Origin: Diacronema lutheri | Lineage: Eukaryota > Haptophyta > Pavlovophyceae > Pavlovales > Pavlovaceae | Direction of reading: 5' to 3' | Length of the DNA: 64,000 bases | Assembly (NCBI GenBank): GCA_019448385.1 | Contig: JAGTXO010000005.1 | Span: 1,465,184 to 1,529,183, forward strand | Shown here: piece after piece, positions 1-64,000 of the stretch | Position numbering within the stretch: the first letter of the stretch is position 1 | Layout: every line of letters starts with the position of its first letter | The notes under the pieces: model-generated | What the model was told of the DNA's origin: nothing | The model's input: the letters and a program-made list of their open reading frames with translations, nothing else | The model's database searches: none | Made by a program: the position numbers and the translations under genes

Positions 1-1
1 G

Positions 2-3000
2 ACGACGCGGGCGGCCTGCACCCCGATGTCGCGCGCCGGGCGCGCGCGCGCGCCGCGCGGTCGGGCGCGCGGCGCGCCGAGCCGCTCTGTGTGTGCCGGC
101 AGCCCTTCACGTGCGGGGGGGCGCCACCTCGACCGCACCTTTGCCAGCATCGCCGCGCTGGCCGCGCGGCTCGACATGCTGGGCGCGCAAGTCGGCGCGC
201 TGCGCGCCGCCGACGGGCCCGACGCCCCGCCGGTGCACACCTCGCCCGTCGTCAACTCGCTCGTCGACGCCCCGCCCGTCCCTGCCGTGCACAACTCGCC
301 CGTCGTCAACTCGCTCGTCGACACCCCGCCCGTCCCTGCCGTGTACAACTCGCCCGTCGTCAACTCGCTCGTCGACACCCCGCTCGTTCTCCTCGTGCAC
401 ACCTCGCCCGTCGTCAACTCGCTCGTCGACACCCCGCTCGTCCCTGCCGTGTACAACTCGCCCGTCGTCAACTCGCTCGTCGACACCCCGCCCGTCCCCC
501 TCATGCACACCTCGCCCGTCGTCAACTCGCTCGTCGACGCCCCGCTCGTCCCTGCCGTGTACAACTTGCCCGTCGTCAACTCGCTCGTCGACATCCCGCT
601 CGTTCCCCTCGTGCACACCTCGCCCGTCGTCAACTCGCTCGTCGACGCCCCGCTCGTCCCTGCCGTGTACAACTCGCCCGTCGTCAACTCGCTCGTCGAC
701 ATCCCGCCCGTCCCCCTCATGCACACCTCGCCCGTCGTCAACTCGCTCGTCGACACCCCGCTCGTCCCTGCCGTGTACAACTCGCCCGTCGTCAACTCGC
801 TCGTCGACACCCCGCCCGTCCCCCTCATGCACACCTCGCCCGTCGTCAACTCGCTCGTCGACGCCCCGCTCGTCCCTGCCGTGTACAACTCGCCCGTCGT
901 CAACTCGCTCGTCGACATCCCGCCCGTCCCCCTCATGCACACCTCGCCCGTCGTCAACTCGCTCGTCGACACCCCGCTCGTCCCTGCCGTGTACAACTCG
1001 CCCGTCGTCAACTCGCTCGTCGACATCCCGCTCGTTCCCCTCGTGCACACCTCGCCCGTCGTCAACTCGCTCGTCGACACCCCGCTCGTTCCCCTCGTGC
1101 ACACCTCGCCCATCGTCAGCTCGCTCGTCGACACCCCGCCCGTCCCCGTCGTGCACACCTCGCCCGTCGCCAGCTCGCTCGTCGACACCCCGCTCGTCCC
1201 TGCCGTGTACAACTCGCCCGTCGTCAACTCGCTCGTCGACACCCCGCCCGTCCCCGTCGTGCACACCTCGCCCGTCGCCAGCTCGCTCGTCGACACCCCG
1301 CTCGTCCCTGCCGTGTACAACTCGCCCGTCGTCAACTCGCTCGTCGACACCCCGCCCGTCCCTGCCGTGTACAACTCGCCCGTCGCCAGCTCGCTCGTCG
1401 ACACCCCGCTCGTCCCTGCCGTGTACAACTCGCCCGTCGTCAACTCGCTCGTCGACACCCCGCCCGTCCCCCTCATGCACACCTCGCCCGTCGTCAACTC
1501 GCTCGTCGACGCCCCGCCCGTCCCCCTCATGCACACCTCGCCCGTCGTCAACTCGCTCGTCGACGCCCCGCTCGTCCCTGCCGTGTACAACTCGCCCGTC
1601 GTCAACTCGCTCGTCGACACCCCGCTCGTTCCCCTCGTGCACACCTCGCCCGTCGTCAACTCGCTCGTCGACACCCCGCCCGTCCCCGCCGTGCACAACT
1701 CGCCCGTCGTCAACTCGCTCGTCGACACCCCGCCAGTCCCCCTCATGCACACCTCGCCCGTCGTCAACTCGCTCGTCGACACCCCGCCCGTCCCCGCTCC
1801 GCCCGTGAACACCTCGCTCCCCGTCACTCCGCCCGTGAAGACCTCGCCTATCGTCAATTCGCGCATCGCCACCTCGTCGATCGCGACCTGGCTTGCCGTT
1901 ACCTCGCCCACCGCCACATCGCCCGCCACCGCCCCGCCCGCCGACACCCCACCCGCCGACACCCCGCCCGCCGCCGCCCCGCCCGCCGCCGCCGAGCTCG
2001 CCGTGCGGCGCGCTGCGTCGTACGCGGACGCGGACGCCGCAGCCGAGCCCGCGCTGGCGGTGGCGCCACGCGAGACGCGGCCCGCCGGCGGTGTCGCACG
2101 CCGTGCCGACGCCTCGGCGGCGTGCGCCGCCGTCGCGGCCGAGCCTATCGCCGGCCTCGTGCCGTGGCTGCCCGGCGCGCTCGCCGTCCTGGCGTCGCGG
2201 CTGCACGCGCCGCCGAGCGGCGCGGCCGCCGACGAGGCGGAGGGCGCGCGTCGCGAGCTCGCCGTGCTCGCCGCGACCCTCCGCGCGGCGGTGCGCACGC
2301 GCGCGCTCGCGGCGCGCCCGCCGCCCGCGCACGGCGCTGGCGCCGCGGGCGCAGCCGCGCCCGTGGGCAACGATTGCCTGCTCGCCGCCGTCCTCGCGGC
2401 GCTGCCCGCTGCGGCGGCGGCGCGTGTCGGCCCGCCGGGCGCGATGCGCGTGGCGCTGGTCGAGTGGCTGCTCGCCAACCCGGACGCGCACGACGGCTGG
2501 ACGGTTGAGGAGATCAACGCGCTGCGCGCGGGCGGCGCGTGCGGCCGGCCGCTGCCCGCGCAGCTCGCGTGCGCGGCGCTCGCGGGCGCCTTCGAGATCG
2601 ACGTCCTGCTCGCCGTCGCGCGCGGGCGCGGGGACGTCGAGTGGACGCTGCACGCCGGCGGAGACGGCGGCGTGGCGGGCGCGCGCGGCCCTCGCCCGCT
2701 CGCCGCCGTGTGCGCAAGGGCGGCGGCGGCCGCGCGGCGCCGGCACGGCGGCGCGCGCGGCGGCCGCGCCGAGCCCGTCGGCCACGCGACGCCGTGGGCG
2801 TGGGGGCGCGACCGCGCGGCGGACGAGCGGCCCGTGGGCGCGGCGCCGCGCCGCTTCGCGCGCGGCGATGCCGTGCTCGTCGGCGCGGCACGGACGCGCC
2901 GCGCGCGCGCCTCGGCGGCGGGCGCGCCCGCCGCCGCCGCGGCGGCGCCGGCGCCGGCCGCCGATGACCGCCGAGCGCTCCTCGACGCCGCCGTCCAGCG

Positions 3001-6000
3001 CGCGAGCCAGGCGTCGAGCGAGCTCGCAGCGATCGTGTCGGGCGGCGAGGGTCTCGTCGCGCTCGAGGCGGCGTGCTGCGCGGCGCACTCGGGCGGCGGC
3101 GGCGGCGGCGCCCCGAGCGCGCACCTGCGCGAGGCGTTCCGATGCGCGCGCAAGGTGCCCGAGGCCGCCCGCGCGCTCGCGTCGACGGCGGGCGCGCTCG
3201 ACGCCGCGGCGTTCGACGTCGCCCTCGCGCTCGCGCGCGCCGCCGCCGACGAGGCGCGCGCCCCCGCCGCCAAGCGCGCGCGCGCGCGCCGCGGCGCGCC
3301 CGAGCGCGCGCACGTCGTCGTGCTCGGCGCGCGCGCGTGCGAGCGGCTGCAGGCGGCGGGCGACGACCGCGACGGCGCGATCGACGAGCACATGCTGCGC
3401 GCGCAGCGCGAGGCGCGCAACGCAGGGCGGAGCTCCTACGTGCTGATCGCGGCGCACCTGCACGGCGCCGCGGGCGCGAGCGCGCTCGTCGTGTCGGGCG
3501 AGCTCGGCGCCGCGTCGGGGCGCGACCGCGCGGCGGCCGGGCGCAGGCTGACGCTCGGCGGCTGGACGCGCGTCGACGCCGTGCGCACGACGGGCGAGGA
3601 CGCTGCCGACGCCGGCGGCGTGCTCGCGAGCGTGCGCCGCGCCGCGAGCCCAGCCGCGCCCACCGCGGCCGACGCACCGCAGCCGCCGCCAGGGCACGTG
3701 GAGCGCGTCGAGGGCGGCCGGCACGCGCTCGACCGCCGTGGTCGCCGCGCTCGTCGCGGCGCGCACGCGCTACCGCACGGCGAGCGCGCTCGAGGGGGCG
3801 GCGGCCGCGGCGGCGGCGTGCACGGCGGCGCGCGATGCGGCCGCGCGCGCGCTGCCCGCGCGCGCGCTGTCCGCGCGCGCGGCCGCCGGCGCGCCCGCCG
3901 TGCGCCTCGACGCGCGCGACGAGGAGCTGGCGCTCGCCGCGCACGACATCGCGCGGGCGGCGATCGGCCCGCAGGGCTCGTCGGCCGCCGCATTCGCGCT
4001 CGGCGCGCTCGGCGACGCGCCGCCCTGCCTGATCAGCGGTGGGCGCGCCGCGGCGCTGCACGGCGACGTGCACGGCTGCGCCAAGGCGCTGCGCCACCGG
4101 AGCGCGCACGAGCTGCCGCCCGAGCTGCTCAGCGCCTACTACCTGGCCGTGCTCTCGGTGCGGCCGGGCACGCTGCAGCTGACGGAGCCGCAGCTCGCAG
4201 AGGTCGCGCCGCCCTCGGATTTGGGCGCCCGCGCCGCGCTCGCGCACGTGCGCGCGGCCGTCGAGCGGCTCGCGGGCGCGCGGTGCTGCGCGGCGCTCGT
4301 GCGCGCCGGCGACGGGCCGCGCGGGAGCGGCGTCGCGTTCGTGCCGCCGAACGAGCTGGCGCGGGCGGGGACGGCGGCGGAGCCCCTGCTCGTCGTGCTC
4401 GCCCGCTGTCCGGCGGGCGCGGGCGGCCTCTTCGTCGAGGGCGAGGGCGGCGGCGCGCACGCCGACGCGCAGACGTCCAAGCTCGCGACGCACCTGCTCG
4501 CCGACGCGCGCGCCGGGTGGGGGCGCGACGTCGTCGCGCTCTGCCTCGAGGCGGCCAACCCGCTCTGGTTCTGCCCGCGGCTGCAGGCGCTGCACTGCGC
4601 GCGCGACGGTGCGGTCACGCAGCAGGCGGATCCGTGCGCCGGCGGGCACGCGCGCCGCGCCGCCTGCGCCGGCAACGCCGCCGGCGCCGACGCGGACGCT
4701 GCCGGCGGCGCGGCGGGCGCGGCCGAGCCGCGGCGGAGCGAGGCCGCGGCGGGCGCCATCAACGCGGCGGTGCTCGCGGCCGTGCGCGCGCGTTACGCGC
4801 TCGCCGCGACGTACGAGTTCGCCGGTGGGCGCGACAGCGGCAGATGGCTCGTCGAGTGCGCGGCGCGCGCCGGCGGCGCGGGCGAGCAGCGCCCGAGCGC
4901 CGTCGCGCAACTGCACGCGGCGGGCGGCGTCGGGACGCTGGCCGTCTGGCCGGCGATTGATGCGCACGCGGCCGTCGTCTCCGTGCGCACGCCGCACCTC
5001 AGCAGCGCGCTGCGCAAGCGCGGCTGCGGCAACGTCGTCGCCGCATTCGACGACATGCGGCGGAGCATGGCGCTGCTCGCGCGCGCGGCGCGCGACGCGC
5101 AGGCCGTCGTCGCGGCGGCGATGGCCGGCCGCGCGGGCAACAAGGCGGGCGCTGCGTCGCGCGCGCTGCTCGACGCGGCGGTTGCCTGGGCGCGCGACGA
5201 GCGCGGCTCCCTCGCGCCGCCCGACGCAGCGGGCGGCCCGCCCGACGACGAGGACGAGGCGGACGACCGCCCGTCCGCGCGGGCGCGCGTCGGGCCGCCC
5301 GCCGGGCCGAGCGGCCTCGATTCGGCGGGCGAGCCGGCGGCGGCGCTCCGCGCCGTCACGACGGGTGGCGCAGGGCCGAGCACCGCGCCTCGCGCCGCCG
5401 CGCCGCGCGCGGCGGCGCGAGGCGCGCCGGCCCCTGCCGCCGCCCGTGGCCGAGGCGCGGTCGCCGGCGTGACGGTCGAAGCCGAGCCGCCGCGCGCGCC
5501 GCTGGGCGAGCGTGGCCGGGCGGGCACCGCGGCGGCCGCGGACGCGCCCGTCGCCGCCGCCGCCGGGCTGGCCACCGCCGGGCCGGGCGCGGCGGCCGTT
5601 TCGGGCGCGACGGCGGACGAGGAGGAGGCGCGGCGCGACGCGCGTGGCGGCGGCGCCGGCGGGCGCGGCGGAGGCGGGGGCGGCCGCTCGTCGGGCGGCG
5701 CGCGCGGTGGCGGCGGGCGCGGCGGTGGGCGTGGCGGTGGCGTGGGCGACGAGGGTGCGCTCGCACGCGCGCGCACGCCGCCCGCGCGTCGCGCGCCGGC
5801 GCGGGCGGCGGCGCAGCCCCACGGGGCGGTCGACGCCGGCGCCTCGGGCGCGGACGAGCCCGGCGTGCGAGCAGCCGCTGCCGGCGGTGGCGGCGGCGGC
5901 GCGGCGGGCGGCGGCGGCGGCGGCGGGCGCGGGCGCGGCGGCGGCGGCGGGCGCGGCGGCGGGCGCGGCGGCGGGCGCGGCGGCGGGCGCGGCAGTGGCG

Positions 6001-9000
6001 GGCGCGGCGGCGGCGGCGCGGGTGGCGCCGGCTCCGCCAGGGCGCCCCGCCCCGGCCCCGCGTTTGCGCAACTCGAGCCGCCGACACGTCCGCCCGGTGG
6101 GCGTATCGTTGACGCCTTCGAGGAGGTGGATGCGCTCGCGAAGCTGGCGACTGACCTCGAGACGCGCGGTGGCGATGCGGCGGCGCTGCGGTCGGTGCTC
6201 GCGCGCGTGCGGGCGGGCGCACCCGCGCAGAACACCCCCGCGTGGCTCGAGGAGCGCCTCGACTACACGACGGGCAGCACCGCGCGCACCGTGCTCGGGG
6301 GCGACGGCGCGATGCTCGACAACCTCGTCGAGGTGCAGGCGCGCCGCGTGGCGACTGTGGGCATCACGACGCCGGAGATGACGCAGGGCCACATCAACGA
6401 GCCGCTGGCGCTCGCGAGGTTTGTCCAAGCGCACGGCGGCACCATCGTGCGGAATCTGCCGCTCGTGCCGTGGGAGCACTCGCAGCCGCACGCGCCGCTC
6501 GCCCATTCGGCCGACGCGCTGTGGCTCGACCCCAAGGACACGCTGCACTACGTCGAGGTCAAGACGAAGACGGGCGCGCGCGAGGTCAAGATGCACGCCG
6601 CCGGTCCGCCGTCGACGGACGTGCCGCAGCTGCAGCTCGGCATGCTCTGCCTCGGCCTCGCGTCGTCCGTGTACCTGCAGGACGCACCCTTCGTCAACGT
6701 CCGACCGTTGGCGCACGTGGTGCGCCGGGACGCGAGGTGGGTCGACGTTGCGCTCCCGCTCGTCGCGCGGCACTGGCGGCGCGTGCGCGCGCGCCGAGCG
6801 GAGCTCAAGCTCGAGGCCGCCAACGCGGCGCCGCCCCGGCTGCGGCCGAACCCGCGCGTGCGCAAGCTCGAGCGAGCGCGTGGCGTGCCGCAGGGCGTGC
6901 ACGAGGGCGCGCGCCGACGGCCCCTCGCCCTCGCCGCGAGCGCCAACGTCCCCGCCGTGCTCGGCGCGGCGCTGCACGCGCTGTTTGGCACCACGTTTGC
7001 GCACGCCGGCGACGGCGCCGTTGACGTTGACGCGGGCGCCATCGGCGGCCTCGTGCGGCGCGCGCTGCGCGCCCTGCGCGCGCCCGCGCTCAACGCCAAC
7101 GCGCCAAAGGAGACGATCGCGGCGGAGGTGGCGGGGGAGGTCGCGGCGCGGGACGCCGCGGTCGAGCTCGCGGCGGCGCTCGGCGCGAGCGGCGCGGGCG
7201 CGGGCGCGGCGGACATGGACCCGGCCGCGCTCGTCGCGCAGCTCGCCGACGCGCTGCTGGACGAGAGCGACGGAGGCGTCCCCACCGTGACGTACGCGCC
7301 GGTCGACGGCGCGGAGGCGCCGACCGCAGCCGAATTCGGCGCGTGGCTGCGGGGCGAGCTGAGTGGCGAGGACGCGCTCGCGGCGGTGGCCGTGCCGCGA
7401 GCGGTCGTCGTCCGCGTTGCGCCGGGCGGCGGCGCGCCGCGTGGTGGCGCGCCGCCGACGCTCGCGCAGAGCGTGCCGCTCGACGACGGCGGTGCGGCCG
7501 ACCGGGCTGTGGCGCCGGTGCGCGGCGCGGAGGCCGGAGGTTCGGCCGACGCGCCGACGCGCCGCGCCGCGCGCGCGCGCCTGCAGCTGCGCGGCGTGCT
7601 CGTGCGCAGCGGCCGCGCGCCGGCGAACGTGGTGGCCTTCGCGCGCCACGGTGGGATGTGGGTGCGCTGCGCGGGCGGGCGGGCGCGACTCGCGCGCTGG
7701 GCCGAGATGGCGCGCGCGGCGGCGGGCGTCGAGTCGGACGCCGACGGGCTGCGACGCTGGAGTCTGTGCGCGCTGCTCTACGAGCGCACCGACCCGCCTG
7801 CGACGGCCGATGCGACGGCGCGCGCGGGCCCAGGCGCGGGCGGCGCGGGCGCGGGCGGCGGCGGCAGCGGCAGCGGCGCGGGCGCGGGCGCGTGTGGCAG
7901 CGGCAGCGGCGCAGGCGGCAGCGGCGCGGGCGCGGGTGGCAACGACGACGGCGCGCGGGGAGCGGCCGAGGACGAGGGCGCGACGAGCGGGGCGCCGGGC
8001 AAGCGGCCGATTAGCATCCGCCGGTCGGCGCGGGTCGCGGCGTTGCCGCGCGACCCGTTTGCGGTCGATCGACGCTGGCTCGAGGGCGTGAGCAGGCCGG
8101 GCTCGGAGGGCGCGCGCGACGCTGCGGCGCGTCGAGCGGCGAGCCGCCCGACCGTCGAGTACGCGGAGCGGCTGCTCGCCGAGCGGGCCGTCGGCGCCGC
8201 GCGCGCGCAGCGCCACCGCGCCGCGCTCGCGCCGCCGCACCCCAAGCCGCTCGCGCACCTCGACGCGCCGCCGCACGCCCGGTGCGCGAGCGAGAAGGTC
8301 TTCAAAGCGGCGTACGAGGCGTCGCTCGAGGGGCGCGTGGCGGCGAGCTGCCGCGGCGCGCGCCTGGCCGAGGAGGGGCGGCGCGCCATCGCTCAGCGGC
8401 GCAGGCCCGAGCTGCCGCTCGCCGTCCTCGCCGCGGAGGCGGCGCACATCGCGCAGGTGCACACCCTGCCGGGCGGCGATGCGCGCGTGCTGCACATGCT
8501 CACGCCCGCACAGCTGCTCGCGCTCGAGGCCGCCGGCGCGACGGAGGCCGCGGGTGCGATGGAGATGGCCGACGCGGAGGCGCCCGCGGCGGGCACCGAC
8601 GCGCTCGCGCGCGCGCTCGGCGCGGCGAACGCGGCGGGCAAGCCGGCGCGCGTGCTCGTGCCCCTCCCCATGAGCCAGGTCGGCGCGGCGCTGCTCGTGC
8701 TGCACGTGACCGCCGACGGCGCCGTGGCGCGCGCGGACGGCTTCGTGCCGACGCGCGCGACGCACCCGACGACGGGCCAGCCGCGGTGGGCGCACGCGCG
8801 CGCGCACGGCGCGCTGCGGCGCGCCGCGGCGCTGCTCGCGCCCAGCGTGGCGGTGTGCGTGCGGCGCGCGCCGCAGCCGACGCGCGCGTCCAACTCGCGC
8901 GTCGCCATGCTTCTCTTTCCGAGCGCGTCGCGGCCGCCGCAGACGCCGAGGGCGGCGTCGCCGCCGTCGCCGCGCTCGCCACCGCGCGCGGCATCGACGA

Positions 9001-10082
9001 CGCGCTGCACGCGGTGCGGCGGCAGCTCGCGCTCCTGGTCGAGTGGGCGACCGTCGACGGCGTCGCGCCGACGACGCGCGCGCGCGCCGAGGCCGGCGAC
9101 GCGGACGTCGCCGACGTGGCCGCCGACGCCGAGGCCGTTGCCGCGTCCGTCGCAGCCGCCGCGGCCGACGCGGCCGACGCGCTGCGCGCGTCGATGAGCG
9201 CGCCGGGCGGGACGGTCCGCGTCGACGCCTTTGCGGCGGCATGCACCTGGCTCACGCGGCAGTCGCAGCAGCGCCGGACGCTGCGCGTGGCGCTCGCGCT
9301 GCGCGACGGGCCGGAGCTCGTGCGCCAGGGGCGCGAGGCGCTGGCCGGCGCGTGCGCGCTGCTCGCCGTCGTGCTGTGGCGCGAGGGCGCCGACGCGCCC
9401 GCCGGGCTGCTCGTCGCCGACCAGCCAAGGCGTCGCCACGGCGCGGCGGCCAACTTTGTGTGCTACGCCTTTGCGAACGAGGGGGGGCGCGAGGCGCGCG
9501 ACCTCGCGGAGGGGCTCGTCGCGGAGCTGCGCTCGGCGTGCGTGGGCCCGGCCGCCGAGGCCGGCGGGCCGCCGGCGCTGCGCGACGCGGTGGTCGAGCT
9601 GCTCGTGCGCGCGCCCGGCGGCGAGGGCGGCGTTGAGGCGGCGCGCTGCGCGGCGGTGCTCGACTGCCTGCACGGGCTGATGACGCGCAGCATCGGCGAG
9701 CACGGCATCGGCGACGGTGGCGGCCTGCAGGCGGCGCGCCCGCCGGCCGGCAGCGGCCATCCGTGCGAGGGATTTGCGGCGCGCGTGGGCGCGCCGGCCG
9801 GCCCGCCGCCCGAGCTGCCGGCCGCGCCGCCCGCCGCGTCGCCGGACGAGCCGATGCCCGACGCGCCGCCGCGCGAAGAGTTGCCAGACGAGCCGATGCC
9901 CGACGCGCTGTCGGCGCCACCGCGCGGCCGCTCGGCGGCGCCACCGCGCGGCCGCTCGGCGGCGCGCGCGCGCGTCCACGGCGGCGCCTCGGCGCCGCCG
10001 CCGACGCGCCGCGGCCGCGGCCGCGGCGCGTCGGCGCCGCCGTCGGACGCGCGCGGCCGCGGCCGCTCGGCGTCGCCGGCGC

Positions 10083-10113
<31 letters not shown>

Positions 10114-12421
10114 CGGCGCGTCGGGCGGCGGCGAGTCGGGCGGCGCGGGCGCGCGCGATGCGGGCGGGGGCGGCACGACGGGCGGCCGAGGCCGCGCCAA
10201 GGGCGACGGCACGACGGGCGTCGGCGCACGAGGCGGGCGTGGCTCGACGCGCAACACGGGGCCGCACGCTGTGCACGACGAGGCGCGCGACTGGATGAAC
10301 GCGCTCGTCGTGGAGGTGCAGCACACAGTCGTGCGCGTCTACGACGCGCTCAACGTCCAGGCTCGCTGCGAGGGCCAAGCGGAGACGACCGTGCCAAACA
10401 AGACGGTCGTGCAGGCCGTCTTCCAGAGCATCGGCGTCGGTGGCACGAGGCACCGTACGGACGGCGAATCGGGCCACGCCCGCGCCAAGGCGCTGTACAA
10501 GGAGGCGTGCCGCCGTGTGATGGATGCGGATCGGCCGTGCAGCAAGCGCAAGCTGGGAGACGTGATGGACTTTGCCGCGACGGAGGTGGCGACGGCGTGC
10601 ATCGAGCACCCGCGGCGCGTCGTGTCGCCGCTGCTCAAGGCGATTGTGCGCTACGCCGTGGAGCGCGACGCGAACGCGCCTCGCAAGCGCGAAGAGCGCA
10701 ACGCGCTGGCCAAGGCGCTCTCGACGCTGCTGCTCACGGGCGACGCAAGTGGCGCGGCGGGCGACGCGCCGATGGCGCTCAGGCCGCACCTGGGCGCGAT
10801 GGTCCTCAAGGGCGTGGACTACACGTGCGCATCGACCGAGGAGTGGACAGGCACCCGCCACTACACCAACTACTTCCTCAAGCGGAAGGAGCACCGGAAA
10901 GAGGGCCACGCGCTGCTGCGCCGGCTCGCGGGCGTGTACACCGAGCTGACCGGCACCGCGCCACCGTACGGCATCCTGCCGCGGCGCCAGGCGCAGGTGC
11001 CGCGCTACGTGCGCCTCGACGCGCGTGCAATCTGGGCCAGCGCGTCCGAGACGGACCGCACCGCCGTGCGGGCTTGGGCGCGCGGGCTGCTCAACCACGA
11101 CGGCACGCCGGCCGTGCCGTTCAACAAGGAAGGCCGACCGGTGACGAGCGACGTGCGGATGAGGTACCGCATCTTTGCGCTCGTCTTCGACATCTCCAAT
11201 CGCGCCTTCGACTACGCCGGGCGCGAGCGGCCGCCCGCCGGCCTCGCCGCCGACGCGCGGCGGACGTGGGTGGGGCGCACGCCGTTGCCGCCCGCGCACC
11301 TGCCGGGCCGGGAGCCCGTCACGTCGGTCGACACCGACGGCGTCGGCGTGCACGCGTTTTGCCACGTGCGCGTGCCGGCGCCCGTCGAGCCGTCGGACAG
11401 CGCGGCGCCGGCGACGGACGGCGCCGAGGCGGGCACGGCCGCCGCTGGCGCGCGCGAGGGCGAGTGGCTCGCGCGCCGCTGCCGCGAGCCGCGCGCTCCG
11501 CTGCTGCACGCGTCGGCCCGGCAGCTGCATCTGCTCGTGCGCACGGGCCTGCGCAACGTCGTGGCCATCGACGCCGGGCCATGCGGCTGGACGACCTTCT
11601 CGCGCCTCCCGCGGCGCGGCGCGGTCAGCACGCAGATGACGCAGCGGCAGCGCGCGCGCGGCGCCGGCTTTGCGCGGCGCGCGGATGCGACCTTCAACGC
11701 GCGGCGCGCGACGCGCACGGACGCGCAGGGCAAATTCGTCGTCGAGGCGCTCGAGGCGGCGCTGGGGGACCTGCCGAGCGCCAACGCCGTGGACAAGGAC
11801 GACTTCCTCGCCCGCCGCGACGGTGGGCAGGCGGTGCGCGACCGTGCGGGGCCGGCCGTCTACCTCCCGCGCGAGCGGCGGCGCGAGCGCTGGCGCAGCG
11901 ACGGCGCGGCGCGCGGCCGTGCGGCGGCGCGCGCGGCAGAGGCGGTCATCGGGGCGCACTGCGTCGACGGCGTGAAGAAGTCGCAGCTGCTCGTCTGCGT
12001 CGGCGACTGGCTGCGCGACCAGCGCGCCGGCCGCATGCGTGGCCGCGGGCGGCCGGGCGCGCACCCAAAGGGCGCGCCGCCCGCCTTCCTCGTCGGCGTG
12101 ACGCGCGCGCTGCGCGCGCGCGGCGTGGCGGTGGTCTACGTTCCCGAGCCGTACACGAGCATGCACTGCTCGCGCGTGCGCGAGGTCACGCCGGGCAAGC
12201 TGCAGCGCTGCTGCGCGGTCGTCGAGCAGGACTTTCTGCCGGCCGCTCGCGGCTCAGCACGCAAGGTCCACGCGCTCTTGCGCTGCCCGCGCTGCGACGG
12301 TGGGCGCATGGTGGAGCACCGCGACCTGGCGGGCGCGCGCGGCATCTACCACGACGTGCTCGACATGATCGCGCAGCTCGACGGGCGGGCCGACGACATC
12401 ACCTCGACGCCCGATCGCTAG
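2..12421 (+). CDS. Giant Fanzor1 polyprotein, copy A (5' end outside window)
   Basis: The frame is open from base 2, so the true start may lie upstream; the first ATG is at 26. In order it encodes a tandem-repeat region, an OTU-like domain, a conserved unknown module, a YqaJ-type PD-(D/E)XK nuclease, a second unknown region, an RGG-rich linker and a Fanzor1 RuvC nuclease. Two frame changes occur. The first is explained by an intron at 3581-3692 (GTGCGC donor, GCCAG acceptor, phase 0, 112 bp). The second, near 8907-8916 in a CTTCTCTTT run, aligns with copy B without missing residues and looks like a true 1-2 base indel. The module order matches copy B (33238-52140), so this is the same family. 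A TAG at 12419-12421 ends the frame, although an acidic tail continues in frame after it. Likely the gene of a large mobile element, possibly decaying. The domains are confident; one continuous product is less so. Confidence 0.7.
228..1797 (+). repeat. 54-bp coding minisatellite, about 29 units
   Basis: Tandem units of 54 bp encode an 18-residue repeat of the form SPVVNSLVD-T-P-(P/L)-VP followed by a variable AV/LM/LV and H/Y-T/N. Units vary at a few fixed sites (Thr/Ala/Ile after the Asp, Pro/Leu, Tyr-Asn/His-Thr), and variant units alternate, which suggests expansion by unequal exchange of multi-unit blocks. The frame is kept throughout and all three forward frames are open. It forms the N-terminal part of the visible copy A protein. 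Confidence 0.95.
2350..2660 (+). other. OTU-like cysteine protease domain, copy A
   Basis: A GNDCLLAAV motif (Cys codon 2375-2377) is followed by helical sequence and an (L/V)AC-type segment ending in a hydrophobic strand (EIDVLLAV). This resembles the start (GDCLF) and the core of OTU deubiquitinases. The same segment is recognisable in copy B, where the Cys is absent. A catalytic His could not be placed with certainty. OTU membership is a motif-level inference. Confidence 0.4.
4105..5130 (+). other. Conserved unknown module shared by copies A and B
   Basis: Copy A encodes LPPELLSAYYLAVLSV, then a segment with LCLEAANPLWFCP, then INAAVLAAV and YEFAGG. Copy B has the same order: LPRELLRAYHEAVLCV, LCLEASSPLWFCP, INKAVLDHF, FEFAGG (about 41640-40740). 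I do not recognise a family. Conservation of spacing and of the WFCP and EFAGG motifs between two otherwise divergent copies indicates selection. In both copies it lies just N-terminal to the YqaJ nuclease. Confidence 0.6.
6190..6830 (+). other. YqaJ/lambda-exonuclease-type PD-(D/E)XK nuclease domain, copy A
   Basis: The domain starts with a TPAWLEERLDYTTGS segment (typical form: PxWhxxR..xxTGS) and has a G..NEPLAL helix. The active-site pattern follows: an Asp in SADALWLDP, then a strand with HYVEVKT (E-x-K), then the QLQLGM helix. Family members resect or cleave DNA ends in phage, NCLDV and alkaline-nuclease-type recombination. All key residues appear present, so activity is plausible. Copy B has the same domain at about 39500-40150 on the other strand. 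Confidence 0.8.
10255..12421 (+). other. Fanzor1 (TnpB-like RNA-guided nuclease) domain, copy A
   Basis: This is the C-terminal 700 or so residues of the copy A frame. The RuvC residues expected of Fanzor1 are present. RuvC-I Asp is in VVAIDAGP (codon 11570-11572). The rearranged glutamate is in VPEPYTSMHC (12146-12148), directly before the TS..C zinc-finger start. RuvC-III Asp is in EHRDLAGARGI (12323-12325). The CPRC pair of the zinc finger precedes the last Asp, and a KGAPPAF segment precedes the glutamate, as is usual in Fanzor1. The N-terminal part (conserved VRMRYRIFA and FDYAGRERPPA) matches copy B closely. Fanzors are established RNA-guided DNA endonucleases of eukaryotic mobile elements. 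Activity here is inferred from motif integrity only. Confidence 0.85.
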
Positions 12422-12496
12422 GAGCTGGTGCGAGCCGTGTGGGAGGCGTGTGCCGACGACGGCGGCGGCGGCGGCGGCGACGACGATGACGACGAC

Positions 12497-12527
<31 letters not shown>

Positions 12528-12625
12528 GCGACGGTGACGGCGGCGACGATGGCGCTGGCGATGGCGACGAGGGCGGCAGCGACGACGACGACGAGAGTGG
12601 CAGCGATGGCGACGACGGCGGGTGA
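12422..12625 (+). other. Acidic tail coding sequence separated by an in-frame TAG
   Basis: After the TAG at 12419-12421 the same frame stays open to a TGA at 12623-12625 and encodes a short VWEAC segment, then a run rich in Asp and Gly. Copy B has an uninterrupted equivalent (TSTPERF...VWERE, then an Asp/Gly tail), so copy A seems to have lost its tail through a nonsense change. Stop-codon readthrough is the alternative. Confidence 0.6.
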
Positions 12626-13419
12626 CGTGGCTGCTGCGGCCGCTGCGCGAGCAGCGGCCGTGGCGACCGTCAGCACCGACGACCGTGCCGCGACCTGTGC
12701 GTCGCGAGACGGCCGATTGCGCGGAGAACGCTCTTCGTGCCGTGAGACTGTTCGCCCGTTGGCGCGGCTTGGGGGGGGGTTGGGGGGGATGTGGGGCTGG
12801 CAAGGCGAGGGGCCGGGGGAGGGGGCGGGCATGGCATGGGGTTGAACAGGCGTCGACGATGGACGCGCGCGCGTGAGCGCAGGCAGGTGCGACGACGCGC
12901 GCCTGCTGCAGCGAGCAGCGCCCCGCGCGCGCCACGCGGTGTTGCGTGCGCGCCCCTGCGCTCGGCCCTTGGGCCCACCCACCAGCGCCCGATCGCATTT
13001 GCCGGCGCGACCGCCCACTGTCGCACAGGGCGTGCCAAGCCGGCCTGGTCCAGCGCCTTGTGCGAGAGGGGCCGTTCCGCGAGAGCGCACCGGGTGCGCG
13101 CGCGCGCCATCGCGCATCCGGCCGGCCCTTCGCGCATCCTCGCGCCAGCCGACCCGAGCTTGTGTCCCGCGTGGCTGTGCGCAGGCGTTCGTTCGCGCTG
13201 CAGACGCGGTAGCGCTGTTCGCGCCGCCGCGCAGCACTGCTTCCGCGTGGCGACGCAGCGTCGCCCACGGTGGCGGCGAGGCGAGGACCGCTGGGCGCCC
13301 GTGTGGTGACCGATACGCTCAGGCTGCGCGCGCTCGCCAGGACGTCGTGTACACGGCATTGTCCCCAAGCCTACACTGGTAGGCAATTCGAGGCTACACC
13401 GTCGCCCTTCGCGCGCGCA
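12626..13419 (+). other. Non-coding 3' region of copy A
   Basis: No convincing gene on either strand. It includes G-rich stretches at about 12770-12835 (runs of 7-9 G) and otherwise GC-rich, unstructured sequence. It lies between the copy A gene and a convergent gene ending at 13533 and would hold the 3' UTR and any element end. Confidence 0.5.
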
Positions 13420-13505
13420 TCAGGGGGCTCACGCCCCTTCCCAAACACGCGCAAGGGGGTGTGCCCAAGTGGCACACCCATCGGATTCGGACAAACCGTA
13501 TATAC
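13420..13505 (+). ncRNA. Candidate Fanzor guide-RNA scaffold / element end, copy A
   Basis: Elements in order: CTCAC (13428-13432), CCTTCC (13436-13441), a 9-bp hairpin (stem 13457-13465 with 13471-13479, loop CAAGT), ATCGGATTCGG (13480-13490), ten bases containing ACC, and TATAC (13501-13505). The same order occurs downstream of the copy B Fanzor on the other strand, with the same spacing from ATCGG to TATAC and a hairpin of different sequence at the same place. Fanzor and TnpB guide RNAs are typically encoded at the 3' end of the element, which is why the RNA reading is proposed. A DNA end recognised by a transposase, or a terminator, are alternatives. Confidence 0.35.
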
Positions 13506-13532
13506 GCCTAGGTCGTCCACGCGAGCAGCGCG

Positions 13533-15325
13533 TCACAGCCTCTGCAGCGCCTTGATCGTCTCGCCATGAATGCCCACGCCGCCCAGGTCGTTGTGCTCGT
13601 AACGGACGCTCAGGCGCATGCCATCCCCCCCGCCCCCCTGCGCGGCCGCGCACGCGCGCAGGATGGGCTCGCCATTGGCCGAGTCGAGCATGACGACAGG
13701 CAGCGCTTCGTTGTCGTTGGCGCGCACACGCGTCGGCATCGGCGCGCCCTGCTCGTTGATGATGATGAGCGCGACCGCGCCCGCGTCGCGAGCGGCGGTC
13801 GCCTTCTTGGCAAACGTGCTGCCGCCGCGCACGCACAGCAGCGCGCGGCCGGCGTGCGCGGTGCGGTCGAGCGGCGCGGTCGCGTCGAGCGGCGTGGCGA
13901 CCGTCGCCGCCGTCCAACCGAGCGGCACGCCGCGCGCCGCCGGGCCGCTCGTCGCGGGCAGGCCACGCGCCTCGAGCGCGCCGCCACGTGCTGGCAGCTC
14001 GCACGAGACGACGGCGCGCAGCTCGTGCGCGTGCCGGGCGGACTCGACAAATCCGGCGGCGGCGCGCCTGCGCATGCTTGCGCGCAAGAAACCGCGAACG
14101 ACCACGCGCCGCACACCCTCGTTGAGCGCCTGCGCGCCGCCGGGCACGCGCTCGCGCACAAGGGCGAGGATGTGCGCGCGGTCCTCGGGACGCGTCGCCT
14201 GCGCCCTGCGCACGTCGAGCTCGTCGTCGTTCACGTAGGCGGCGGCGCCGCTGCCGAGCGCGAGCGGGTTGACGAGCACGTCCACAGGCTTGCGTGCAAC
14301 GACGGCGGACATGACTTCGAAAAGTACCCACACGCGGCTCGTGGCGATTGGCCTGGACGGGTCGGGGACCGAGAGGAGGAGCGCGTCGCACTGCGAGACG
14401 GCGACGTCAAAGGTGCGCTCGACCTGCGCGGCCTCCCACTGCGACTGGCAGAAGATGTCCCACCACAGGTACACGCTTGCACGCTCATCCGCACGCACGA
14501 GGTGCGCGCGCAACGCACGCAGCGTCGACTGGAGGGGTTCCGCCCACGCGTACGAGTGGAAGCGGCTCACCCGACCAACGAGCGGCACGCCGTCGCGCGA
14601 GACGCCGAGCAGCAGCTCAAGCAGCGCGCAGCCGCGTGGAGGCGACGCGCGTGGAGGCGAAGCGGCGGCGCGCAGATCCTCGCCGCGGTGAGCGGGATCG
14701 CGTGTGTCCTCTCCGCCGTGAGCGTCGTCGTCGCCGGCGCGCGTGAGCGGGAGGACGACCGCGCGCACCACCGCGCCCATCGTATCGCCGCGCAGCCGCA
14801 GATCGCACAGCTCGAGCAGCAGCTCGACGCCCTGCCAGCTCATGCCAAGCACCGTGCCCGCCCGCATGGCGGCGCGTTGCGTCGCAGCGAGCGGCTCGCT
14901 CCGCATCTCGCGCAGCTGCGCGCGCACGGCGGCGGCCTGCTCGTCCGTCAGCGGCCGGAGCGGCTCAGCGCGCACGCCAACGCCACTGCTCGCTACCAGC
15001 TCGACCGCGCGCTCGACGCCCGACGCAACGTTGGCGGCGGCCGCCGCGGCATGCAAGTCGAGCGTATTCTCCGAGCGCGCGTGTGCTGCGCGCCGATCCG
15101 ACGCGCCCAAAGGCTGCGCGCGCCAACGCGACGCCCGCGCAGATTGCGGCGGCGTGCCGCCCGGCCGCGCGTGCGCTCTCGCGCGCCGCACGTCGGCGAG
15201 CAGCGCCTTGCGCGCAAGGCCGGTCACAACCTCCGCGCTAAGCGCGCGTCGGACGGTCGGTCGCTGCTCGGCGGTGGACCCGCCGTCGCGGCCGCCGTCC
15301 GCGGGCACGCTGGCGCGGAACGCGC

Positions 15326-15410
<85 letters not shown>

Positions 15411-15989
15411 GTGCGGCGGCGGCTGGCGGTGCTGCACGGGCGCCGTGCGGCGCGGCGGGGGCAGGGGCGAGGGCAGGGGCGGCGGGTGCGGCGGCGGCGG
15501 CGGCGGCGTGCCCAAGCGTGGCGAGCGTGTCAACGACGCTCGCACACGCGGCGCCTCGCCGCTGGGCCGCGCGTCGGACGTCGGAGCTGAGCGCAGCGGG
15601 GAGCGCAGCGGCGCGGATTTTGGCCTTGACGACCTTGCCGTGCGGTGCTCTCGCGACCGGTGAGCGTTCGATGGGGAAGCACGGCGGCCGACGACTGGCG
15701 TGCGCACACGCCTGCGAAGCTCAGCAAGCAGCGCGGCGCGCTGCACCTCGGCCGCCGACGGCGCCTCGCTCGGCAATGGGCCGACGTGCGCGGACAGAGC
15801 GTCCGTGCGCGTGCGCGGCCTGCTCGGGCTGCCCGCCCGGCTGTGAAGCGTAACGACGGGCTGCGCGAGAGAGCCTCGAGCTGATGCGCTCAGTCCAGAC
15901 GCGTGAGGCACGCGCGCTCTGCGCCGCAGCTCATCGTGCAGCGCGCCACGCTGCACACGGAACGACGCGCGTTCGTCCCAACTCGCCAT
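13533..15989 (-). CDS. Protein with WWDIFC-type domain and C-terminal PA domain
   Basis: An 818-residue single-exon reading from ATG at 15989 (MASWDERASF); in-frame sequence continues upstream but lacks a better start. The N-terminal third is Ser/Pro/Arg-rich with a long polyproline run encoded by (GGC)n on the opposite strand. The middle has a SRFHSYAWAE...VYLWWDIFCQ segment. This resembles the SHxW...FWxDIFCVNQ domain common in algal and oomycete proteins, whose function is unknown. The C-terminus (about residues 690-800) resembles a protease-associated (PA) domain: ALLCVRGGSTFAKKATAARDAGAVALIIIN, written in part here as RGGSTFAKK and AVALIIIN, then PVVMLDSANG. No peptidase domain is visible. 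It is divergent from the gene starting at 16043. Confidence 0.7.
15330..15410. repeat. (GGC)n trinucleotide repeat, about 27 units
   Basis: A pure GGC run on the + strand. In the minus-strand gene it encodes a polyproline stretch near residues 193-220. Length variation between strains is likely. Confidence 0.95.
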
Positions 15990-16042
15990 CCCTTGCGGCT
16001 TGAAACAGCAAACGAAACCGATTTTTCGACTTGGATGAACGG
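15990..16042. promoter_or_regulatory. 53-bp divergent promoter region
   Basis: Lies between the start codons at 15989 (-) and 16043 (+). It is locally AT-richer (GAAACAGCAAACGAAACC, then ATTTTTCGA) than the surrounding sequence. No TATA box is evident. Control of both genes from here is inferred from the spacing. Confidence 0.5.
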
Positions 16043-17210
16043 ATGTCGACTTGGACCACGCCTCGCGACGCCCACCTCGCCTCCTCGCCGCCGGCCACCG
16101 CGCGCAAGCTGCCCACGCGCCCGGCGGAGCGAGCCAGCCACTCGCCACGCCATCGCACTGCCGCGCTGGGCACGACCAATCTACGTTCTGCGCAGCGCAC
16201 GCCGGCCTTGCCGCACGCGCCCGTGCTGTACGCGGCGCAGCCGCACACGTTTGGCGGCGGGGCGCGCGATGGCGCGGCCAACACGTTCGAACCGCCCGTC
16301 CGCTCGCCGCGCTTGCTGACTCCGCGCTCTACGCAGCGCGGCCAGCTCGCCACGCGCCGCGTGCGCACCAGCGCTGGCGGCGTCGCGCGCGCGCCGAGCG
16401 CTTCGCTCGCGGATGCAAAGTCCGGTGACGGCGCGCGCTCGCCGCGCAGGCCGCCAGAGCCATTGAGCAGCCCCCCAACCTCGCAACTGCTCACGCTTCG
16501 TTCAACCGCCTCCGAGCATGGGCACTCGATCGCGCCCATGGCGCTCCGGCCGCCCAATGTTGCGCGCACGCTCGTGGCGCGAGAGGCGCCCGTCGCCACC
16601 GGCGCGGCCGAGCTGCGCGCACAATATGCGGCTGCGTGGGCAGCATTGCCATCGCCGCGCGCGCCGCTGGTCTCGCCGCGCAATGCAGCCATCTCGCCTC
16701 GCGCGGGGGCCGCGCACACGCCTCGCTCCGCAGCGCGCTCAGCGGCGCACATTGCCGGGGCGAACGCCTTGTGGCTGTGGCCAGAGTGCGCGGCGGAGAA
16801 TGCGCTCGGCGCGCAGCTGGACGATCTCGCGCGCGCGCCGTTCATGGATGGCGCACATCGCTTCACCGCCCGGGTGCATCGCCGCCCGCGCGCCCGCGCG
16901 GCCCTCGTCGCGTCGGTCCGCCGGCCGTGCGCGCGTGCGCGCCCGCGTGCGCAAAAGCTGCGAGTGCCGCCTTGTGCGCGTGTGCTCACGGGCGGCGCAC
17001 TCCGATTGCGTCACGCCGCGCCGATCGCTGCAGGACGCGCAGCCTCTGCTCTCCGGCGGCCGCATGCGCGCGCTCATGACGCCGCAGCCGCAGGGCGCCG
17101 CGCGCGTACAGCGGGGCGGCTCTGCGCGCGCCGAGTGGCAGGAGGCGGACCGTGCGCTCGCCCAGCGCGCGCGCAAGGGCGGCGGGGTGGTGGAGCTCGA
17201 GCGCAGATGA
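16043..17210 (+). CDS. Ser/Pro/Arg-rich protein, unknown function
   Basis: ATG at 16043 (MSTWTTPRDAHL). The first exon runs to 16873. A GTGCAT donor and a GCTGCAG acceptor at 17031-17033 give a phase-0 intron of 160 bp (16874-17033), after which the reading DAQPLLSGGRMRALMTPQ ends at 17210; this yields 335 residues. Without splicing the frame runs into the poly(G) tract, which argues for the intron. The protein has many SPR and TPR motifs, possible proline-directed phosphorylation sites or microtubule-type basic SP repeats, and a short compositionally normal patch (ALWLWPECAAENALGAQLDD). No domain is recognised. Its 3' end converges on the CBS gene. Confidence 0.55.
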
Positions 17211-17277
17211 ATGGCCAGACTAAAGAGATGACTCGTGCACCACGTCGTGCCGTCAAGGAAGGGAAGGGACGGGAAGA

Positions 17278-17304
17278 GGGGGGGGGGGGGGGGGGGGGGG
17301 GGGG
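17278..17304. repeat. Poly(G) tract between convergent genes
   Basis: About 27 consecutive G on the + strand between the ends of a + gene (17210) and a - gene (17321). See the similar tracts at 22120 and 32790. Confidence 0.95.
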
Positions 17305-17320
17305 ATGACTCATCACAGTC

Positions 17321-18645
17321 TCACGGCCCGCCGGCGTCTGCCGGCTGCGCTTTCCGCCAGACGGCGGAGACGTGCCCGTGCTCGGCGCCGGCGAGCACGC
17401 TCTCGCGCGCATCGGGCAGCATGGGCCGCAGCACGTCGCGCAGGCTGACGACGCCGAAGAGGTGCTCGCCATCGATGACCGGCAGGTGGCGCACATTCTT
17501 GGCGATGAGGATGTCGACACATTTTGAGACCGAGTCTGTGATCGACACACGCTCAATCTGATCGAGTGGTGTCATGATCGCACGCACCTGCGCGCGGCGG
17601 GAGGGCGCGGCGGGCGCGGCTCAGCGGGCACCGGGCGCGCCGCGCCGTTGCGCGCCGCCGCGTCGCGAGCCGGCGCGGCACGGCCCCTCACCGGCGTACT
17701 CGCGTGCTTGCCGAGCCCATCGTCGTGCTCGGCTCCGAAGCGCACAAAGTCACGCTCGTTGACGAGACCGACGACGCGGTTCTTCTCGAAGGGCGAGGGG
17801 ACGTAAAGCTCCGTTGTTTTCACGCGCGCATCCTCCTCCACCACCACGAGGAAGGTGAGCCGCTCGCGCGCCATCTGCTTGGCGGCGCGTTCGATCGTGC
17901 CGGAAGCGGCGATCGTATGCGTTGCGGCGCGCGTGCGCAAGTAGAGCTCGAGCGAGGTGCCCTCGACAATCTTCTCGCGCCGCTTCGTGCGCAGAATGTC
18001 GGCGACGCACTTGCCGTGCCACACCGAGCGCAGGTGCCCGCCGGGTGCCAAAGCCGCGCTTGGCTCACCCGGCGTGTGCGGCTGGTGATCGGTGCGTCCG
18101 CCGAAGAGCTGCAGCAGCTCGCGGATGTCGAGCACGGCGGTCAGGCGCTCGTTGTCGTCGAGGATGGGCAGGTGGCGCCAGATTTTGTGCTGCACCATCG
18201 ACAGCGCGGTGTGCACCGTCGTCTCCGCCCGCAGTGAGAGCATCCGCTCGGCGGCCGACATGGCGCGCGTGACGGGCTCCATCGTCGCGTCCATGCCGGA
18301 GAAGAAGGCGCTCGCCTCGGCGCGCACCTGGTAGCGCAGGTAGTCGCGCTCGGAGAACATGCCGATCACGCGCCCGCCCTGCGCGCTGTCCGTCACGCAC
18401 ACGAACGTCAGCCGCTTCTTCGCCAGGTGCTTGACCGCGTGCGCGACGGACACGCCCGAGTCGATCTCAAAGCGCGCGCGCATCTCGGCCTCCTTCATCT
18501 TGCGCAGCCGCGGCGTCACGTCGGCGACGGTGAGGCTCGGCGAGATGGGGAACGTTGCCGCGGGCATCCCCGCCGGAGCGGAGGCAGCCCGCCGCGCCGC
18601 CAGAGGCGCGCGACATCCAGCCGTGCGTGCCAAGCGCGCGAGCAT
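17321..18645 (-). CDS. Four-CBS-domain protein
   Basis: Two exons: 18645-17692 (318 residues) and 17587-17321, joined by a phase-0 intron (17691-17588, GTGAGG donor, GCGCAG acceptor). Splicing restores TPVRAIMTPLDQIERVSI, a normal CBS linker. Four CBS repeats form two Bateman modules. Typical motifs are RLTFVCVTD...VIGMFSERDYLR, RHLPILDDN...VLDIRELL, RLTFLVVVEED...VVGLVNERDFVR and RHLPVIDGEHLFGVVSLRDVLR. CBS pairs usually bind adenine nucleotides or SAM and act as energy sensors; no catalytic domain is attached. The Arg/Ala-rich N-terminus (MLARLARTAGCRAPL) could be an organelle targeting peptide. It is divergent, with a 23-bp gap, from the 2H phosphoesterase gene. Confidence 0.9.
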
Positions 18646-18668
18646 CGCTGCCGGCCCAAGAAGTTAGT

Positions 18669-19475
18669 ATGGTGCAAGGTGCACGAAGTTCGTCCGTGAT
18701 GGCCGTCGACGGAGCGTCCACGCTCGCGGCGATCACGATGGCGCTCGGCAAGTACCGCGTCGCGCACTCGACGACGGTCGCGATCGTGCCTCCCGAGCAC
18801 CTTTGGCCGCCGATCCAGGCTGCGCGCGAGCGGCTGCGCGACGGTGGCCTCACCCGCTGGCCTCCGCACGTCAACTTGATCTACCCGTTCGTGGAGCCGC
18901 CCTACTTTGAGCGCTTCGCCGAGCGCTTCGCGCCGGCCGTGGCGCAGTGCGCGCCGTTCCGCGTCAGGCTCGAGCGCTTGGGCGTCTTCGGCTCCTCAAG
19001 GCGCGGCGTGGTGTGGCTCGATCCCGTCGTCGTCGGCGCGGCGGACGGCGAGCGGCCGTGGGCGCGGCTGCACGAGCGGCTCTGCGCCGTGGCGCCCGAG
19101 CTGCAATCGCCGGGGAGGCCGTTCGTACCGCACATGACGATCACGCATACCGAGTCGTGCGACGCCGCGCGAGAGATCGCCGACGAGCTGGGCGCCGAGT
19201 GGGCGGCGGCCGGGCTCGCGGTCGAGTTCGACGTGCAGGAGGTGTTCATCCTGTGCAGGAGCTCGGCGACAGAGCCGTTCCGACTCGCGTGGCGGCTGCC
19301 GCTCGGCGAAGGCGCGCCCGCGCCGCGCGCCGACCCGCGCGCGTTCGAGTCGATGCCAACGCCGAGCAGCCTCAATTGGCGCCCGCGCGAGCGCGAGTCG
19401 CTCCACGCAAAGATGCGCGCCGCGTACCGGGCGCGGCAGGCCCGGTGCCGCGCGAGCGAGGACGGCAGCAGCTGA
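18669..19475 (+). CDS. 2H phosphoesterase superfamily protein (2'-5' RNA ligase-like)
   Basis: 268 residues from ATG at 18669 (MVQGARSSSV). The two His motifs of the superfamily are present: PHVNLIYPF (His67) and PHMTITHTE (His155), about 88 residues apart as usual. Around them are the expected hydrophobic strands (VAIVPP, FRVRLERLGVF, FDVQEVFIL). Members hydrolyse or form 2',5'- or cyclic phosphodiester bonds in RNA or nucleotides; the substrate here is unknown. The second residue after each His is Asn and Thr respectively, so both motifs look usable. The basic C-terminal helix (about residues 230-268) is not part of the domain. The start fits the 23-bp divergent gap to the CBS gene. Confidence 0.85.
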   Translation: MVQGARSSSVMAVDGASTLAAITMALGKYRVAHSTTVAIVPPEHLWPPIQAARERLRDGGLTRWPPHVNLIYPFVEPPYFERFAERFAPAVAQCAPFRVRLERLGVFGSSRRGVVWLDPVVVGAADGERPWARLHERLCAVAPELQSPGRPFVPHMTITHTESCDAAREIADELGAEWAAAGLAVEFDVQEVFILCRSSATEPFRLAWRLPLGEGAPAPRADPRAFESMPTPSSLNWRPRERESLHAKMRAAYRARQARCRASEDGSS

Positions 19476-19597
19476 GCCGGGCGACCGGGGTGCGGTCGAT
19501 CGGCCGCTCATCGTCGGCGCCTGACGAGTGACGTCGTCACTCCACCGACTGGCGTCCGTCCCGACGACGTTGCGAACTCGGTTTCACTGTTACAACA

Positions 19598-21967
19598 ATG
19601 CGGACGGCGGAACGGGCACTAACGTCGCTCGTCCTCAGGCACGAGCTCCGGCTCGCCGAGGCGTCGGTGCGCGCGGGCACGGCTGGCATGGACGCATCGT
19701 ACCCGTCGCTTGGGCTTGCGAACGCCTGCTTTGACGCCCTCACCGACCTCGTGGCCGACAGTGCGCTCGCGTCGCACCGCCGGCTGCTCAAGCTGCTCAC
19801 GGATCGGCTCGAGCGACTCGTGTTCGCGCCGGCGATGAGCGAAGCAGAGGCGGCACTCGAGGGGCCGCGCGTGCCCTTTTTTGAGCGCGCGCGCCGCGCC
19901 GCCGCCGAGCGGGATGAGGCGCGCGCACAGCAAGCCGAGCTGCATGCCGAGCTGGGCCGCAGTCGCGGCGCGCAGCGCGAGCTCGAAGCGGCCGCGCGCG
20001 CGCACAGCGAGGAGCTCGAGCGCGCGCGGGTGGAGCTGGCCGCGCGCGGCGTGGAACTCGAGGCGCTGCGCATGACCGGCGAGCTCGACGCCGCGCGCGC
20101 GCACGACAGCTCCGCCGAGGCGCGCATTGCGGTCGAGTTGATCGAGGCGGAGCTCATGCGCACGCTCGCGCAGCTGGGCGAGGCGCGGCGCGAATCCGAG
20201 GCGCTGAGGGCGAGCCGGGAGAGCAAGGACGCGCTGCGCCTCGCCTTCTCCCGGCTCGACGCCTCACACGCCCCGCTTGACGAGCCGATCGAGCACGCGC
20301 GCGGCCAGCTCATCGTGCTGCGCTCCATTCGCATCGATGAGTACACGCGCGAGGTACGCCAAACGCTCGCGCAGCACGCCACACCGGCGCTCGCGGGGAT
20401 GGCGAGCGCGGCGGAGAGCGACGACGAGGATGACGGTGGCGCGCGCTCCTGCGCGAGGGGCGGCCACACGGCCGCGAGCGGCGCGCGGCGAGCGCTCGAG
20501 CAGCGGCTGGCGCAGGCGAAGGCCGGCTTTGTCGCCGAGTTGGACAATCTGGCGGCCGAGCTGTGCGCGATACAGTCGCACGCGCGCGAGCTGCACGGCC
20601 CTCCCGGCTCGCGGCCCGACGCGCGCGCGCAGCCGAGCGCGCTAGGCACGCCGGCCGAAGGGCGCGGTGAGCACGGCGTCGCGCTACCCAACGCGCCGCT
20701 CTGGGCAGCGCTCATCGCGCGCGGCGCGCGGCACGCGCCGCTCCACCCGCACGCGCTCGAGCCCGCCGAACTGGTGCGCATGATCCACGAGTTGTACGAG
20801 TCCAAATGGGCGCACGAGGTGGCGCTCGGCAGGGCGCGCGACGCGGCGGCGGCGGCGGGCGGCGGCGGCGGCGGCGGCGGCGAGTCTGTGAGAGCCACGG
20901 CTGCGGCAAGCCGCGCGACGGCGCGACTGACGCCGCTCAGCCGTTATATGTTGCACCACCTCGAGGCGCTGTACGGCGCCGAGCACGTCGTGCGGCTCCT
21001 CGCGCACGGCCTGCTGAGCGGCGCCGACGCGCTCGCCGCCAGCGTGCCGCAGGCGCGCCTCTTCCGCGCGTGCGTGTCGGCGGAGCTGCCGGAAGGCGCG
21101 TGGATGCACGCGTTTGCGCTCGGCCGCAGGTTGCGCGCTGCGCGGCCGAGCGCGGCCGCGGGCACGGCGCCGCGCTCTCCGGGCACGGGCCCCCCCCGCG
21201 CGCATGCCGCCAGACTCGAGACGCTCGGCAACACGCTTGCGCCACCGCCGCACGGCTCGCGCGCGCACGCGGCCACCGCCGCGTCCGCGCCCGCCGCGCG
21301 CCCACCCGTCCGCGTCGAGCAGCTGATGAGCGCGTCGGGCATGGCCGCCCTCCTCCGTCGGTCTGTGTACACCCAGCGCGCGTACACAGAGTCTGGCGAG
21401 ACCGCGGCTGCGCTCGACACCTTCGCCGAGCAGATCGCCGAGCGGTGCACGCGCGAGTTGCGCGCGCACGGGCGTGCGCCGACCATCGACGACGTGTGTG
21501 CGCTCATCGAGGGCGCGATCGCCGCCAGCGCGCCGCCGTCAGGTACACCCGCGCCGGCGCGGCCTCCTGGCGCGCACGACGCGCTCGTCGACGGCGCGCC
21601 CCTGCTCGCGCCCGAGCCGCGCACCGAGCGGATGCGCCGGCTCCTCACGTGGGCGGACGAGCGACAGACGGGCCGTTTGGCGCTCGTGCGCTTCCGCCAC
21701 CTCATTGCAACCACCGTCGCGCCGTGCTGCCCACCCGCTGAGATTGTGCGCGCCTTCAAGTTTGCAGCGCTGCTCGAGCCCGGTCATGGCCTCGCAGTGC
21801 CCGTGCACACGCTCGCGCACGTCGCGGCGGCGCTCGAAGTGGTGCACGCGGGCGACTCGGGCCTACCGCGCCGCGTGCGCGCGCGCGATGCGGAAGCGGA
21901 GCCGATCGTGCACCTCGCGCTGCTCCAGCCCGAGCGCGACGGGGCCGGATCTAGTAAGTGTCCGTGA
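19598..21967 (+). CDS. Coiled-coil protein, unknown function
   Basis: 789 residues from ATG at 19598. An N-terminal helical segment (RHELRLAEASVRAG) is followed by a long Ala/Glu/Arg-rich coiled coil (about residues 85-290). The middle has an acidic patch (ESDDEDDGG), helical segments and a Gly run ((GGC)n at about 20858-20880), and the C-terminal region is more compact (RMRRLLTWADERQTG... and FKFAALLEPGHGLAVPVHTL), vaguely like a helix-loop-helix repeat. I do not recognise the family; a cytoskeletal or flagellar scaffold is only a guess. It lies 122 bp after the 2H gene on the same strand and converges on a minus-strand gene. Confidence 0.7.
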   Translation: MRTAERALTSLVLRHELRLAEASVRAGTAGMDASYPSLGLANACFDALTDLVADSALASHRRLLKLLTDRLERLVFAPAMSEAEAALEGPRVPFFERARRAAAERDEARAQQAELHAELGRSRGAQRELEAAARAHSEELERARVELAARGVELEALRMTGELDAARAHDSSAEARIAVELIEAELMRTLAQLGEARRESEALRASRESKDALRLAFSRLDASHAPLDEPIEHARGQLIVLRSIRIDEYTREVRQTLAQHATPALAGMASAAESDDEDDGGARSCARGGHTAASGARRALEQRLAQAKAGFVAELDNLAAELCAIQSHARELHGPPGSRPDARAQPSALGTPAEGRGEHGVALPNAPLWAALIARGARHAPLHPHALEPAELVRMIHELYESKWAHEVALGRARDAAAAAGGGGGGGGESVRATAAASRATARLTPLSRYMLHHLEALYGAEHVVRLLAHGLLSGADALAASVPQARLFRACVSAELPEGAWMHAFALGRRLRAARPSAAAGTAPRSPGTGPPRAHAARLETLGNTLAPPPHGSRAHAATAASAPAARPPVRVEQLMSASGMAALLRRSVYTQRAYTESGETAAALDTFAEQIAERCTRELRAHGRAPTIDDVCALIEGAIAASAPPSGTPAPARPPGAHDALVDGAPLLAPEPRTERMRRLLTWADERQTGRLALVRFRHLIATTVAPCCPPAEIVRAFKFAALLEPGHGLAVPVHTLAHVAAALEVVHAGDSGLPRRVRARDAEAEPIVHLALLQPERDGAGSSKCP

Positions 21968-22117
21968 CGTGAGGGCCCTTCACTTGTTTGCGCGGAGCGC
22001 GGTGGGCGCACGCACACGCGGGTGTGCATGCACATGTGCCCACCACACGCGCACAGGGCGAGGTGAAACGTGGACTCGGGTGCACATGCGCATGCGGGTG
22101 CTGAAAGGGGAAGGGAG

Positions 22118-22119
<2 letters not shown>

Positions 22120-22151
<32 letters not shown>
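22120..22151. repeat. Poly(G) tract between convergent genes
   Basis: About 31 G in a row, preceded by purine-rich GGGGAAGGGAGGGA, between a + gene ending at 21967 and a - gene ending at 22185. Confidence 0.95.
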
Positions 22152-22153
<2 letters not shown>

Positions 22154-22184
22154 GGGAAGCGTGCAGAGCTGCCCGCGGCGGTGG

Positions 22185-25100
22185 CTAGGGCTGGTTGACG
22201 ATCGTCCGGCGCGGCGGCTCGCCAAAGTCGAGGTTCATGCTCACGCCGTTGCCGCCGACGCGCGCGTCGAGCACCGTAGCCTCCGGCCCGGCCGGCACGC
22301 GCACGAAGGGCGTGTCGAAGCGCTCGCTGCGCTGCGAGTATGGCTCGCGCCGGACAGCGTTCCACCGGCGGCCGACGAGCAGCTCGTGGTGCCACGAGAA
22401 CTCGACGGCGGGCTTGCCGTACGGGATGTACTCGACGTGCACGCGCCCAAACGTGCCGCTCGGCAGCGACCAGTCGATCTGCTTGATCGCGCACATCGCG
22501 AGGCACAGCCGCCAGTCGGGCAGCTCGCAGCCGAGGAAGCAGCCGACAAAGCCGAGCGTGTTGACTGTGTGGTCGCACGGCGGCTTGCTGTTGACAAAGG
22601 GGATCCACTGCACGCACTTGACAAGGCGCCAGTAGTCGATCTGGTCGGGGAAGCCGACGATGCATTGGTTCTGCCACAGGCACCACGGCAGCCCACCGTC
22701 GCGATCGGGCCCGGGCGGCAAGATGTCAACGTTCACCCAGCCCTTGCGCACCTGGTTGGTCCACCTGGCAAAGGGGCCGTCGCGCGACTCATCGCCGACG
22801 TGCGTGATCCACACGTTGCGGTAGCCGTCGGCCTGCAGGTCGACGTCCGCGTACGGCCCGACCTGCGCGAAGTCCGCCGGGTTGTGCGAGAGCAGCGCGA
22901 CGAAGCCAGAGCCCTTGCGACCGCAGTGCCACGTGTCGCGCCCGTCGCGCCCGACGACGACGACGTATTCGTCAAAGGCCGACTTGTTGAAGTAGGCGTG
23001 CGTCATCTGCGGCGGGGCGGCGCCCGCGACGAAAGGCAGCAGCGCCGATACCTCGAGCGGCGGGTTGTAAATGGACACCGCGATCTCGTTCCACTGCGCG
23101 ACGCGCGGCATCGATGCCTGCACCGACCACCAGTCGTGCGCGCTCGCCTCAAAGGCCGGCCGCGCGGGCTGCGTAACGAAGACGATGGCGCCGTGGGCCG
23201 GGTCGAGCGAGGCGGTCATCGGCTGCCGGTTGCTCACCGCGAGCGCGCCCGGGCTGTAGTCGAGCAGCGTGCTGAGCGCGACGCCGCCCATCCGGAACTG
23301 GTAGGCGTGCGCAGCGCCCTTCACAGAGCCGCGCACGGCGGGCGAGACGAGCCGCACCGCGCCGCCGAGCAGCGTCATCTTGGGCGCGGCGTCGGCGGGC
23401 GCGGCGTCCGCCTGCCCGCCGCCCATCCAGCCCGCGAGCAGCGGCGGCGCCGAGCCGAGCGTAATGCCGGCGAGCGGCAGCAGGTAGCGGTAGGCGCTCA
23501 ACGGGCCACGCGCAAAGCCGTACGCGCGCCCGAGGATGAACGGGCACTCGACGGCGATGGGCGCGGCGGCGCCGCCGAGCGACAGCCAGTACTCGCAGTC
23601 CTCCACGGTCGCGTTCGCCCCGTAGCTGAGCCCGAGCCACTCCGCCGTCTCGACGCTCACGTCCGCCGCCGCGCGCGTGCGCATCGACGCGTCGAAGTGG
23701 TATGCCGGCTCGAGGGCGTCCGAGATTGCGCCGAGCACGGCGGGCACGCGGTAGCCGCCGCGCAGCATCGAAAGGGCGAGCGCGGCGGTGGCCGGCTCGC
23801 CGAGCAGGCACGTGCCCCGCCCTTGCACCAGCCAGAGCAGGTTGGACGAGAGCGAGTAGCCGCCGAGCCCGGCGGTGCTCTGCCCGCGGTTCATCGGCAG
23901 CACGCCGCGGTGCGCGCTCACGCTCAGCTCGAGCAGCAGCGCGTCGAGCGCGAGCTGCGCACGCGTGCGCACGGCGGCGGCGGGCGAGAGGTCGGCCAGC
24001 GCGGCGAGCGCGCTCACCACGCGCCCGAGCGCCACGTCGTCGTCCATGACGGCGAGGCCCATCGACGGGCCGAGGCGGCGGCGCAGCCATCGCAGCGCGC
24101 GCGCCTCGCCGAGCGCGCGCTGCTGCGCGCCGGTGCGGCACGATGCGGCAAAGGTGGCGTTGGGCAGCGCGTGGCCGAGCAGGTGCTGCGCCGCGTGCAG
24201 CACGATCGCCTCGTCGTCAGCCCAGTAGCTGAGCGTGCGCAGGTCGCCCGAGTCGAGCAGCGCGGTGCGCTCGGTCGTGTTCGGGCCGCCGCCCGCGCAC
24301 GCGGCCACGTCCGAGGCGGGGCCGCCAAACTCGTCGAGCCAATAGGAGAAGCCGAGCGCGCCCGCGCGCAGCGAGGCGAGCAGCTCCGTGCCGAGCGCGG
24401 CCGAGCGCGGCGCGGTGGCGAGGAGCACCGATACGAGCGGCAGTGCGTCGAGCGCGCGCGCGGAGCGCGCGCGCAGCTGCGCGGCGCTTGCGTTCAGCCC
24501 GGCAAGCGAGAGCTCGGTGGGCGAGCGCGCGTGCATGGCGACGCGGACAGCGTCGACCCACGCGTCTGACGTGTCCGCGGCGAACGTGTACGACGGCGCC
24601 GCGTCGCGCATCGCGGCGAGCAGCTGGACGGCGCGGTCGCTCGCGCTCGGCGCAGGCGGGAGCGCGCACGCGCCGTACGGCTCGCGCAGCAGCCCACCGT
24701 CCTCGGGGAAGCGGGTGCGGTTGCGCAGCCACCAGAGCGCGATCCAGTCGGTCCAGAGCGCCTCGATCGCTGCCGACGCCGTCAAATTTGGCGGCGTCGG
24801 CACGCCGGTGGGCACGGATGGAACGAACGGGCGCGGGGGCACGGCTGGGAACGCGCCGTCCCACGGCCACCAGCCCGGCAGGCCGCCGGTGCCATTGCCG
24901 ATGGAAGGAAGGGACGGAAGCGTGGGCAGCGTGGGCAGCGAAGGCAGCGTGGGCAGCGTGGGCAGCGTGGGCAGCGTGGGCAGCGTGGGCAGCGTGGGCA
25001 GCGTGGGCAGCGTGGGCAGCGAGGGCGAGCCACCGCCCGTGGGCGGCGGTGGCGACGGCGGTGGCGACGGTGGCGATGCTGTGCGCGCCGGCGGGGGCGG

Positions 25101-26471
25101 CGACGGCGGCGGCGACGGCGGCAATGGCGGCGGTGACGGCGGCGGCGACGGAGGCGCGCGCGGCGCGCTCGCCTCCCACACGCGCACAGCCTGCAGCACG
25201 AATGGGGACGAGGGCGGGAACTTGGCCTGCAGCTCGGCGTGGCTGAGCGTGCGTAGCGTCGCGCGCACCGCGCCAGCGGTCGGCTCGGCCGCGGCCGCGC
25301 CACTGCCGATCCGCACGTCGACGACGACCGAGCCGGCCCGCACGTCCGCGACCTGCACGCGGCTCGCCGAGATGTTGAGCGCGTGCGCGAGGTCCGCACG
25401 GAAGCCGTAAGCGTCAAAGGCGGCGGGCGAGTCGGCGGCGACGGTGAAGCTGGCGAGCATGGGCCACGCCTCCGGCTCGGGCGACGGCGACGGCGGTGGC
25501 GGCGATGGCGGTGGCGGCTGCGGCGGCGGGGGCGGCGGCGTCGGCGACGGCGAGCGCCATGGAGCGCCGATCGACGGACCCGGGCTGGGCGAGGGCGACG
25601 CGCCGTTGGCGGGCTGGCGCGCGGCTCCGCCCGTGTCGCCAAGCGCCGAGCCGCCCGATGCGGCCGAAGGCAGCCGCTCGCCGCGCGCCGCCGCGCCGGC
25701 CGCGCCGTCTGGCGCGAGCGTGATCGAGAGGATTACGCCGAGCAGCACGGCGAGCGCTGCGCCCACGCCCACGCAGCACGCGAGCTGGCGCCACTGGCGC
25801 GGGCGAAGCTGCGTGCCAGGCACCTTTTCGACGCGCACCTCCGCCGGCGGCCGCGCAGCCGCCCGTGGCGCGCGGCGCGGCGGCGCAGCGGCGGCTGCAG
25901 GCTCAAGCGGCGCGGCGACACCGTCGAAGTTGACCGAGCTGCGTACGCGCGCCACCTGGACGCTGGACGGGGACGTGGCGGCCGCGGCGGCGGTGGCGGC
26001 GGCGGGCGGCGCGGCTTCGTCGGCTTCGGGCGGCGTTAGCTTGGCCGGCGCCTCCTGCGGCGGCGGCGCCGGCTTTGAGCCGAGTAGCCACGTCATTGCG
26101 CGCTGCATCGGGTGCGCTTCGACGGCGCCGGGCGCCGCCTCGTGCACGTGCGCCTGGATCGGCGAGGCGGCAGGCTCGGGGTGGGGAAGGCGCGGCTCTG
26201 CGACGACGGGTGGTGGTTCTTCGCTCTCCACCGGCTCGACTGGCGCGGCCGTCGTCGGTGCGGCTCCCGTCGCTGCGGCCGGCGTCGTGCCAAACAGCCA
26301 CGTGAGCGCACGCTGCATCGCGGGCGTGTCGCTCGCGCCTACCGCCGGCGCTGCCGCGGCGCTGGTAGACGTGATGGGCGGCGGTGGCGCGTCAGTCGCG
26401 GCGGCGGGGGCAGCCGCGCGCAGCGCTGGCTCTGCGGCCGTCTCCGGCAATGTCGGCCGTCGCGTGGACAT
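22185..26471 (-). CDS. Type II membrane protein with large ectodomain
   Basis: 1,428 residues in one frame, ATG at 26471. The N-terminus (1-228) is low-complexity and presumably cytosolic, but holds a duplicated motif, AMQRALTWLFGT (51-62) and PMQRAMTWLLGS (121-132). One membrane segment spans about 229-253 (ACCVGVGAALAVLLGVILSI). Then come SPPPP-rich linkers, a small domain, an LPT repeat and a large ectodomain from about residue 555. The ectodomain has SYWADDEAIVLHAAQHLLGH, GVLPMNRGQSTAG and many Cys and NxT/S sites. The first two motifs recall an uncharacterised bacterial family with an FWSENHQ...AG segment and an alpha/alpha-barrel-like layout; this is from memory and is uncertain. A secreted or cell-surface role, possibly acting on polysaccharide, is inferred. 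Poly(G) lies just past its 3' end. Confidence 0.75.
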   Translation of the reverse strand: MSTRRPTLPETAAEPALRAAAPAAATDAPPPPITSTSAAAAPAVGASDTPAMQRALTWLFGTTPAAATGAAPTTAAPVEPVESEEPPPVVAEPRLPHPEPAASPIQAHVHEAAPGAVEAHPMQRAMTWLLGSKPAPPPQEAPAKLTPPEADEAAPPAAATAAAAATSPSSVQVARVRSSVNFDGVAAPLEPAAAAAPPRRAPRAAARPPAEVRVEKVPGTQLRPRQWRQLACCVGVGAALAVLLGVILSITLAPDGAAGAAARGERLPSAASGGSALGDTGGAARQPANGASPSPSPGPSIGAPWRSPSPTPPPPPPQPPPPSPPPPSPSPEPEAWPMLASFTVAADSPAAFDAYGFRADLAHALNISASRVQVADVRAGSVVVDVRIGSGAAAAEPTAGAVRATLRTLSHAELQAKFPPSSPFVLQAVRVWEASAPRAPPSPPPSPPPLPPSPPPSPPPPARTASPPSPPPSPPPPTGGGSPSLPTLPTLPTLPTLPTLPTLPTLPTLPSLPTLPTLPSLPSIGNGTGGLPGWWPWDGAFPAVPPRPFVPSVPTGVPTPPNLTASAAIEALWTDWIALWWLRNRTRFPEDGGLLREPYGACALPPAPSASDRAVQLLAAMRDAAPSYTFAADTSDAWVDAVRVAMHARSPTELSLAGLNASAAQLRARSARALDALPLVSVLLATAPRSAALGTELLASLRAGALGFSYWLDEFGGPASDVAACAGGGPNTTERTALLDSGDLRTLSYWADDEAIVLHAAQHLLGHALPNATFAASCRTGAQQRALGEARALRWLRRRLGPSMGLAVMDDDVALGRVVSALAALADLSPAAAVRTRAQLALDALLLELSVSAHRGVLPMNRGQSTAGLGGYSLSSNLLWLVQGRGTCLLGEPATAALALSMLRGGYRVPAVLGAISDALEPAYHFDASMRTRAAADVSVETAEWLGLSYGANATVEDCEYWLSLGGAAAPIAVECPFILGRAYGFARGPLSAYRYLLPLAGITLGSAPPLLAGWMGGGQADAAPADAAPKMTLLGGAVRLVSPAVRGSVKGAAHAYQFRMGGVALSTLLDYSPGALAVSNRQPMTASLDPAHGAIVFVTQPARPAFEASAHDWWSVQASMPRVAQWNEIAVSIYNPPLEVSALLPFVAGAAPPQMTHAYFNKSAFDEYVVVVGRDGRDTWHCGRKGSGFVALLSHNPADFAQVGPYADVDLQADGYRNVWITHVGDESRDGPFARWTNQVRKGWVNVDILPPGPDRDGGLPWCLWQNQCIVGFPDQIDYWRLVKCVQWIPFVNSKPPCDHTVNTLGFVGCFLGCELPDWRLCLAMCAIKQIDWSLPSGTFGRVHVEYIPYGKPAVEFSWHHELLVGRRWNAVRREPYSQRSERFDTPFVRVPAGPEATVLDARVGGNGVSMNLDFGEPPRRTIVNQP
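24921..25021. repeat. 9-bp tandem repeat encoding Leu-Pro-Thr
   Basis: About eleven units of GGCAGCGTG (+ strand), read as (LPT)n with two Ser variants in the minus-strand membrane protein. It forms a rigid linker before the ectodomain. Confidence 0.9.
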
Positions 26472-26872
26472 CCGCCTTGGCTGTGCACTTTGAGGCGGCG
26501 TCCTTTTGATGCGAAGCTCGACTTTCGCGCGCTCTTCGTGACGGTTACACTTCCAGATCTTAAAAAAGCGGCTTTCCGCTTTTCGGTTTCACGTGCCGCG
26601 TCCGACTCGGTGATGCACCCACGCCGGCGCGAGCTCAGCGGCCGTGCGTGCTTCGCAGCCGTCGCGTCCGTTCGCGGCGCGCCGACCAGGCCCTTAGAGA
26701 CGCAGCCTTCAACCCGGCTGCCAATGCTCGGCGGGCCTCGCTCGCGGTGCGGTCTGTACCAGGCGCCGGCCGCCGCCAGCTCGTGACCTGACCTTGACAC
26801 TGGCCATTGGCGTTACGAATTCAGTGCGCGGTGAAGCGCGAGGCGCATTGGGGCTGTGCCTGTCGGCGCTGG
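26472..26872. promoter_or_regulatory. Divergent intergenic region, membrane protein and MYB
   Basis: 401 bp between divergent starts (26471 - and 26873 +). It contains the AT-richest stretch of the neighbourhood (CCAGATCTTAAAAAAGCGGC, near 26553-26572), a purine/pyrimidine mirror GCGGCTTTCCGCTTTTCGG, and TGACGGTTACA-like sequence. No clear TATA box and no gene. Confidence 0.5.
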
Positions 26873-28352
26873 ATGGAGGTGGATCTGAAGGAGGGCAAGC
26901 GGCGGGAATGGACGGATGAGGTGCGCGCCGCGCCCAGCGTGCGCACGCGCTCCACCGCCCGATCGCGCGCGCCGCTGCGCGTGCGCGCACCCCCCGCCCT
27001 CGCGCGGGCGCGTGGCGCGCGCCCGCATGACGCGCGCCGAGCGCGCGTCCATGCCGCCGCGCAGGAGGACCTGCGGCTCCGCGAGCTCGTGCAGCTGCTC
27101 GGCGTGAAGCGCTGGGCGCTCATCGCGACCAAGCTTGGCGGGCGCATCGGCAAGCAGTGCCGCGAGCGTTGGACCAACCACCTGGCGGACGACATCTCCA
27201 AGGAGCCGTGGACCGAGGAGGAGGAGGGCCTCCTGCACGCCGCGATGGTGAGCTACAACAAGAAGTGGGCGACGATCGCAAAGCTGCTGCCTGGCCGCAC
27301 GGAGAACGCCGTCAAGAACCATTGGAACGCCTCGATCCGCCGCAACGAGCGCACGCTCCGCAAGAGTGCGCGCTCGCGCGCGCGCGCGTGCGCTCGAGCG
27401 TCGGCGTTGTGCGCACTCACGTAGCCGCCGCGGCGCTGCGCGCCCGCGACGCGCCGCGCGCGCAGCGGGCGGGCCGGAGGGCGGCGGCGCATGCAAGGCG
27501 GACGGGCAACCCGTGTCGCGCAGGCGCGGCGCTTCCTGCCTGTCCGCGCCCGCTCAGCTCACGGTCCTCGGCTTCAGCGCGAGCCCGGACGCTGCGCTGA
27601 GCGGTAGCGGCACGCCCGGTGGCAATTCGCTCGGGTACAACACGCCGACGCTCAATCTCGCCGCCGAGCAGCTCAGCGCGCACCACCGCCTTGCGAGGAC
27701 GGCCGGAGCTGGCGCCGACACGTTTTCCGACGGTCCGCTCCCGCTTCCCGCCGCCCGGCTTGATTCGCCCGACGGAGCCGCCGTCGCGGCAAGCACGCAC
27801 GGCGCGATCGCCGGCGCGCCGCCCAGCGGAGCGCGCGCCGCCGCGCTCGCGCGGCCAATCCCACGCGGAAAGAGGCCCGCCGTCCAGTCGGCGGATGGCG
27901 CGCCCACGGGCCGTGCGCGCGCGCGCGCGCGTGCCGTCCCGGGCGGCGCGGCCGAGGGCGGCGAAGCGCCGGCTGCGCTGTGGGCTGTGCAAGGCGTTGA
28001 ACCGCTCGCGCCGCACGCGGCCCAGGCGCCCATGTCACTACTCGCCGTCATCTCCTCCTCGGCGACCAAGGATGCCGTGCGCGGCCTGCGCCGCGCCCTC
28101 GAGATTGGCACAGAGTGTGTCGACGGGCAGCAGCAGCTGCCCGCCGCGGGCGTGCGCGCCGACGACGAGGCTGGCTGCGCCGACTCGCGCGGCGCGGTCG
28201 TCGGGGTGGGTGGGCCTTTGCCTCTCGCGTCCGCGCAGATGCTCCACGGCGATGCGCGCAACGAGAGCTCGTGGTGCGTGCTCGCGCGCGCCGCTGCGGT
28301 CGCCAGCGCTGCGCGCGCCATGCCACCGCCGTTTCGCGTGCTCTTCGGGTAA
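26873..28352 (+). CDS. R2R3-MYB transcription factor
   Basis: Exon 1 (26873-26920) encodes MEVDLKEGKRREWTDE. Intron 1 (26921-27064, GTGCGC...GCGCAG, phase 0) splits the first MYB repeat. Exon 2 (27065-27365) supplies EDLRLRELVQLLGVKRWALI, RIGKQCRERWTNHL, PWTEEEEGLL and LLPGRTENAVKNHWN, i.e. complete R2 and R3 helices with regular Trp spacing. If not spliced further, it stops at 27424. A likely second intron (27366-27465, GTGCGC...GCGCAG, phase 1) joins a long third exon to 28352 with a Ser/Pro/Ala-rich tail. Nuclear DNA binding to MYB core sites is established for the family. The R2R3 call is firm, the third exon less so. Confidence 0.85.
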
Positions 28353-28712
28353 CGCGCTGACCAGCAATGCGCGGCATCCGCATCTGTGCCATCGCGCCGC
28401 GCGCGCGCTGCGCAGCCCGCTACTCTCGCTCGCCACGGCGGCGACGGCCGCACCGTCCCCGGGGCTGCGCTGGTGAGCCCCAAGGCTCCAAGGCTGCGCG
28501 CGCACGCGCACGCGGCGCGGCTGCGCTGCAGCACGCGTCGCACGGCGCCAGAGCGAGCGAGCGTGCGGAGAAGTGCCTCAATTGGATTGCGCTGCTGCCT
28601 GCGCGCGCCTTCCGTTCTCCCTGTGTGAATTTGAAGTCTTTTTGAAAACTAGACAGAGTGGTTTGGGAGAAAGGGCAGCCGCAGATAGCACAAAAGGGCT
28701 GCCAGGCAGCGC
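28353..28712. other. Convergent intergenic region
   Basis: 360 bp between the MYB gene (+) and the BART-START gene (-). No gene seen. It contains a locally AT-rich stretch (TTTGAAGTCTTTTTGAAAAC, about 28630-28650) that may serve 3'-end formation. Unlike three other convergent junctions here, it lacks a poly(G) tract. Confidence 0.5.
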
Positions 28713-30307
28713 TCACTTCGTCGCGCCCGCTGCCAGGTACATGCTTTTGTACGCGCTCTCGAGCTTGAGGATGTTGCGCACCATCCAGTTGGAAGACGTG
28801 TGGTTGGCGATGAACGAGGGCAGGCCAAAGTCCATCTGCCATGGAGGGCGCGGCGCAGCGGCAGGGTGGGAGCCGCGCGTGCGCGCGAACGGTGAGGCCT
28901 TGAGCGCCATGTCACAATAGCCTGCCCGCGCCGCACGAAGGCGCGCGGCGCGCCGCTCGTGACCTGCGCAAACATGGTGACGCGGCATTTGGTCGGGTCG
29001 TCCTTCATTGGCCGCACGACGCAGTTACCGACTGCAGCGCGGAGGTTGCGGATGGTCGGGCGCGGCGGGAGGACGGCCGTCGGATGGGCGGGGGCGGGGT
29101 GCGCACGCGAGCATCGATCGGCGCGCGCGCGAGCTGCGCACTCTTCGCAGTGACGCGGTACGTGTTGGGCAGCGGCGGGATGTCTGTGGGCTCAGAGTAG
29201 ACGACGGCCGTGTGCGCGCCGGGCTCCGGGTGGTCGCGCACCCACCGCCAGCGCCAGAGCATCTCGCGCTGGCTGATGAGGGGGATCTTGATGATCTGGC
29301 GCACGATGTACCCGTCCTTGTCGTACCCGCCACCGCCAATGATCTCGCAGCTCGAGACCTCCTCGTCCCACTTGGTCTTAATGTTCGGGTCCACTGCGCG
29401 GCGAAACGCGCGACGCGCGGCGCGCGAGCAAATCGTGGCGGCGGGTAAGCCGCCGTGCGAGCGCGGAGGGGGGCGCTGTGCACGCGCGGGGACGGCGGGG
29501 ACGGGGGCACTGTCCACGCGCGTGGACAGTGAGGGGCGCTGTCCAGGCGCTTTGCGCCTCGGCGGTGCGCGCGCACTGAAGATCTCCATGAACTTGTCGG
29601 CGGGCATGTTGCACGTCGCAAAGCAGCGCGTCAGGTTGATCGGCGACTCGGGATCCTTCTTCCGGTGCGTCTGGATCCACTTCTTGTCGGCGATGAGCGA
29701 CCAGCCGTCGGCAGCGCCGCCCTGCTCGAGGAGGCGCGTCCACTCGAGGTTCTCCTTGAGGAAGGAGGCGCCCGACAAGTCGGCGCTGAAAGTGTTGGCG
29801 TTGTCGGCGATCTCGTCGCCTCCCGCCACCTTGGCCTTCTTCGCCTCAAGCATCATGTCCTTGAAGGCCATGAACGAGTCGAAGGACGTGAGCAGCTCTA
29901 GCACCGCACCCGTGCGCGGGTGCGCCTCCGGCGAGTCAATGTAAGCGGGCAGGTCCTTCATGAACTGCTCGAGGTCGACGCCTTTCTCGACCAGGCGCCG
30001 GTCCACGTACTGCTCGACCAGCTTGGCGTACTGCTCGAAGATGGGCGTGTACTCCAACTTGTTCTCGTCCGACTGCCCCGCGTGCGCGCGCATGTGCGCA
30101 CGTGCGCGCGCGTGAGCGCGCAAGCGAGCGCCGCGCGCGGACAGCAGGCGAGCTGCGCACCGCCTCAAAAACCTCGCAGTGCGTGCCGGTAAAGTCCTTG
30201 AGCGCCGACATGAAGGACTGCTCCGTAAGCACCTCGTCGATGAACTTCACGGCCTCCTGCATGTCCACGGCCATTTTTGCGCAGTCACGAAGATTCGGTC
30301 GGGTCAT
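28713..30307 (-). CDS. BART-START lipid-transfer protein
   Basis: Five exons can be placed: 30307-30161, 30072-29577, 29393-29142, 29031-28964 and 28835-28713. All introns are GT-AG (three with GTGCGC donors), 88-183 bp, and every junction is in phase; the product is 361 residues. The N-terminal part (about 1-120: LTEQSFMSALKDF, NKLEYTPIFEQYAKLVEQYV, LLTSFDSFMAFKDMML) matches the ARL2-binding BART domain. The rest (DGWSLIADKKWIQ, EIFMDPNIKTKWD, GYIVRQIIKIPL, REMLWRWRW, AQMDFGLPSFIANH) matches a START domain. START domains bind sterols, phospholipids or ceramide; BART binds small ARF-like GTPases. A GTPase-linked lipid transfer role is inferred. Its start is 45 bp from the divergent SulP start. 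Confidence 0.85.
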
Positions 30308-30352
30308 TTCCCTTTAATCAACGAGTGTCACCGCGGCCGTGACGCAACAGCG
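30308..30352. promoter_or_regulatory. 45-bp divergent promoter region
   Basis: Only 45 bp separate the BART-START and SulP start codons. It contains TTTCCCTTTAATCAACG. Any promoter must overlap the 5' UTRs or the first exons. Confidence 0.5.
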
Positions 30353-32776
30353 ATGCCGGCGCCCGGGGCCGAGGGCGGCCCACGTACATTCGTCGAGTTC
30401 CGCGAGTTCCCGCCGCACGGCGGCGTCCCGCCGGGCCAGTGCTCGTCGGCACGCGCGCAAGAGCCATCGCCCGCCCACCTCGAGTGCACCGAGAAGTGGG
30501 TTGATCGCGTGCACGGCCCTGGCCGGCAGATCTCGCGGCAAAAGAGCACGGGCGGCGGCCCGATTGTCGTTGAGTCGCCGCACGAAGCGGCGGTGCGCGT
30601 GCTCACGCCGCCGTGCTGGGCGTGGCTATCGCGTTACTCTCGTGCCGATCTGCGCGGCGACGTCCTCGCCGGCCTCACCGTCTCCGTCGTGCTCGTCCCG
30701 CAGGCGGTTGCATACGCGCTGCTTGCCGACCTCCCGCCCGTGAACGGCCTGTACACGTCGCTCGTGCCGCTGCTGGTGTACGCCGCGACGGGCACGTCGC
30801 GGCACATGAGCGTTGGGCCGTTTGCGCTCATGTCGATCATCACGCGCGTCCTCGCGCACGACGTGATCGGGCTGGACGCGCCCGTCGAGCGGCGCGTCGA
30901 CACGGCGGCGGCCATCGCGATCGCGGCCGGCACCGTGCAGCTTGCGATGGGGGCCCTCGGGCTCGGGCTCGGTGCGGCGTTCCTTTCCGATACGTCGGTC
31001 GCCGGCTTCACCACCGCCTCGGCGCTCATCATCGCCGGCTCGCAGCTGCAGCACCTGCTTGGCGTTCCAATGCCGAGCGGCAACCTTGCGCGCAAGCTCG
31101 GCGCAGCCGCACGCGTCGTGCTCGCGGGCGAGGCGAACGGGTACGCGGCGGCGGTGACGCTCGCGTCGCTCGGCTTCATGCTCGGCATACGCACGCTCGG
31201 CCGGCGCTGCTGCCCGCGCGTGCCGCTCTTCGAGCAGCTCCTCGCCGTCGTCGTGTTCACGGCGGGCGCGCTCGCGCTCGGGCTGCCCGTCCCGCGCGTC
31301 GGCGACGACGGCGAGGTGCCGTCCGGCCTGCCCGCGCCGCGCGTGCCGTCGTTGGGCGCGAACACGCTCGAGCAGAACCTCGCGCTGCTCCAGGCCGGCC
31401 TCACCGCCGGCCTCACCTCCTTCCTTCTGTCGACGAGCATCGCGCGCACGTTTGCGCTCATCCACGGCTACGCGATCGACGCGAATGGCGAGCTGCTCGC
31501 GCTCGGGCTGAGCAACGTGGCGGGCGGTTTCTTCGGCGCGTACCCGCTGTCGGGATCGCTCTCGCGCTCCGCGCTCTGCTCGAGCGTGGGCGGGCGCACG
31601 CCATTGCACGGCGCCGTGCAGGCGGCGGTGGTGGGCGGCGTGCTGCTGGGCTGCACGGCCCTCTTCGCGCCGCTGCCGTACGGCGTGCTCGCAGCCATCA
31701 TCTTCGTCGCGCTCTCGTCGCTTCTCGACTTTGCGCTGCCTGCGCTCCTGTGGCAGACGAGCCGCTCCGACTTTTGGCTCTGGGCCATCGCCTTTGGCGG
31801 CACCGTCCTCTTTGGTGTGCAGCCGGGTCTTGCTCTCAGTGTCGGCTCGTCCCTCTGCCTCCTCGTCGCGCGCCAGAGCCGGCCAGCGTGCGAGGTGCTT
31901 GGCCGGCTGCCCGGCACGGAGCTCTTCCGCGACGTGCGCCGCTATCCCGCCGCGCTGTGCACGCCCGGCCTGCTCGTCTTCCGCTTCCACGCGCCGCTGC
32001 ACTTTGCAAACGCCGAGTTCTTCTGCGCGCAGCTGCGAGAGCTGCTGCGCAGGCGTGCGTCGCGCGCGTGCGCGACGCGCGCGCTCGTCCTCGACTGCTC
32101 GGCGATGACCGAGATCGATTTCTCGGCCAACTCGGCGCTGCGCGGACTGCTCGAGGAGCTGCGCGCGCAGAACGTCGCCCTCCTCCTCGCGGCGACGGGC
32201 CAGGCGCTGACCGACCGGCTGCGCGCCTTTGGCACGCTCGGCGGCCCGCTCCTCTCGGACGAGCAGCTCTACACGTCCGTCGGCGCGGCGGTACTCGTCG
32301 CGGCGGGGCGTCCGGCGGCAGAGGCGGACGGCGCGTCGCCCACCGCCACGCACGGGCGCGACGCGCTGTGCGCGCGCACGCTCGAGGAGGCGCGCGACGG
32401 CGGCAGACGCGCCAGCGGCGGCGACGATTCGCCCGCGCGGCACGCCGACGCCGTCGGCGCGCAGGCGTGCGCCGAGTGCGACGGCGCGGCCGAGCCGTTC
32501 ACGAGCGCCGAGCGCCCGCCGCGCGACCCGGGCGCGCTGCTGCGCAGCGCGTCGGCCGTGATGTTGGGGATGACGGAAAGGCTCACGATGCTCACGCCGG
32601 GCGTTGCGGCCTCGGTCGAGCAGCGGCGCGGCGGCCTCAGCCTGGTGCCGACCCTCGAGCCGAGCGACGACGGCGCACGCTCCGCCTTTGCGCGCGTCCT
32701 CTCGCGCGACGACGAGCTCAGCCAAAGCAGCGGCGATGAACTGGCCTCAGAGCACGACCTGCGTTTTTCGCGGTGA
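30353..32776 (+). CDS. SulP family anion transporter with STAS domain
   Basis: 807 residues from ATG at 30353 in a single exon. After a 90-residue cytosolic N-terminus the Sulfate_transp domain begins at SRADLRGDVLAGLTVSVVLVPQ. Family hallmarks follow: PQAVAYALLADLPPVNGLYTS, VGPFALMSI, and a series of about ten hydrophobic helices to about residue 510. The STAS domain (about 523-640) has the LVLDCSAMTEIDFSANSALRGL strand-helix. SulP proteins move sulfate, bicarbonate or related anions across plasma or organelle membranes. Whether this is a sulfate or bicarbonate carrier cannot be decided. The C-terminal 165 residues are Ser/Ala-rich and likely regulatory. The 3' end converges on copy B. Confidence 0.92.
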   Translation: MPAPGAEGGPRTFVEFREFPPHGGVPPGQCSSARAQEPSPAHLECTEKWVDRVHGPGRQISRQKSTGGGPIVVESPHEAAVRVLTPPCWAWLSRYSRADLRGDVLAGLTVSVVLVPQAVAYALLADLPPVNGLYTSLVPLLVYAATGTSRHMSVGPFALMSIITRVLAHDVIGLDAPVERRVDTAAAIAIAAGTVQLAMGALGLGLGAAFLSDTSVAGFTTASALIIAGSQLQHLLGVPMPSGNLARKLGAAARVVLAGEANGYAAAVTLASLGFMLGIRTLGRRCCPRVPLFEQLLAVVVFTAGALALGLPVPRVGDDGEVPSGLPAPRVPSLGANTLEQNLALLQAGLTAGLTSFLLSTSIARTFALIHGYAIDANGELLALGLSNVAGGFFGAYPLSGSLSRSALCSSVGGRTPLHGAVQAAVVGGVLLGCTALFAPLPYGVLAAIIFVALSSLLDFALPALLWQTSRSDFWLWAIAFGGTVLFGVQPGLALSVGSSLCLLVARQSRPACEVLGRLPGTELFRDVRRYPAALCTPGLLVFRFHAPLHFANAEFFCAQLRELLRRRASRACATRALVLDCSAMTEIDFSANSALRGLLEELRAQNVALLLAATGQALTDRLRAFGTLGGPLLSDEQLYTSVGAAVLVAAGRPAAEADGASPTATHGRDALCARTLEEARDGGRRASGGDDSPARHADAVGAQACAECDGAAEPFTSAERPPRDPGALLRSASAVMLGMTERLTMLTPGVAASVEQRRGGLSLVPTLEPSDDGARSAFARVLSRDDELSQSSGDELASEHDLRFSR

Positions 32777-32789
32777 GACGGTGCGCGCG

Positions 32790-32824
32790 CGGGGGGGGGG
32801 GAGGGGGGGGGGGGGGGGGGGGAG
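32790..32824. repeat. Poly(G) tract between convergent genes
   Basis: Runs of G broken only by two A, between the SulP stop (32776) and the 3' region of copy B. The conserved copy B 3' motif ends only about nine bases from it. Confidence 0.9.
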
Positions 32825-32832
32825 GGTGCACG

Positions 32833-32917
32833 GTATAGATGGTCAAGCCAAATCCGATCAGGGGCACGATCGCGCCCCGAGTGCAGCGCGGGCCGTTCGG
32901 AAGGACGTCCTTGTGAG
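32833..32917 (-). ncRNA. Candidate Fanzor guide-RNA scaffold / element end, copy B
   Basis: Read on the minus strand: CTCAC (32917-32913), AAGGACGTCCTT palindrome running into CCTTCC, a 7-bp hairpin GGGGCGC-GATC-GTGCCCC (32878-32861), ATCGGATTTGG (32858-32848), ten bases containing ACC, TATAC (32837-32833). From ATCGG to TATAC, 20 of 26 positions equal copy A without a gap. The hairpin stem is preserved although its sequence differs, which points to structure. Position 3' of the Fanzor frame fits a guide-RNA scaffold; other element-end functions are possible. Confidence 0.35.
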
Positions 32918-33237
32918 GGAGCTCTTCGCGTTTGGCGAGCGGGGGAGCACGACGCGCAGCGTTGCTGCGGCGGCGTGCGGGCGGCGAGCAGCGGTCGGGC
33001 TGCTCGCGACGAGGCCGGAGCAGACGGCGCCGTGGCCGCCGGCGCAGGTGACGCGCGCCGACGAGCCGTAGCGAGCGTCCGTGATCCGCACGGCGGTTGG
33101 AGCGGGCCGGCTGGTGCGGCGCGCTCGGCCACGGGTGGCGGCGTGCACGGTCGTGCCGCGCGCGGCACGCGTCGCCAGCCGCGCGCGACCTGGGCAGAGC
33201 CCGCAAAGCGTCGACCGCTGCGCGGCTCGGCCGTGCG

Positions 33238-36200
33238 TCAACGCCGGCCGCGCTTCGGCCCGCGCGCGCTGCCGCCGCCGGCACTGGCGCTGGCAGCTCC
33301 GCGGGCGGGGGTGCGGGCGCGAGAGCCGCCGCCGCCACCGCCGCCGCGCCCGCCGCCGTCGTCGCCACCGCCGTCGCCGCCGCCGCCTCCCCCGCCGTCA
33401 TCGTCGTCGTCGCCGCCGCCGCCTCCGTCGCCGTCGCCGTCGCCGTCGCCCTCGCCGCCGCCGCCGTCGCCGCTGCCATCGTCGTCGTCGTCGTCGTCGC
33501 CCTCGTCGTCGCCCTCGTCGTCGCCGTCGCACTCGTCGTCGCAGTCGTCGCCCTCGCCGTGCACCATGCGCTCCTCACGCTCCCACACCTCGCCGCGCGC
33601 CCACCAGGCGAGCACGAGGGCAAAGCGCTCAGGCGTCGACGTGGTGTCGCGCCCGGCCGCGTGCGCCGCCATGTCGTGCACGTCGTAGAAGATGTTGCGC
33701 GCGGCGTTGTAGTCGCGGTGCACGGGCTTCTTGCCGCCGTTGCACGCCGGGCAGATGACGAGCGCGTGCACCGTGCGCGTGCCGCCCTTTGCCACGGGCA
33801 GGCGCGGGTTCTGCGCGAGCTCCGCGCCGCAGCGCTGCAGCCTGCCGCCCTTGGCGAGCCGCGGCATCGAGCAGTGCATCGACGTGTACGGCTCGGGCAC
33901 GAAGACGGCCGCGACGCCGCGCCGCCGCAGCTCGCGCAGCAGCCCCACCTGGAAGGCGGGCGGCGCGCCCTTGGGCTGCGCGCCCTTGTGGTCGCGCAGC
34001 CACTTGCCCACGCACACGAGCAGCCGGTCGCGCGTCACGCCGTCGACACAGTGCGCCGCGATGAGCGCCTCGGCGACGCGCGCCGCGTTGGACCGCCCGC
34101 CGCTGTCGCGCCGCCAGCGCTCCTTCCGGCGCGCCGGCGCGTCGTACACGTGCTCGGCGGCGCGCTCGCGCACCCGCGCGCTCTCGCGGTGGAAGGCGTG
34201 GAACTCGCCCTCGCCGAGCACCTTGGCGCTGTGCGCCTCGCCAAGCCGCGCCTCGTCCGCCTCCACGCTGAACTCCTCGCCGCGCCCGTCCTTGCGCACG
34301 CGCCGCCGCGCCGCGTTGGTCTTGGCCGTCTCGCGCGCAAAGCCCGCGGCGCGCGCGCGCGCGCGCTGCGTGAACTGCCGCCAGACGGCCGCCCGCCCGA
34401 CGTGCGCAGAGTAGGTGGTGATGTTGCCCATGTTCGGGTCGGCCGCGACGACGACCGCCGCCTCGACGTCGATCGCCCGCCGCAGCTCGGAGCCGAGCGC
34501 GACGGCGATGCGCCCGTCCGGCCGGCGCCAGCGGTGCAGGACGCCCGAGCCGCCGGCCGGCGCCTGCGCCTTCGGCACGAGGACAGTCCCGACGGCGTGC
34601 ACGGCGACGCCATCTGTCACCACCGACTTGACGGGCTGCCGGCCCGGGAGCGGCACGCGCGGCAGCGGCGCGAGGCCAACCCACGAGCGCCGCGCGTGCC
34701 ACGGCAGATCGGCCGGCGGCCGCTCGCGCCCGGCGTAGTCGAAGACGCGGTTGGAGATGTCGAAGCGCGTCGCAAAGACCGCGTACCTGACGCGCACGTC
34801 CGACATCGGCGGGGTGTTGCCGTTTGTGCCTGTCCACTTGATCGGCTCGCCATCGTGGTCGCGCAGGTCCAGCGCCTTGAGCCGCGCGCGCAGCTCCTTG
34901 CGCTCGTCATCCGAAAGCGTCACCCAGATGGCGCTCGCGGCGAGGCGCACGTTGCGCGGCACCTGCGCGCAGCGCGCGGCGCGCGAGCGCGCGGGCGCGT
35001 GACCAACCTGGCCGCGGGGCGGCGCGCACGGCGGCGGCGCGCGCGCTTGGGCGCTCGGCGGCGGCAGCGGCAGCCGCGCCTCGCGCGCACATTGTGCGTG
35101 CGCAGCGGCGCCACATTGTACCGCGGCGGCCGTCCGGTCAGCTGCGTGTGGATGTGCGCGAGCCGGCAGAGCAGCGCCTGCCCCTCGGCCACGTGCTGCA
35201 GGGTGCGGATCTGCACGAGGAAGTAGCGCGTCGTGTGCCGGTCGTAGTTCCACCTTTTCGTGGGCGTGCACTTGTAGTCGATCTTGTGGAGGACCATGTC
35301 GGGCAGGTGGCGGTCGAGCGCGGCGGGGCAGCCGACGCGCGCGCCCTCCACGTCGCCGCGCAGCAGCCGCTCGCACAGCTCGCGCACGCGCGCGTTTCGC
35401 TGCATCTCGGGCAGCGCGACGAGCGCCTCGTCGCGCTCGACTGCCGCGCGGACGACGTCGCGGAGCAGCCCGTTCACGACGCGCGATGGATGCATCAGGC
35501 ACGCGGTGGACACCTGCGTCGCCTCCGCCTCGAGGATCTCCGTGAGGCCCACCGCGCAGACGGGCTGGACGCCCTCGGCCATCTCGCCGACGGCGCGCGC
35601 CGTCGCCGCCTTGGTCTGCGCGGCGGCTTGCTCGGCGGGCTTGCCTCGGGGCGCTGCACCGTACGTGCTCTCGTCCTTGTGCCAGCCGATGGCCGAGAAG
35701 ATCGCACGGACGGTTCCCTTGTCCATCGTGGTCGACGTGTGCACGCTGGTCGACGGGCCGCCCGACGCCGCGCCGACGGCCTGCGCGCTCGCCACCGCAG
35801 CCTCGTCGCGCACCACCTTGTTGATGACGCGGTACGCCTGTGTCGTGAGCCTGTGCACGGCCGCCGCGATGCGCCGCAGCTCCTTCCGCGCACCGGGCTG
35901 CGCCGTCACCGCCTGCGGCCCCGCGTTGAGCGTCGAGCGCTTGACCACGAAGCCCGGGAGCACGCTGACGCGCGTGCGCGCCGTCGCGCCGCCGGCGGCG
36001 CGCGCGCTCGGCGCAGCGGGCTCGTCCACGCGCGCGCGCTCGACGCCGCGCGCGCGGGGAACGCTCGGCGCGCGCGCGCCCGCGGCGTCGCGCGCGCTCG
36101 CGGCGGCACCCGCCGCGGCGCGCTTGCCCGCGGCGCCCGACTCGCCGTGCGCGCGAAGCGGCGCCGACGCCAATGCCGACGCCGCGCCCGCGCCGCCGCT

Positions 36201-39200
36201 GCCGCTGCCCGATACGCCCGCGCGCCGCTTCTGCTCGTCGCGCGTCTTGCGGAACTGGGCGACGAGGTCGCTGCTCACGTTGGCCTCAGGCTCCCACGTG
36301 TCGGCGCTCTCGTCGTAGCCCCGCCACCTGATCCGGAACTGGAACGTCACCTTCTTGCCCGCCTTGCGGCGCTCGTCGACGACCGCCTCGACCTCGTACG
36401 TGCGCGCCTCCTCGTCGACGCTCGCGCCCGCCGCGCTCGCGCCCGTGTCCGGCCACCCAGCGACCGTGCCGCCCAGCCTCTCGGCGGCCGCGCGCAGCTG
36501 CCGCTCGCGCTGGGCGGCCGCGGCGCCTCGCGCGACCAGCGCGGGCAGCATGCCCGCGCCGCCCGCGAGGCCGTGCGCGCCGACGCTGGCGGTCATCAGC
36601 GCGTCGAGGCACGCGAACGTTGCGAGCGCACGCGCGCCATCGTCGCCGCCGCGCGGCTGCGAGCGCACGACGGGCGATGGCCGCGGCTCCCCCTCGGCCG
36701 CGAGCAGCGGCCAGATCGCACTGGCCAGCGCGACGGCATGCGCGCCGACCGCGACGGCCACGTCCGCGTCGAGCGGCGCAAAGTCGTAGCGCACGAGCGC
36801 GGCCGGGCGCGAGTCGTCCGTCGGCCGGTCGGCGACGAGCAGCCCGACCGGGCGCGGCGGCTCGCCGGACGGCGCGGCGACGGGCACGCAGAGGAGCACG
36901 ACGAGCAGGCGCGGCGTGCCGCCGAGCAGCGCGCGCGCGGCATCCGCCCCGTCGGCTCCGCCGCGCGCGGCCGCGGCGAGCAGCTCGGCCGCGCGCGTCG
37001 GGCCCAGCGCCGTGCGCGCGTCCTTGCGCGCGCGTGCGCGGGCCGTGTACGCGGCGCAGGCGTCGTCGAGCACCGCCGCGCTGGGCGCGGTGCCAGTCGT
37101 CGCCCACGCGCGCAGCGCGTCGCGCACCCGCGTGACGATCGCCTGGTCGACCGCCGCCTCGCCGGCAGCGTGCGCCGGCGCGCACGCCGGCGGTGCGGCG
37201 GCAGGCGCGAGCGCGGGCGCGCCGTCGGCGCCGTCAACGCCGACGGCGCCGTCGGCGCGCCGCCACGCGAGCTTCGCCTCGATCTGCTGCCGGACGGCGT
37301 GGCAGTGCCGGTCGATGCCGCGCGCGTCGTCGAGCGCGGCCAGCGCGTCCTCAGCGGCGGGACGGCCGCTCGCGTCCGCGACGGCCTGCAGGCAGAGCAG
37401 CGCGGCCGCACGCGCGTTGCACGCGCTCTGCGGCTCGGGCGCGAGCGCGAGCTCGAGCTCGAGCGGCGACGCGCCTCGCGCCGCGGCGATCGCGTCCATC
37501 AGCACGTCCAACCGCTGCACCAGCGCCCTGTGCGCGTCGCGCGGCGCGCCCGTCGACGGCGCGCGCGAGCGCGTCGCCACGAGCCCGAGCGCGCGCGCCG
37601 GCGCGCCCGCCGGCGTGTGCAGCACGAGCAGCGCCGCGCCCGCCAAGCTCGCGTTGCGCGTGACGAGCGCGAAGATGCGCGTCGCCTCGTGCGCGCCCAC
37701 CGACGCCCAGATCGCAGCGCGATCGGCGTCCGTCTGCGCGTCGCACAGGTCGCGCACGTCGTCCGGCGCGAGCAGCGCGCCGCCGCCGGCGGAGCGCGCG
37801 ACGATCGCCCGCGCCTCCGCCACGAAGACGGCCTGCGGCAGGTCGGCGTGGCGCGCGTCGACGATGGCGCGCGTCGCGTGCACGCCGAGCTCCACGCCGC
37901 GGTAGAAGGCGCGCGCGTTGGCCGCGCGCGCGTGCGCCGGCCGTCCGTCCGCGTTGCGCCTCGCGCGCGCCTGCTTGCTCGTGCGCGCGAGGCCGTCGCG
38001 TGGCGGTGGCGGCAGCGTGGCGAGGAAGCGCGCGGCGGGCGGCGGCGCGCGCACGCCGCGCTGCCGCCGTGCGATGGCCGCGAGCCGCCGGCCCGCCGCG
38101 CTGCCGCCCGCGCCGACGTGCTGCCGGCGGCCGAGCGCCGCCGGTGGCGGCGGCGGCGGCGGCGCGGCGGCGGGCGGCGGCGCGACGGCGGGCGGCGGCG
38201 CGGCGGCGGGCGGCGGCGCGGCGGTGGGCGGCGGCGCGGCGGCGGGCGGCGGCGCGGCGGCGGGCGGCAGCGGCGGCGGCGCGGCGGCGACGGCAGCACC
38301 AGTCGGCTTGTCCGCCCACGCACCCGAGACTCTGTCCCAGACCTTGCCCCATGGCGCGCGCCCACGCGGCCGCGCGAACTGCCCCGGCTCGAGCGCCTGG
38401 CCGCGCTTGGCGGCGGCGGCGGCGGCAGGGGGCGGGCGGCCGGCGCGCCAGTCGAAGACAGGTGCAACCGTGGCGGCAGGCGCCGAGTGCCGCGCGTCGG
38501 TCACAGAGCGCGTGGTGCGCGCGGCGACCGTGGCACGCCTGGCGGGCGGGCGGTGAGCAGCGCCCGCCGGCGCGCCGGCGGGCGCGGCCGCCTCGAGCCC
38601 GGCGGAGGCGCCGCGCTTGCGCTTGCGCGTGCCGCCGCGCGTGCGCCTGCGCGCGCGCCCGCCGCGCGCCCGTTCGGCCTGCGCGTCGCCAGCCGCGTCG
38701 CCGGCCGCGTCGCCGCGCCGCACGTAGACGACCGCGAACGCCTCCTCGCCGGTCCCGTCGACGCCGCCGCGCGCGCGGCGCAGGACCGACCGCCACTGCA
38801 GCCGCCGCGCGCGGCCGGGCTCGCACGCAAACCAGCGCCCACCGCGCCTGACGACGGCCACAAAGTCGTCGTCGCGCCGCCCGCGCCGGCGCGTGCGCAG
38901 CAGCACGCACTGCACGTCGAGCCAGCCCTCGTGCCAGTCGGCCGTGCTGGGGGCGACGCGAATCGACTGCGGGAGCTCGACGCCAAAGCCGGCGAGGCGC
39001 ACGATGTGCGCGACGATGACGCTCGAAATGGCGGGGGCGCTCGACGGGTCGCCCGCTGCAGCGAGCACCGCCCCGCCCCAGTGCTCACGCGTGACGCAAT
39101 CCGCGTCCTCGACGTGCACGTGCGCCACGCTCGCGCCGAGCTGGTGCAGCAACGCGCAGATGTCGGCGTCGACCGTCCTCTCCTCCTCGGCCGCCTCGGC

Positions 39201-42200
39201 CGTGCCGCGGGCGGCGGCGTCGCCTGCCGGCTGCCCGAGGTACGCGATCGCCCGCTCGACGGCCGCGCGCTCCGCACGCGCTGCGCTGTCGATCGCCGCA
39301 TTGCCGACGGGCGCGCGCAGCGCCGCGATCGCGTCTTGCAACGCCGTCGCGTCGCCCGTCGCCGCCGCCGCCGTCACCGCCGCCGCGCTCGCGGTGCCGT
39401 GCGCGACGGCGTGCAGCGCGGCGGCGCGCGCGGCGGGGATGCGCCCGTCCAGCGCGAGCACGAGCGGCGGCCCGGCCGGCGTCTGCTGCCGCCGGTGCCG
39501 CCGGCTCGCAGCCGGGTGGTCGGCGCGCGCGCGCTCGAGCCGCGCGCGCCGCTCGACGACGCGCGCCCAGAAGGCCTGCACCCTCGGCTGCGCGAATGCA
39601 AGCCAGCCGGCGCCGCGCGTCACGACGTGCACGACGATCCGGTCCTCGTGCCTGAGGTACTGCACGTAGAGCGCTTTGCTCACGCCGAGGACGTGCATGC
39701 CGAGCTGCAGCTGATCGCGGTGCGGCTGCGGCGGCCCGTCCTCGTGCGCCGTGGCGCCCGCCTTGGTGAGCGTCTTCACCTCGACGAGGACCTGCTCGTT
39801 GTTTTCGGGGAGGATGGCGAGCCCGTCCGGCGAGAAGGCGAACGGCGCGCTCTTGTCGTGCGGGTCCGCACGCACCATCGGCAGGTTGCACACGACGGTG
39901 ATGCCGTACGCGGCCGCCAGCTTGCGCAGCGCGACGGCCTCGCCGAGGATGCCCGCGGTCGTCGCCTTGGTCCGCACCTCGCGCCGCCGCCGGTGCACGT
40001 ACTCGTCGGTGAGCGTCTCGTGCGCGACGCCGGCGTTGTCGTTCACGACGTCGCCAACCTTGCTGCCCGTGACCTCCTCCCATCGCTCGTCGTGCCAGCG
40101 CGGGCTGCGCTGCGCGGGCGCGCCCGCGCCGACGGCGTCGAGCACGCGGCGCAGCGCTGTGCCGTCGGGCGCAGCAGGCACGCGCGCGCGGTCCTGGGCC
40201 TCGCGAGCGTCGAGGACGCGGCCCGTAGTGGAATCTTGGGGTAGGTCGAGCTTGCTCGCCTCGCCGTAGCGGCTCTCCAGCTGGCGCGGTGCGTCGGCAG
40301 GGCCGCCGTCCGTGCGCGCACCCGACGCGCCCGCCAGTGCACGCGGCGCAGCGTCCGAGGCGCCCGCCGCGCCCGCGCCGCCGCCAATCGCGCCAGCGCA
40401 CGCGCGCGCCGCGACCTGCGGACGGCCAGCCGCAGGGACCTCGTCCGCTCGGCCGGCCGCTGCGTCGGCCGTCCGCTTGGCCACCTCGCGCACGTCTCCG
40501 AGCGCGAGCGTGGCTGGCGCCGTCCAGCTCCCGTTGCGTTTGTCCCAACATTTGAGCAGCCCGCCAAGGAAGGGCGTGCCCGTCGGGCGGTCCTCGGGCA
40601 CCTCCGCCAGGATCGCGTCGACGCGCAGCGCGGCCGCCACATCGCAGAACGCGCGCGCGGCGCGCGCCATCCGCTCGGCGCGCGCGCCGCCGTCGTCCGC
40701 CGCGCGGCGGATGGCGTGGCTCACGTGCGCGACGCGGAGCGAGACGACGGCGTGCGCCGGCGCGTCGGCGCCCGTGCCGAGCGTGTGCCGCCGGATGGCC
40801 AGCTGCCCATCGCCCATGCGCGGCGGCAGCGACGCGCACGCCGCGACGGTCGTCGTGCCGGCCGCGCTGTCGCACAGCCAGCTCGCCTCGCCGCCGCCCG
40901 CAAACTCAAAGGTCGCGAAGCCCTCGCGGCCGAAAAGCGCGACGAAGTGGTCGAGCACCGCCTTGTTGATCGCGCGCGCCGCCGGCCGCGTCGATGCGCC
41001 GCGGGCAGCGCCACCCGCCGCGCCGCGCGCATCGCTGCACGTCGCAGGGCAGGTGCAGCCGGACGCGCGCACGCCGTCCGACCGCGTCCGCGGCAGCTCG
41101 AGCTCGCGCACCTTGGGGCAGAACCAGAGCGGGCTGGACGCCTCGAGGCACAGCACGACGAGCCGCCCGTCCGTGCCGGCCAGCGCGCGCGCGTCGCGCA
41201 GCAGCTCGACGGCGAGCTCGGACGTCGCCGCGTGCACCGCCGGCTCGCCCGTCGCGCGGTCGGGCGGGAAGAGGCCGCCGCCGACGAGCGGGCTGGGGCA
41301 GCGGCCGAGCATCACGAGAAGCGGCGGCGGCGGCGTCTGCGGCGCCTGCTGCCCGACCGCAGCCGCCGTCAGCCCGGCCAGGTCGGAGCTCGTGCGGAGG
41401 GCCTTGAGCGCGACGCGCGAGCCGGTGCCCGCCTGCTCGGAAAACGTGGCGAGCATGGCGCACGTGCTCGCCCTCGCGCCGCACTGCCAGCTGACGCGCG
41501 CGAGGAGGCCTTCCAGCGTGTCGTTTTCGCGCGGCCGCGTGACCGCGTCGAGCGCCGCCGGGCCGAGCTGGAGGCTGCCGGGCGTGACGCACAGCACCGC
41601 CTCGTGGTAGGCGCGCAGCAGCTCCCTCGGCAGCTGCTCGGCGGGCGTCGCCGCCTGCCCGCCCACCCACCGTGCACCGTGGCCGCCGTCGCCCGCGCCC
41701 GCGAGCCGGACCGCCGGCCCGCCCGTGATCGCCGAGGTCGGTGGCGTGCCGAGCGCGTCGACGAGCGCGCGCACGGGCGCGACACGCCTGCGCGCAGCGT
41801 CCGCGCCGACGGCGAGCGCGGCGATCTGAGCGCCGTCCCATGCGCGCTCCCTCGCGTCGTCCCGCGCGGCCGCCGGCGCGGCGCCCGGCCGCGCGCCGGG
41901 CGGCACCGCGCACGCCGCCGCGACGACCTCCGCGCGCGCGCCGGCGGCGTCGGGCGCGTGCAGCTGCGCGAGCGCGCCAAAGAGCGCGGCGGCCGAGCGG
42001 TAGCGGCCGTGCGCCGCGACGAGCGCGTAGAGCACGCGCAGCGCGGCCACGCCCGCCTGGTCGGGCGCGTCGCCAGCGATTTGCTCGACCTCCCACGTGC
42101 GCGTGGGCGGCGGGCTGCCGTCGGCCGGGTCCGGACGCAGCGCCCACGCGCGCTCGACGATCGCGTTGAACACGCCGTGCGCGGCGCCCTCGTCAAACTC

Positions 42201-43811
42201 GGCGGCGCCCGCCGCGTGCGCGCACCACCCGTGCACGCGCGACGTGGGCGCGTCCACGGCGCGCTGCACGACGAGCACCGCCGGCCGGTCGACGCAGCCG
42301 AGGCTCACCGCCGCGTGCTTGCCCTCGAGCAGCGCCGCCGCCGCAGCCTCGACCAAGGCGTCATCAGGCGCGTCGCCGACGACGACGGCACAGCCGTCGC
42401 CGTACTCGGCCTGCATCGCGGCGACGCACGACGCGACAAAGTCGCCGCCCGCGGCCGCCGCGTGTCGCGCCGCCAGCATCCGGCGCGCGATGGCAAGCCA
42501 GACGTACTCAGCCGGCGCGCGCGCGGCGCGCGCGCGAGGCGCGCCGGCCGCGCCGCGTGCGCCCGCGCGTGCGCCTCCAGCGGCCGCAACGGCCGAGGCG
42601 GCTGGAGCGGCGGTGAGCGTGCGCCGCGCGCGCTTCGCCGGCCGCGTGATGGGCGATGCACCCGCCATCGCACCGCCCGCAGCAGCCGGTGCGGCCGCCA
42701 CAGCGCCCGCCGCAACGCCACTCGTCACGACGCCCGTGGCGGGCGGCGCGGCGGCGGACGTGGCCGCCTCGACGGGCGTCGCGCAACTACCGCCAGCGGT
42801 CGCGGACGCGCCCGGCGACGCGTCGGCGAGGAGGTGGCGCAGCACGCCGCGCGCGAGCGCGACTCGCACGGCGAGCGTCAGCGCGCGCAGGCGGTCGGAA
42901 GGCGAGGCGTCGCGCTCGGCGTCGGCGGACGTGGCGGCAGCAGGCGGGGCGGCGGGCGGCACGGCGGCGGGCTGGGCGGCCGTCGGCGCAACCTCGTCGG
43001 CCTTGGCCAGCCAGACGAGCCCGGCGACTGCGAGCACGACGCTGTACGCGCCGACATCGTCACCCGCAACGCGCGCCAGCCGGGCGTGGGCGTCGGCCTC
43101 GGACACGGCGACGTGGAAGAGCACGTCGTCGCGGGCAGCTTGCTCGGCAAACTGACGCAGCTGCTTGGCCATCGTCACGCCGGCGACGCACGCCTCGCCC
43201 GCCTCTGCCTCGACCTGCTCGTCCTGGCCGATGGCGGACGCGCCGGCCTCGGCGCCAGCGTCGAGTGTCCGGCGGCGCTCGAGGGCGAAGCCACGCACAC
43301 AGACGCGCTGGAGGCCGCCGAGCGCGCCCGCCTTCTCGTGCAGCGCGCACGACAGCTCGACCACCGAGTCCACGCGCCTCGCGGCGGCGCCCCCCCGCTC
43401 GCCGCGCGTGGCCGCGCGCACGACGAACACCGTGAATTGCGCGCGCTTCGCCGCGCGCGCCGACGCGCACGCGTGCTTCAGGAGCCGGCAAAGCGCGGGC
43501 CTTTGCGCCGCTGCGCCCCGCGTGCACAGCAGCAGTTGGCCGCGCTCGTCGCCCAGCTCCTGCTCGACGGCGGCCTCGAGCGCGTCGTCCGTCAAATCGC
43601 CGTGCTCCGTCGAGGCGAGCGCGCGCGCAGCCGCGAGCGCCAGCTCGCCTGCGCCCGCGCGCCGCCGGCGGCGCGCACCGGCGGGCGCGTGCGGCGCCGA
43701 CGCGTGTGACGACGCCGCCGCGTCCGCGCGCGCACACGCGGCGCGCAACGCCTCACGCGCCGAGGCGGCCGCGCGCGCCCTGGGCGCGAGCTTCAAGAAC
43801 GTGCGCGCGGC

Positions 43812-43884
<73 letters not shown>

Positions 43885-46800
43885 TCGCCCGCGTCGCCGG
43901 CCGGCGGCGGCGGTGGCGGCGGTGGCGGCGCGGCCACGGCGGCGGCAGCAGCGGCGGCGGCGGCGGTGGCGGCGGCGGCGGCGCCCAGCGCGGGCGGCGG
44001 CGGCGTGGCGGCGGCGGTGGCGGCGGCGGTGACGCCAGCGGCGGCCTTGGCGCCGCGCGTCTGCGGCGGCGTTTCGGCGCCATCGGGGCTGCCCCCGCCG
44101 CGCACCGCGCTCGTGACCGCGCAGACGCCGCCCGGCGCACGATCGCTGGCCGCGCCGGTCAGCGCGACGCGGAGGCGCTCGCCGACAGCGTACATGTCCG
44201 CCACGCTGAACGTGCGCGGCGCGGACGAGCAGCCCGCCGCGGCGAGCGCGTCGTTGAGCGCGCCCACTATCGCGAGGCCGCACGTCGCGCCACGCTGCGC
44301 CGCCTCGTTGAGCAGCAGCGCGCGGCGCACGCGCGAAATGTCGAGACCCGCCGCGTGCAGCGTGGCAGTTATCGCCTTGGCGAGCATGAGCGCCTGCCTG
44401 CAGGGCGACGCGAGCGTGTCGACGAGCACCGCGTCGTAGCGATGCTCGCCCGCGCGCGCGACGCGCACAAGGCGCAACGCGGTGAAATGGCCGGAGGCGA
44501 GCTGCGCGCCGTCGTCACCGCCCGCGCCGCCGCGCTCGTCCGACGGGCTCCACACGCCGATGACAGCCTGCGTTGTCGCCTCGCTGCGCAGGCGGTGCAG
44601 CAGCGCGGCGCGGTCGGCGTCGTCCTGAAACACCGCGGGTTGCGCGGCGAGCGGCACGTGGCAGACATGCCCGCCGCCGGCCTGCCCGTGCACGCGCAGC
44701 ACGACCTCGCAGCACGCGTCGACGGTTGAGGCGAGCATGTCGCCGCTGGCGATGCGCTCCACCTCTGCCTGCGGGAGGCCGGCGCTCGCGGCGGCGGCGG
44801 CCAGCCGGCGCGCAGCCGCGTCGCCCGCCCACGCAAGCAGCGCCGAGTTGGCGGGTTGGAGGGGAAGCTCAAGGGCGGCTGGTTCGGTGGCGGTAGCCTC
44901 GTTGGCAACGGGCACGTTGGCGGTGCGCGCGTTGGCGGCGGGCGCGGCGGCGATGGCTGGTGGGGCGGAAGACGCGCCCGCGGCGGCGGGCGCGGACGCG
45001 GCAGCGGCAGCGGCTAGTGGGGCGGGGAAAACGCCGTCGGTGGCAGGCGCGGAGGCGAATGCAGGAGCAACTAGTGGGGCGGGAAAATCGGCGGCAGGCG
45101 CGAAGGCGGATGCAGCAGCGGCTAGTGCGGCGGGGAAAACACCGTCGGCGGCAGGCGCGAAGGCGGATGCAGGAGCGCCCAGCGGGGCGCAGAAAACACC
45201 GTCGGCGGCAGGCGCGAAGGCGACAGCAGCAGCGGCCAGTGGAGCGGAGGCGCAGGGCCACGCGCGCGCCAGCCGTGCAAGCCCAAGCCGCGCGCGAGCG
45301 ACGCACGCGCCGATGGCCGAGGCGGCGGCGCAGGCCACGACGTGGCCTGGCACCGGTGTGGCCAGCCGCTCGCGGGTGTGCACGTCGAGCCGCGCCCCAC
45401 GCCAAGAGCGGCGGCGCGCTGAACGGAGGCGCGCGACCCCGATCGATCCGCCCGCGCACGCGCGCGCCGGCTCAGTGTGGCCAACGCGCGCCGTTATGCA
45501 AGGCGCGCGCGCGATAACGGCGGCTGTCGGCCGTGGCGTGCGCGTGGCGGCGCCGCGGCGACGGGCGCGGCACACGAGCCGCTCGGGCGCGCCGCCGCCG
45601 CGCGGCACGATGTCGAGCAGCACGGTCACGCCGCGCGCGCGCGCGACCGCCGTGCACGCGAGCCGCACGGGCAGCGGCGGCCCGTCCGGGCGCGCGAGCG
45701 CCGCCACCTCGGCGTCGGTGAGGCTGTGCAGCTCGCGGCGCGCGCGCGCGAACGCGGCGATGTCCGCGCGCAGCTCCGCGTCCGTGCCGAGCGCGGCACG
45801 CGCGTGCACGGGGAGCGACGCGCGCAGCGCGTGGAGCACGCCGCCGCGCGCGCCGCGCGGCGCCGGCGCGCGCTCGCGCTCAGCGCGCGCGGCGCGCGTG
45901 AGCTCGCGCACCGCGCGCGCGAGATTGCGCCGCGCGGCCGCGACGGGAGGGCTAGGTGCGCGCGCGCGCCGGTTGTAGCGCGGCCGCGCCGAGTCGAGGG
46001 GCGGCGGACGCGGTGCGTACGCCGCGGCGCGGCCCGCGCGCCAAAAGGCCGGCGGCGGGCGCAGCTCCGTCGCGTCGACCGCGGCCGCGAGCGCGCCGAG
46101 CGCGGCGTCGCTGTCGCCCGCCGCGTCGGCCGCGTCGACGAGCACGAAGAGCGCGCCGAGCGCGCGCGACGCGGCCGCCTGCGCGGCGGTGGGGCGGGCG
46201 CAGGCAGCGACGCATGCGGCCGCCATGCCGCGCGCCGCGGCGAACGCCGGTGACGTGACGGCCGCGCCGATGGCAACGGCGGCGGCGGCGACGGTCGAGG
46301 CGGCAGCGCCGGCGATGGAGGTGGCAGCGGCGGCGGCGCTTGCCATCGCGCGGCGCGCGAGACGCGAGGCGCCACCGACCGCCGCCGCCGCAGCGCGCGC
46401 TGCGCGCGCGCCGGTGGCGCGCATCGTCGCCGCGCCAGGCGCCGCCGCGCCGACGCCGCCGGCGCCCGCGCCGTCGCCGCTCTCGGCCGTGCAGGGCTCC
46501 GATGGCGAACCCGGCGTGCGCTGGCGCGTGATGCGCGCGCCGAGGCGCGCGCTCCGCGCCGCGCGGCCGGCGACGTCGAGGAAGCGCCGTGCGCGCGCCG
46601 CGCGCAGGCCACGCGCGCGCGGCGGCGCACCGACAGGCGCCGAGCGCCGCGGCGCGCACGCCGGCGCGTCGCTGTCGGGTTGCGCAGCGCGCGCGCGGGA
46701 ACTCGGCGCGGCGTGTGCGGGCGGCGGGCGCGCGCCCGCGCGGCGCAGAGGCGCGAGGCGCCGGCCGCAGACGAGGCGTGTGCGCAACCAGGACGGCGAG

Positions 46801-49800
46801 GGCCGCAGGGCGCCGTCGACGTCGCGCATCGGCGGGCCGCGAGCCCGCCGCGCAGCCGTGCGGCGCGCGCGAGGCGCTCGGCGGCGCGCGCGCCGCACGG
46901 CGCGCGCGGCGGCGCGCACGCCAGCGACGGCTGCGGCCACGCCGCGCGCCAACACGGCCGCGGCGTGCGCCATCGCACCGAGCACGGCGCGTGGCGCGCC
47001 GAGCAAGCGCAGCAAGCGCGACGCCGTCGCGCGCGCCGGCGCACCGTGTGCAGGGGCCTCGCCAGCGCCAGCACCGACGCCGCCATCGCCGCAGCCGCAG
47101 GTGGCGTCGCCGCCGCCGCAGGCGTCGCGACGGACGCCGCCGCCGCCGAAACAACCGCCGCACACGTCGCCGCCGACGTTGCCACCCCAGCCGCCGTTGC
47201 GTGCGCAGGTGGCTGCGGCGCGTGCGTGCGGGAGGCGTGCCGTGCGGCGCGCATCACACGGGCTGCGCGACGCGAGCGACGCCGCCGGGGTCCCCGCTGC
47301 GCCAGGCGCGCCGTGCGCGCCAGCCTCGCCGGCCTCGCCGGCGCGCGGTCGCGCGCTCGCCTCGACGTGGCCGCCTCCGCCGCCATCGCCGCCGTCGAAC
47401 CGGGCGGCGGAGGGCTGCCGCTCGAACCGCTCGTCGGCGTCGGCCGCCACCGCCGCCTCGCGCTCCGCCGCCGCGGCGGCCGCACGGCGCGCGTGGCGGA
47501 GCGCGCGGCCGCCGTCCGCTGCGCGGCGTGGCGGCGCGGGCGCGGGCTTCGGCGCGCGCGGCCCCTCGGCGCGCTCGCGGAGCACGGCGAGCGGCGTGCC
47601 CGTGGCGACGCTCGTGCAGACGCGCCGCAAGGCGGCGCTTACGCACGCGTGGACGACGCGCGCCGTCCGCTTGTCGGCGGCGCGCGCGGCGCGGCGCGCG
47701 GCCTTGGCGGCGGCCTTTTTGGCGCGCCTCTGCTCCGCCTGCTCCGACAGCGCGCGCGCCTGGCGCTCGGCTGCGAGCGCGTCCTCGGGCGAAACGGTCG
47801 GCCTCGGCGGCCGCGCGCGCGCGCTGCGACGCTGCGCGCTGCGGCGGTCGGACGGCGGCTGCCGCGGCGGCGAGGACGGCGAGCGCGAGCTCGGCGTGGG
47901 CGACCAATCGCCGCTGACGGTTGCGAGCGGCGCAAACGGGTTGTCGTCCCCGCGACCCGCGGCGTGCGACAGTGCACGCGGCGTCGGGCGCCGGCCGACC
48001 GCTGGCGGGCCCCACTCGGACGGCGGCTCCGAGGGCGAGCGCGCCGTCGGCGCCGCGCGTTGCGCGGCCGGCGGCGCCTCCCGGTCCAGCGCCGCCTGCT
48101 CTCTCGCCGCGGCCTGCTCGTCACCCTCCGGCACGCCACGCGGCGCGAGCACCGCGGTGGCGCAGCGCGTCGCGTTGAGCAACGCCGCCTCCATCTGCCG
48201 CACGCTGGCCTTGGCGCACGCCACACCCTGTCTCGCCCGGCGCAGCGCCTCGTGCGCGCGGCGCACTTCCGCGTCGGCATCTTCGCGCATGCCAAAGTGC
48301 GCCTGTTGCAGCCGCAGGTCCGCAGGGCGCCCCTGCGCGCGAGGGGCACGGGCGCGGCGGCGCGCAGGTGACGGAGCTGGCGCGCCGTTCTGCGCTGCGC
48401 GCACGCCAATCGACGGGCGCGCGCGCGGCGGGGCGCGCGCGCGCGCGCGCGCGCGCGCTGCCTACCCAGCCGCCGGCCGGCTCGCGCGAGCGCGCCAGCT
48501 GCTCCGCCGCCTCGGCGTCGAGCACGCGCTGCTGCGCCTCCTCCTCGCCCAGTGCAGCGAGGTGCAGCCGGCGGGCTGCCTTGCGGCAGTTGCCCTCCGC
48601 CTTGCCCACGGCCTTGCGCGCCGCGTCGACGGGGTCGTCGTTGGCTCTGGCGCGCCTGCGCTTGCCCTTGTCGGCGGGCGGCGGCTTGGCGCGCTGCAGC
48701 GTGCCGAGCGCGTCGTCGGCTCCGCGCGCGGCCGCCCGCGGGCGGCGGGCCCCAAAAAGCGCACCGGTCGCCGTGCGCGCCGCGCAAGCAACGACCAGCG
48801 CTGACATGCCGGCGAAGACCGCACCGCCCAGCGCCACGGTTGCCACGATGCGCAGCGTCCCGTGCGCAAGCTGCGCTGCCTCCGCCGCTTTGGCGGCCTC
48901 GCGCGCGCGCGCATCGGCGGCTCTCATCTCGTGCAGCAGCCCGGCCGCGCCGCTCGCGCCGTCGCGGCCGCGCGCGAGCTCGCACAGCACCGCCGCCGCG
49001 CGCCGCGTGGGCTCGCGCGCGAGCAGCTGCGCGCCGCCGTCGGGGCGCAGCTTCTCAACGAACTCGACAAACGTCGCGTCGCGCCAGAGGGACATGCGGA
49101 AGGCCCTGTGCACCGCCCCCTCCTGCTCGCGCATCCGCCGTGCCGCCCGCCTGCCGTCGCGCGCGTGCGCGTGCGCGGCCGCGTCGAATCCCGCGACGCC
49201 GCGCTGCGCGTCGCGCGCGGCCGACGACGGCGCCGCCGCGCTGCCCGCCAAGGGCGCCGCAGCGGCGACGCGCGCGTGCGGAGCGACGGGATCGCCGGCG
49301 GCCGGCGGCTCGGCGCGCTGCGGCGTGCCGTTTGCTCCGTGCGCGGCCGTCCCGGGGGAGATGGCCGCGATGGCGCCGCCAGCCGCGCCGCGCGCCAGCC
49401 ACGCGCATAGGCTGCCGACGAGCTCGCCGAGACCCCCGACGGTCGCCGCGGCGGCGAGTGCGCCGGGCTTGCCGGCCGACAGCGGCTCGCGAGCGTCGTC
49501 GTCGCAGCCGCCGGCACCCGTCTTGGCGAGTGCGTCGCGCTCGCCCTCGACGCCCGCCACGACCGCCGCCCCTCCGTCGTCCGCCGCGCCGGCCGCGCGC
49601 GCGGCCGGGCGCAGAGGAGGCGTGCCGGTGCAGCCGTCGCCGCTCGTCTTCGCCGTTTCCTCCACTTTGGTCACTTCGTCGCCACCTGCGCCATCTCCGA
49701 CGCCGGGGCCCTTGGTCACGCTTGCCGCCATGCGCGCCGTGCCCGCCGGCCAGCCCGCCGACTGCTCGAGCGCGGCGGCGAGCGGCGCGACGCGCGTCGA

Positions 49801-52140
49801 CTCGGGCGCGCTCTCGTCATCGGGCTCGAGCGCGTTGTGCAGGCGCGCGAGCGCGCGCTCGACGGCCGCGGCGCCACTGCCGGGGGCGCGGCTCGCCACG
49901 CGCACCGCGCGCCGCCAGGCCGGCGCGAACATGAGCGCCGGCTCGAGCGCCGCGAGCGCGCGCGCCTCGCGCGCGTCGCTCGCGCCGAGGCGCGGCGGCA
50001 CGCGCGCGGCTCCGCGCGGCGCGGTGCCTCGGAAGCGTGGGCTCAGCGTGTAGGCGAGGTGCTGCGGCACGCCGCGCGCCTCCGCGCGCGCGCGTCCGTC
50101 CTCGACCTCGCGCCGCGCCTTCGCGATCGCCGGCGTGGCGCGCGCGAGCCAGTCGGGGTCGGCGGGCAGGTGGATCACGACGAGAATCGGCGCCCAGTCC
50201 AGCCGCGGGTTCTTGTGACGGTCGGGCACGACCCACACGAGCAGCACCGTGCCCTCCGCGCCGCACGCCGCCTCGTAGATCCTGGGCTGCGAGCGCCAAT
50301 CGGGCCTGACGCGCAGCGCCCGCGCGTGGTCGATGGCGGCGGCGCGGTCGCCATTGAAGTGAACCGTCGTCACCTCGCCGATGACGGACCGGCCGGACCG
50401 CCAGCAGAACACCGCGTCCGCCGACCCGCCGGCGATGGCCGCGAGCGATTCGGGCGCGGCGAGCCGCGGCAAGCCCTCGAAGGCGGCAAAGTCCTCGTGC
50501 GCATTGTACACGCCGCCCCAGCCGTCGTGCGCGTACGCGCGCGCGGCCGCTCGTACCGCGCGCGGCTGGTTCTCCACGCCCGACGTCATGTGCCATGTCG
50601 TCCCCGCGAAGCCGGGCTCGCCCAGCTCGGCCCGCACGACGGCACCGTACCCCGCGCCCTGCGTCGGGGCGGCGAGGTGGTGCATGCCCGCGCCGGTCAC
50701 GCCCTCCGTGCGCTGCCGCGTGACGATCGTGCCCGTCGCGTGCGCGAAAAGCGTGTCGACCACGGCGGGCGCGCGCCCGCTGTTCGCCCGTAGCCGCGCC
50801 CTGCCCGCTTTTAGCTGCTCGGGGTCCTTGGCGTCGTACACGCGCGCGTCCGCGTCGCCCTCATCAGGCGCAGTGTAGACGCAGCGGCGTTCGAGCGGCG
50901 CCGAGCCACCGCCGTCCGCCGCCGCCGGCGAGGTTGGCGCCGCGCCCGCCGCCACCGCGCTCGTCGCCGCCGTGCCCGTCGCCACCGCCGCAGCCGCCGC
51001 GCCCGCGGGGTCGTCGTCCCCGTCCTCCGCGCCCTCCCCGTCGTCAGCGGTGGTGGCGTCGCCATCGTCCCCGTCGCCCTCGCCCCCGCCGAGGCTGCTG
51101 AATGGTCGGGGCCCCCACGCCGAGGCGGCGCGCCGCTGCGGCGCACGCGGCGGTGGCGCTCGCGACGGCGGCCTTGGCGCCGCCGCGCCGCGCGGCCTGG
51201 CCGCCGTCGACAGCGCGCGGCCTGCAGCGCCCGTGAGCGCGTCGAGCGCGGCCGTGCGTGCGATGCGGTCGTCGGGCGCGCGCAGCGCCGCCTCGACGGC
51301 CTGCAGCAGCCCGTCGGGCGCGGATCCGCCGACACTGGCATCGCACGCCTCGGCGAGCCGCGCGGCCTCGGCGAGCCGCGCGGCCTCGCGGGTGAACGGG
51401 CCGAAGCGCCTGGCGCGGTCGCCGAGCAGAGCGCCGATGGCGGCGCGGAGCGTGCGCGCGCGGGTCTCCTCGTACGCGGCCGTCGTGAGGCGCGCGAGGC
51501 GCGCGTCCAAAGCCTTCTTGATGTCGACAAGGACACTCGCGCGGCGGCCGTAGAGCGTCGATGCGCTCGCCACGACCTCGGCCGCGACTGTTGCCGCGGC
51601 GAAGCAACACGCGGCCCCACTCTGCGGGGGCGCCTTGAAGGCATCGATGGGCGGCGCTGTTCTGCCGATGCGCTGCGCAAGCTTCTTGATGAGCACGCCG
51701 GCCGCCGTGGCGTACGCCGATTCGCCGTTGCCCAAGGTGCGCGAATCGGCGAGCAGGGCGAGCGCGGCGCCGGGCGGCGCGCCGCGCTGCGCGGGCGGCG
51801 CGAGGAGCAGGTACGCCGCCGTCCAGTGCACGAGGCCGCTGGACGCGCGGAGGCAGAGCGGTAGCACGACCACGAGCACCTGCCCAAACCGGTCCGCATC
51901 CGCGCATGCTTTGCGCAGGTTGCGCAGCGCCACCTTGAGCGCATGCTGCGAGCACCCCGTGTCGCCCACCCTAACCCTGCTCGTGCCGAAATCCGCGTAA
52001 CGCAGCAGGGCGATGAGGCAAGTGGATGGGACCACGTGGGGGTGGGTATCTCCCGGCGACAGAATGGTGCTGAGGGCCAGCGAGAAACTGTCCGAGCCGC
52101 CCCGCCCGCCGGGCAAAGCGTCCTTCACGGAGTCCTCCAT
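33238..52140 (-). CDS. Giant protease-nuclease-chromodomain-Fanzor1 polyprotein, copy B
   Basis: Three exons give one open product of about 6,213 residues: 52140-48466 (1,225 codons), 48332-35091 (4,414) and 34962-33238 (574 plus stop). Intron 1 (48465-48333) has a GTAGGC donor and GCGCAG acceptor, intron 2 (35090-34963) GTGCGC and GCGCAG; both are phase 0. Visible order: C48-like cysteine protease; unknown domain; hydrophobic segment and coiled coil; Ala/Arg-rich region; OTU-like domain lacking its Cys; Ala/Pro low complexity; second C48-like domain; degenerate third; conserved unknown module; YqaJ nuclease; Pro/Ala linker; unknown module; chromodomain; Fanzor1; acidic tail. No transposase of another type is seen. 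The lack of internal stops over 18.6 kb of coding sequence suggests a recently active or selected gene. ATG at 52140 is the first in frame. A polyprotein cut by its own protease is inferred. Confidence 0.75.
33345..33560 (-). repeat. Asp/Gly-rich low-complexity tail, copy B
   Basis: GAC/GGC trinucleotide-rich coding sequence giving a tail of Asp and Gly runs after the Fanzor1 domain, followed by a basic end (RGPKRGRR). Copy A has the same kind of tail after a stop codon. Confidence 0.8.
33600..35940 (-). other. Fanzor1 (TnpB-like RNA-guided nuclease) domain, copy B
   Basis: Begins near NAGPQAVTA and ends after HRDYNAARNIFYDVHDMAA. RuvC-I Asp lies in VVVAADPNMGN (codon 34440-34438). The rearranged glutamate lies in FVPEPYTSMHC (33894-33892). 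RuvC-III Asp lies in HRDYNAARNI (33714-33712), the classic TnpB-type ending. CPAC precedes it. KGAPPAFQVGLL and LLVCVGKW match the strand-helix before the glutamate. The domain is split by a 128-bp intron that has no counterpart in copy A. All three acidic residues are present, so this copy is the better candidate for an active enzyme. Confidence 0.88.
36265..36423 (-). other. Chromodomain fused upstream of Fanzor1
   Basis: The segment YEVEAVVDERRKAG, FQFRIRWRGYDESADTWEP and EANV is a textbook chromodomain (Y.VE.I.D.R, Y.VKW.GY....NTWEP, NL). The aromatic cage is Tyr at the start, Trp in RWRGY and a Trp/Tyr pair near TWEP. Chromodomains read methylated histone H3, and chromoviruses use them to target integration. 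In copy A this place holds an RGG/Pro linker and no chromodomain. Confidence 0.85.
39500..40150 (-). other. YqaJ/lambda-exonuclease-type nuclease domain, copy B
   Basis: SPRWHDERWEEVTGSKVGD opens the domain, followed by GILGEAVALRKLA, FSPDGLAILPE (Asp), VLVEVKTLTK (E-x-K) and DQLQLGMHVLG. This is the full active-site pattern of the family, with the same layout as in copy A. Confidence 0.82.
40740..41640 (-). other. Conserved unknown module, copy B
   Basis: Counterpart of copy A 4105-5130, with LPRELLRAYHEAVLCV, PLLVMLGRCP, LCLEASSPLWFCP, INKAVLDHF and FEFAGG. Family unknown. It sits between the protease-like region and the YqaJ nuclease. Confidence 0.6.
42030..42330 (-). other. Degenerate C48-like region
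   Basis: Contains PAVLVVQRAVD, VHGWCAHAAG and DQAGVAALRVLYAL. The last resembles the DCGVxxL nucleophile motif of Ulp1-type proteases but with the Cys replaced. Weak; could be unrelated. Confidence 0.25.
43805..43890. repeat. (GGC)n repeat encoding polyalanine
   Basis: About 26 near-perfect trinucleotides, read as an Ala tract in the copy B frame on the minus strand. Adjacent sequence to about 44040 is related GGC/GGT low complexity. Confidence 0.9.
44240..44560 (-). other. C48/Ulp1-like cysteine protease domain (second)
   Basis: Order of motifs: AVIGVWSPS, SGHFTALRLVRV (His), YDAVLVDTLASP (Asp), then AAQRGATCGLAIVGAL (Gln, Cys). This is the His-Asp-Gln-Cys order of Ulp1/adenain-type enzymes, with residues roughly 2507 to 2574 of the spliced product. 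An active site is plausible. Confidence 0.5.
45600..45880 (-). other. OTU-like domain without catalytic Cys, copy B
   Basis: GARGGVLHALRASLP aligns with GNDCLLAAVLAALP of copy A, and LPVRLACTAVARARGVTVLL with the matching later segment. The Cys is not kept, so if this is an OTU fold it is inactive here. Confidence 0.35.
48180..48860 (-). other. Hydrophobic segment and coiled coil spanning intron 1
   Basis: A 25-residue hydrophobic stretch (RIVATVALGGAVFAGMSALV, about residues 1097-1121) could be a membrane helix. It is followed by a basic patch (KGKRRRARAN) and a heptad-like Ala/Glu/Arg helix. The helix continues across the intron (48465-48333) into GRPADLRLQQAHFGMRED, which supports the splice. 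Confidence 0.5.
50060..50570 (-). other. Unknown alpha/beta domain in copy B exon 1
   Basis: A region of normal composition with HDGWGGVYNAHEDFAAFEGL, ADAVFCWRSGRSVIGEVTTV and EGTVLLVWVVPDRHKN. The Asp ... Glu-x-Thr arrangement recalls a PD-(D/E)XK fold, but the Lys is missing. Function not assigned. Confidence 0.35.
51520..51900 (-). other. N-terminal C48-like cysteine protease domain
   Basis: Near the N-terminus of the copy B product: VLVVVLPLCL, SGLVHWTAAYLLL (His105 with the usual Trp), LALLADSRT (Asp132), PPQSGAACCFAAATVA (Gln173, Cys178/179). The spacing His-Asp about 27 and Gln-Cys 5-6 matches Ulp1/SENP and adenain-type proteases, which occur in several large DNA transposons. Role in cutting the polyprotein or removing SUMO is inferred. 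Confidence 0.6.
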
Positions 52141-52659
52141 CTGCAGACTGTGGGCACGTCAGTGTCCGGATGGCGGCCCGGATGATACTTGGGAGAATTT
52201 ACATGATGCCCTGGAGAATGCCCCGCTCTCCCACAACCAGGACCCGCCAGCGCGCCGAGCCTACTCGTTTGCCCGCGCCGCCTCTCTTTGCGCGCCCGAG
52301 CGCGGCCTCCGAGCGCGGCCAACGTCCTCCGGGGGCGTGCATCGTGGCTGCTCGGAGGGGCTGCGACGCGGCGAAAGCTCGCTGCGCGGCCGCAACGTGA
52401 GCGCGCGCGCGCGGCCGCGCGCCGGCCTGCGCTGCTCTGCACGGCCGCGCGCCGGCCTGCGCAGCCTCGTCGCGCAGCGTGAGCGCGAGCGCGCGCGAGG
52501 CGAGCTCGGCGGATGGGTGCGCGGCGGCGTTGGCGGCGGGTGCGGCGGCAGGCTGGGCGGCGGGTTTGGACGGAGAGTGTCGGGGAAGAACGGGGCGCAT
52601 CCTGGCTGGGAGTTGGACGGCGCCCACCACGCGCTGGCGGATCCTGGTTGCCACCACCA

Positions 52660-52676
52660 CCCCCCCCCCCCCCCCC
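52660..52676. repeat. Poly(C) tract
   Basis: 17 C on the + strand, i.e. poly(G) on the strand of copy B, about 520 bp upstream of its start. Confidence 0.9.
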
Positions 52677-54044
52677 GGAGACGAGGACCAGGGGCATGGC
52701 CGACTCGCTGCGCCGCACAGCGCGCGGCGCGCGGCATGCTGCGCGACCTCAAGCACATCCAGCCGCGCTCCGCCCACGCAACGCGCGCAATGCCGCGTTG
52801 CACTGCAGGTGTGCACGTGCGGCTCTCACGCGCACTGTGTTGCACGAACGGCATCACGCCACCGAGCTGCGTCCGGACCACGCGCCGCGCGCAGGCGACC
52901 ACACAGGGGCGCGCCGCGCCGCGCGTGCGCGCCCTCGCAACCGTTGCAGCACGCTCTGCCTTGCACTGCGCCGAGCCGCCGCGCGCTGTGCGCGTGCATG
53001 CAGGGCGCACGCGTGCGACGAAGCGCGCGCGCGGCGAGGCGCGCGGGCGGCTCGCTGCGCGGGCGGCAACGCGCCCAGCTGCGCCCAGGCCAGGCGCGCG
53101 CCCGCGAGTGCCACCGGGACGCACTGCCCCCGCCGGGGTCGCCGCGCGCTCTGTGTGTGCGCTCGCGCGCTGCGAGCGCGGCGGAACGTTCGTGCATGGC
53201 GCGAAGAGCGCGGCACCCGAAGACGGCTGCCCCGAGCCCGCGCCGGGTGGCAGCGAGCGGCGGCACCTCCTCGGCGAGCCCGCCCCGCGCCTTCCCCTCC
53301 ACGTGGCGTTTTGAGGCAGACGGACACGCGCCCACACTGCGACTGGGCACGCTGCTCGAGGCAGACACGCACCCAACGCGCGCGCACCACGCGCCCGCGT
53401 CGGCGGGCCGGTGTGAACGAGCGAGAGCTCGGTGTCGCCAACGGGGGCACGGGCGCGACTTCGGTCCGCCTCTCGACGGACGCAGGCGACGCTGCCGGGA
53501 ACTTCCCCGACGCCTGCACATCCAGGGCTTCGAGGTACAGAGCTGGGCAACAGTGCCGCTCGTCACCGATGAGGCGGCCAAGCTCGCTATCCTTGCTGCC
53601 CTCGGCTCCACCAAACAGCCGGGCGACCCAACGGTTCGTGATCGCCTGGCCGCCAGGTGCGAACCGCGCCCGTGCAAGCGCTTCACCCGCATTCTCCGCC
53701 CCGCTGCGGACGTCCGCCTGCCGGCCGCGAACACGGCCGGTGCGCGTTGCCGCCTGGCCCAACACGAAAACCCGCCCGCCCCCGAGGCCGCAGGTCCTAC
53801 CTGCCCAAGCGCAGCCCAACGGCACGCAGACAGCCCGCCTTGGCAACCGACTCGTGCGCGAGCGCTCCGCCCTCCACAAGAGCCTGCCCCACGCCACCGC
53901 CGACGCGGAGCCAGCGCAGCCGACGCCCCTCCGCGACGCTCGCGCCGCAAGGCGCAAGGGCCCCGGCGAGACGGCGTCAACCAAGCCCGCCGCTGGCACA
54001 GCGCCGGCACCCGGAGCCCACCCCAAGCCCCCGCGCACGCCTCG

Positions 54045-54074
<30 letters not shown>
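54045..54074. repeat. Poly(C) tract
   Basis: About 30 consecutive C on the + strand in non-coding sequence. Confidence 0.95.
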
Positions 54075-54075
<1 letters not shown>

Positions 54076-54477
54076 ATCGGCGGACCGATTGCGTTTTGGT
54101 GCGCCAGGCTCAATGCGCCATCGCAGTGGCGGGCCCGCAGACGCAGACGCTGACATGCCCAACGCTGGGCACTGAGGCCGCAGGCCGGCCCTCCTGGACC
54201 TGGCGGGCGAGCTGCCCGCGCAGCGGCCACGCGAGCCTCGCACTGACCGTGGCGGTCGCTGCCACCGTGATAGCTGCGGGTGCGGCGGCCTTGGCCCCAA
54301 CCCCATCATCCGTCTTCATCCCCGCCCTGCTCGCGCTCGCGGCCTACGTCGGCAATCCCTGCACCGGGATCCGCCCCGCGAAGTCCACACAAGACTTATC
54401 CGTGCTGCACGCCAGCCGCGCGCGCCGACGCGCGCCGCTCCCACACGCTCACCTCCGTTTCCGCGGGCGGCCCAACG

Positions 54478-54511
54478 CCCCCCCCCCCCCCCCCCCCTCC
54501 CCCCCCCCCCC
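54478..54511. repeat. Poly(C) tract
   Basis: About 34 C interrupted once by T, + strand, non-coding. Confidence 0.9.
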
Positions 54512-54878
54512 GGCAGGCGGCCATCGAGCCGCATTAGCACACCCGCCCGGGGCCTCCCGCCGCACCCGCAGCGGCTCGGCGCCTTGAATCCTCCCGTCCC
54601 CCGGGGTGAGGCCTTCAACCCGGGCCCAGCGCGCTCCGACTGCCTCACGCGCGCCAGCGCCAACCTCGGCGGCATGGTAGACCCCGAGCGAAAAGCCGCA
54701 CTTCTCGCCGTCCTCGTCAGGCGCAAGTACGTTATCCTGCTCCTACTGCCGACGCGGCTCCCGCGCGCGCGGACTACTACGCCGGGCAGATCGCCGCAGA
54801 CGCACGTGAGTGCACACGTGCGGACAAGGCGCACACGCTCGACGTCCAGTTAGCGCACGTGCACGTGCGCGCCACTGG

Positions 54879-56520
54879 TCACATTTGAGCGTCCGTGCTC
54901 GCCCACAGCGTCGCCATCCACAAGATGCGCGCTGGAGCCATCCAAGCAGGGCTCTGCCTGCTCGGCTTCCGCAAGGCAATTTGGGCCGCGGACAGCGGAC
55001 AGCGGACGGCGTGCGCGTGCGAGGTGCGAAAGGAGGAAGAAGGTAGGGAGAGTTGTGTGTGTGTGTGGGGGGGGGGGGGGGGGGGGGGGGGCACAGCGGC
55101 CGCCGGAGACGAGGACGCACTCATCGCTGTTGGCAATGCGCGCGTCACGGAGACAACTTGGCGGGCCTCGCACGCAGCTGGGCCGATCGCCGCCGTAGAG
55201 ATGTCTGCAGCCGTCTCCGCGATGCCGATCGTCGCATCTGTTGGCACCGCTGCCATCTGCCGCACCCGCGGCCAGGCTGCCGGCAAGGTCGGCGCGTCGG
55301 GCTCCGAGCTCGGCCACGCAGGCGATGCGGCCGACGGCGGTGACGCTGAGCCCAGCGCCGGGTCCAACGGCTCCACGTCCAGCCGGCTGTGAACGAGCAT
55401 GCTCGCACCACTTGCCCACGCCAGCGCGTCGGACTCAGGCACGTTGTAGATCTGCGCGGGCAACGCGCGTGCGTGCGGCAGGCGCGCGCGCGAGCTTTCA
55501 GGCCACGCGCGCGTGCCGCGCGGGAGGACGGGGCGGTCGCGGCTGCGCTCGACCGCCGGTCGCGGCACCGAGCGACCGTGCGCGCCGCCGCACGTTGTAG
55601 TCGTCGCACGGAAACCAAGCCTCGTTGCGGAGCACGATGGCGACAAGGTGCCCGCTCATCGGCCCCTCGCCCACGTGCACCACGCCGGCGACGGGGAGGT
55701 GGTCGCGCCCGCCGAGCAGCAGCCGCGGCGCGCACACGAGCGCGCGGTTGTTCTTGCACTGCGAGCCATTGCCGCGCGTCGTGCGCGGCGCCTCGACAGC
55801 AATGCTGGCTGGCGTGAGCACGCCCGAGTGGCCCGCGTTCGTGTGGCGATCCCGCGGCGGCCCAGCGGCGCCCCCCAGAGCGTGTGCAAGCGCGCGCGCC
55901 GCATCGCCGCCGACGCTGACGAGTACGGCGATGCCCTCGCCGGCCTCTGAAGGCACGGCGATCTGCTCGAGCACTGGCCCGACGCGTGTGTCGGCTTCAA
56001 AGGCCGCAGCGAGCCCGGGCACTCGGCCGAGCAGCAACCGGAAGAACTCAGCGGCATCCTGCGGCGTCCTTCGCGCGCCACGGCCCGAGATGACGTCGAT
56101 GACGGACACAAGACACAGCCGTGTCGGCGCCCTGGTGTCCTCGATCAGCGTGCCAGAGTCCCGAAAACGCGCCCTCTCGACGCTGTTGGCACGGCGCGAA
56201 GCGGAGCGAAGCATCGCACGGAGCATGTTCAGGGCGAAGAGCGATTGCATAAGGACGGTCGTGTAGCACGCGCTGCCCTCGTTTTTCGCGCCTGCGCCGC
56301 GCCGCGCAGCGCCGGGTGTGCGGGGTGCGCACGCACGGTTTGCGGCGGGATGGAGGGAGGCTGGCTGGGCGCGCGCCGAGCCCGGCAAGCCGTGCAGGCG
56401 CTCACCACGCGGCACGCCGGGCACTCTCACCGGCCACATCGGGCCGTCAAACGCGTCTTCCACAGGCTGCCAACCGACGACGTAAAACTTGCTCAAGGCG
56501 CCGCGCCGTGCACGCGCCAT
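54879..56520 (-). CDS. Ubiquitin-specific-protease-like (C19) protein
   Basis: The Cys box NEGSACYTTVLMQSLF (typical NxGNTCYMNxxLQxL) is near 56280-56235. TPQDAAEFFRLLLGR is the usual helix after it. The His box is GHLVAIVLRNEAWFPCDDYN near 55650-55594. An intron (55593-55452, GTGCGG donor, GCGCAG acceptor, phase 0) restores the last USP motif: IYNVPESDALAWASGASMLV ending HSR (typical AYxLxYxR). USPs remove ubiquitin from proteins. The finger region is short, so this is a minimal or divergent USP. ATG at 56520 (MARARRGALSKFYVVGWQ) is a possible start, and another intron may lie near 56300. The frame runs to 54879 through a poly(G) tract that reads as polyproline, so the 3' end is uncertain. 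Confidence 0.65.
55067..55091. repeat. (GT)n plus poly(G) tract
   Basis: A short GT repeat leads into about 25 G on the + strand, in or just after the last exon of the USP-like gene. Confidence 0.9.
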
Positions 56521-57425
56521 GCGCGCGCTGTTGCGGGCTGCGCAGCAGGGACGACGGGGGAATTGGCGAGCGAGGGTTGGGCGCAGATCAGCGTGGTGGC
56601 GCGGCAAGACGAGCGCGCGCCGGGCGCCTGGCGCGGAGGCGCCCCGCGCGAGGACGCGAGCCGCTTCTCGCACCGGACGGGCGCCCACGCGCAAGCCGGC
56701 TTTCGAGGGCTGGTGGATGGTGGCAGATGCCGAAACGGACACATGGAATGATGCGTCGGCGGCGCGAGCGCGGGACGATCTTGCCCGGGCAATTTTGCGC
56801 ACGCTGCCAGCGCGCGTATGCGTGCGCATGCAGCGGGCGGCGCGCACGTTGCGCGTGACGGGGCGCCGAGCGGCACACCGGCGGGGACGCGCTCGCCGCT
56901 GCCGTGGCATCGTACGCTGCCTGCGTGCTGGCCCGCACGCACGTTGCCGGCGCGAGGGGACGGCGAGTGCGCCTCGGCCGAACAGGCGCGAACGTTACGC
57001 CCGAGCGCGTGGCCGGGCCCCGCCGACTGCACGCAGCGCCGGCCCAGGCGCGCATCCGCCCGACGCGGATTTGGACGACGCATCGACCGGCACGCCGAGC
57101 GTCTGCGCCCGCCTCGCGGCCGGTCGCGCCGGCCCCTCTTCGGCCCGAGGCCGCACGTCCGCCGCGCGCCGCTTTGGCGCGCGGCGCGGCGCTCCCGGAA
57201 CGCGCATGGCACACGCGCGGTGCGCGGGCACGCCCGCAACGCGCCATTCCAGCGCGAGCAGTTCGGCAAGCTTGCAGCGCGCGAGCAGCCGGGCATGTGC
57301 CGCGGAAACACAGTTCGCTGTGTGCGCCGGCCGCGACGACACGGCGTAGCGGCGCGAGGCTGGCCGCCGGGGCCACGGGCGTACTGCCGTGGCGCGACGC
57401 CATGGTATGAGCATTAAATTCATCG
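56521..57425. other. Region upstream of the USP-like gene
   Basis: No gene I can support. Open frames are Arg/Ala-rich shadows. It would hold the 5' UTR and promoter of the USP-like gene. Confidence 0.4.
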
Positions 57426-57463
57426 GGGGGTGGGGTGGGGGGGGGGGGGGGGGGGGGGGGGGG
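57426..57463. repeat. Poly(G) tract
   Basis: A G-run of over 25 bases preceded by GGGGGGTGGGGTG, + strand, 3' of the decayed helicase gene. Confidence 0.9.
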
Positions 57464-57775
57464 CGCGTTGTGCGCACTTGGCGCGCGAGTAGTGCGAGTG
57501 GCGGGCGAGCCTCGTCGCCCACGGAGCCCGCCCCCGGCTCGGCGGCGCGCCGCCTGCTCGCCGGGTCGCGCACCGCCGTCGCCGCCGCTGCGCACTTGCC
57601 CAGCTTGCCGGCAGGCGGCAGGCGGCGGCGACGGCGGCGGCGGCGGCTGCGGCTGCGGCGCGAGCGCGACGCCGGGCGGCGGCAGCGCCGACGGCACGCG
57701 CGCAGCGGCGACCCACGCGGCGGCGGGCAGCGCGCCAGCGTGAGGCCCCTGCGCGCCGGCCGCATTGGCGCCGCC

Positions 57776-57912
57776 CTGCGCGCCCTAGAAGGGCGCGCAG
57801 GTACGCGGGCCGGTCGCGCGGCGCGCGGTGCTGGCGAGCACCCGACGGCTGCGCGTCGGCGCGAGCGGCGCGGCGGGCGTCGCGCCGGCGGGTGCTGGCC
57901 AGCACCGCGCGC
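57776..57912. repeat. Two strong inverted repeats
   Basis: First, CTGCGCGCCCT-AGA-AGGGCGCGCAG (57776-57800): a perfect 11-bp stem with a 3-base loop. Second, 24-base arms (57821-57844 and 57889-57912) that match at 23 of 24 as reverse complements around a 44-base GC-rich loop; each arm is itself nearly palindromic (GGTGCTGGC(C/G)AGCACC). Lies 3' of the helicase pseudogene. Confidence 0.85.
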
Positions 57913-58049
57913 CGGCGGCGCGCCCGCCGCCAGCGCGCCGCCCGCCGCCGGCGCCGCGCGCGCCGTCCGCGCCCGCCGCCACCGCGCGCCGCCGCCGCGC
58001 ATTCGCGCGCGGCGGCGACGGCGGCCGCGGCGAGCGCCGCCGCCGCCGC

Positions 58050-60432
58050 CTCGCCACCGCTGACCGCGCGGAGCACCTCTTTGAAGACGACGCTGCGCGT
58101 CACGAGGTCCGGGCCGAGCGCAAAGCGGACGCGCGACGTGTGCCCGACGCGCGAAGCGGCCACGTGGAGCTGGCCGTGCGTGAAGCACGGCTCGGCGAGC
58201 CACACGCCCGCGCACCCGAGCGCTTGCCCCTGCGCCTCGTTACGCCGGCCGCACCGGGGAACTGGCGGCGCATCCGCACAAGCGCGAACGTGCCGTCGTC
58301 GGGCTAGTGGTGGTCGACACGCGCGACGAGCACGGTGCTGTCGCGCCCGGCGGCCGCGCCGGGGCGTGCGCACTCGAGCAGCCGGCCGCCGGCGCGCATG
58401 CCGCGCACGATCAGCCGCGTGCCGCCGCACAGCCCCTCGCCGGGCGAGAGGTTGCGCGGTAGCATCACCACCATCCCGGGCTTCAGGTCGAGGACGCGGT
58501 GCGGCATCTGCGCGTGCTCGAGCGAGTCGAGGAATTCGACCGACGCCAGCGCAATCTGCTTGCCCGCCCCGTCGTCGCGCCAGCTCGTCCGCCGACGCGC
58601 ACCTCGCCGCCGCGCCCGGGAAGCGGCCGATCGCCAGCCAGTTGATCCGCGCCACGTCCGTCTGCTTGGCGCAGAGCACCGCGCGGTCGCACAGCGAGCC
58701 GTCGTCGGTCCAACACGTCGCGCCGTGGACAAAGTCGTCACGAGCTCCGTCGGGTAGGCCGAGCCCACGCGGATGGGGACGCCGCCGACGGCCTCGGGCA
58801 GCTGCACGGGATCGAGCGGGAATGCGCCGGGCATGGCCCCGGCCGCCGGCACCGCCGCGGGAACGGCGCCGTCGCCGGGGCTGCGCAGCAGCTCCGCCCA
58901 CTCGCCCGCGCCGAGCGCGTCGCCCGTGTCGCGCGCCGCGCTCGAGGCGCGAACGTTCTCGACCAAGGCGTGCTGCCGATCGTGCTGCCACGGCGCCGAG
59001 TACTTGAGGCAGGAGCGCACGATCTGCGCGCGCGAGCCGCGCCGCACCACCGGCAAGCACTGGCGAAAGTCGCCGGCGAGCAGCAGCGTCTCGCCGCCGA
59101 AGCGCTCGTCGACGCCCGTCACGTCGCGCAAACACCGATCAGGCGAGTCGAGGTGGCACCGCGTCTGCATCGGCGCCTCGTCCCACACGACCAGCCGCCG
59201 CGGCGGCCAGGGAGCGCCCGCGCTCGGAGCGCGGCACGCCATTGAACGGCTTGCCCGTCGGAGTCGGCACCGCCGGGCACCTTGAAGGTCAAGTGGAAGG
59301 TGCGGCCGTCGGGCAGCAGCGTGGCGGCGACGCCCGAGGACGCGCCCACGACGACCGCGTGCCCATCCGCGCGCACGGCGGCGATAATGGCGCGCTCGAC
59401 GAACGTCTTGCCCGTTCCGCCCGGCGCGTCGCAAAGATGCAGCCGGTTGCCCACGCCGCGCAGCGCCGATTTGACGACCGCGCCGTGGAGCGCGCACTGC
59501 TGGCCGCCCTCGGCCATCGCCGCGCGCGCCGCCGCCGCGCTCGCAGCCCGCTCGGCGCGATGGTAGCCCTGCGCGCGCGCGAGCTCGCGCCCGCCCGGCC
59601 CGGCCGGCGCGCGCGCCGTGCGCAGACCGGCCACCGCCGCGAGCGCCGCCGCGCGCTCGCGCTCGTCGGGCACGTACAGCCCCGTGGAGTCGAACGTGTC
59701 GGCCCAGGCGGGCACGCCGTACGAGGCGAAGGCGTCCGAGCCGGGCTGCGGCCGCTGCTCGGCGCGCTTCAGGAGCATGACCCCGCACACGTTCCACTTG
59801 GTGCCAAACATCGAGCCCGTGAGCCCCGTGTAGACGCGGTCGAGCTGCGTGGCGATGGCGCAGACGTCCTCGTGCCGGATCTCGTCGACCGGTTCGCGCC
59901 GCGCGTCGACGAGCGGCACGACGCGCTCGGAGCCCGCCCACGTGAACGTGCGCGTCGACATGTTCAGCCGCGTGTGCGCGAGCGTGTCGTCCTCGTACTT
60001 GGGCTTGACGGCGGGCGAGAGCTTGCCGCGCACCTCCTCCTTCGAGAGGCCGCGCGTGTTGAGCAGCTCCTTCTGGCGCGCGTGCACCGTCTCGACGCGC
60101 TGATCGTCGATGGCGCGCAGGGCGCCAAAGTAGGCGTCCATCTGCGCGAGCGGCGCGCCTTCAATCGGCAGCTCCTTGTCGGTCACGCCGGCCGTGTACG
60201 CCGCCTTGTCGACGTCCGTCGGCCCGTACATGGTGCCAAAGTTGCCGTCGCCCGTGAGCTCGGGCCAGTCGACGACGCAGGGCGGCGAGACGAAGGCGAG
60301 CGCGCGGCGCGACGGCCCGTAGCTCAGCTTGTCGACCGTGCGCGCCTGCTCGCTCGGCTTGACCGGCCGCGTGCTCACGATCTCGCAGTTGACGAGCGCC
60401 GCGTCGAAGGCGCGCAGGTCGATGGCGGCCAT
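58050..60432 (-). pseudogene. Decayed SSB-like + PIF1/Helitron-type helicase gene
   Basis: ATG at 60432 (MAAIDLRAF). The first 330 residues (LSYGPSRRALAFVSPP, ARQKELLNTRGLSKEEV, NMSTRTFTWAG, MFGTKWNVCGVMLL) resemble the T7 gp2.5-like/DUF5871-type single-strand DNA-binding proteins of algal giant viruses; this match is from memory. A PIF1-type superfamily 1 helicase follows: Walker A DAPGGTGKTF (about 59410-59440), Walker B LVVWDEAPMQ, LLLAGDFRQCLPVV, AVLCAKQTDVARIN, GMVVMLPRNL and NEAQGQALGCAGVWLAEP...THGQLHVAASRVGH. These motifs lie in three frames with shifts near 59205, 58745 and 58620 and a stop at 58304, so the gene appears dead. PIF1 of this kind is carried by Helitrons, large viruses and virophage-like elements. 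Confidence 0.75.
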
Positions 60433-60611
60433 GGTCGTTGTGCGCGGGAGATCACGCTGCAGGCGGCTCCACAGTAGGTTCGAGAAAAAAAAAAAGCTGG
60501 GCCAACGGTCAGTCGAGCGCCACAAGCAATCCTCGGGAGCCGGTGGCCCAACCCAACCCAACGATCTTCGTCGCCACCCTTCGCGCGTTTTCCGTTCGCG
60601 CCCAAGCAGAC

Positions 60612-60908
60612 AATGAGACCACAATCTCGGTGCTGCTCGGCGCGATGATGGGCCTCAGCGGCTCGGTGGCGATCGTGCTCTACGTGCGCGCGCGACGTCG
60701 CGAGGTGCAGCACGGGCGCGTGGCGACGCCGCGCATCATCCAGCGCCAGCTCGAGCTGCAGCTGCCGTGGGGCCGGCCGGACGAGGCATCCGTCGCCTCG
60801 CGTGCCGAAACGCCGGGCGTCGAGGCCGCGTCGCGCTCGGTGCGCGACGCGGCGCCCGAGCCGGACCCGGACGAGGGCTACGTGCGCGTGGCGAGCGCGG
60901 CGTTCTGA
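60612..60908 (+). CDS. Small membrane protein or terminal exon, unknown
   Basis: An open segment after a possible acceptor (CCCAAGCAG at about 60603-60611) reads NETTISVLLGAMMGLSGSVAIVLYVRARRR, i.e. a single membrane helix with a basic stop, then a Glu/Pro tail ending EGYVRVASAAF at 60908. The 5' part of the gene is not resolved, and an ATG inside the helix is the only in-frame Met. An A11 run sits at about 60485. It may be the last exon of a gene divergent from the helicase. Confidence 0.35.
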   Translation, partial: NETTISVLLGAMMGLSGSVAIVLYVRARRREVQHGRVATPRIIQRQLELQLPWGRPDEASVASRAETPGVEAASRSVRDAAPEPDPDEGYVRVASAAF

Positions 60909-61002
60909 GGCGCGCACGACGTCGCCCAGCCAGAGCAGCCCGGGGCGGGGCGAGTCCGGCTGCGCGGAGGTCCGGCTCGAGCGGGCGGGCGCCATGCTCT
61001 GA

Positions 61003-61326
61003 GGCGCCGCCGCTTTCTAAAAGGGTGTAGGGTGTAGGGTGTAGGATGCAAAACAGGCCCTCCCCACATTTGGGCCCGACGTCATTCCTTCTTCGAAGCC
61101 GTGACGTTACTCACATACGAGTACTTTTACTTAGTGTAGGATGTATCTATTCTCTAAGTATTTGCATAGTGTAGGGTGTAGGATAAGTACGGTTACGAAA
61201 GTCCTACAGGGAGTGAAGGAATGACGCTGTGACGAAAGAAGGAATGACGTCGGGCCCAGATGTGGGGAGGGCTTGTTTTGCATCCTACACCCTACACCCT
61301 ACACCCTTTTGAAAAGCGGCGGCGCC
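61003..61326 (+). repeat. Inverted-repeat block 1
   Basis: Left copy of the block described above, with terminal repeats at about 61003-61093 and 61236-61326. Confidence 0.85.
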
Positions 61327-61553
61327 TCAGAGCATGGCGGCTCGACAGCATGGCGCCTATACAGCATGGCGTCGTCCAGCGTCACGCCGCGTCGTGGTCC
61401 TGCCGCTCCTCCGTGGCGCACGGATGGCGCTCCTCCGTGACGCAGCCGAACGACGTCGCGGCGTCACGGCCCGGGCGCAGTCGCCATCCTGGACGCCACG
61501 CTGGACGACGCCATGCTGTCGAGGCGCCATGCTGTCGAGCCGCCATGCTCCGA

Positions 61554-61874
61554 GGCGCCGCCGCTTTCTAAAAGGGTGTAGGGTGTAGGGTGTAGGATGC
61601 AAAACAAGCCCTCCCCACATTTGGGCCCGACGTCATTCCTTCTTTCGTCACAGCGTCATTCCTTCTCCCCCTATGGGACTTTCATAACCGTACTTATCCT
61701 ACACCCTACACTATGCAAATACCTAGAGAATAGATACATCCTACACTAAGTAAAGGTACTCGTATGTGAGTAACGTCACGGCTTCGAAGAAGGAATGACG
61801 TCGGGCCCAAATGTGGGGAGGGCTTGTTTTGCATCCTACACCCTACACCCTACACCCTTTTAGAAAGCGGCGCC
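61554..61874 (-). repeat. Inverted-repeat block 2
   Basis: Right copy, inverted relative to block 1: its AT-rich core is the reverse complement of the core of block 1. Confidence 0.85.
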
Positions 61875-62289
61875 GAAGGTGGGAGGATGCCACCCGTATG
61901 CGCGCGTTTGAACGTGCGCGGACGGCCGTTGGCTTCGCGCCCTTTCGCCCACGGTTTGCGCGCCAACGGACCAGTCCTCCGCGGGCGCCGCGCATCGTCT
62001 CAGGGGCGGTCGGTGTGGTACGCCGCGCGCATCGTCAGCGCCGCGGCGTCGAGCTCGGCGAGCGAGGGCGCGTACGTGACGCCGCTCAGCACCTCGTCCG
62101 CGCCCGCCCTCGTCGCGCTCGCCGCCTCCGCAGTGCGCGCAGGCGGCTTCGTGACGGCACGCGAGGCCACGCCGCGCGCCGCAGGTGCCTTCGCGCGCTG
62201 CATCGTCTGTCTGCCGGTCCGACGCGCTCTGCTCTGAACGAACGGACGGCACGCCCGACGAGATCTCGTCGCGTGCACGCTCGCACAGC

Positions 62290-63122
62290 ATGTACCCCCA
62301 GAACGTCTCCGAGCTGCTGCCCGACGAGATCTTCGGCGACGAGCTGCTCGTCGACCGGCACTACCGCGTGCGCATCCTTCAGCGCGTCGCCCGCCGCCGC
62401 GATGCGGCCGAGGCCAACTTTTGGCTCGACGGCGGGCCCGCCGACTCGGTCGTCGGCGCGTGCATGTGCGGCCGAATCTACGCGCTCAAGTGCATGGGCC
62501 GGCTCGTCCGCGGCGCCCGGATCCTCGCGCTGCTGCGCAAAAATGTGGCGCTCGCCATGTGCCGCGCACACCTCATGGGCCACATGCTCCAGCGCATCGT
62601 CGGCGACAGCGGCGTCGCGCGGCTGCTGCAGCTGGTTGCAGCTCGTTCGCGAGGATCACGACACGCTCAACGCCGAGCACCAGGCCTTGGAAGCACAGCA
62701 TGACACCGGCCAAGTCATGCGACGGCATGTGCGCGCGCGCCGACGCGCTCTCCAAGGACCTCGCACGGGCGCACGAGCACGCTCACAAGCTCGATGGCTA
62801 TCTGGTGTGGTTGCAGCGAGCGCCTCGGTGAGAGTGACTCTTTCAACGGAGCGCTCGAGAACCTGAACACGCGGTGCAGCATGAGATGTGCTGGCTCCAC
62901 GCCGAGATGTCGTCGCTCGTTGCGAGTTCGCCCGAGGCTTACGCGAACGACAGCGAGGCCACCGACTTCAAGGACCACGGCGTGTGCGTCGAGTTCGATG
63001 TCTTCAACCGCGACGGGGTCGAGGGCGCGCCCGTGCCCGCGACCGCGCCCACGAAGGCAGAGCCGGCATCGAGTCCGAGTGCATCGCGCCCGCACAGGCA
63101 GAGCCGGGCAGCGAGTCCGAAG

Positions 63123-63155
<33 letters not shown>

Positions 63156-63330
63156 GGCAGAGCCGCGCACCGAGCCCAAGTGAGCCAACGTGCCGCCGAA
63201 CTCGCCCAAGCTCTCGTCGGTCGACAGTCAGGCCACCGAGTACAAGACCTCCTACGCGAACTCACGTGCTCGCCACCTGCAACGCCTCGAGTTTACGCAC
63301 GCGTTCGAGTCTGTGCAGGCCGAGGTCGCT
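62290..63330 (+). pseudogene. Broken unknown gene with coiled-coil segments
   Basis: ATG at 62290 (MYPQNVSELLPDEIFGDELL) opens a compositionally normal frame with NFWLDGG and ACMCGRIYALKCMGRLV that stops at 62703. From about 62635 the continuation is in another frame (LVREDHDTLNAEHQALEAQH), then a further frame (CARADALSKDLARAHEHAHK), and later AYANDSEATDFKDHGVCVEF with a Pro/Ala repeat (CGCGCCCG units near 63125-63170). The coiled-coil pieces fit one original protein broken by indels, or exons I could not join. Family not recognised. Confidence 0.4.
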
Positions 63331-63780
63331 TAGCCAAAGCGCGCCAAGGTTCCGGCCACCGGCGCATCCAGCCGCTGGCTGCGCAACACGGCGGTGCGCA
63401 ACACCCGCAGCTCGGCCAACGGCAAGTAGCGCGCCGGCGCAGCGCACGGTATGCCGCGGCGAGCTCAGTCGCGAAGAGTGTCCGACTGGCCGCGCCCTCC
63501 ACGGGGTGCACGCGCACTCGGCGCGGTCCGGTCAGTCAGGGGGCCTCAGCTTGCGCGATGCCAGTTGCGAGCCCCCCCGGAATCCGCCATTCTATTCTAC
63601 TAGGCGTAATCAACCAAGCCCTTCCGGTCGCCCGCATTCCGGGGTCGGACCCTCCGTCGGCCCGGCTCGGGCCCTCCGTCCGCCGCGCCCGCTCGACCCC
63701 GAATTCTACTCCAAATCGGCCGGTCAGGAGGGTGTCTCGGTCCTAGGCTCGTCATAAGCCTCGCCCCGACCCCTCGAGCG
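63331..63780. other. Region without a recognised gene
   Basis: No gene supported. It contains locally AT-richer stretches (CGCCATTCTATTCTACTAGG) and repeated CGGCCCGGCTCGGGCCCTCCG-type sequence. Confidence 0.35.
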
Positions 63781-63935
63781 CTCATTGGCTGGCTTTTAAC
63801 CCTTGATTGTACGACCCGGGTCGTACTCTCAGCCTTACACTGGCCGGACCAGCCCGGACCGCGCCCTATATAGATGGTACTCATTATGCTGCGGGGCCCC
63901 ATCCGAATGCAATCAGAGCAAGACAAGATGAGGCC
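63781..63935 (+). promoter_or_regulatory. TATA-type promoter-like region at window edge
   Basis: Features in order: CATTGG (a CCAAT-box reverse complement as ATTGG, 63784-63788), a perfect 18-bp palindrome GTACGACCCGGGTCGTAC (63809-63826), TATATAG (63867-63873), and ATG at about 63929 opening a frame to the window end. Canonical TATA spacing is unusual for this window, where other promoters lack it, so it may belong to a mobile element such as an LTR. Confidence 0.35.
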
Positions 63936-64000
63936 AGCACACCCGCCCCGGCAATCCGCCCTCACGCTCCAAGAGTCAAAACTCGGGCACAAAGCCATCT

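Follow-up and report, generated by a model that had tools for sequence, protein, structure and literature searches.

A possibly Helitron-like 31-kb element of Diacronema lutheri with a predicted Fanzor1 nuclease at the end of a giant open frame

Fanzor1 genes in Helitrons have already been published. The Helitron2 elements CRe-1, CRe-2 and CRe-3 of Chlamydomonas reinhardtii are described (Bao and Jurka 2013, PMC3627910) as carrying Fanzor genes of five or ten exons; their insertions with complete ends lack a target duplication and they have internally deleted relatives, while the elements are non-autonomous and frequently 5'-truncated, the truncated copies often being flanked by duplications. 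In the accounts of IS200/IS605 TnpB and of Fanzor nucleases (PMC10432273, PMC10711439), one finds the RuvC residues D...E...D, a C4 zinc finger and, for TnpB, a gene abutting the end of the element beside the flank. Giant gene-capturing Helitrons reach up to 39 kb in maize, where they carry captured gene fragments (PMC6431247). What makes eukaryotic transposons retain Fanzor nucleases is presented as an open question (PMC10432273).

We analysed a window of 64,000 nucleotides from the genome of the haptophyte Diacronema lutheri (contig JAGTXO010000005.1; all positions are those of this whole stretch). It contains a mobile element of 31.04 kb on the minus strand (32833..63873, 5' end at 63873 and 3' end at 32833), the 3' part of which holds its coding core, a giant frame of about 6,200 codons. 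Like the CRe elements, it has a Fanzor1 within an algal Helitron-related family, lacks target duplications in nearly all insertions and has internally deleted relatives; it differs from them in its length, in the frequent matching of its two ends and in its Fanzor, which lies in one frame with a chromodomain and a lambda-exonuclease-like domain. With Helitron RepHel and Helraiser it shares a helicase whose closest solved structure is Helraiser and the absence of terminal inverted repeats, whereas no Rep was found in it, its helicase is decayed and bears an unrelated 250-aa domain, its 3' end is not CTRR and its target is not A-T. It resembles TnpB and the Fanzors in its RuvC residues, its C4 finger and its position against the element end, beside the flank which would be the guide; the frame shared with a chromodomain and a nuclease sets it apart, and its guide RNA is a candidate. 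The giant Helitrons of maize are comparable in size range and in gene capture, but the D. lutheri element is dominated by one long frame. Neither the element nor its combination of chromodomain, nuclease and Fanzor in one frame was met in the literature we searched, and the main text of the genome paper of D. lutheri, which gives 22.9% repeats, contains none of the strings "transpos", "helitron" and "fanzor".

The element belongs to a large family. Exact matches in the D. lutheri genome number 212 for the 3' end and 210 for the 5' end, and the reversed-pattern controls gave 0. A correctly oriented 5' partner exists for 67 of the 97 3' ends used, at distances which fall into discrete length classes; 30/97 3' ends and 32/99 5' ends have no partner. 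Colinear full copies are found on contigs C9 and C30, internally rearranged derivatives retain both ends, and the flanks differ at each sampled copy. The initial annotation had described a single open gene: the long frame stands, but it is no lone gene, for it occupies the 3' part of an element of 31 kb, each end of which is present about 210 times. The idea that the copies are mostly 5'-truncated, as in the CRe elements, was dropped after both ends had been counted. Together, the 67 paired copies make up about 1.88 Mb (from binned lengths); extrapolated to 210 copies, this would be about 13% of the genome. Several contigs stop at the 3' end of the element, and hence this family probably limits the published assembly.

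The termini were read copy by copy. The 3' terminus is CTATAC in 20 of the 24 copies read, the last bases being variable or missing in the other four. The longest exact inverted match between the ends is 6 bp, while shuffled sequences average 7.6, which means that there are no terminal inverted repeats. An adjacent target duplication is absent or at most 2 bp long in 21 of the 22 testable copies, and one copy has 12 bp. TC is found at the 5' junction in 11/26 cases, and the first base of the 3' flank is mixed (T in 4/25). Helitron1 inserts between A and T, and the element, with its CTATAC end, does not fit the Helitron1 rule of 5'-TC...CTRR-3' with A-T insertion. As for the end hairpins of Helitron2 style, palindromes lie near both ends, namely a 3' subterminal quasi-palindrome (32861..32878) and the 18-bp palindrome GTACGACCCGGGTCGTAC in the 5' subterminal region (63809..63826; fold z -1.8), and the folds are near those of shuffles. 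For the last 68 and 150 nt of the 3' end in particular, the fold is about as good as in shuffled sequence (z -0.5 and -1.1). The 3' untranslated end (32833..33237, minus strand) is, by its position, a candidate guide-RNA scaffold reaching the flank. Comparison of the sampled flanks with the other sampled loci revealed no empty site, with one match of 37 bp.

In the 5' part of the element we recognized a decayed Helitron-type PIF1 helicase gene (58307..60432, minus strand). It is split over two frames, in which PF05970 and Pif1_2B are matched, and the frame switch is common to the three full copies compared. Against the PDB, its best match is Helraiser (1.5e-22), followed by PIF1 (3.7e-7), while for the PIF1 of the host, taken as a control, the order is reversed (PIF1 1.9e-106, Helraiser 1.4e-16). 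This predicted helicase is thus nearer to that of Helitrons than to cellular PIF1, but it is broken. Its N-terminal domain of 250 aa is of another family, with ten stand-alone relatives of 246-310 aa which have no Pfam domain. An intact element helicase was sought at the two best-covered matches, of which one is the host PIF1 and the other a diverged, N-truncated copy of the element. The 5' region also contains a UCH/USP-like deubiquitinase frame (55501..56994, minus strand; PF00443 2.1e-7), the codon positions of which bear no sign of constraint, and an inverted-repeat unit of about 870 bp (61005..61875), probably a nested insertion. The HUH Rep profile PF14214 is absent from the element and has a single match in the genome, on contig C63; a scan for Rep motifs gave nothing convincing.

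Fixed ends without inverted repeats, the near absence of duplications (21/22) and the Helraiser-like helicase all count for a Helitron-like element; the missing Rep, CTATAC in place of CTRR, terminal folds near those of shuffles and the unpaired ends count against it. One might suppose a giant element of some other class (tyrosine-recombinase, DDE or unknown) which has captured a Helitron helicase gene, as the undetected Rep, the decay of the helicase and the departure of the 3' end and target from the Helitron rules would suggest. We consider this rather doubtful: terminal inverted repeats are lacking and target duplications almost so, none of the 16 Phage_integrase (PF00589) matches of the genome lies in the element of the window, and the frames scanned have no transposase Pfam domain.

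YqaJ nucleases occur in large DNA viruses, and the element is itself large. Fanzor genes too are reported from large DNA viruses (PMC3627910), which would suit an integrated virus or a polinton-like element. This origin seems very improbable to us, as the frames scanned contain no capsid, polymerase or packaging Pfam domain, and the Polinton marks (PolB, integrase, capsid, terminal inverted repeats) are absent from these frames and from the ends. Moreover, the scans of viral contigs with the Fanzor, with the helicase region and with its N-terminal family returned no relatives.

We now turn to the giant frame. Three minus-strand open frames (48121-52158, 1345 aa; 34920-48461, 4513 aa; 33238-36285, 1015 aa) are joined by two putative introns into 6,219 codons with no internal stop, the first Met of the product being residue 7. 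Exon 1 (48466..52158, residues 1-1231, first Met codon at 52140) is followed by putative intron 1 (48333..48465, 133 nt), exon 2 (35091..48332, residues 1232-5645), putative intron 2 (34963..35090, 128 nt, within the Fanzor region) and exon 3 (33238..34962), which would encode the RuvC and zinc-finger half of Fanzor1 and an acidic tail. Both introns are GT-AG, in phase, and deduced from the sequence only; this reading agrees with the frame of about 6,200 residues proposed initially. Second-order Markov sequences of equal composition served as the null for its openness. Over the core (35091-44915) no stop occurs in 3,275 codons, where the simulated maximum is 1,608 (n=60), and the 4,513-aa frame as a whole exceeds a maximum of 1,855 (n=60). 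Exon 1 is barely above the null (1,231 versus 1,230 codons, n=200 simulations), and the openness of 44916-48332 (residues 1232-2370) and of exon 3 falls within the simulated range. At 75-83% GC, long open frames are found on both strands, and with several contigs ending at the element one could think of chance frames or of an assembly artefact. Such an origin is hardly credible: the core frame is twice the simulated maximum, recognizable domains lie in frame and the flanks change from one sampled copy to the next. The chance-frame reading is largely refuted by the simulation.

Whether the frame makes one protein is another matter. The domains may all belong to a single chain of some 6,200 residues, or an exon-1 protein and a core-Fanzor protein may share them. 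A division into two or more genes, in which exon 1 would be a gene by itself (about 1,230 aa), core, chromodomain and Fanzor would form another (up to about 3,850 aa) and 44916-48332 would be non-coding, comes only a little short of an even chance in our judgement; this concerns the gene model and not the element. It would account for the openness of 44916-48332 being within the expectation from composition, and for the weak codon-position GC contrast of this region. Both 21.5-kb copies examined replace everything in the giant frame 5' of 44956 by an unrelated N-terminus, and a 14.6-kb copy has a frame of 3,023 aa. Two weak arguments go the other way, since 44916-48332 has neither stop nor indel in either full copy compared and the GT-AG putative intron links exon 1 in phase. 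Of the giant polyprotein claimed by the initial annotation, the frame holds and the single chain is a candidate, the 21.5-kb copies examined having a different N-terminus. Of the 146 element copies scored, 102 have a frame of 4,000 aa or more in which the chromodomain lies. Among 1,369 candidates scored, no giant homologous protein was found.

The profiles bear out the unusual architecture of the frame, in which YqaJ-like domain, chromodomain and Fanzor are combined. The predicted chromodomain (36246..36398, minus strand) matches PF00385 at 5.7e-12, above the cut-off, and PDB chromodomains at 1.3e-8 at best. The predicted nuclease domain of the YqaJ/lambda-exonuclease family (39654..40115, minus strand) matches TIGR03033 at 3e-5 over positions 3-151 of the 153 of the profile and PF09588 (YqaJ) at 0.031, both nearly full length and both below the curated cut-offs. 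The C48 protease of the initial annotation fared less well. A His-Asp-Gln-Cys pattern, which we take to be the catalytic signature of Ulp1 (C48), can be read twice on the minus strand: as HW...DS...Q...C in the N-terminal domain (51496..52140) and as H...D...Q...C in a second segment (44106..44861), the latter kept in the 21.5-kb copy L010 at 83% identity by alignment. Pfam gives no peptidase at E<=1 in the giant frame, nor at E<=10 for these two segments, the sole match of the first being DUF7525 (0.78) and the second having none. The structure models of both are of low confidence (pLDDT 42.2 for the N-terminal one and 38.5 for the second), and Foldseek with the second found no fold match at E<=0.001. 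The protease is thus a motif-level candidate, without profile or fold support.

The Fanzor zinc-ribbon/RuvC-III end (33691..33930, minus strand) matches Cas12f1-like_TNB at 4e-6 (27.3 bits for a cut-off of 26.3), a family with 148 or more matches in the genome. The C-terminal motif of Fanzor1 is given as D-X(125-275)-[TS][TS]-XX-[C4 finger]-X(5-50)-RD (PMC3627910), and the C-terminus of the giant frame has it: D5820 is followed, after 184 residues, by TS6005, the C4 finger and R6061-D6062. The RuvC acidic residues (D...E...C4...RD) are intact, as claimed initially. A profile built from two Fanzor families of the D. lutheri genome found SpuFz1 (6.4e-4) and GtFz1 (0.0086), its best match being a Cas12f1 (1.2e-4); NCBIfam guided_TnpB reaches only 0.085 with the Fanzor end. 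From the motif and the similarity to characterised proteins, we predict this end to be a Fanzor1 nuclease. Among 7,987 candidates scored, the chromodomain-Fanzor protein has a single database relative (P0010, 570 aa), which is 99% identical, covers half of the query and supports exon 3. The genome has a second Fanzor family, and the one long copy of it which we examined has only the Fanzor domain in common with the element.

The explanation which we prefer, and to which we give roughly even confidence, is that of a giant, recently amplified Helitron-like Fanzor1 transposon, moved in trans, whose Fanzor would perform homing with the flank as guide. Movement would be by copying, in a rolling-circle-like reaction driven in trans, because the element has only a decayed helicase of Helitron type, and a Rep was not detected in it. 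Fanzor1, adjoining the 3' terminus, would bind a transcript running off the 3' end; the host flank would then serve as guide, and Fanzor1 would cut the copies of the same site which are free of the element. Resection of the break might fall to the YqaJ/lambda-exonuclease domain, and the chromodomain might keep the complex on chromatin, after which repair would copy the element back, resulting in retention or homing. It is unlikely, though conceivable, that the element spreads without any classical transposase: a single huge protein, RNA-guided nuclease, exonuclease of lambda type and chromatin reader in one, would cut where its own 3' transcript directs it and resect, and the element would be copied in by repair, the helicase being a relic of a Helitron ancestor.

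The absence of stops had been attributed to selection or to recent arrival. Between the three full copies compared, about 0.4% of positions are substituted, copies A and B being colinear over 31 kb; this speaks for recent arrival, and the dN/dS ratios of full copies (1.1 and 1.3) do not speak for selection. Hence the missing stops tell of a young element more than of demonstrated selection. The giant frame has no net frameshift in either full copy compared; outside it, each full copy has 11 indels, 8 of which are not multiples of three. Between subfamilies, a significant excess of third-position changes appears in one segment only, residues 2371-2640 (39/80, p 0.004); the helicase has no excess (12/57; Fisher p 0.0012 against that segment). 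Compared to the 21.5-kb copy, the third position accounts for 85 of the 221 changes over all aligned giant codons (p 0.12) and for 46/141 outside residues 2371-2640, where there is no signal. For the Fanzor, the values are 14/37 against the 21.5-kb copy and 22/47 (p 0.06) against the 14.6-kb copy. Since the signal is confined to residues 2371-2640, these counts do not establish constraint over the giant gene as a whole. Because the family is young, with about 210 copies per end and differing flanks preserved, the predicted guides, their targets and any effect on retention can be tested copy by copy. Finally, several of the indels outside the giant frame sit in homopolymer runs.

The three long open minus-strand frames claimed by the initial annotation are present in the window, a part of contig C82 in a genome that comprises 103 contigs and 43,492,796 bases. 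Joined across the putative GT-AG introns 48465-48333 and 35090-34963, the exons 48466-52158, 35091-48332 and 33238-34962 would, judging from the sequence, give a product of 18,660 coding bases and 6,219 residues, whose first methionine is residue 7. Frame length alone is weak evidence, as the giant gene region has a GC content of 75-83% and the same window holds other long frames of up to 1,787 and 2,245 aa. Against an order-2 Markov sequence taken as the null, the core (35091-44915) and the entire second frame are open far beyond the simulation and exon 1 exceeds it by one codon, while 44916-48332 and exon 3 are no more open than the simulation reaches.

Profile searches bore out the chromodomain (Pfam, 5.7e-12) and the TnpB/Cas12f zinc-ribbon end (Pfam, 4e-6, barely above the cut-off); the YqaJ nuclease, also expected, appears only under the cut-off (Pfam, 0.031), and so does the lambda-exonuclease family TIGR03033 (NCBIfam, 3e-5), even though it is matched over almost its full profile length. 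The match to NCBIfam guided_TnpB is weak (0.085). Among solved structures, a profile made from two Fanzor families of this genome matches Cas12f1 (1.2e-4), SpuFz1 (6.4e-4) and GtFz1 (0.0086), and the Fanzor residues D, E, C4 and RD line up in the alignment.

The giant frame belongs to a mobile element of 31.04 kb (32833-63873, minus strand). Similarity to six fetched copies ends abruptly at 32833, with unrelated flanks beyond, and 63873 is a second sharp limit in those of the six which extend so far. The search for further copies that had been suggested found many: exact end patterns occur genome-wide 212 times for the 3' end and 210 times for the 5' end, and the reversed-pattern controls 0 times. 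From 100 places listed per end, we kept those on contigs C1-C43, i.e. 97 3' ends and 99 5' ends. A correctly oriented 5' end was found within 40 kb of 67 of these 3' ends, leaving 30 3' ends and 32 5' ends without partner. The paired lengths are about 31.0 kb (30 copies), 21.5 kb (12), 29-29.5 kb (9), 26-27 kb (7) and others (nine), with a total of about 1.88 Mb; scaled up to 210 copies, this would extrapolate to about 5.9 Mb. Since contigs start (C1, C5, C6, C10, C12) or end (C8, C13, C14, C32, C33, C43) within a few bases of the element 3' terminus, some contig-end copies may have been counted twice, and the published assembly is probably limited by this element.

In gene orientation, most copies read have the ends NTATATA(G/C)GG...CATCTATAC. 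The 3' terminus is CTATAC in 20 of the 24 copies in which that end was read; the last bases deviate in three loci (L024, L033, L038) and a fourth, L036, departs 13 bases before the terminus. No inverted repeat was found between the outer 150 bases of the ends, the longest exact inverted match (6 bp) being below that of shuffles. The base directly 5' of the element is A or T in 20 of 26 copies with known 5' flank (p 1e-5 against flank composition). We looked for target duplications in 26 paired copies, four of which stop at a contig end: among the 22 whose flanks are both available, a duplication of 12 bp occurs once and 21 have at most two adjacent bases in common; a wider flank comparison covered 16 of the 22. 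The exception, L063/L064 (C9, about 2,907,800-2,938,850), has the duplication GCGAGGACTATA, and its 3' flank carries CTATATACGG, which resembles the element's own 5' end. The window element follows a host gene (30116-32776), which encodes a sulfate permease with STAS domain, at 56 bp from its stop codon; the junction has G runs. Near the window start, at 225-1797, there is a minisatellite made of 29 copies of a 54-bp unit, which match at 88%.

In the direction of transcription, the element consists of a 5' region (which holds an inverted-repeat unit of about 870 bp and a palindrome of 18 bp), a helicase gene (58307-60432), a UCH/USP-like frame (55501-56994; PF00443, 2.1e-7) and the giant frame, which stops 405 bp short of the 3' terminus. 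Among solved structures the helicase is closest to the Helitron helicase Helraiser (1.5e-22, against 3.7e-7 for PIF1), the opposite of the ranking obtained with the host's ordinary PIF1 (PIF1 1.9e-106, Helraiser 1.4e-16). It is broken into two halves in different frames in all three full copies compared. Its N-terminal 250 aa (59680-60432) form a separate family with ten stand-alone relatives (P0012-P0021, 246-310 aa, without Pfam name), and the N-terminal part of the helicase is absent from the two 21.5-kb copies examined. A Pfam search and a motif scan found no Rep in the element, part of the 5'-region frames being profile-scanned, and no tyrosine recombinase was found within the window's element. 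The genome's only Helitron_like_N (Rep) match is a single fragment (L027, C63:35738-36019), which probably belongs to a different, canonical Helitron. The element departs from Helitrons in Rep and in the terminal rules used for classification there, and the best-supported name, by resemblance, is a giant Helitron-like Fanzor1 element. Fanzor1 inside Helitrons is already described (PMC3627910); in the literature covered, to which most subscription papers and bioRxiv did not belong, no paper was found that treats this element or a fusion of chromodomain and Fanzor. From what is established for TnpB/Fanzor nucleases and lambda exonucleases, and from where the Fanzor gene lies, we propose that the giant protein would cut with a guide derived from the 3' flank, then resect and copy back; PMC10432273 discusses TnpB-assisted copying as a parallel.

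The absence of stops had been ascribed to selection or recent arrival; youth is supported, and selection for residues 2371-2640 only, not for the whole gene. The full copies A and B (on C9 and C30) are colinear with the window element, with about 0.4% substitutions. In the giant frame, A differs by 74 non-synonymous and 26 synonymous changes (dN/dS 1.1) and B by 59 and 18 (dN/dS 1.3), with 0 stops in either. Its indels all lie within repeats and change the length by a net multiple of three: in the MAFFT alignments, A and B share -18 as well as a cluster of +24, -29 and -4 (net -9) near 38.3-38.6 kb, and +36 at 43876 is found in B alone. The second frame is still open in these two copies (4,504 and 4,516 aa). 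Outside the giant frame there are 11 indels per comparison, 8 of them with a length not divisible by three; several of the 11 fall in homopolymers. Between subfamilies, 39 of 80 changes in residues 2371-2640 fall in third position (p 0.004), against 85 of 221 in all aligned giant codons (p 0.12); outside that segment there is no signal (46 of 141). In the Fanzor part the counts are 22 of 47 against the 14.6-kb copy (p 0.06) and 14 of 37 against a 21.5-kb copy. They are 12 of 57 in the helicase and 24 of 93 in the two UCH halves, which therefore look unconstrained; overall, the third-position share differs between giant frame and helicase (p 0.019). Hence, these codon counts support constraint on one segment of the giant gene and not on its entire length. 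Of 260 candidates for chromodomain-bearing copies, 150 were scored, and the best four set aside, taken as other chromodomain genes; in 102 of the remaining 146 element copies, the chromodomain lies within an open frame of 4,000 aa or more. Given the low divergence, this mainly shows youth.

The shorter copies are rearranged. Two 21.5-kb copies have 44956-32833 in common with the window at 97% and a different 5' half, with frames of 4,089 aa in one and 3,762 aa in the other owing to an upstream frame difference; in the 14.6-kb copy, part of the core is duplicated and the frame measures 3,023 aa; in a copy on C28, 58791 is joined to 40419 over a 12-bp overlap. In these copies, then, the 3' core through Fanzor is retained and the 5' part swapped or lost. 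The genome also holds a second Fanzor family (L001-L008 and L048, on C1, C4, C9, C11, C25, C69 and C85), with at least 14 matches at about 44 bits and frames that reach 1,779 aa. In the single long copy retrieved, a repeated hydrophobic stretch stands at the N-terminus, and Fanzor is the only Pfam domain.
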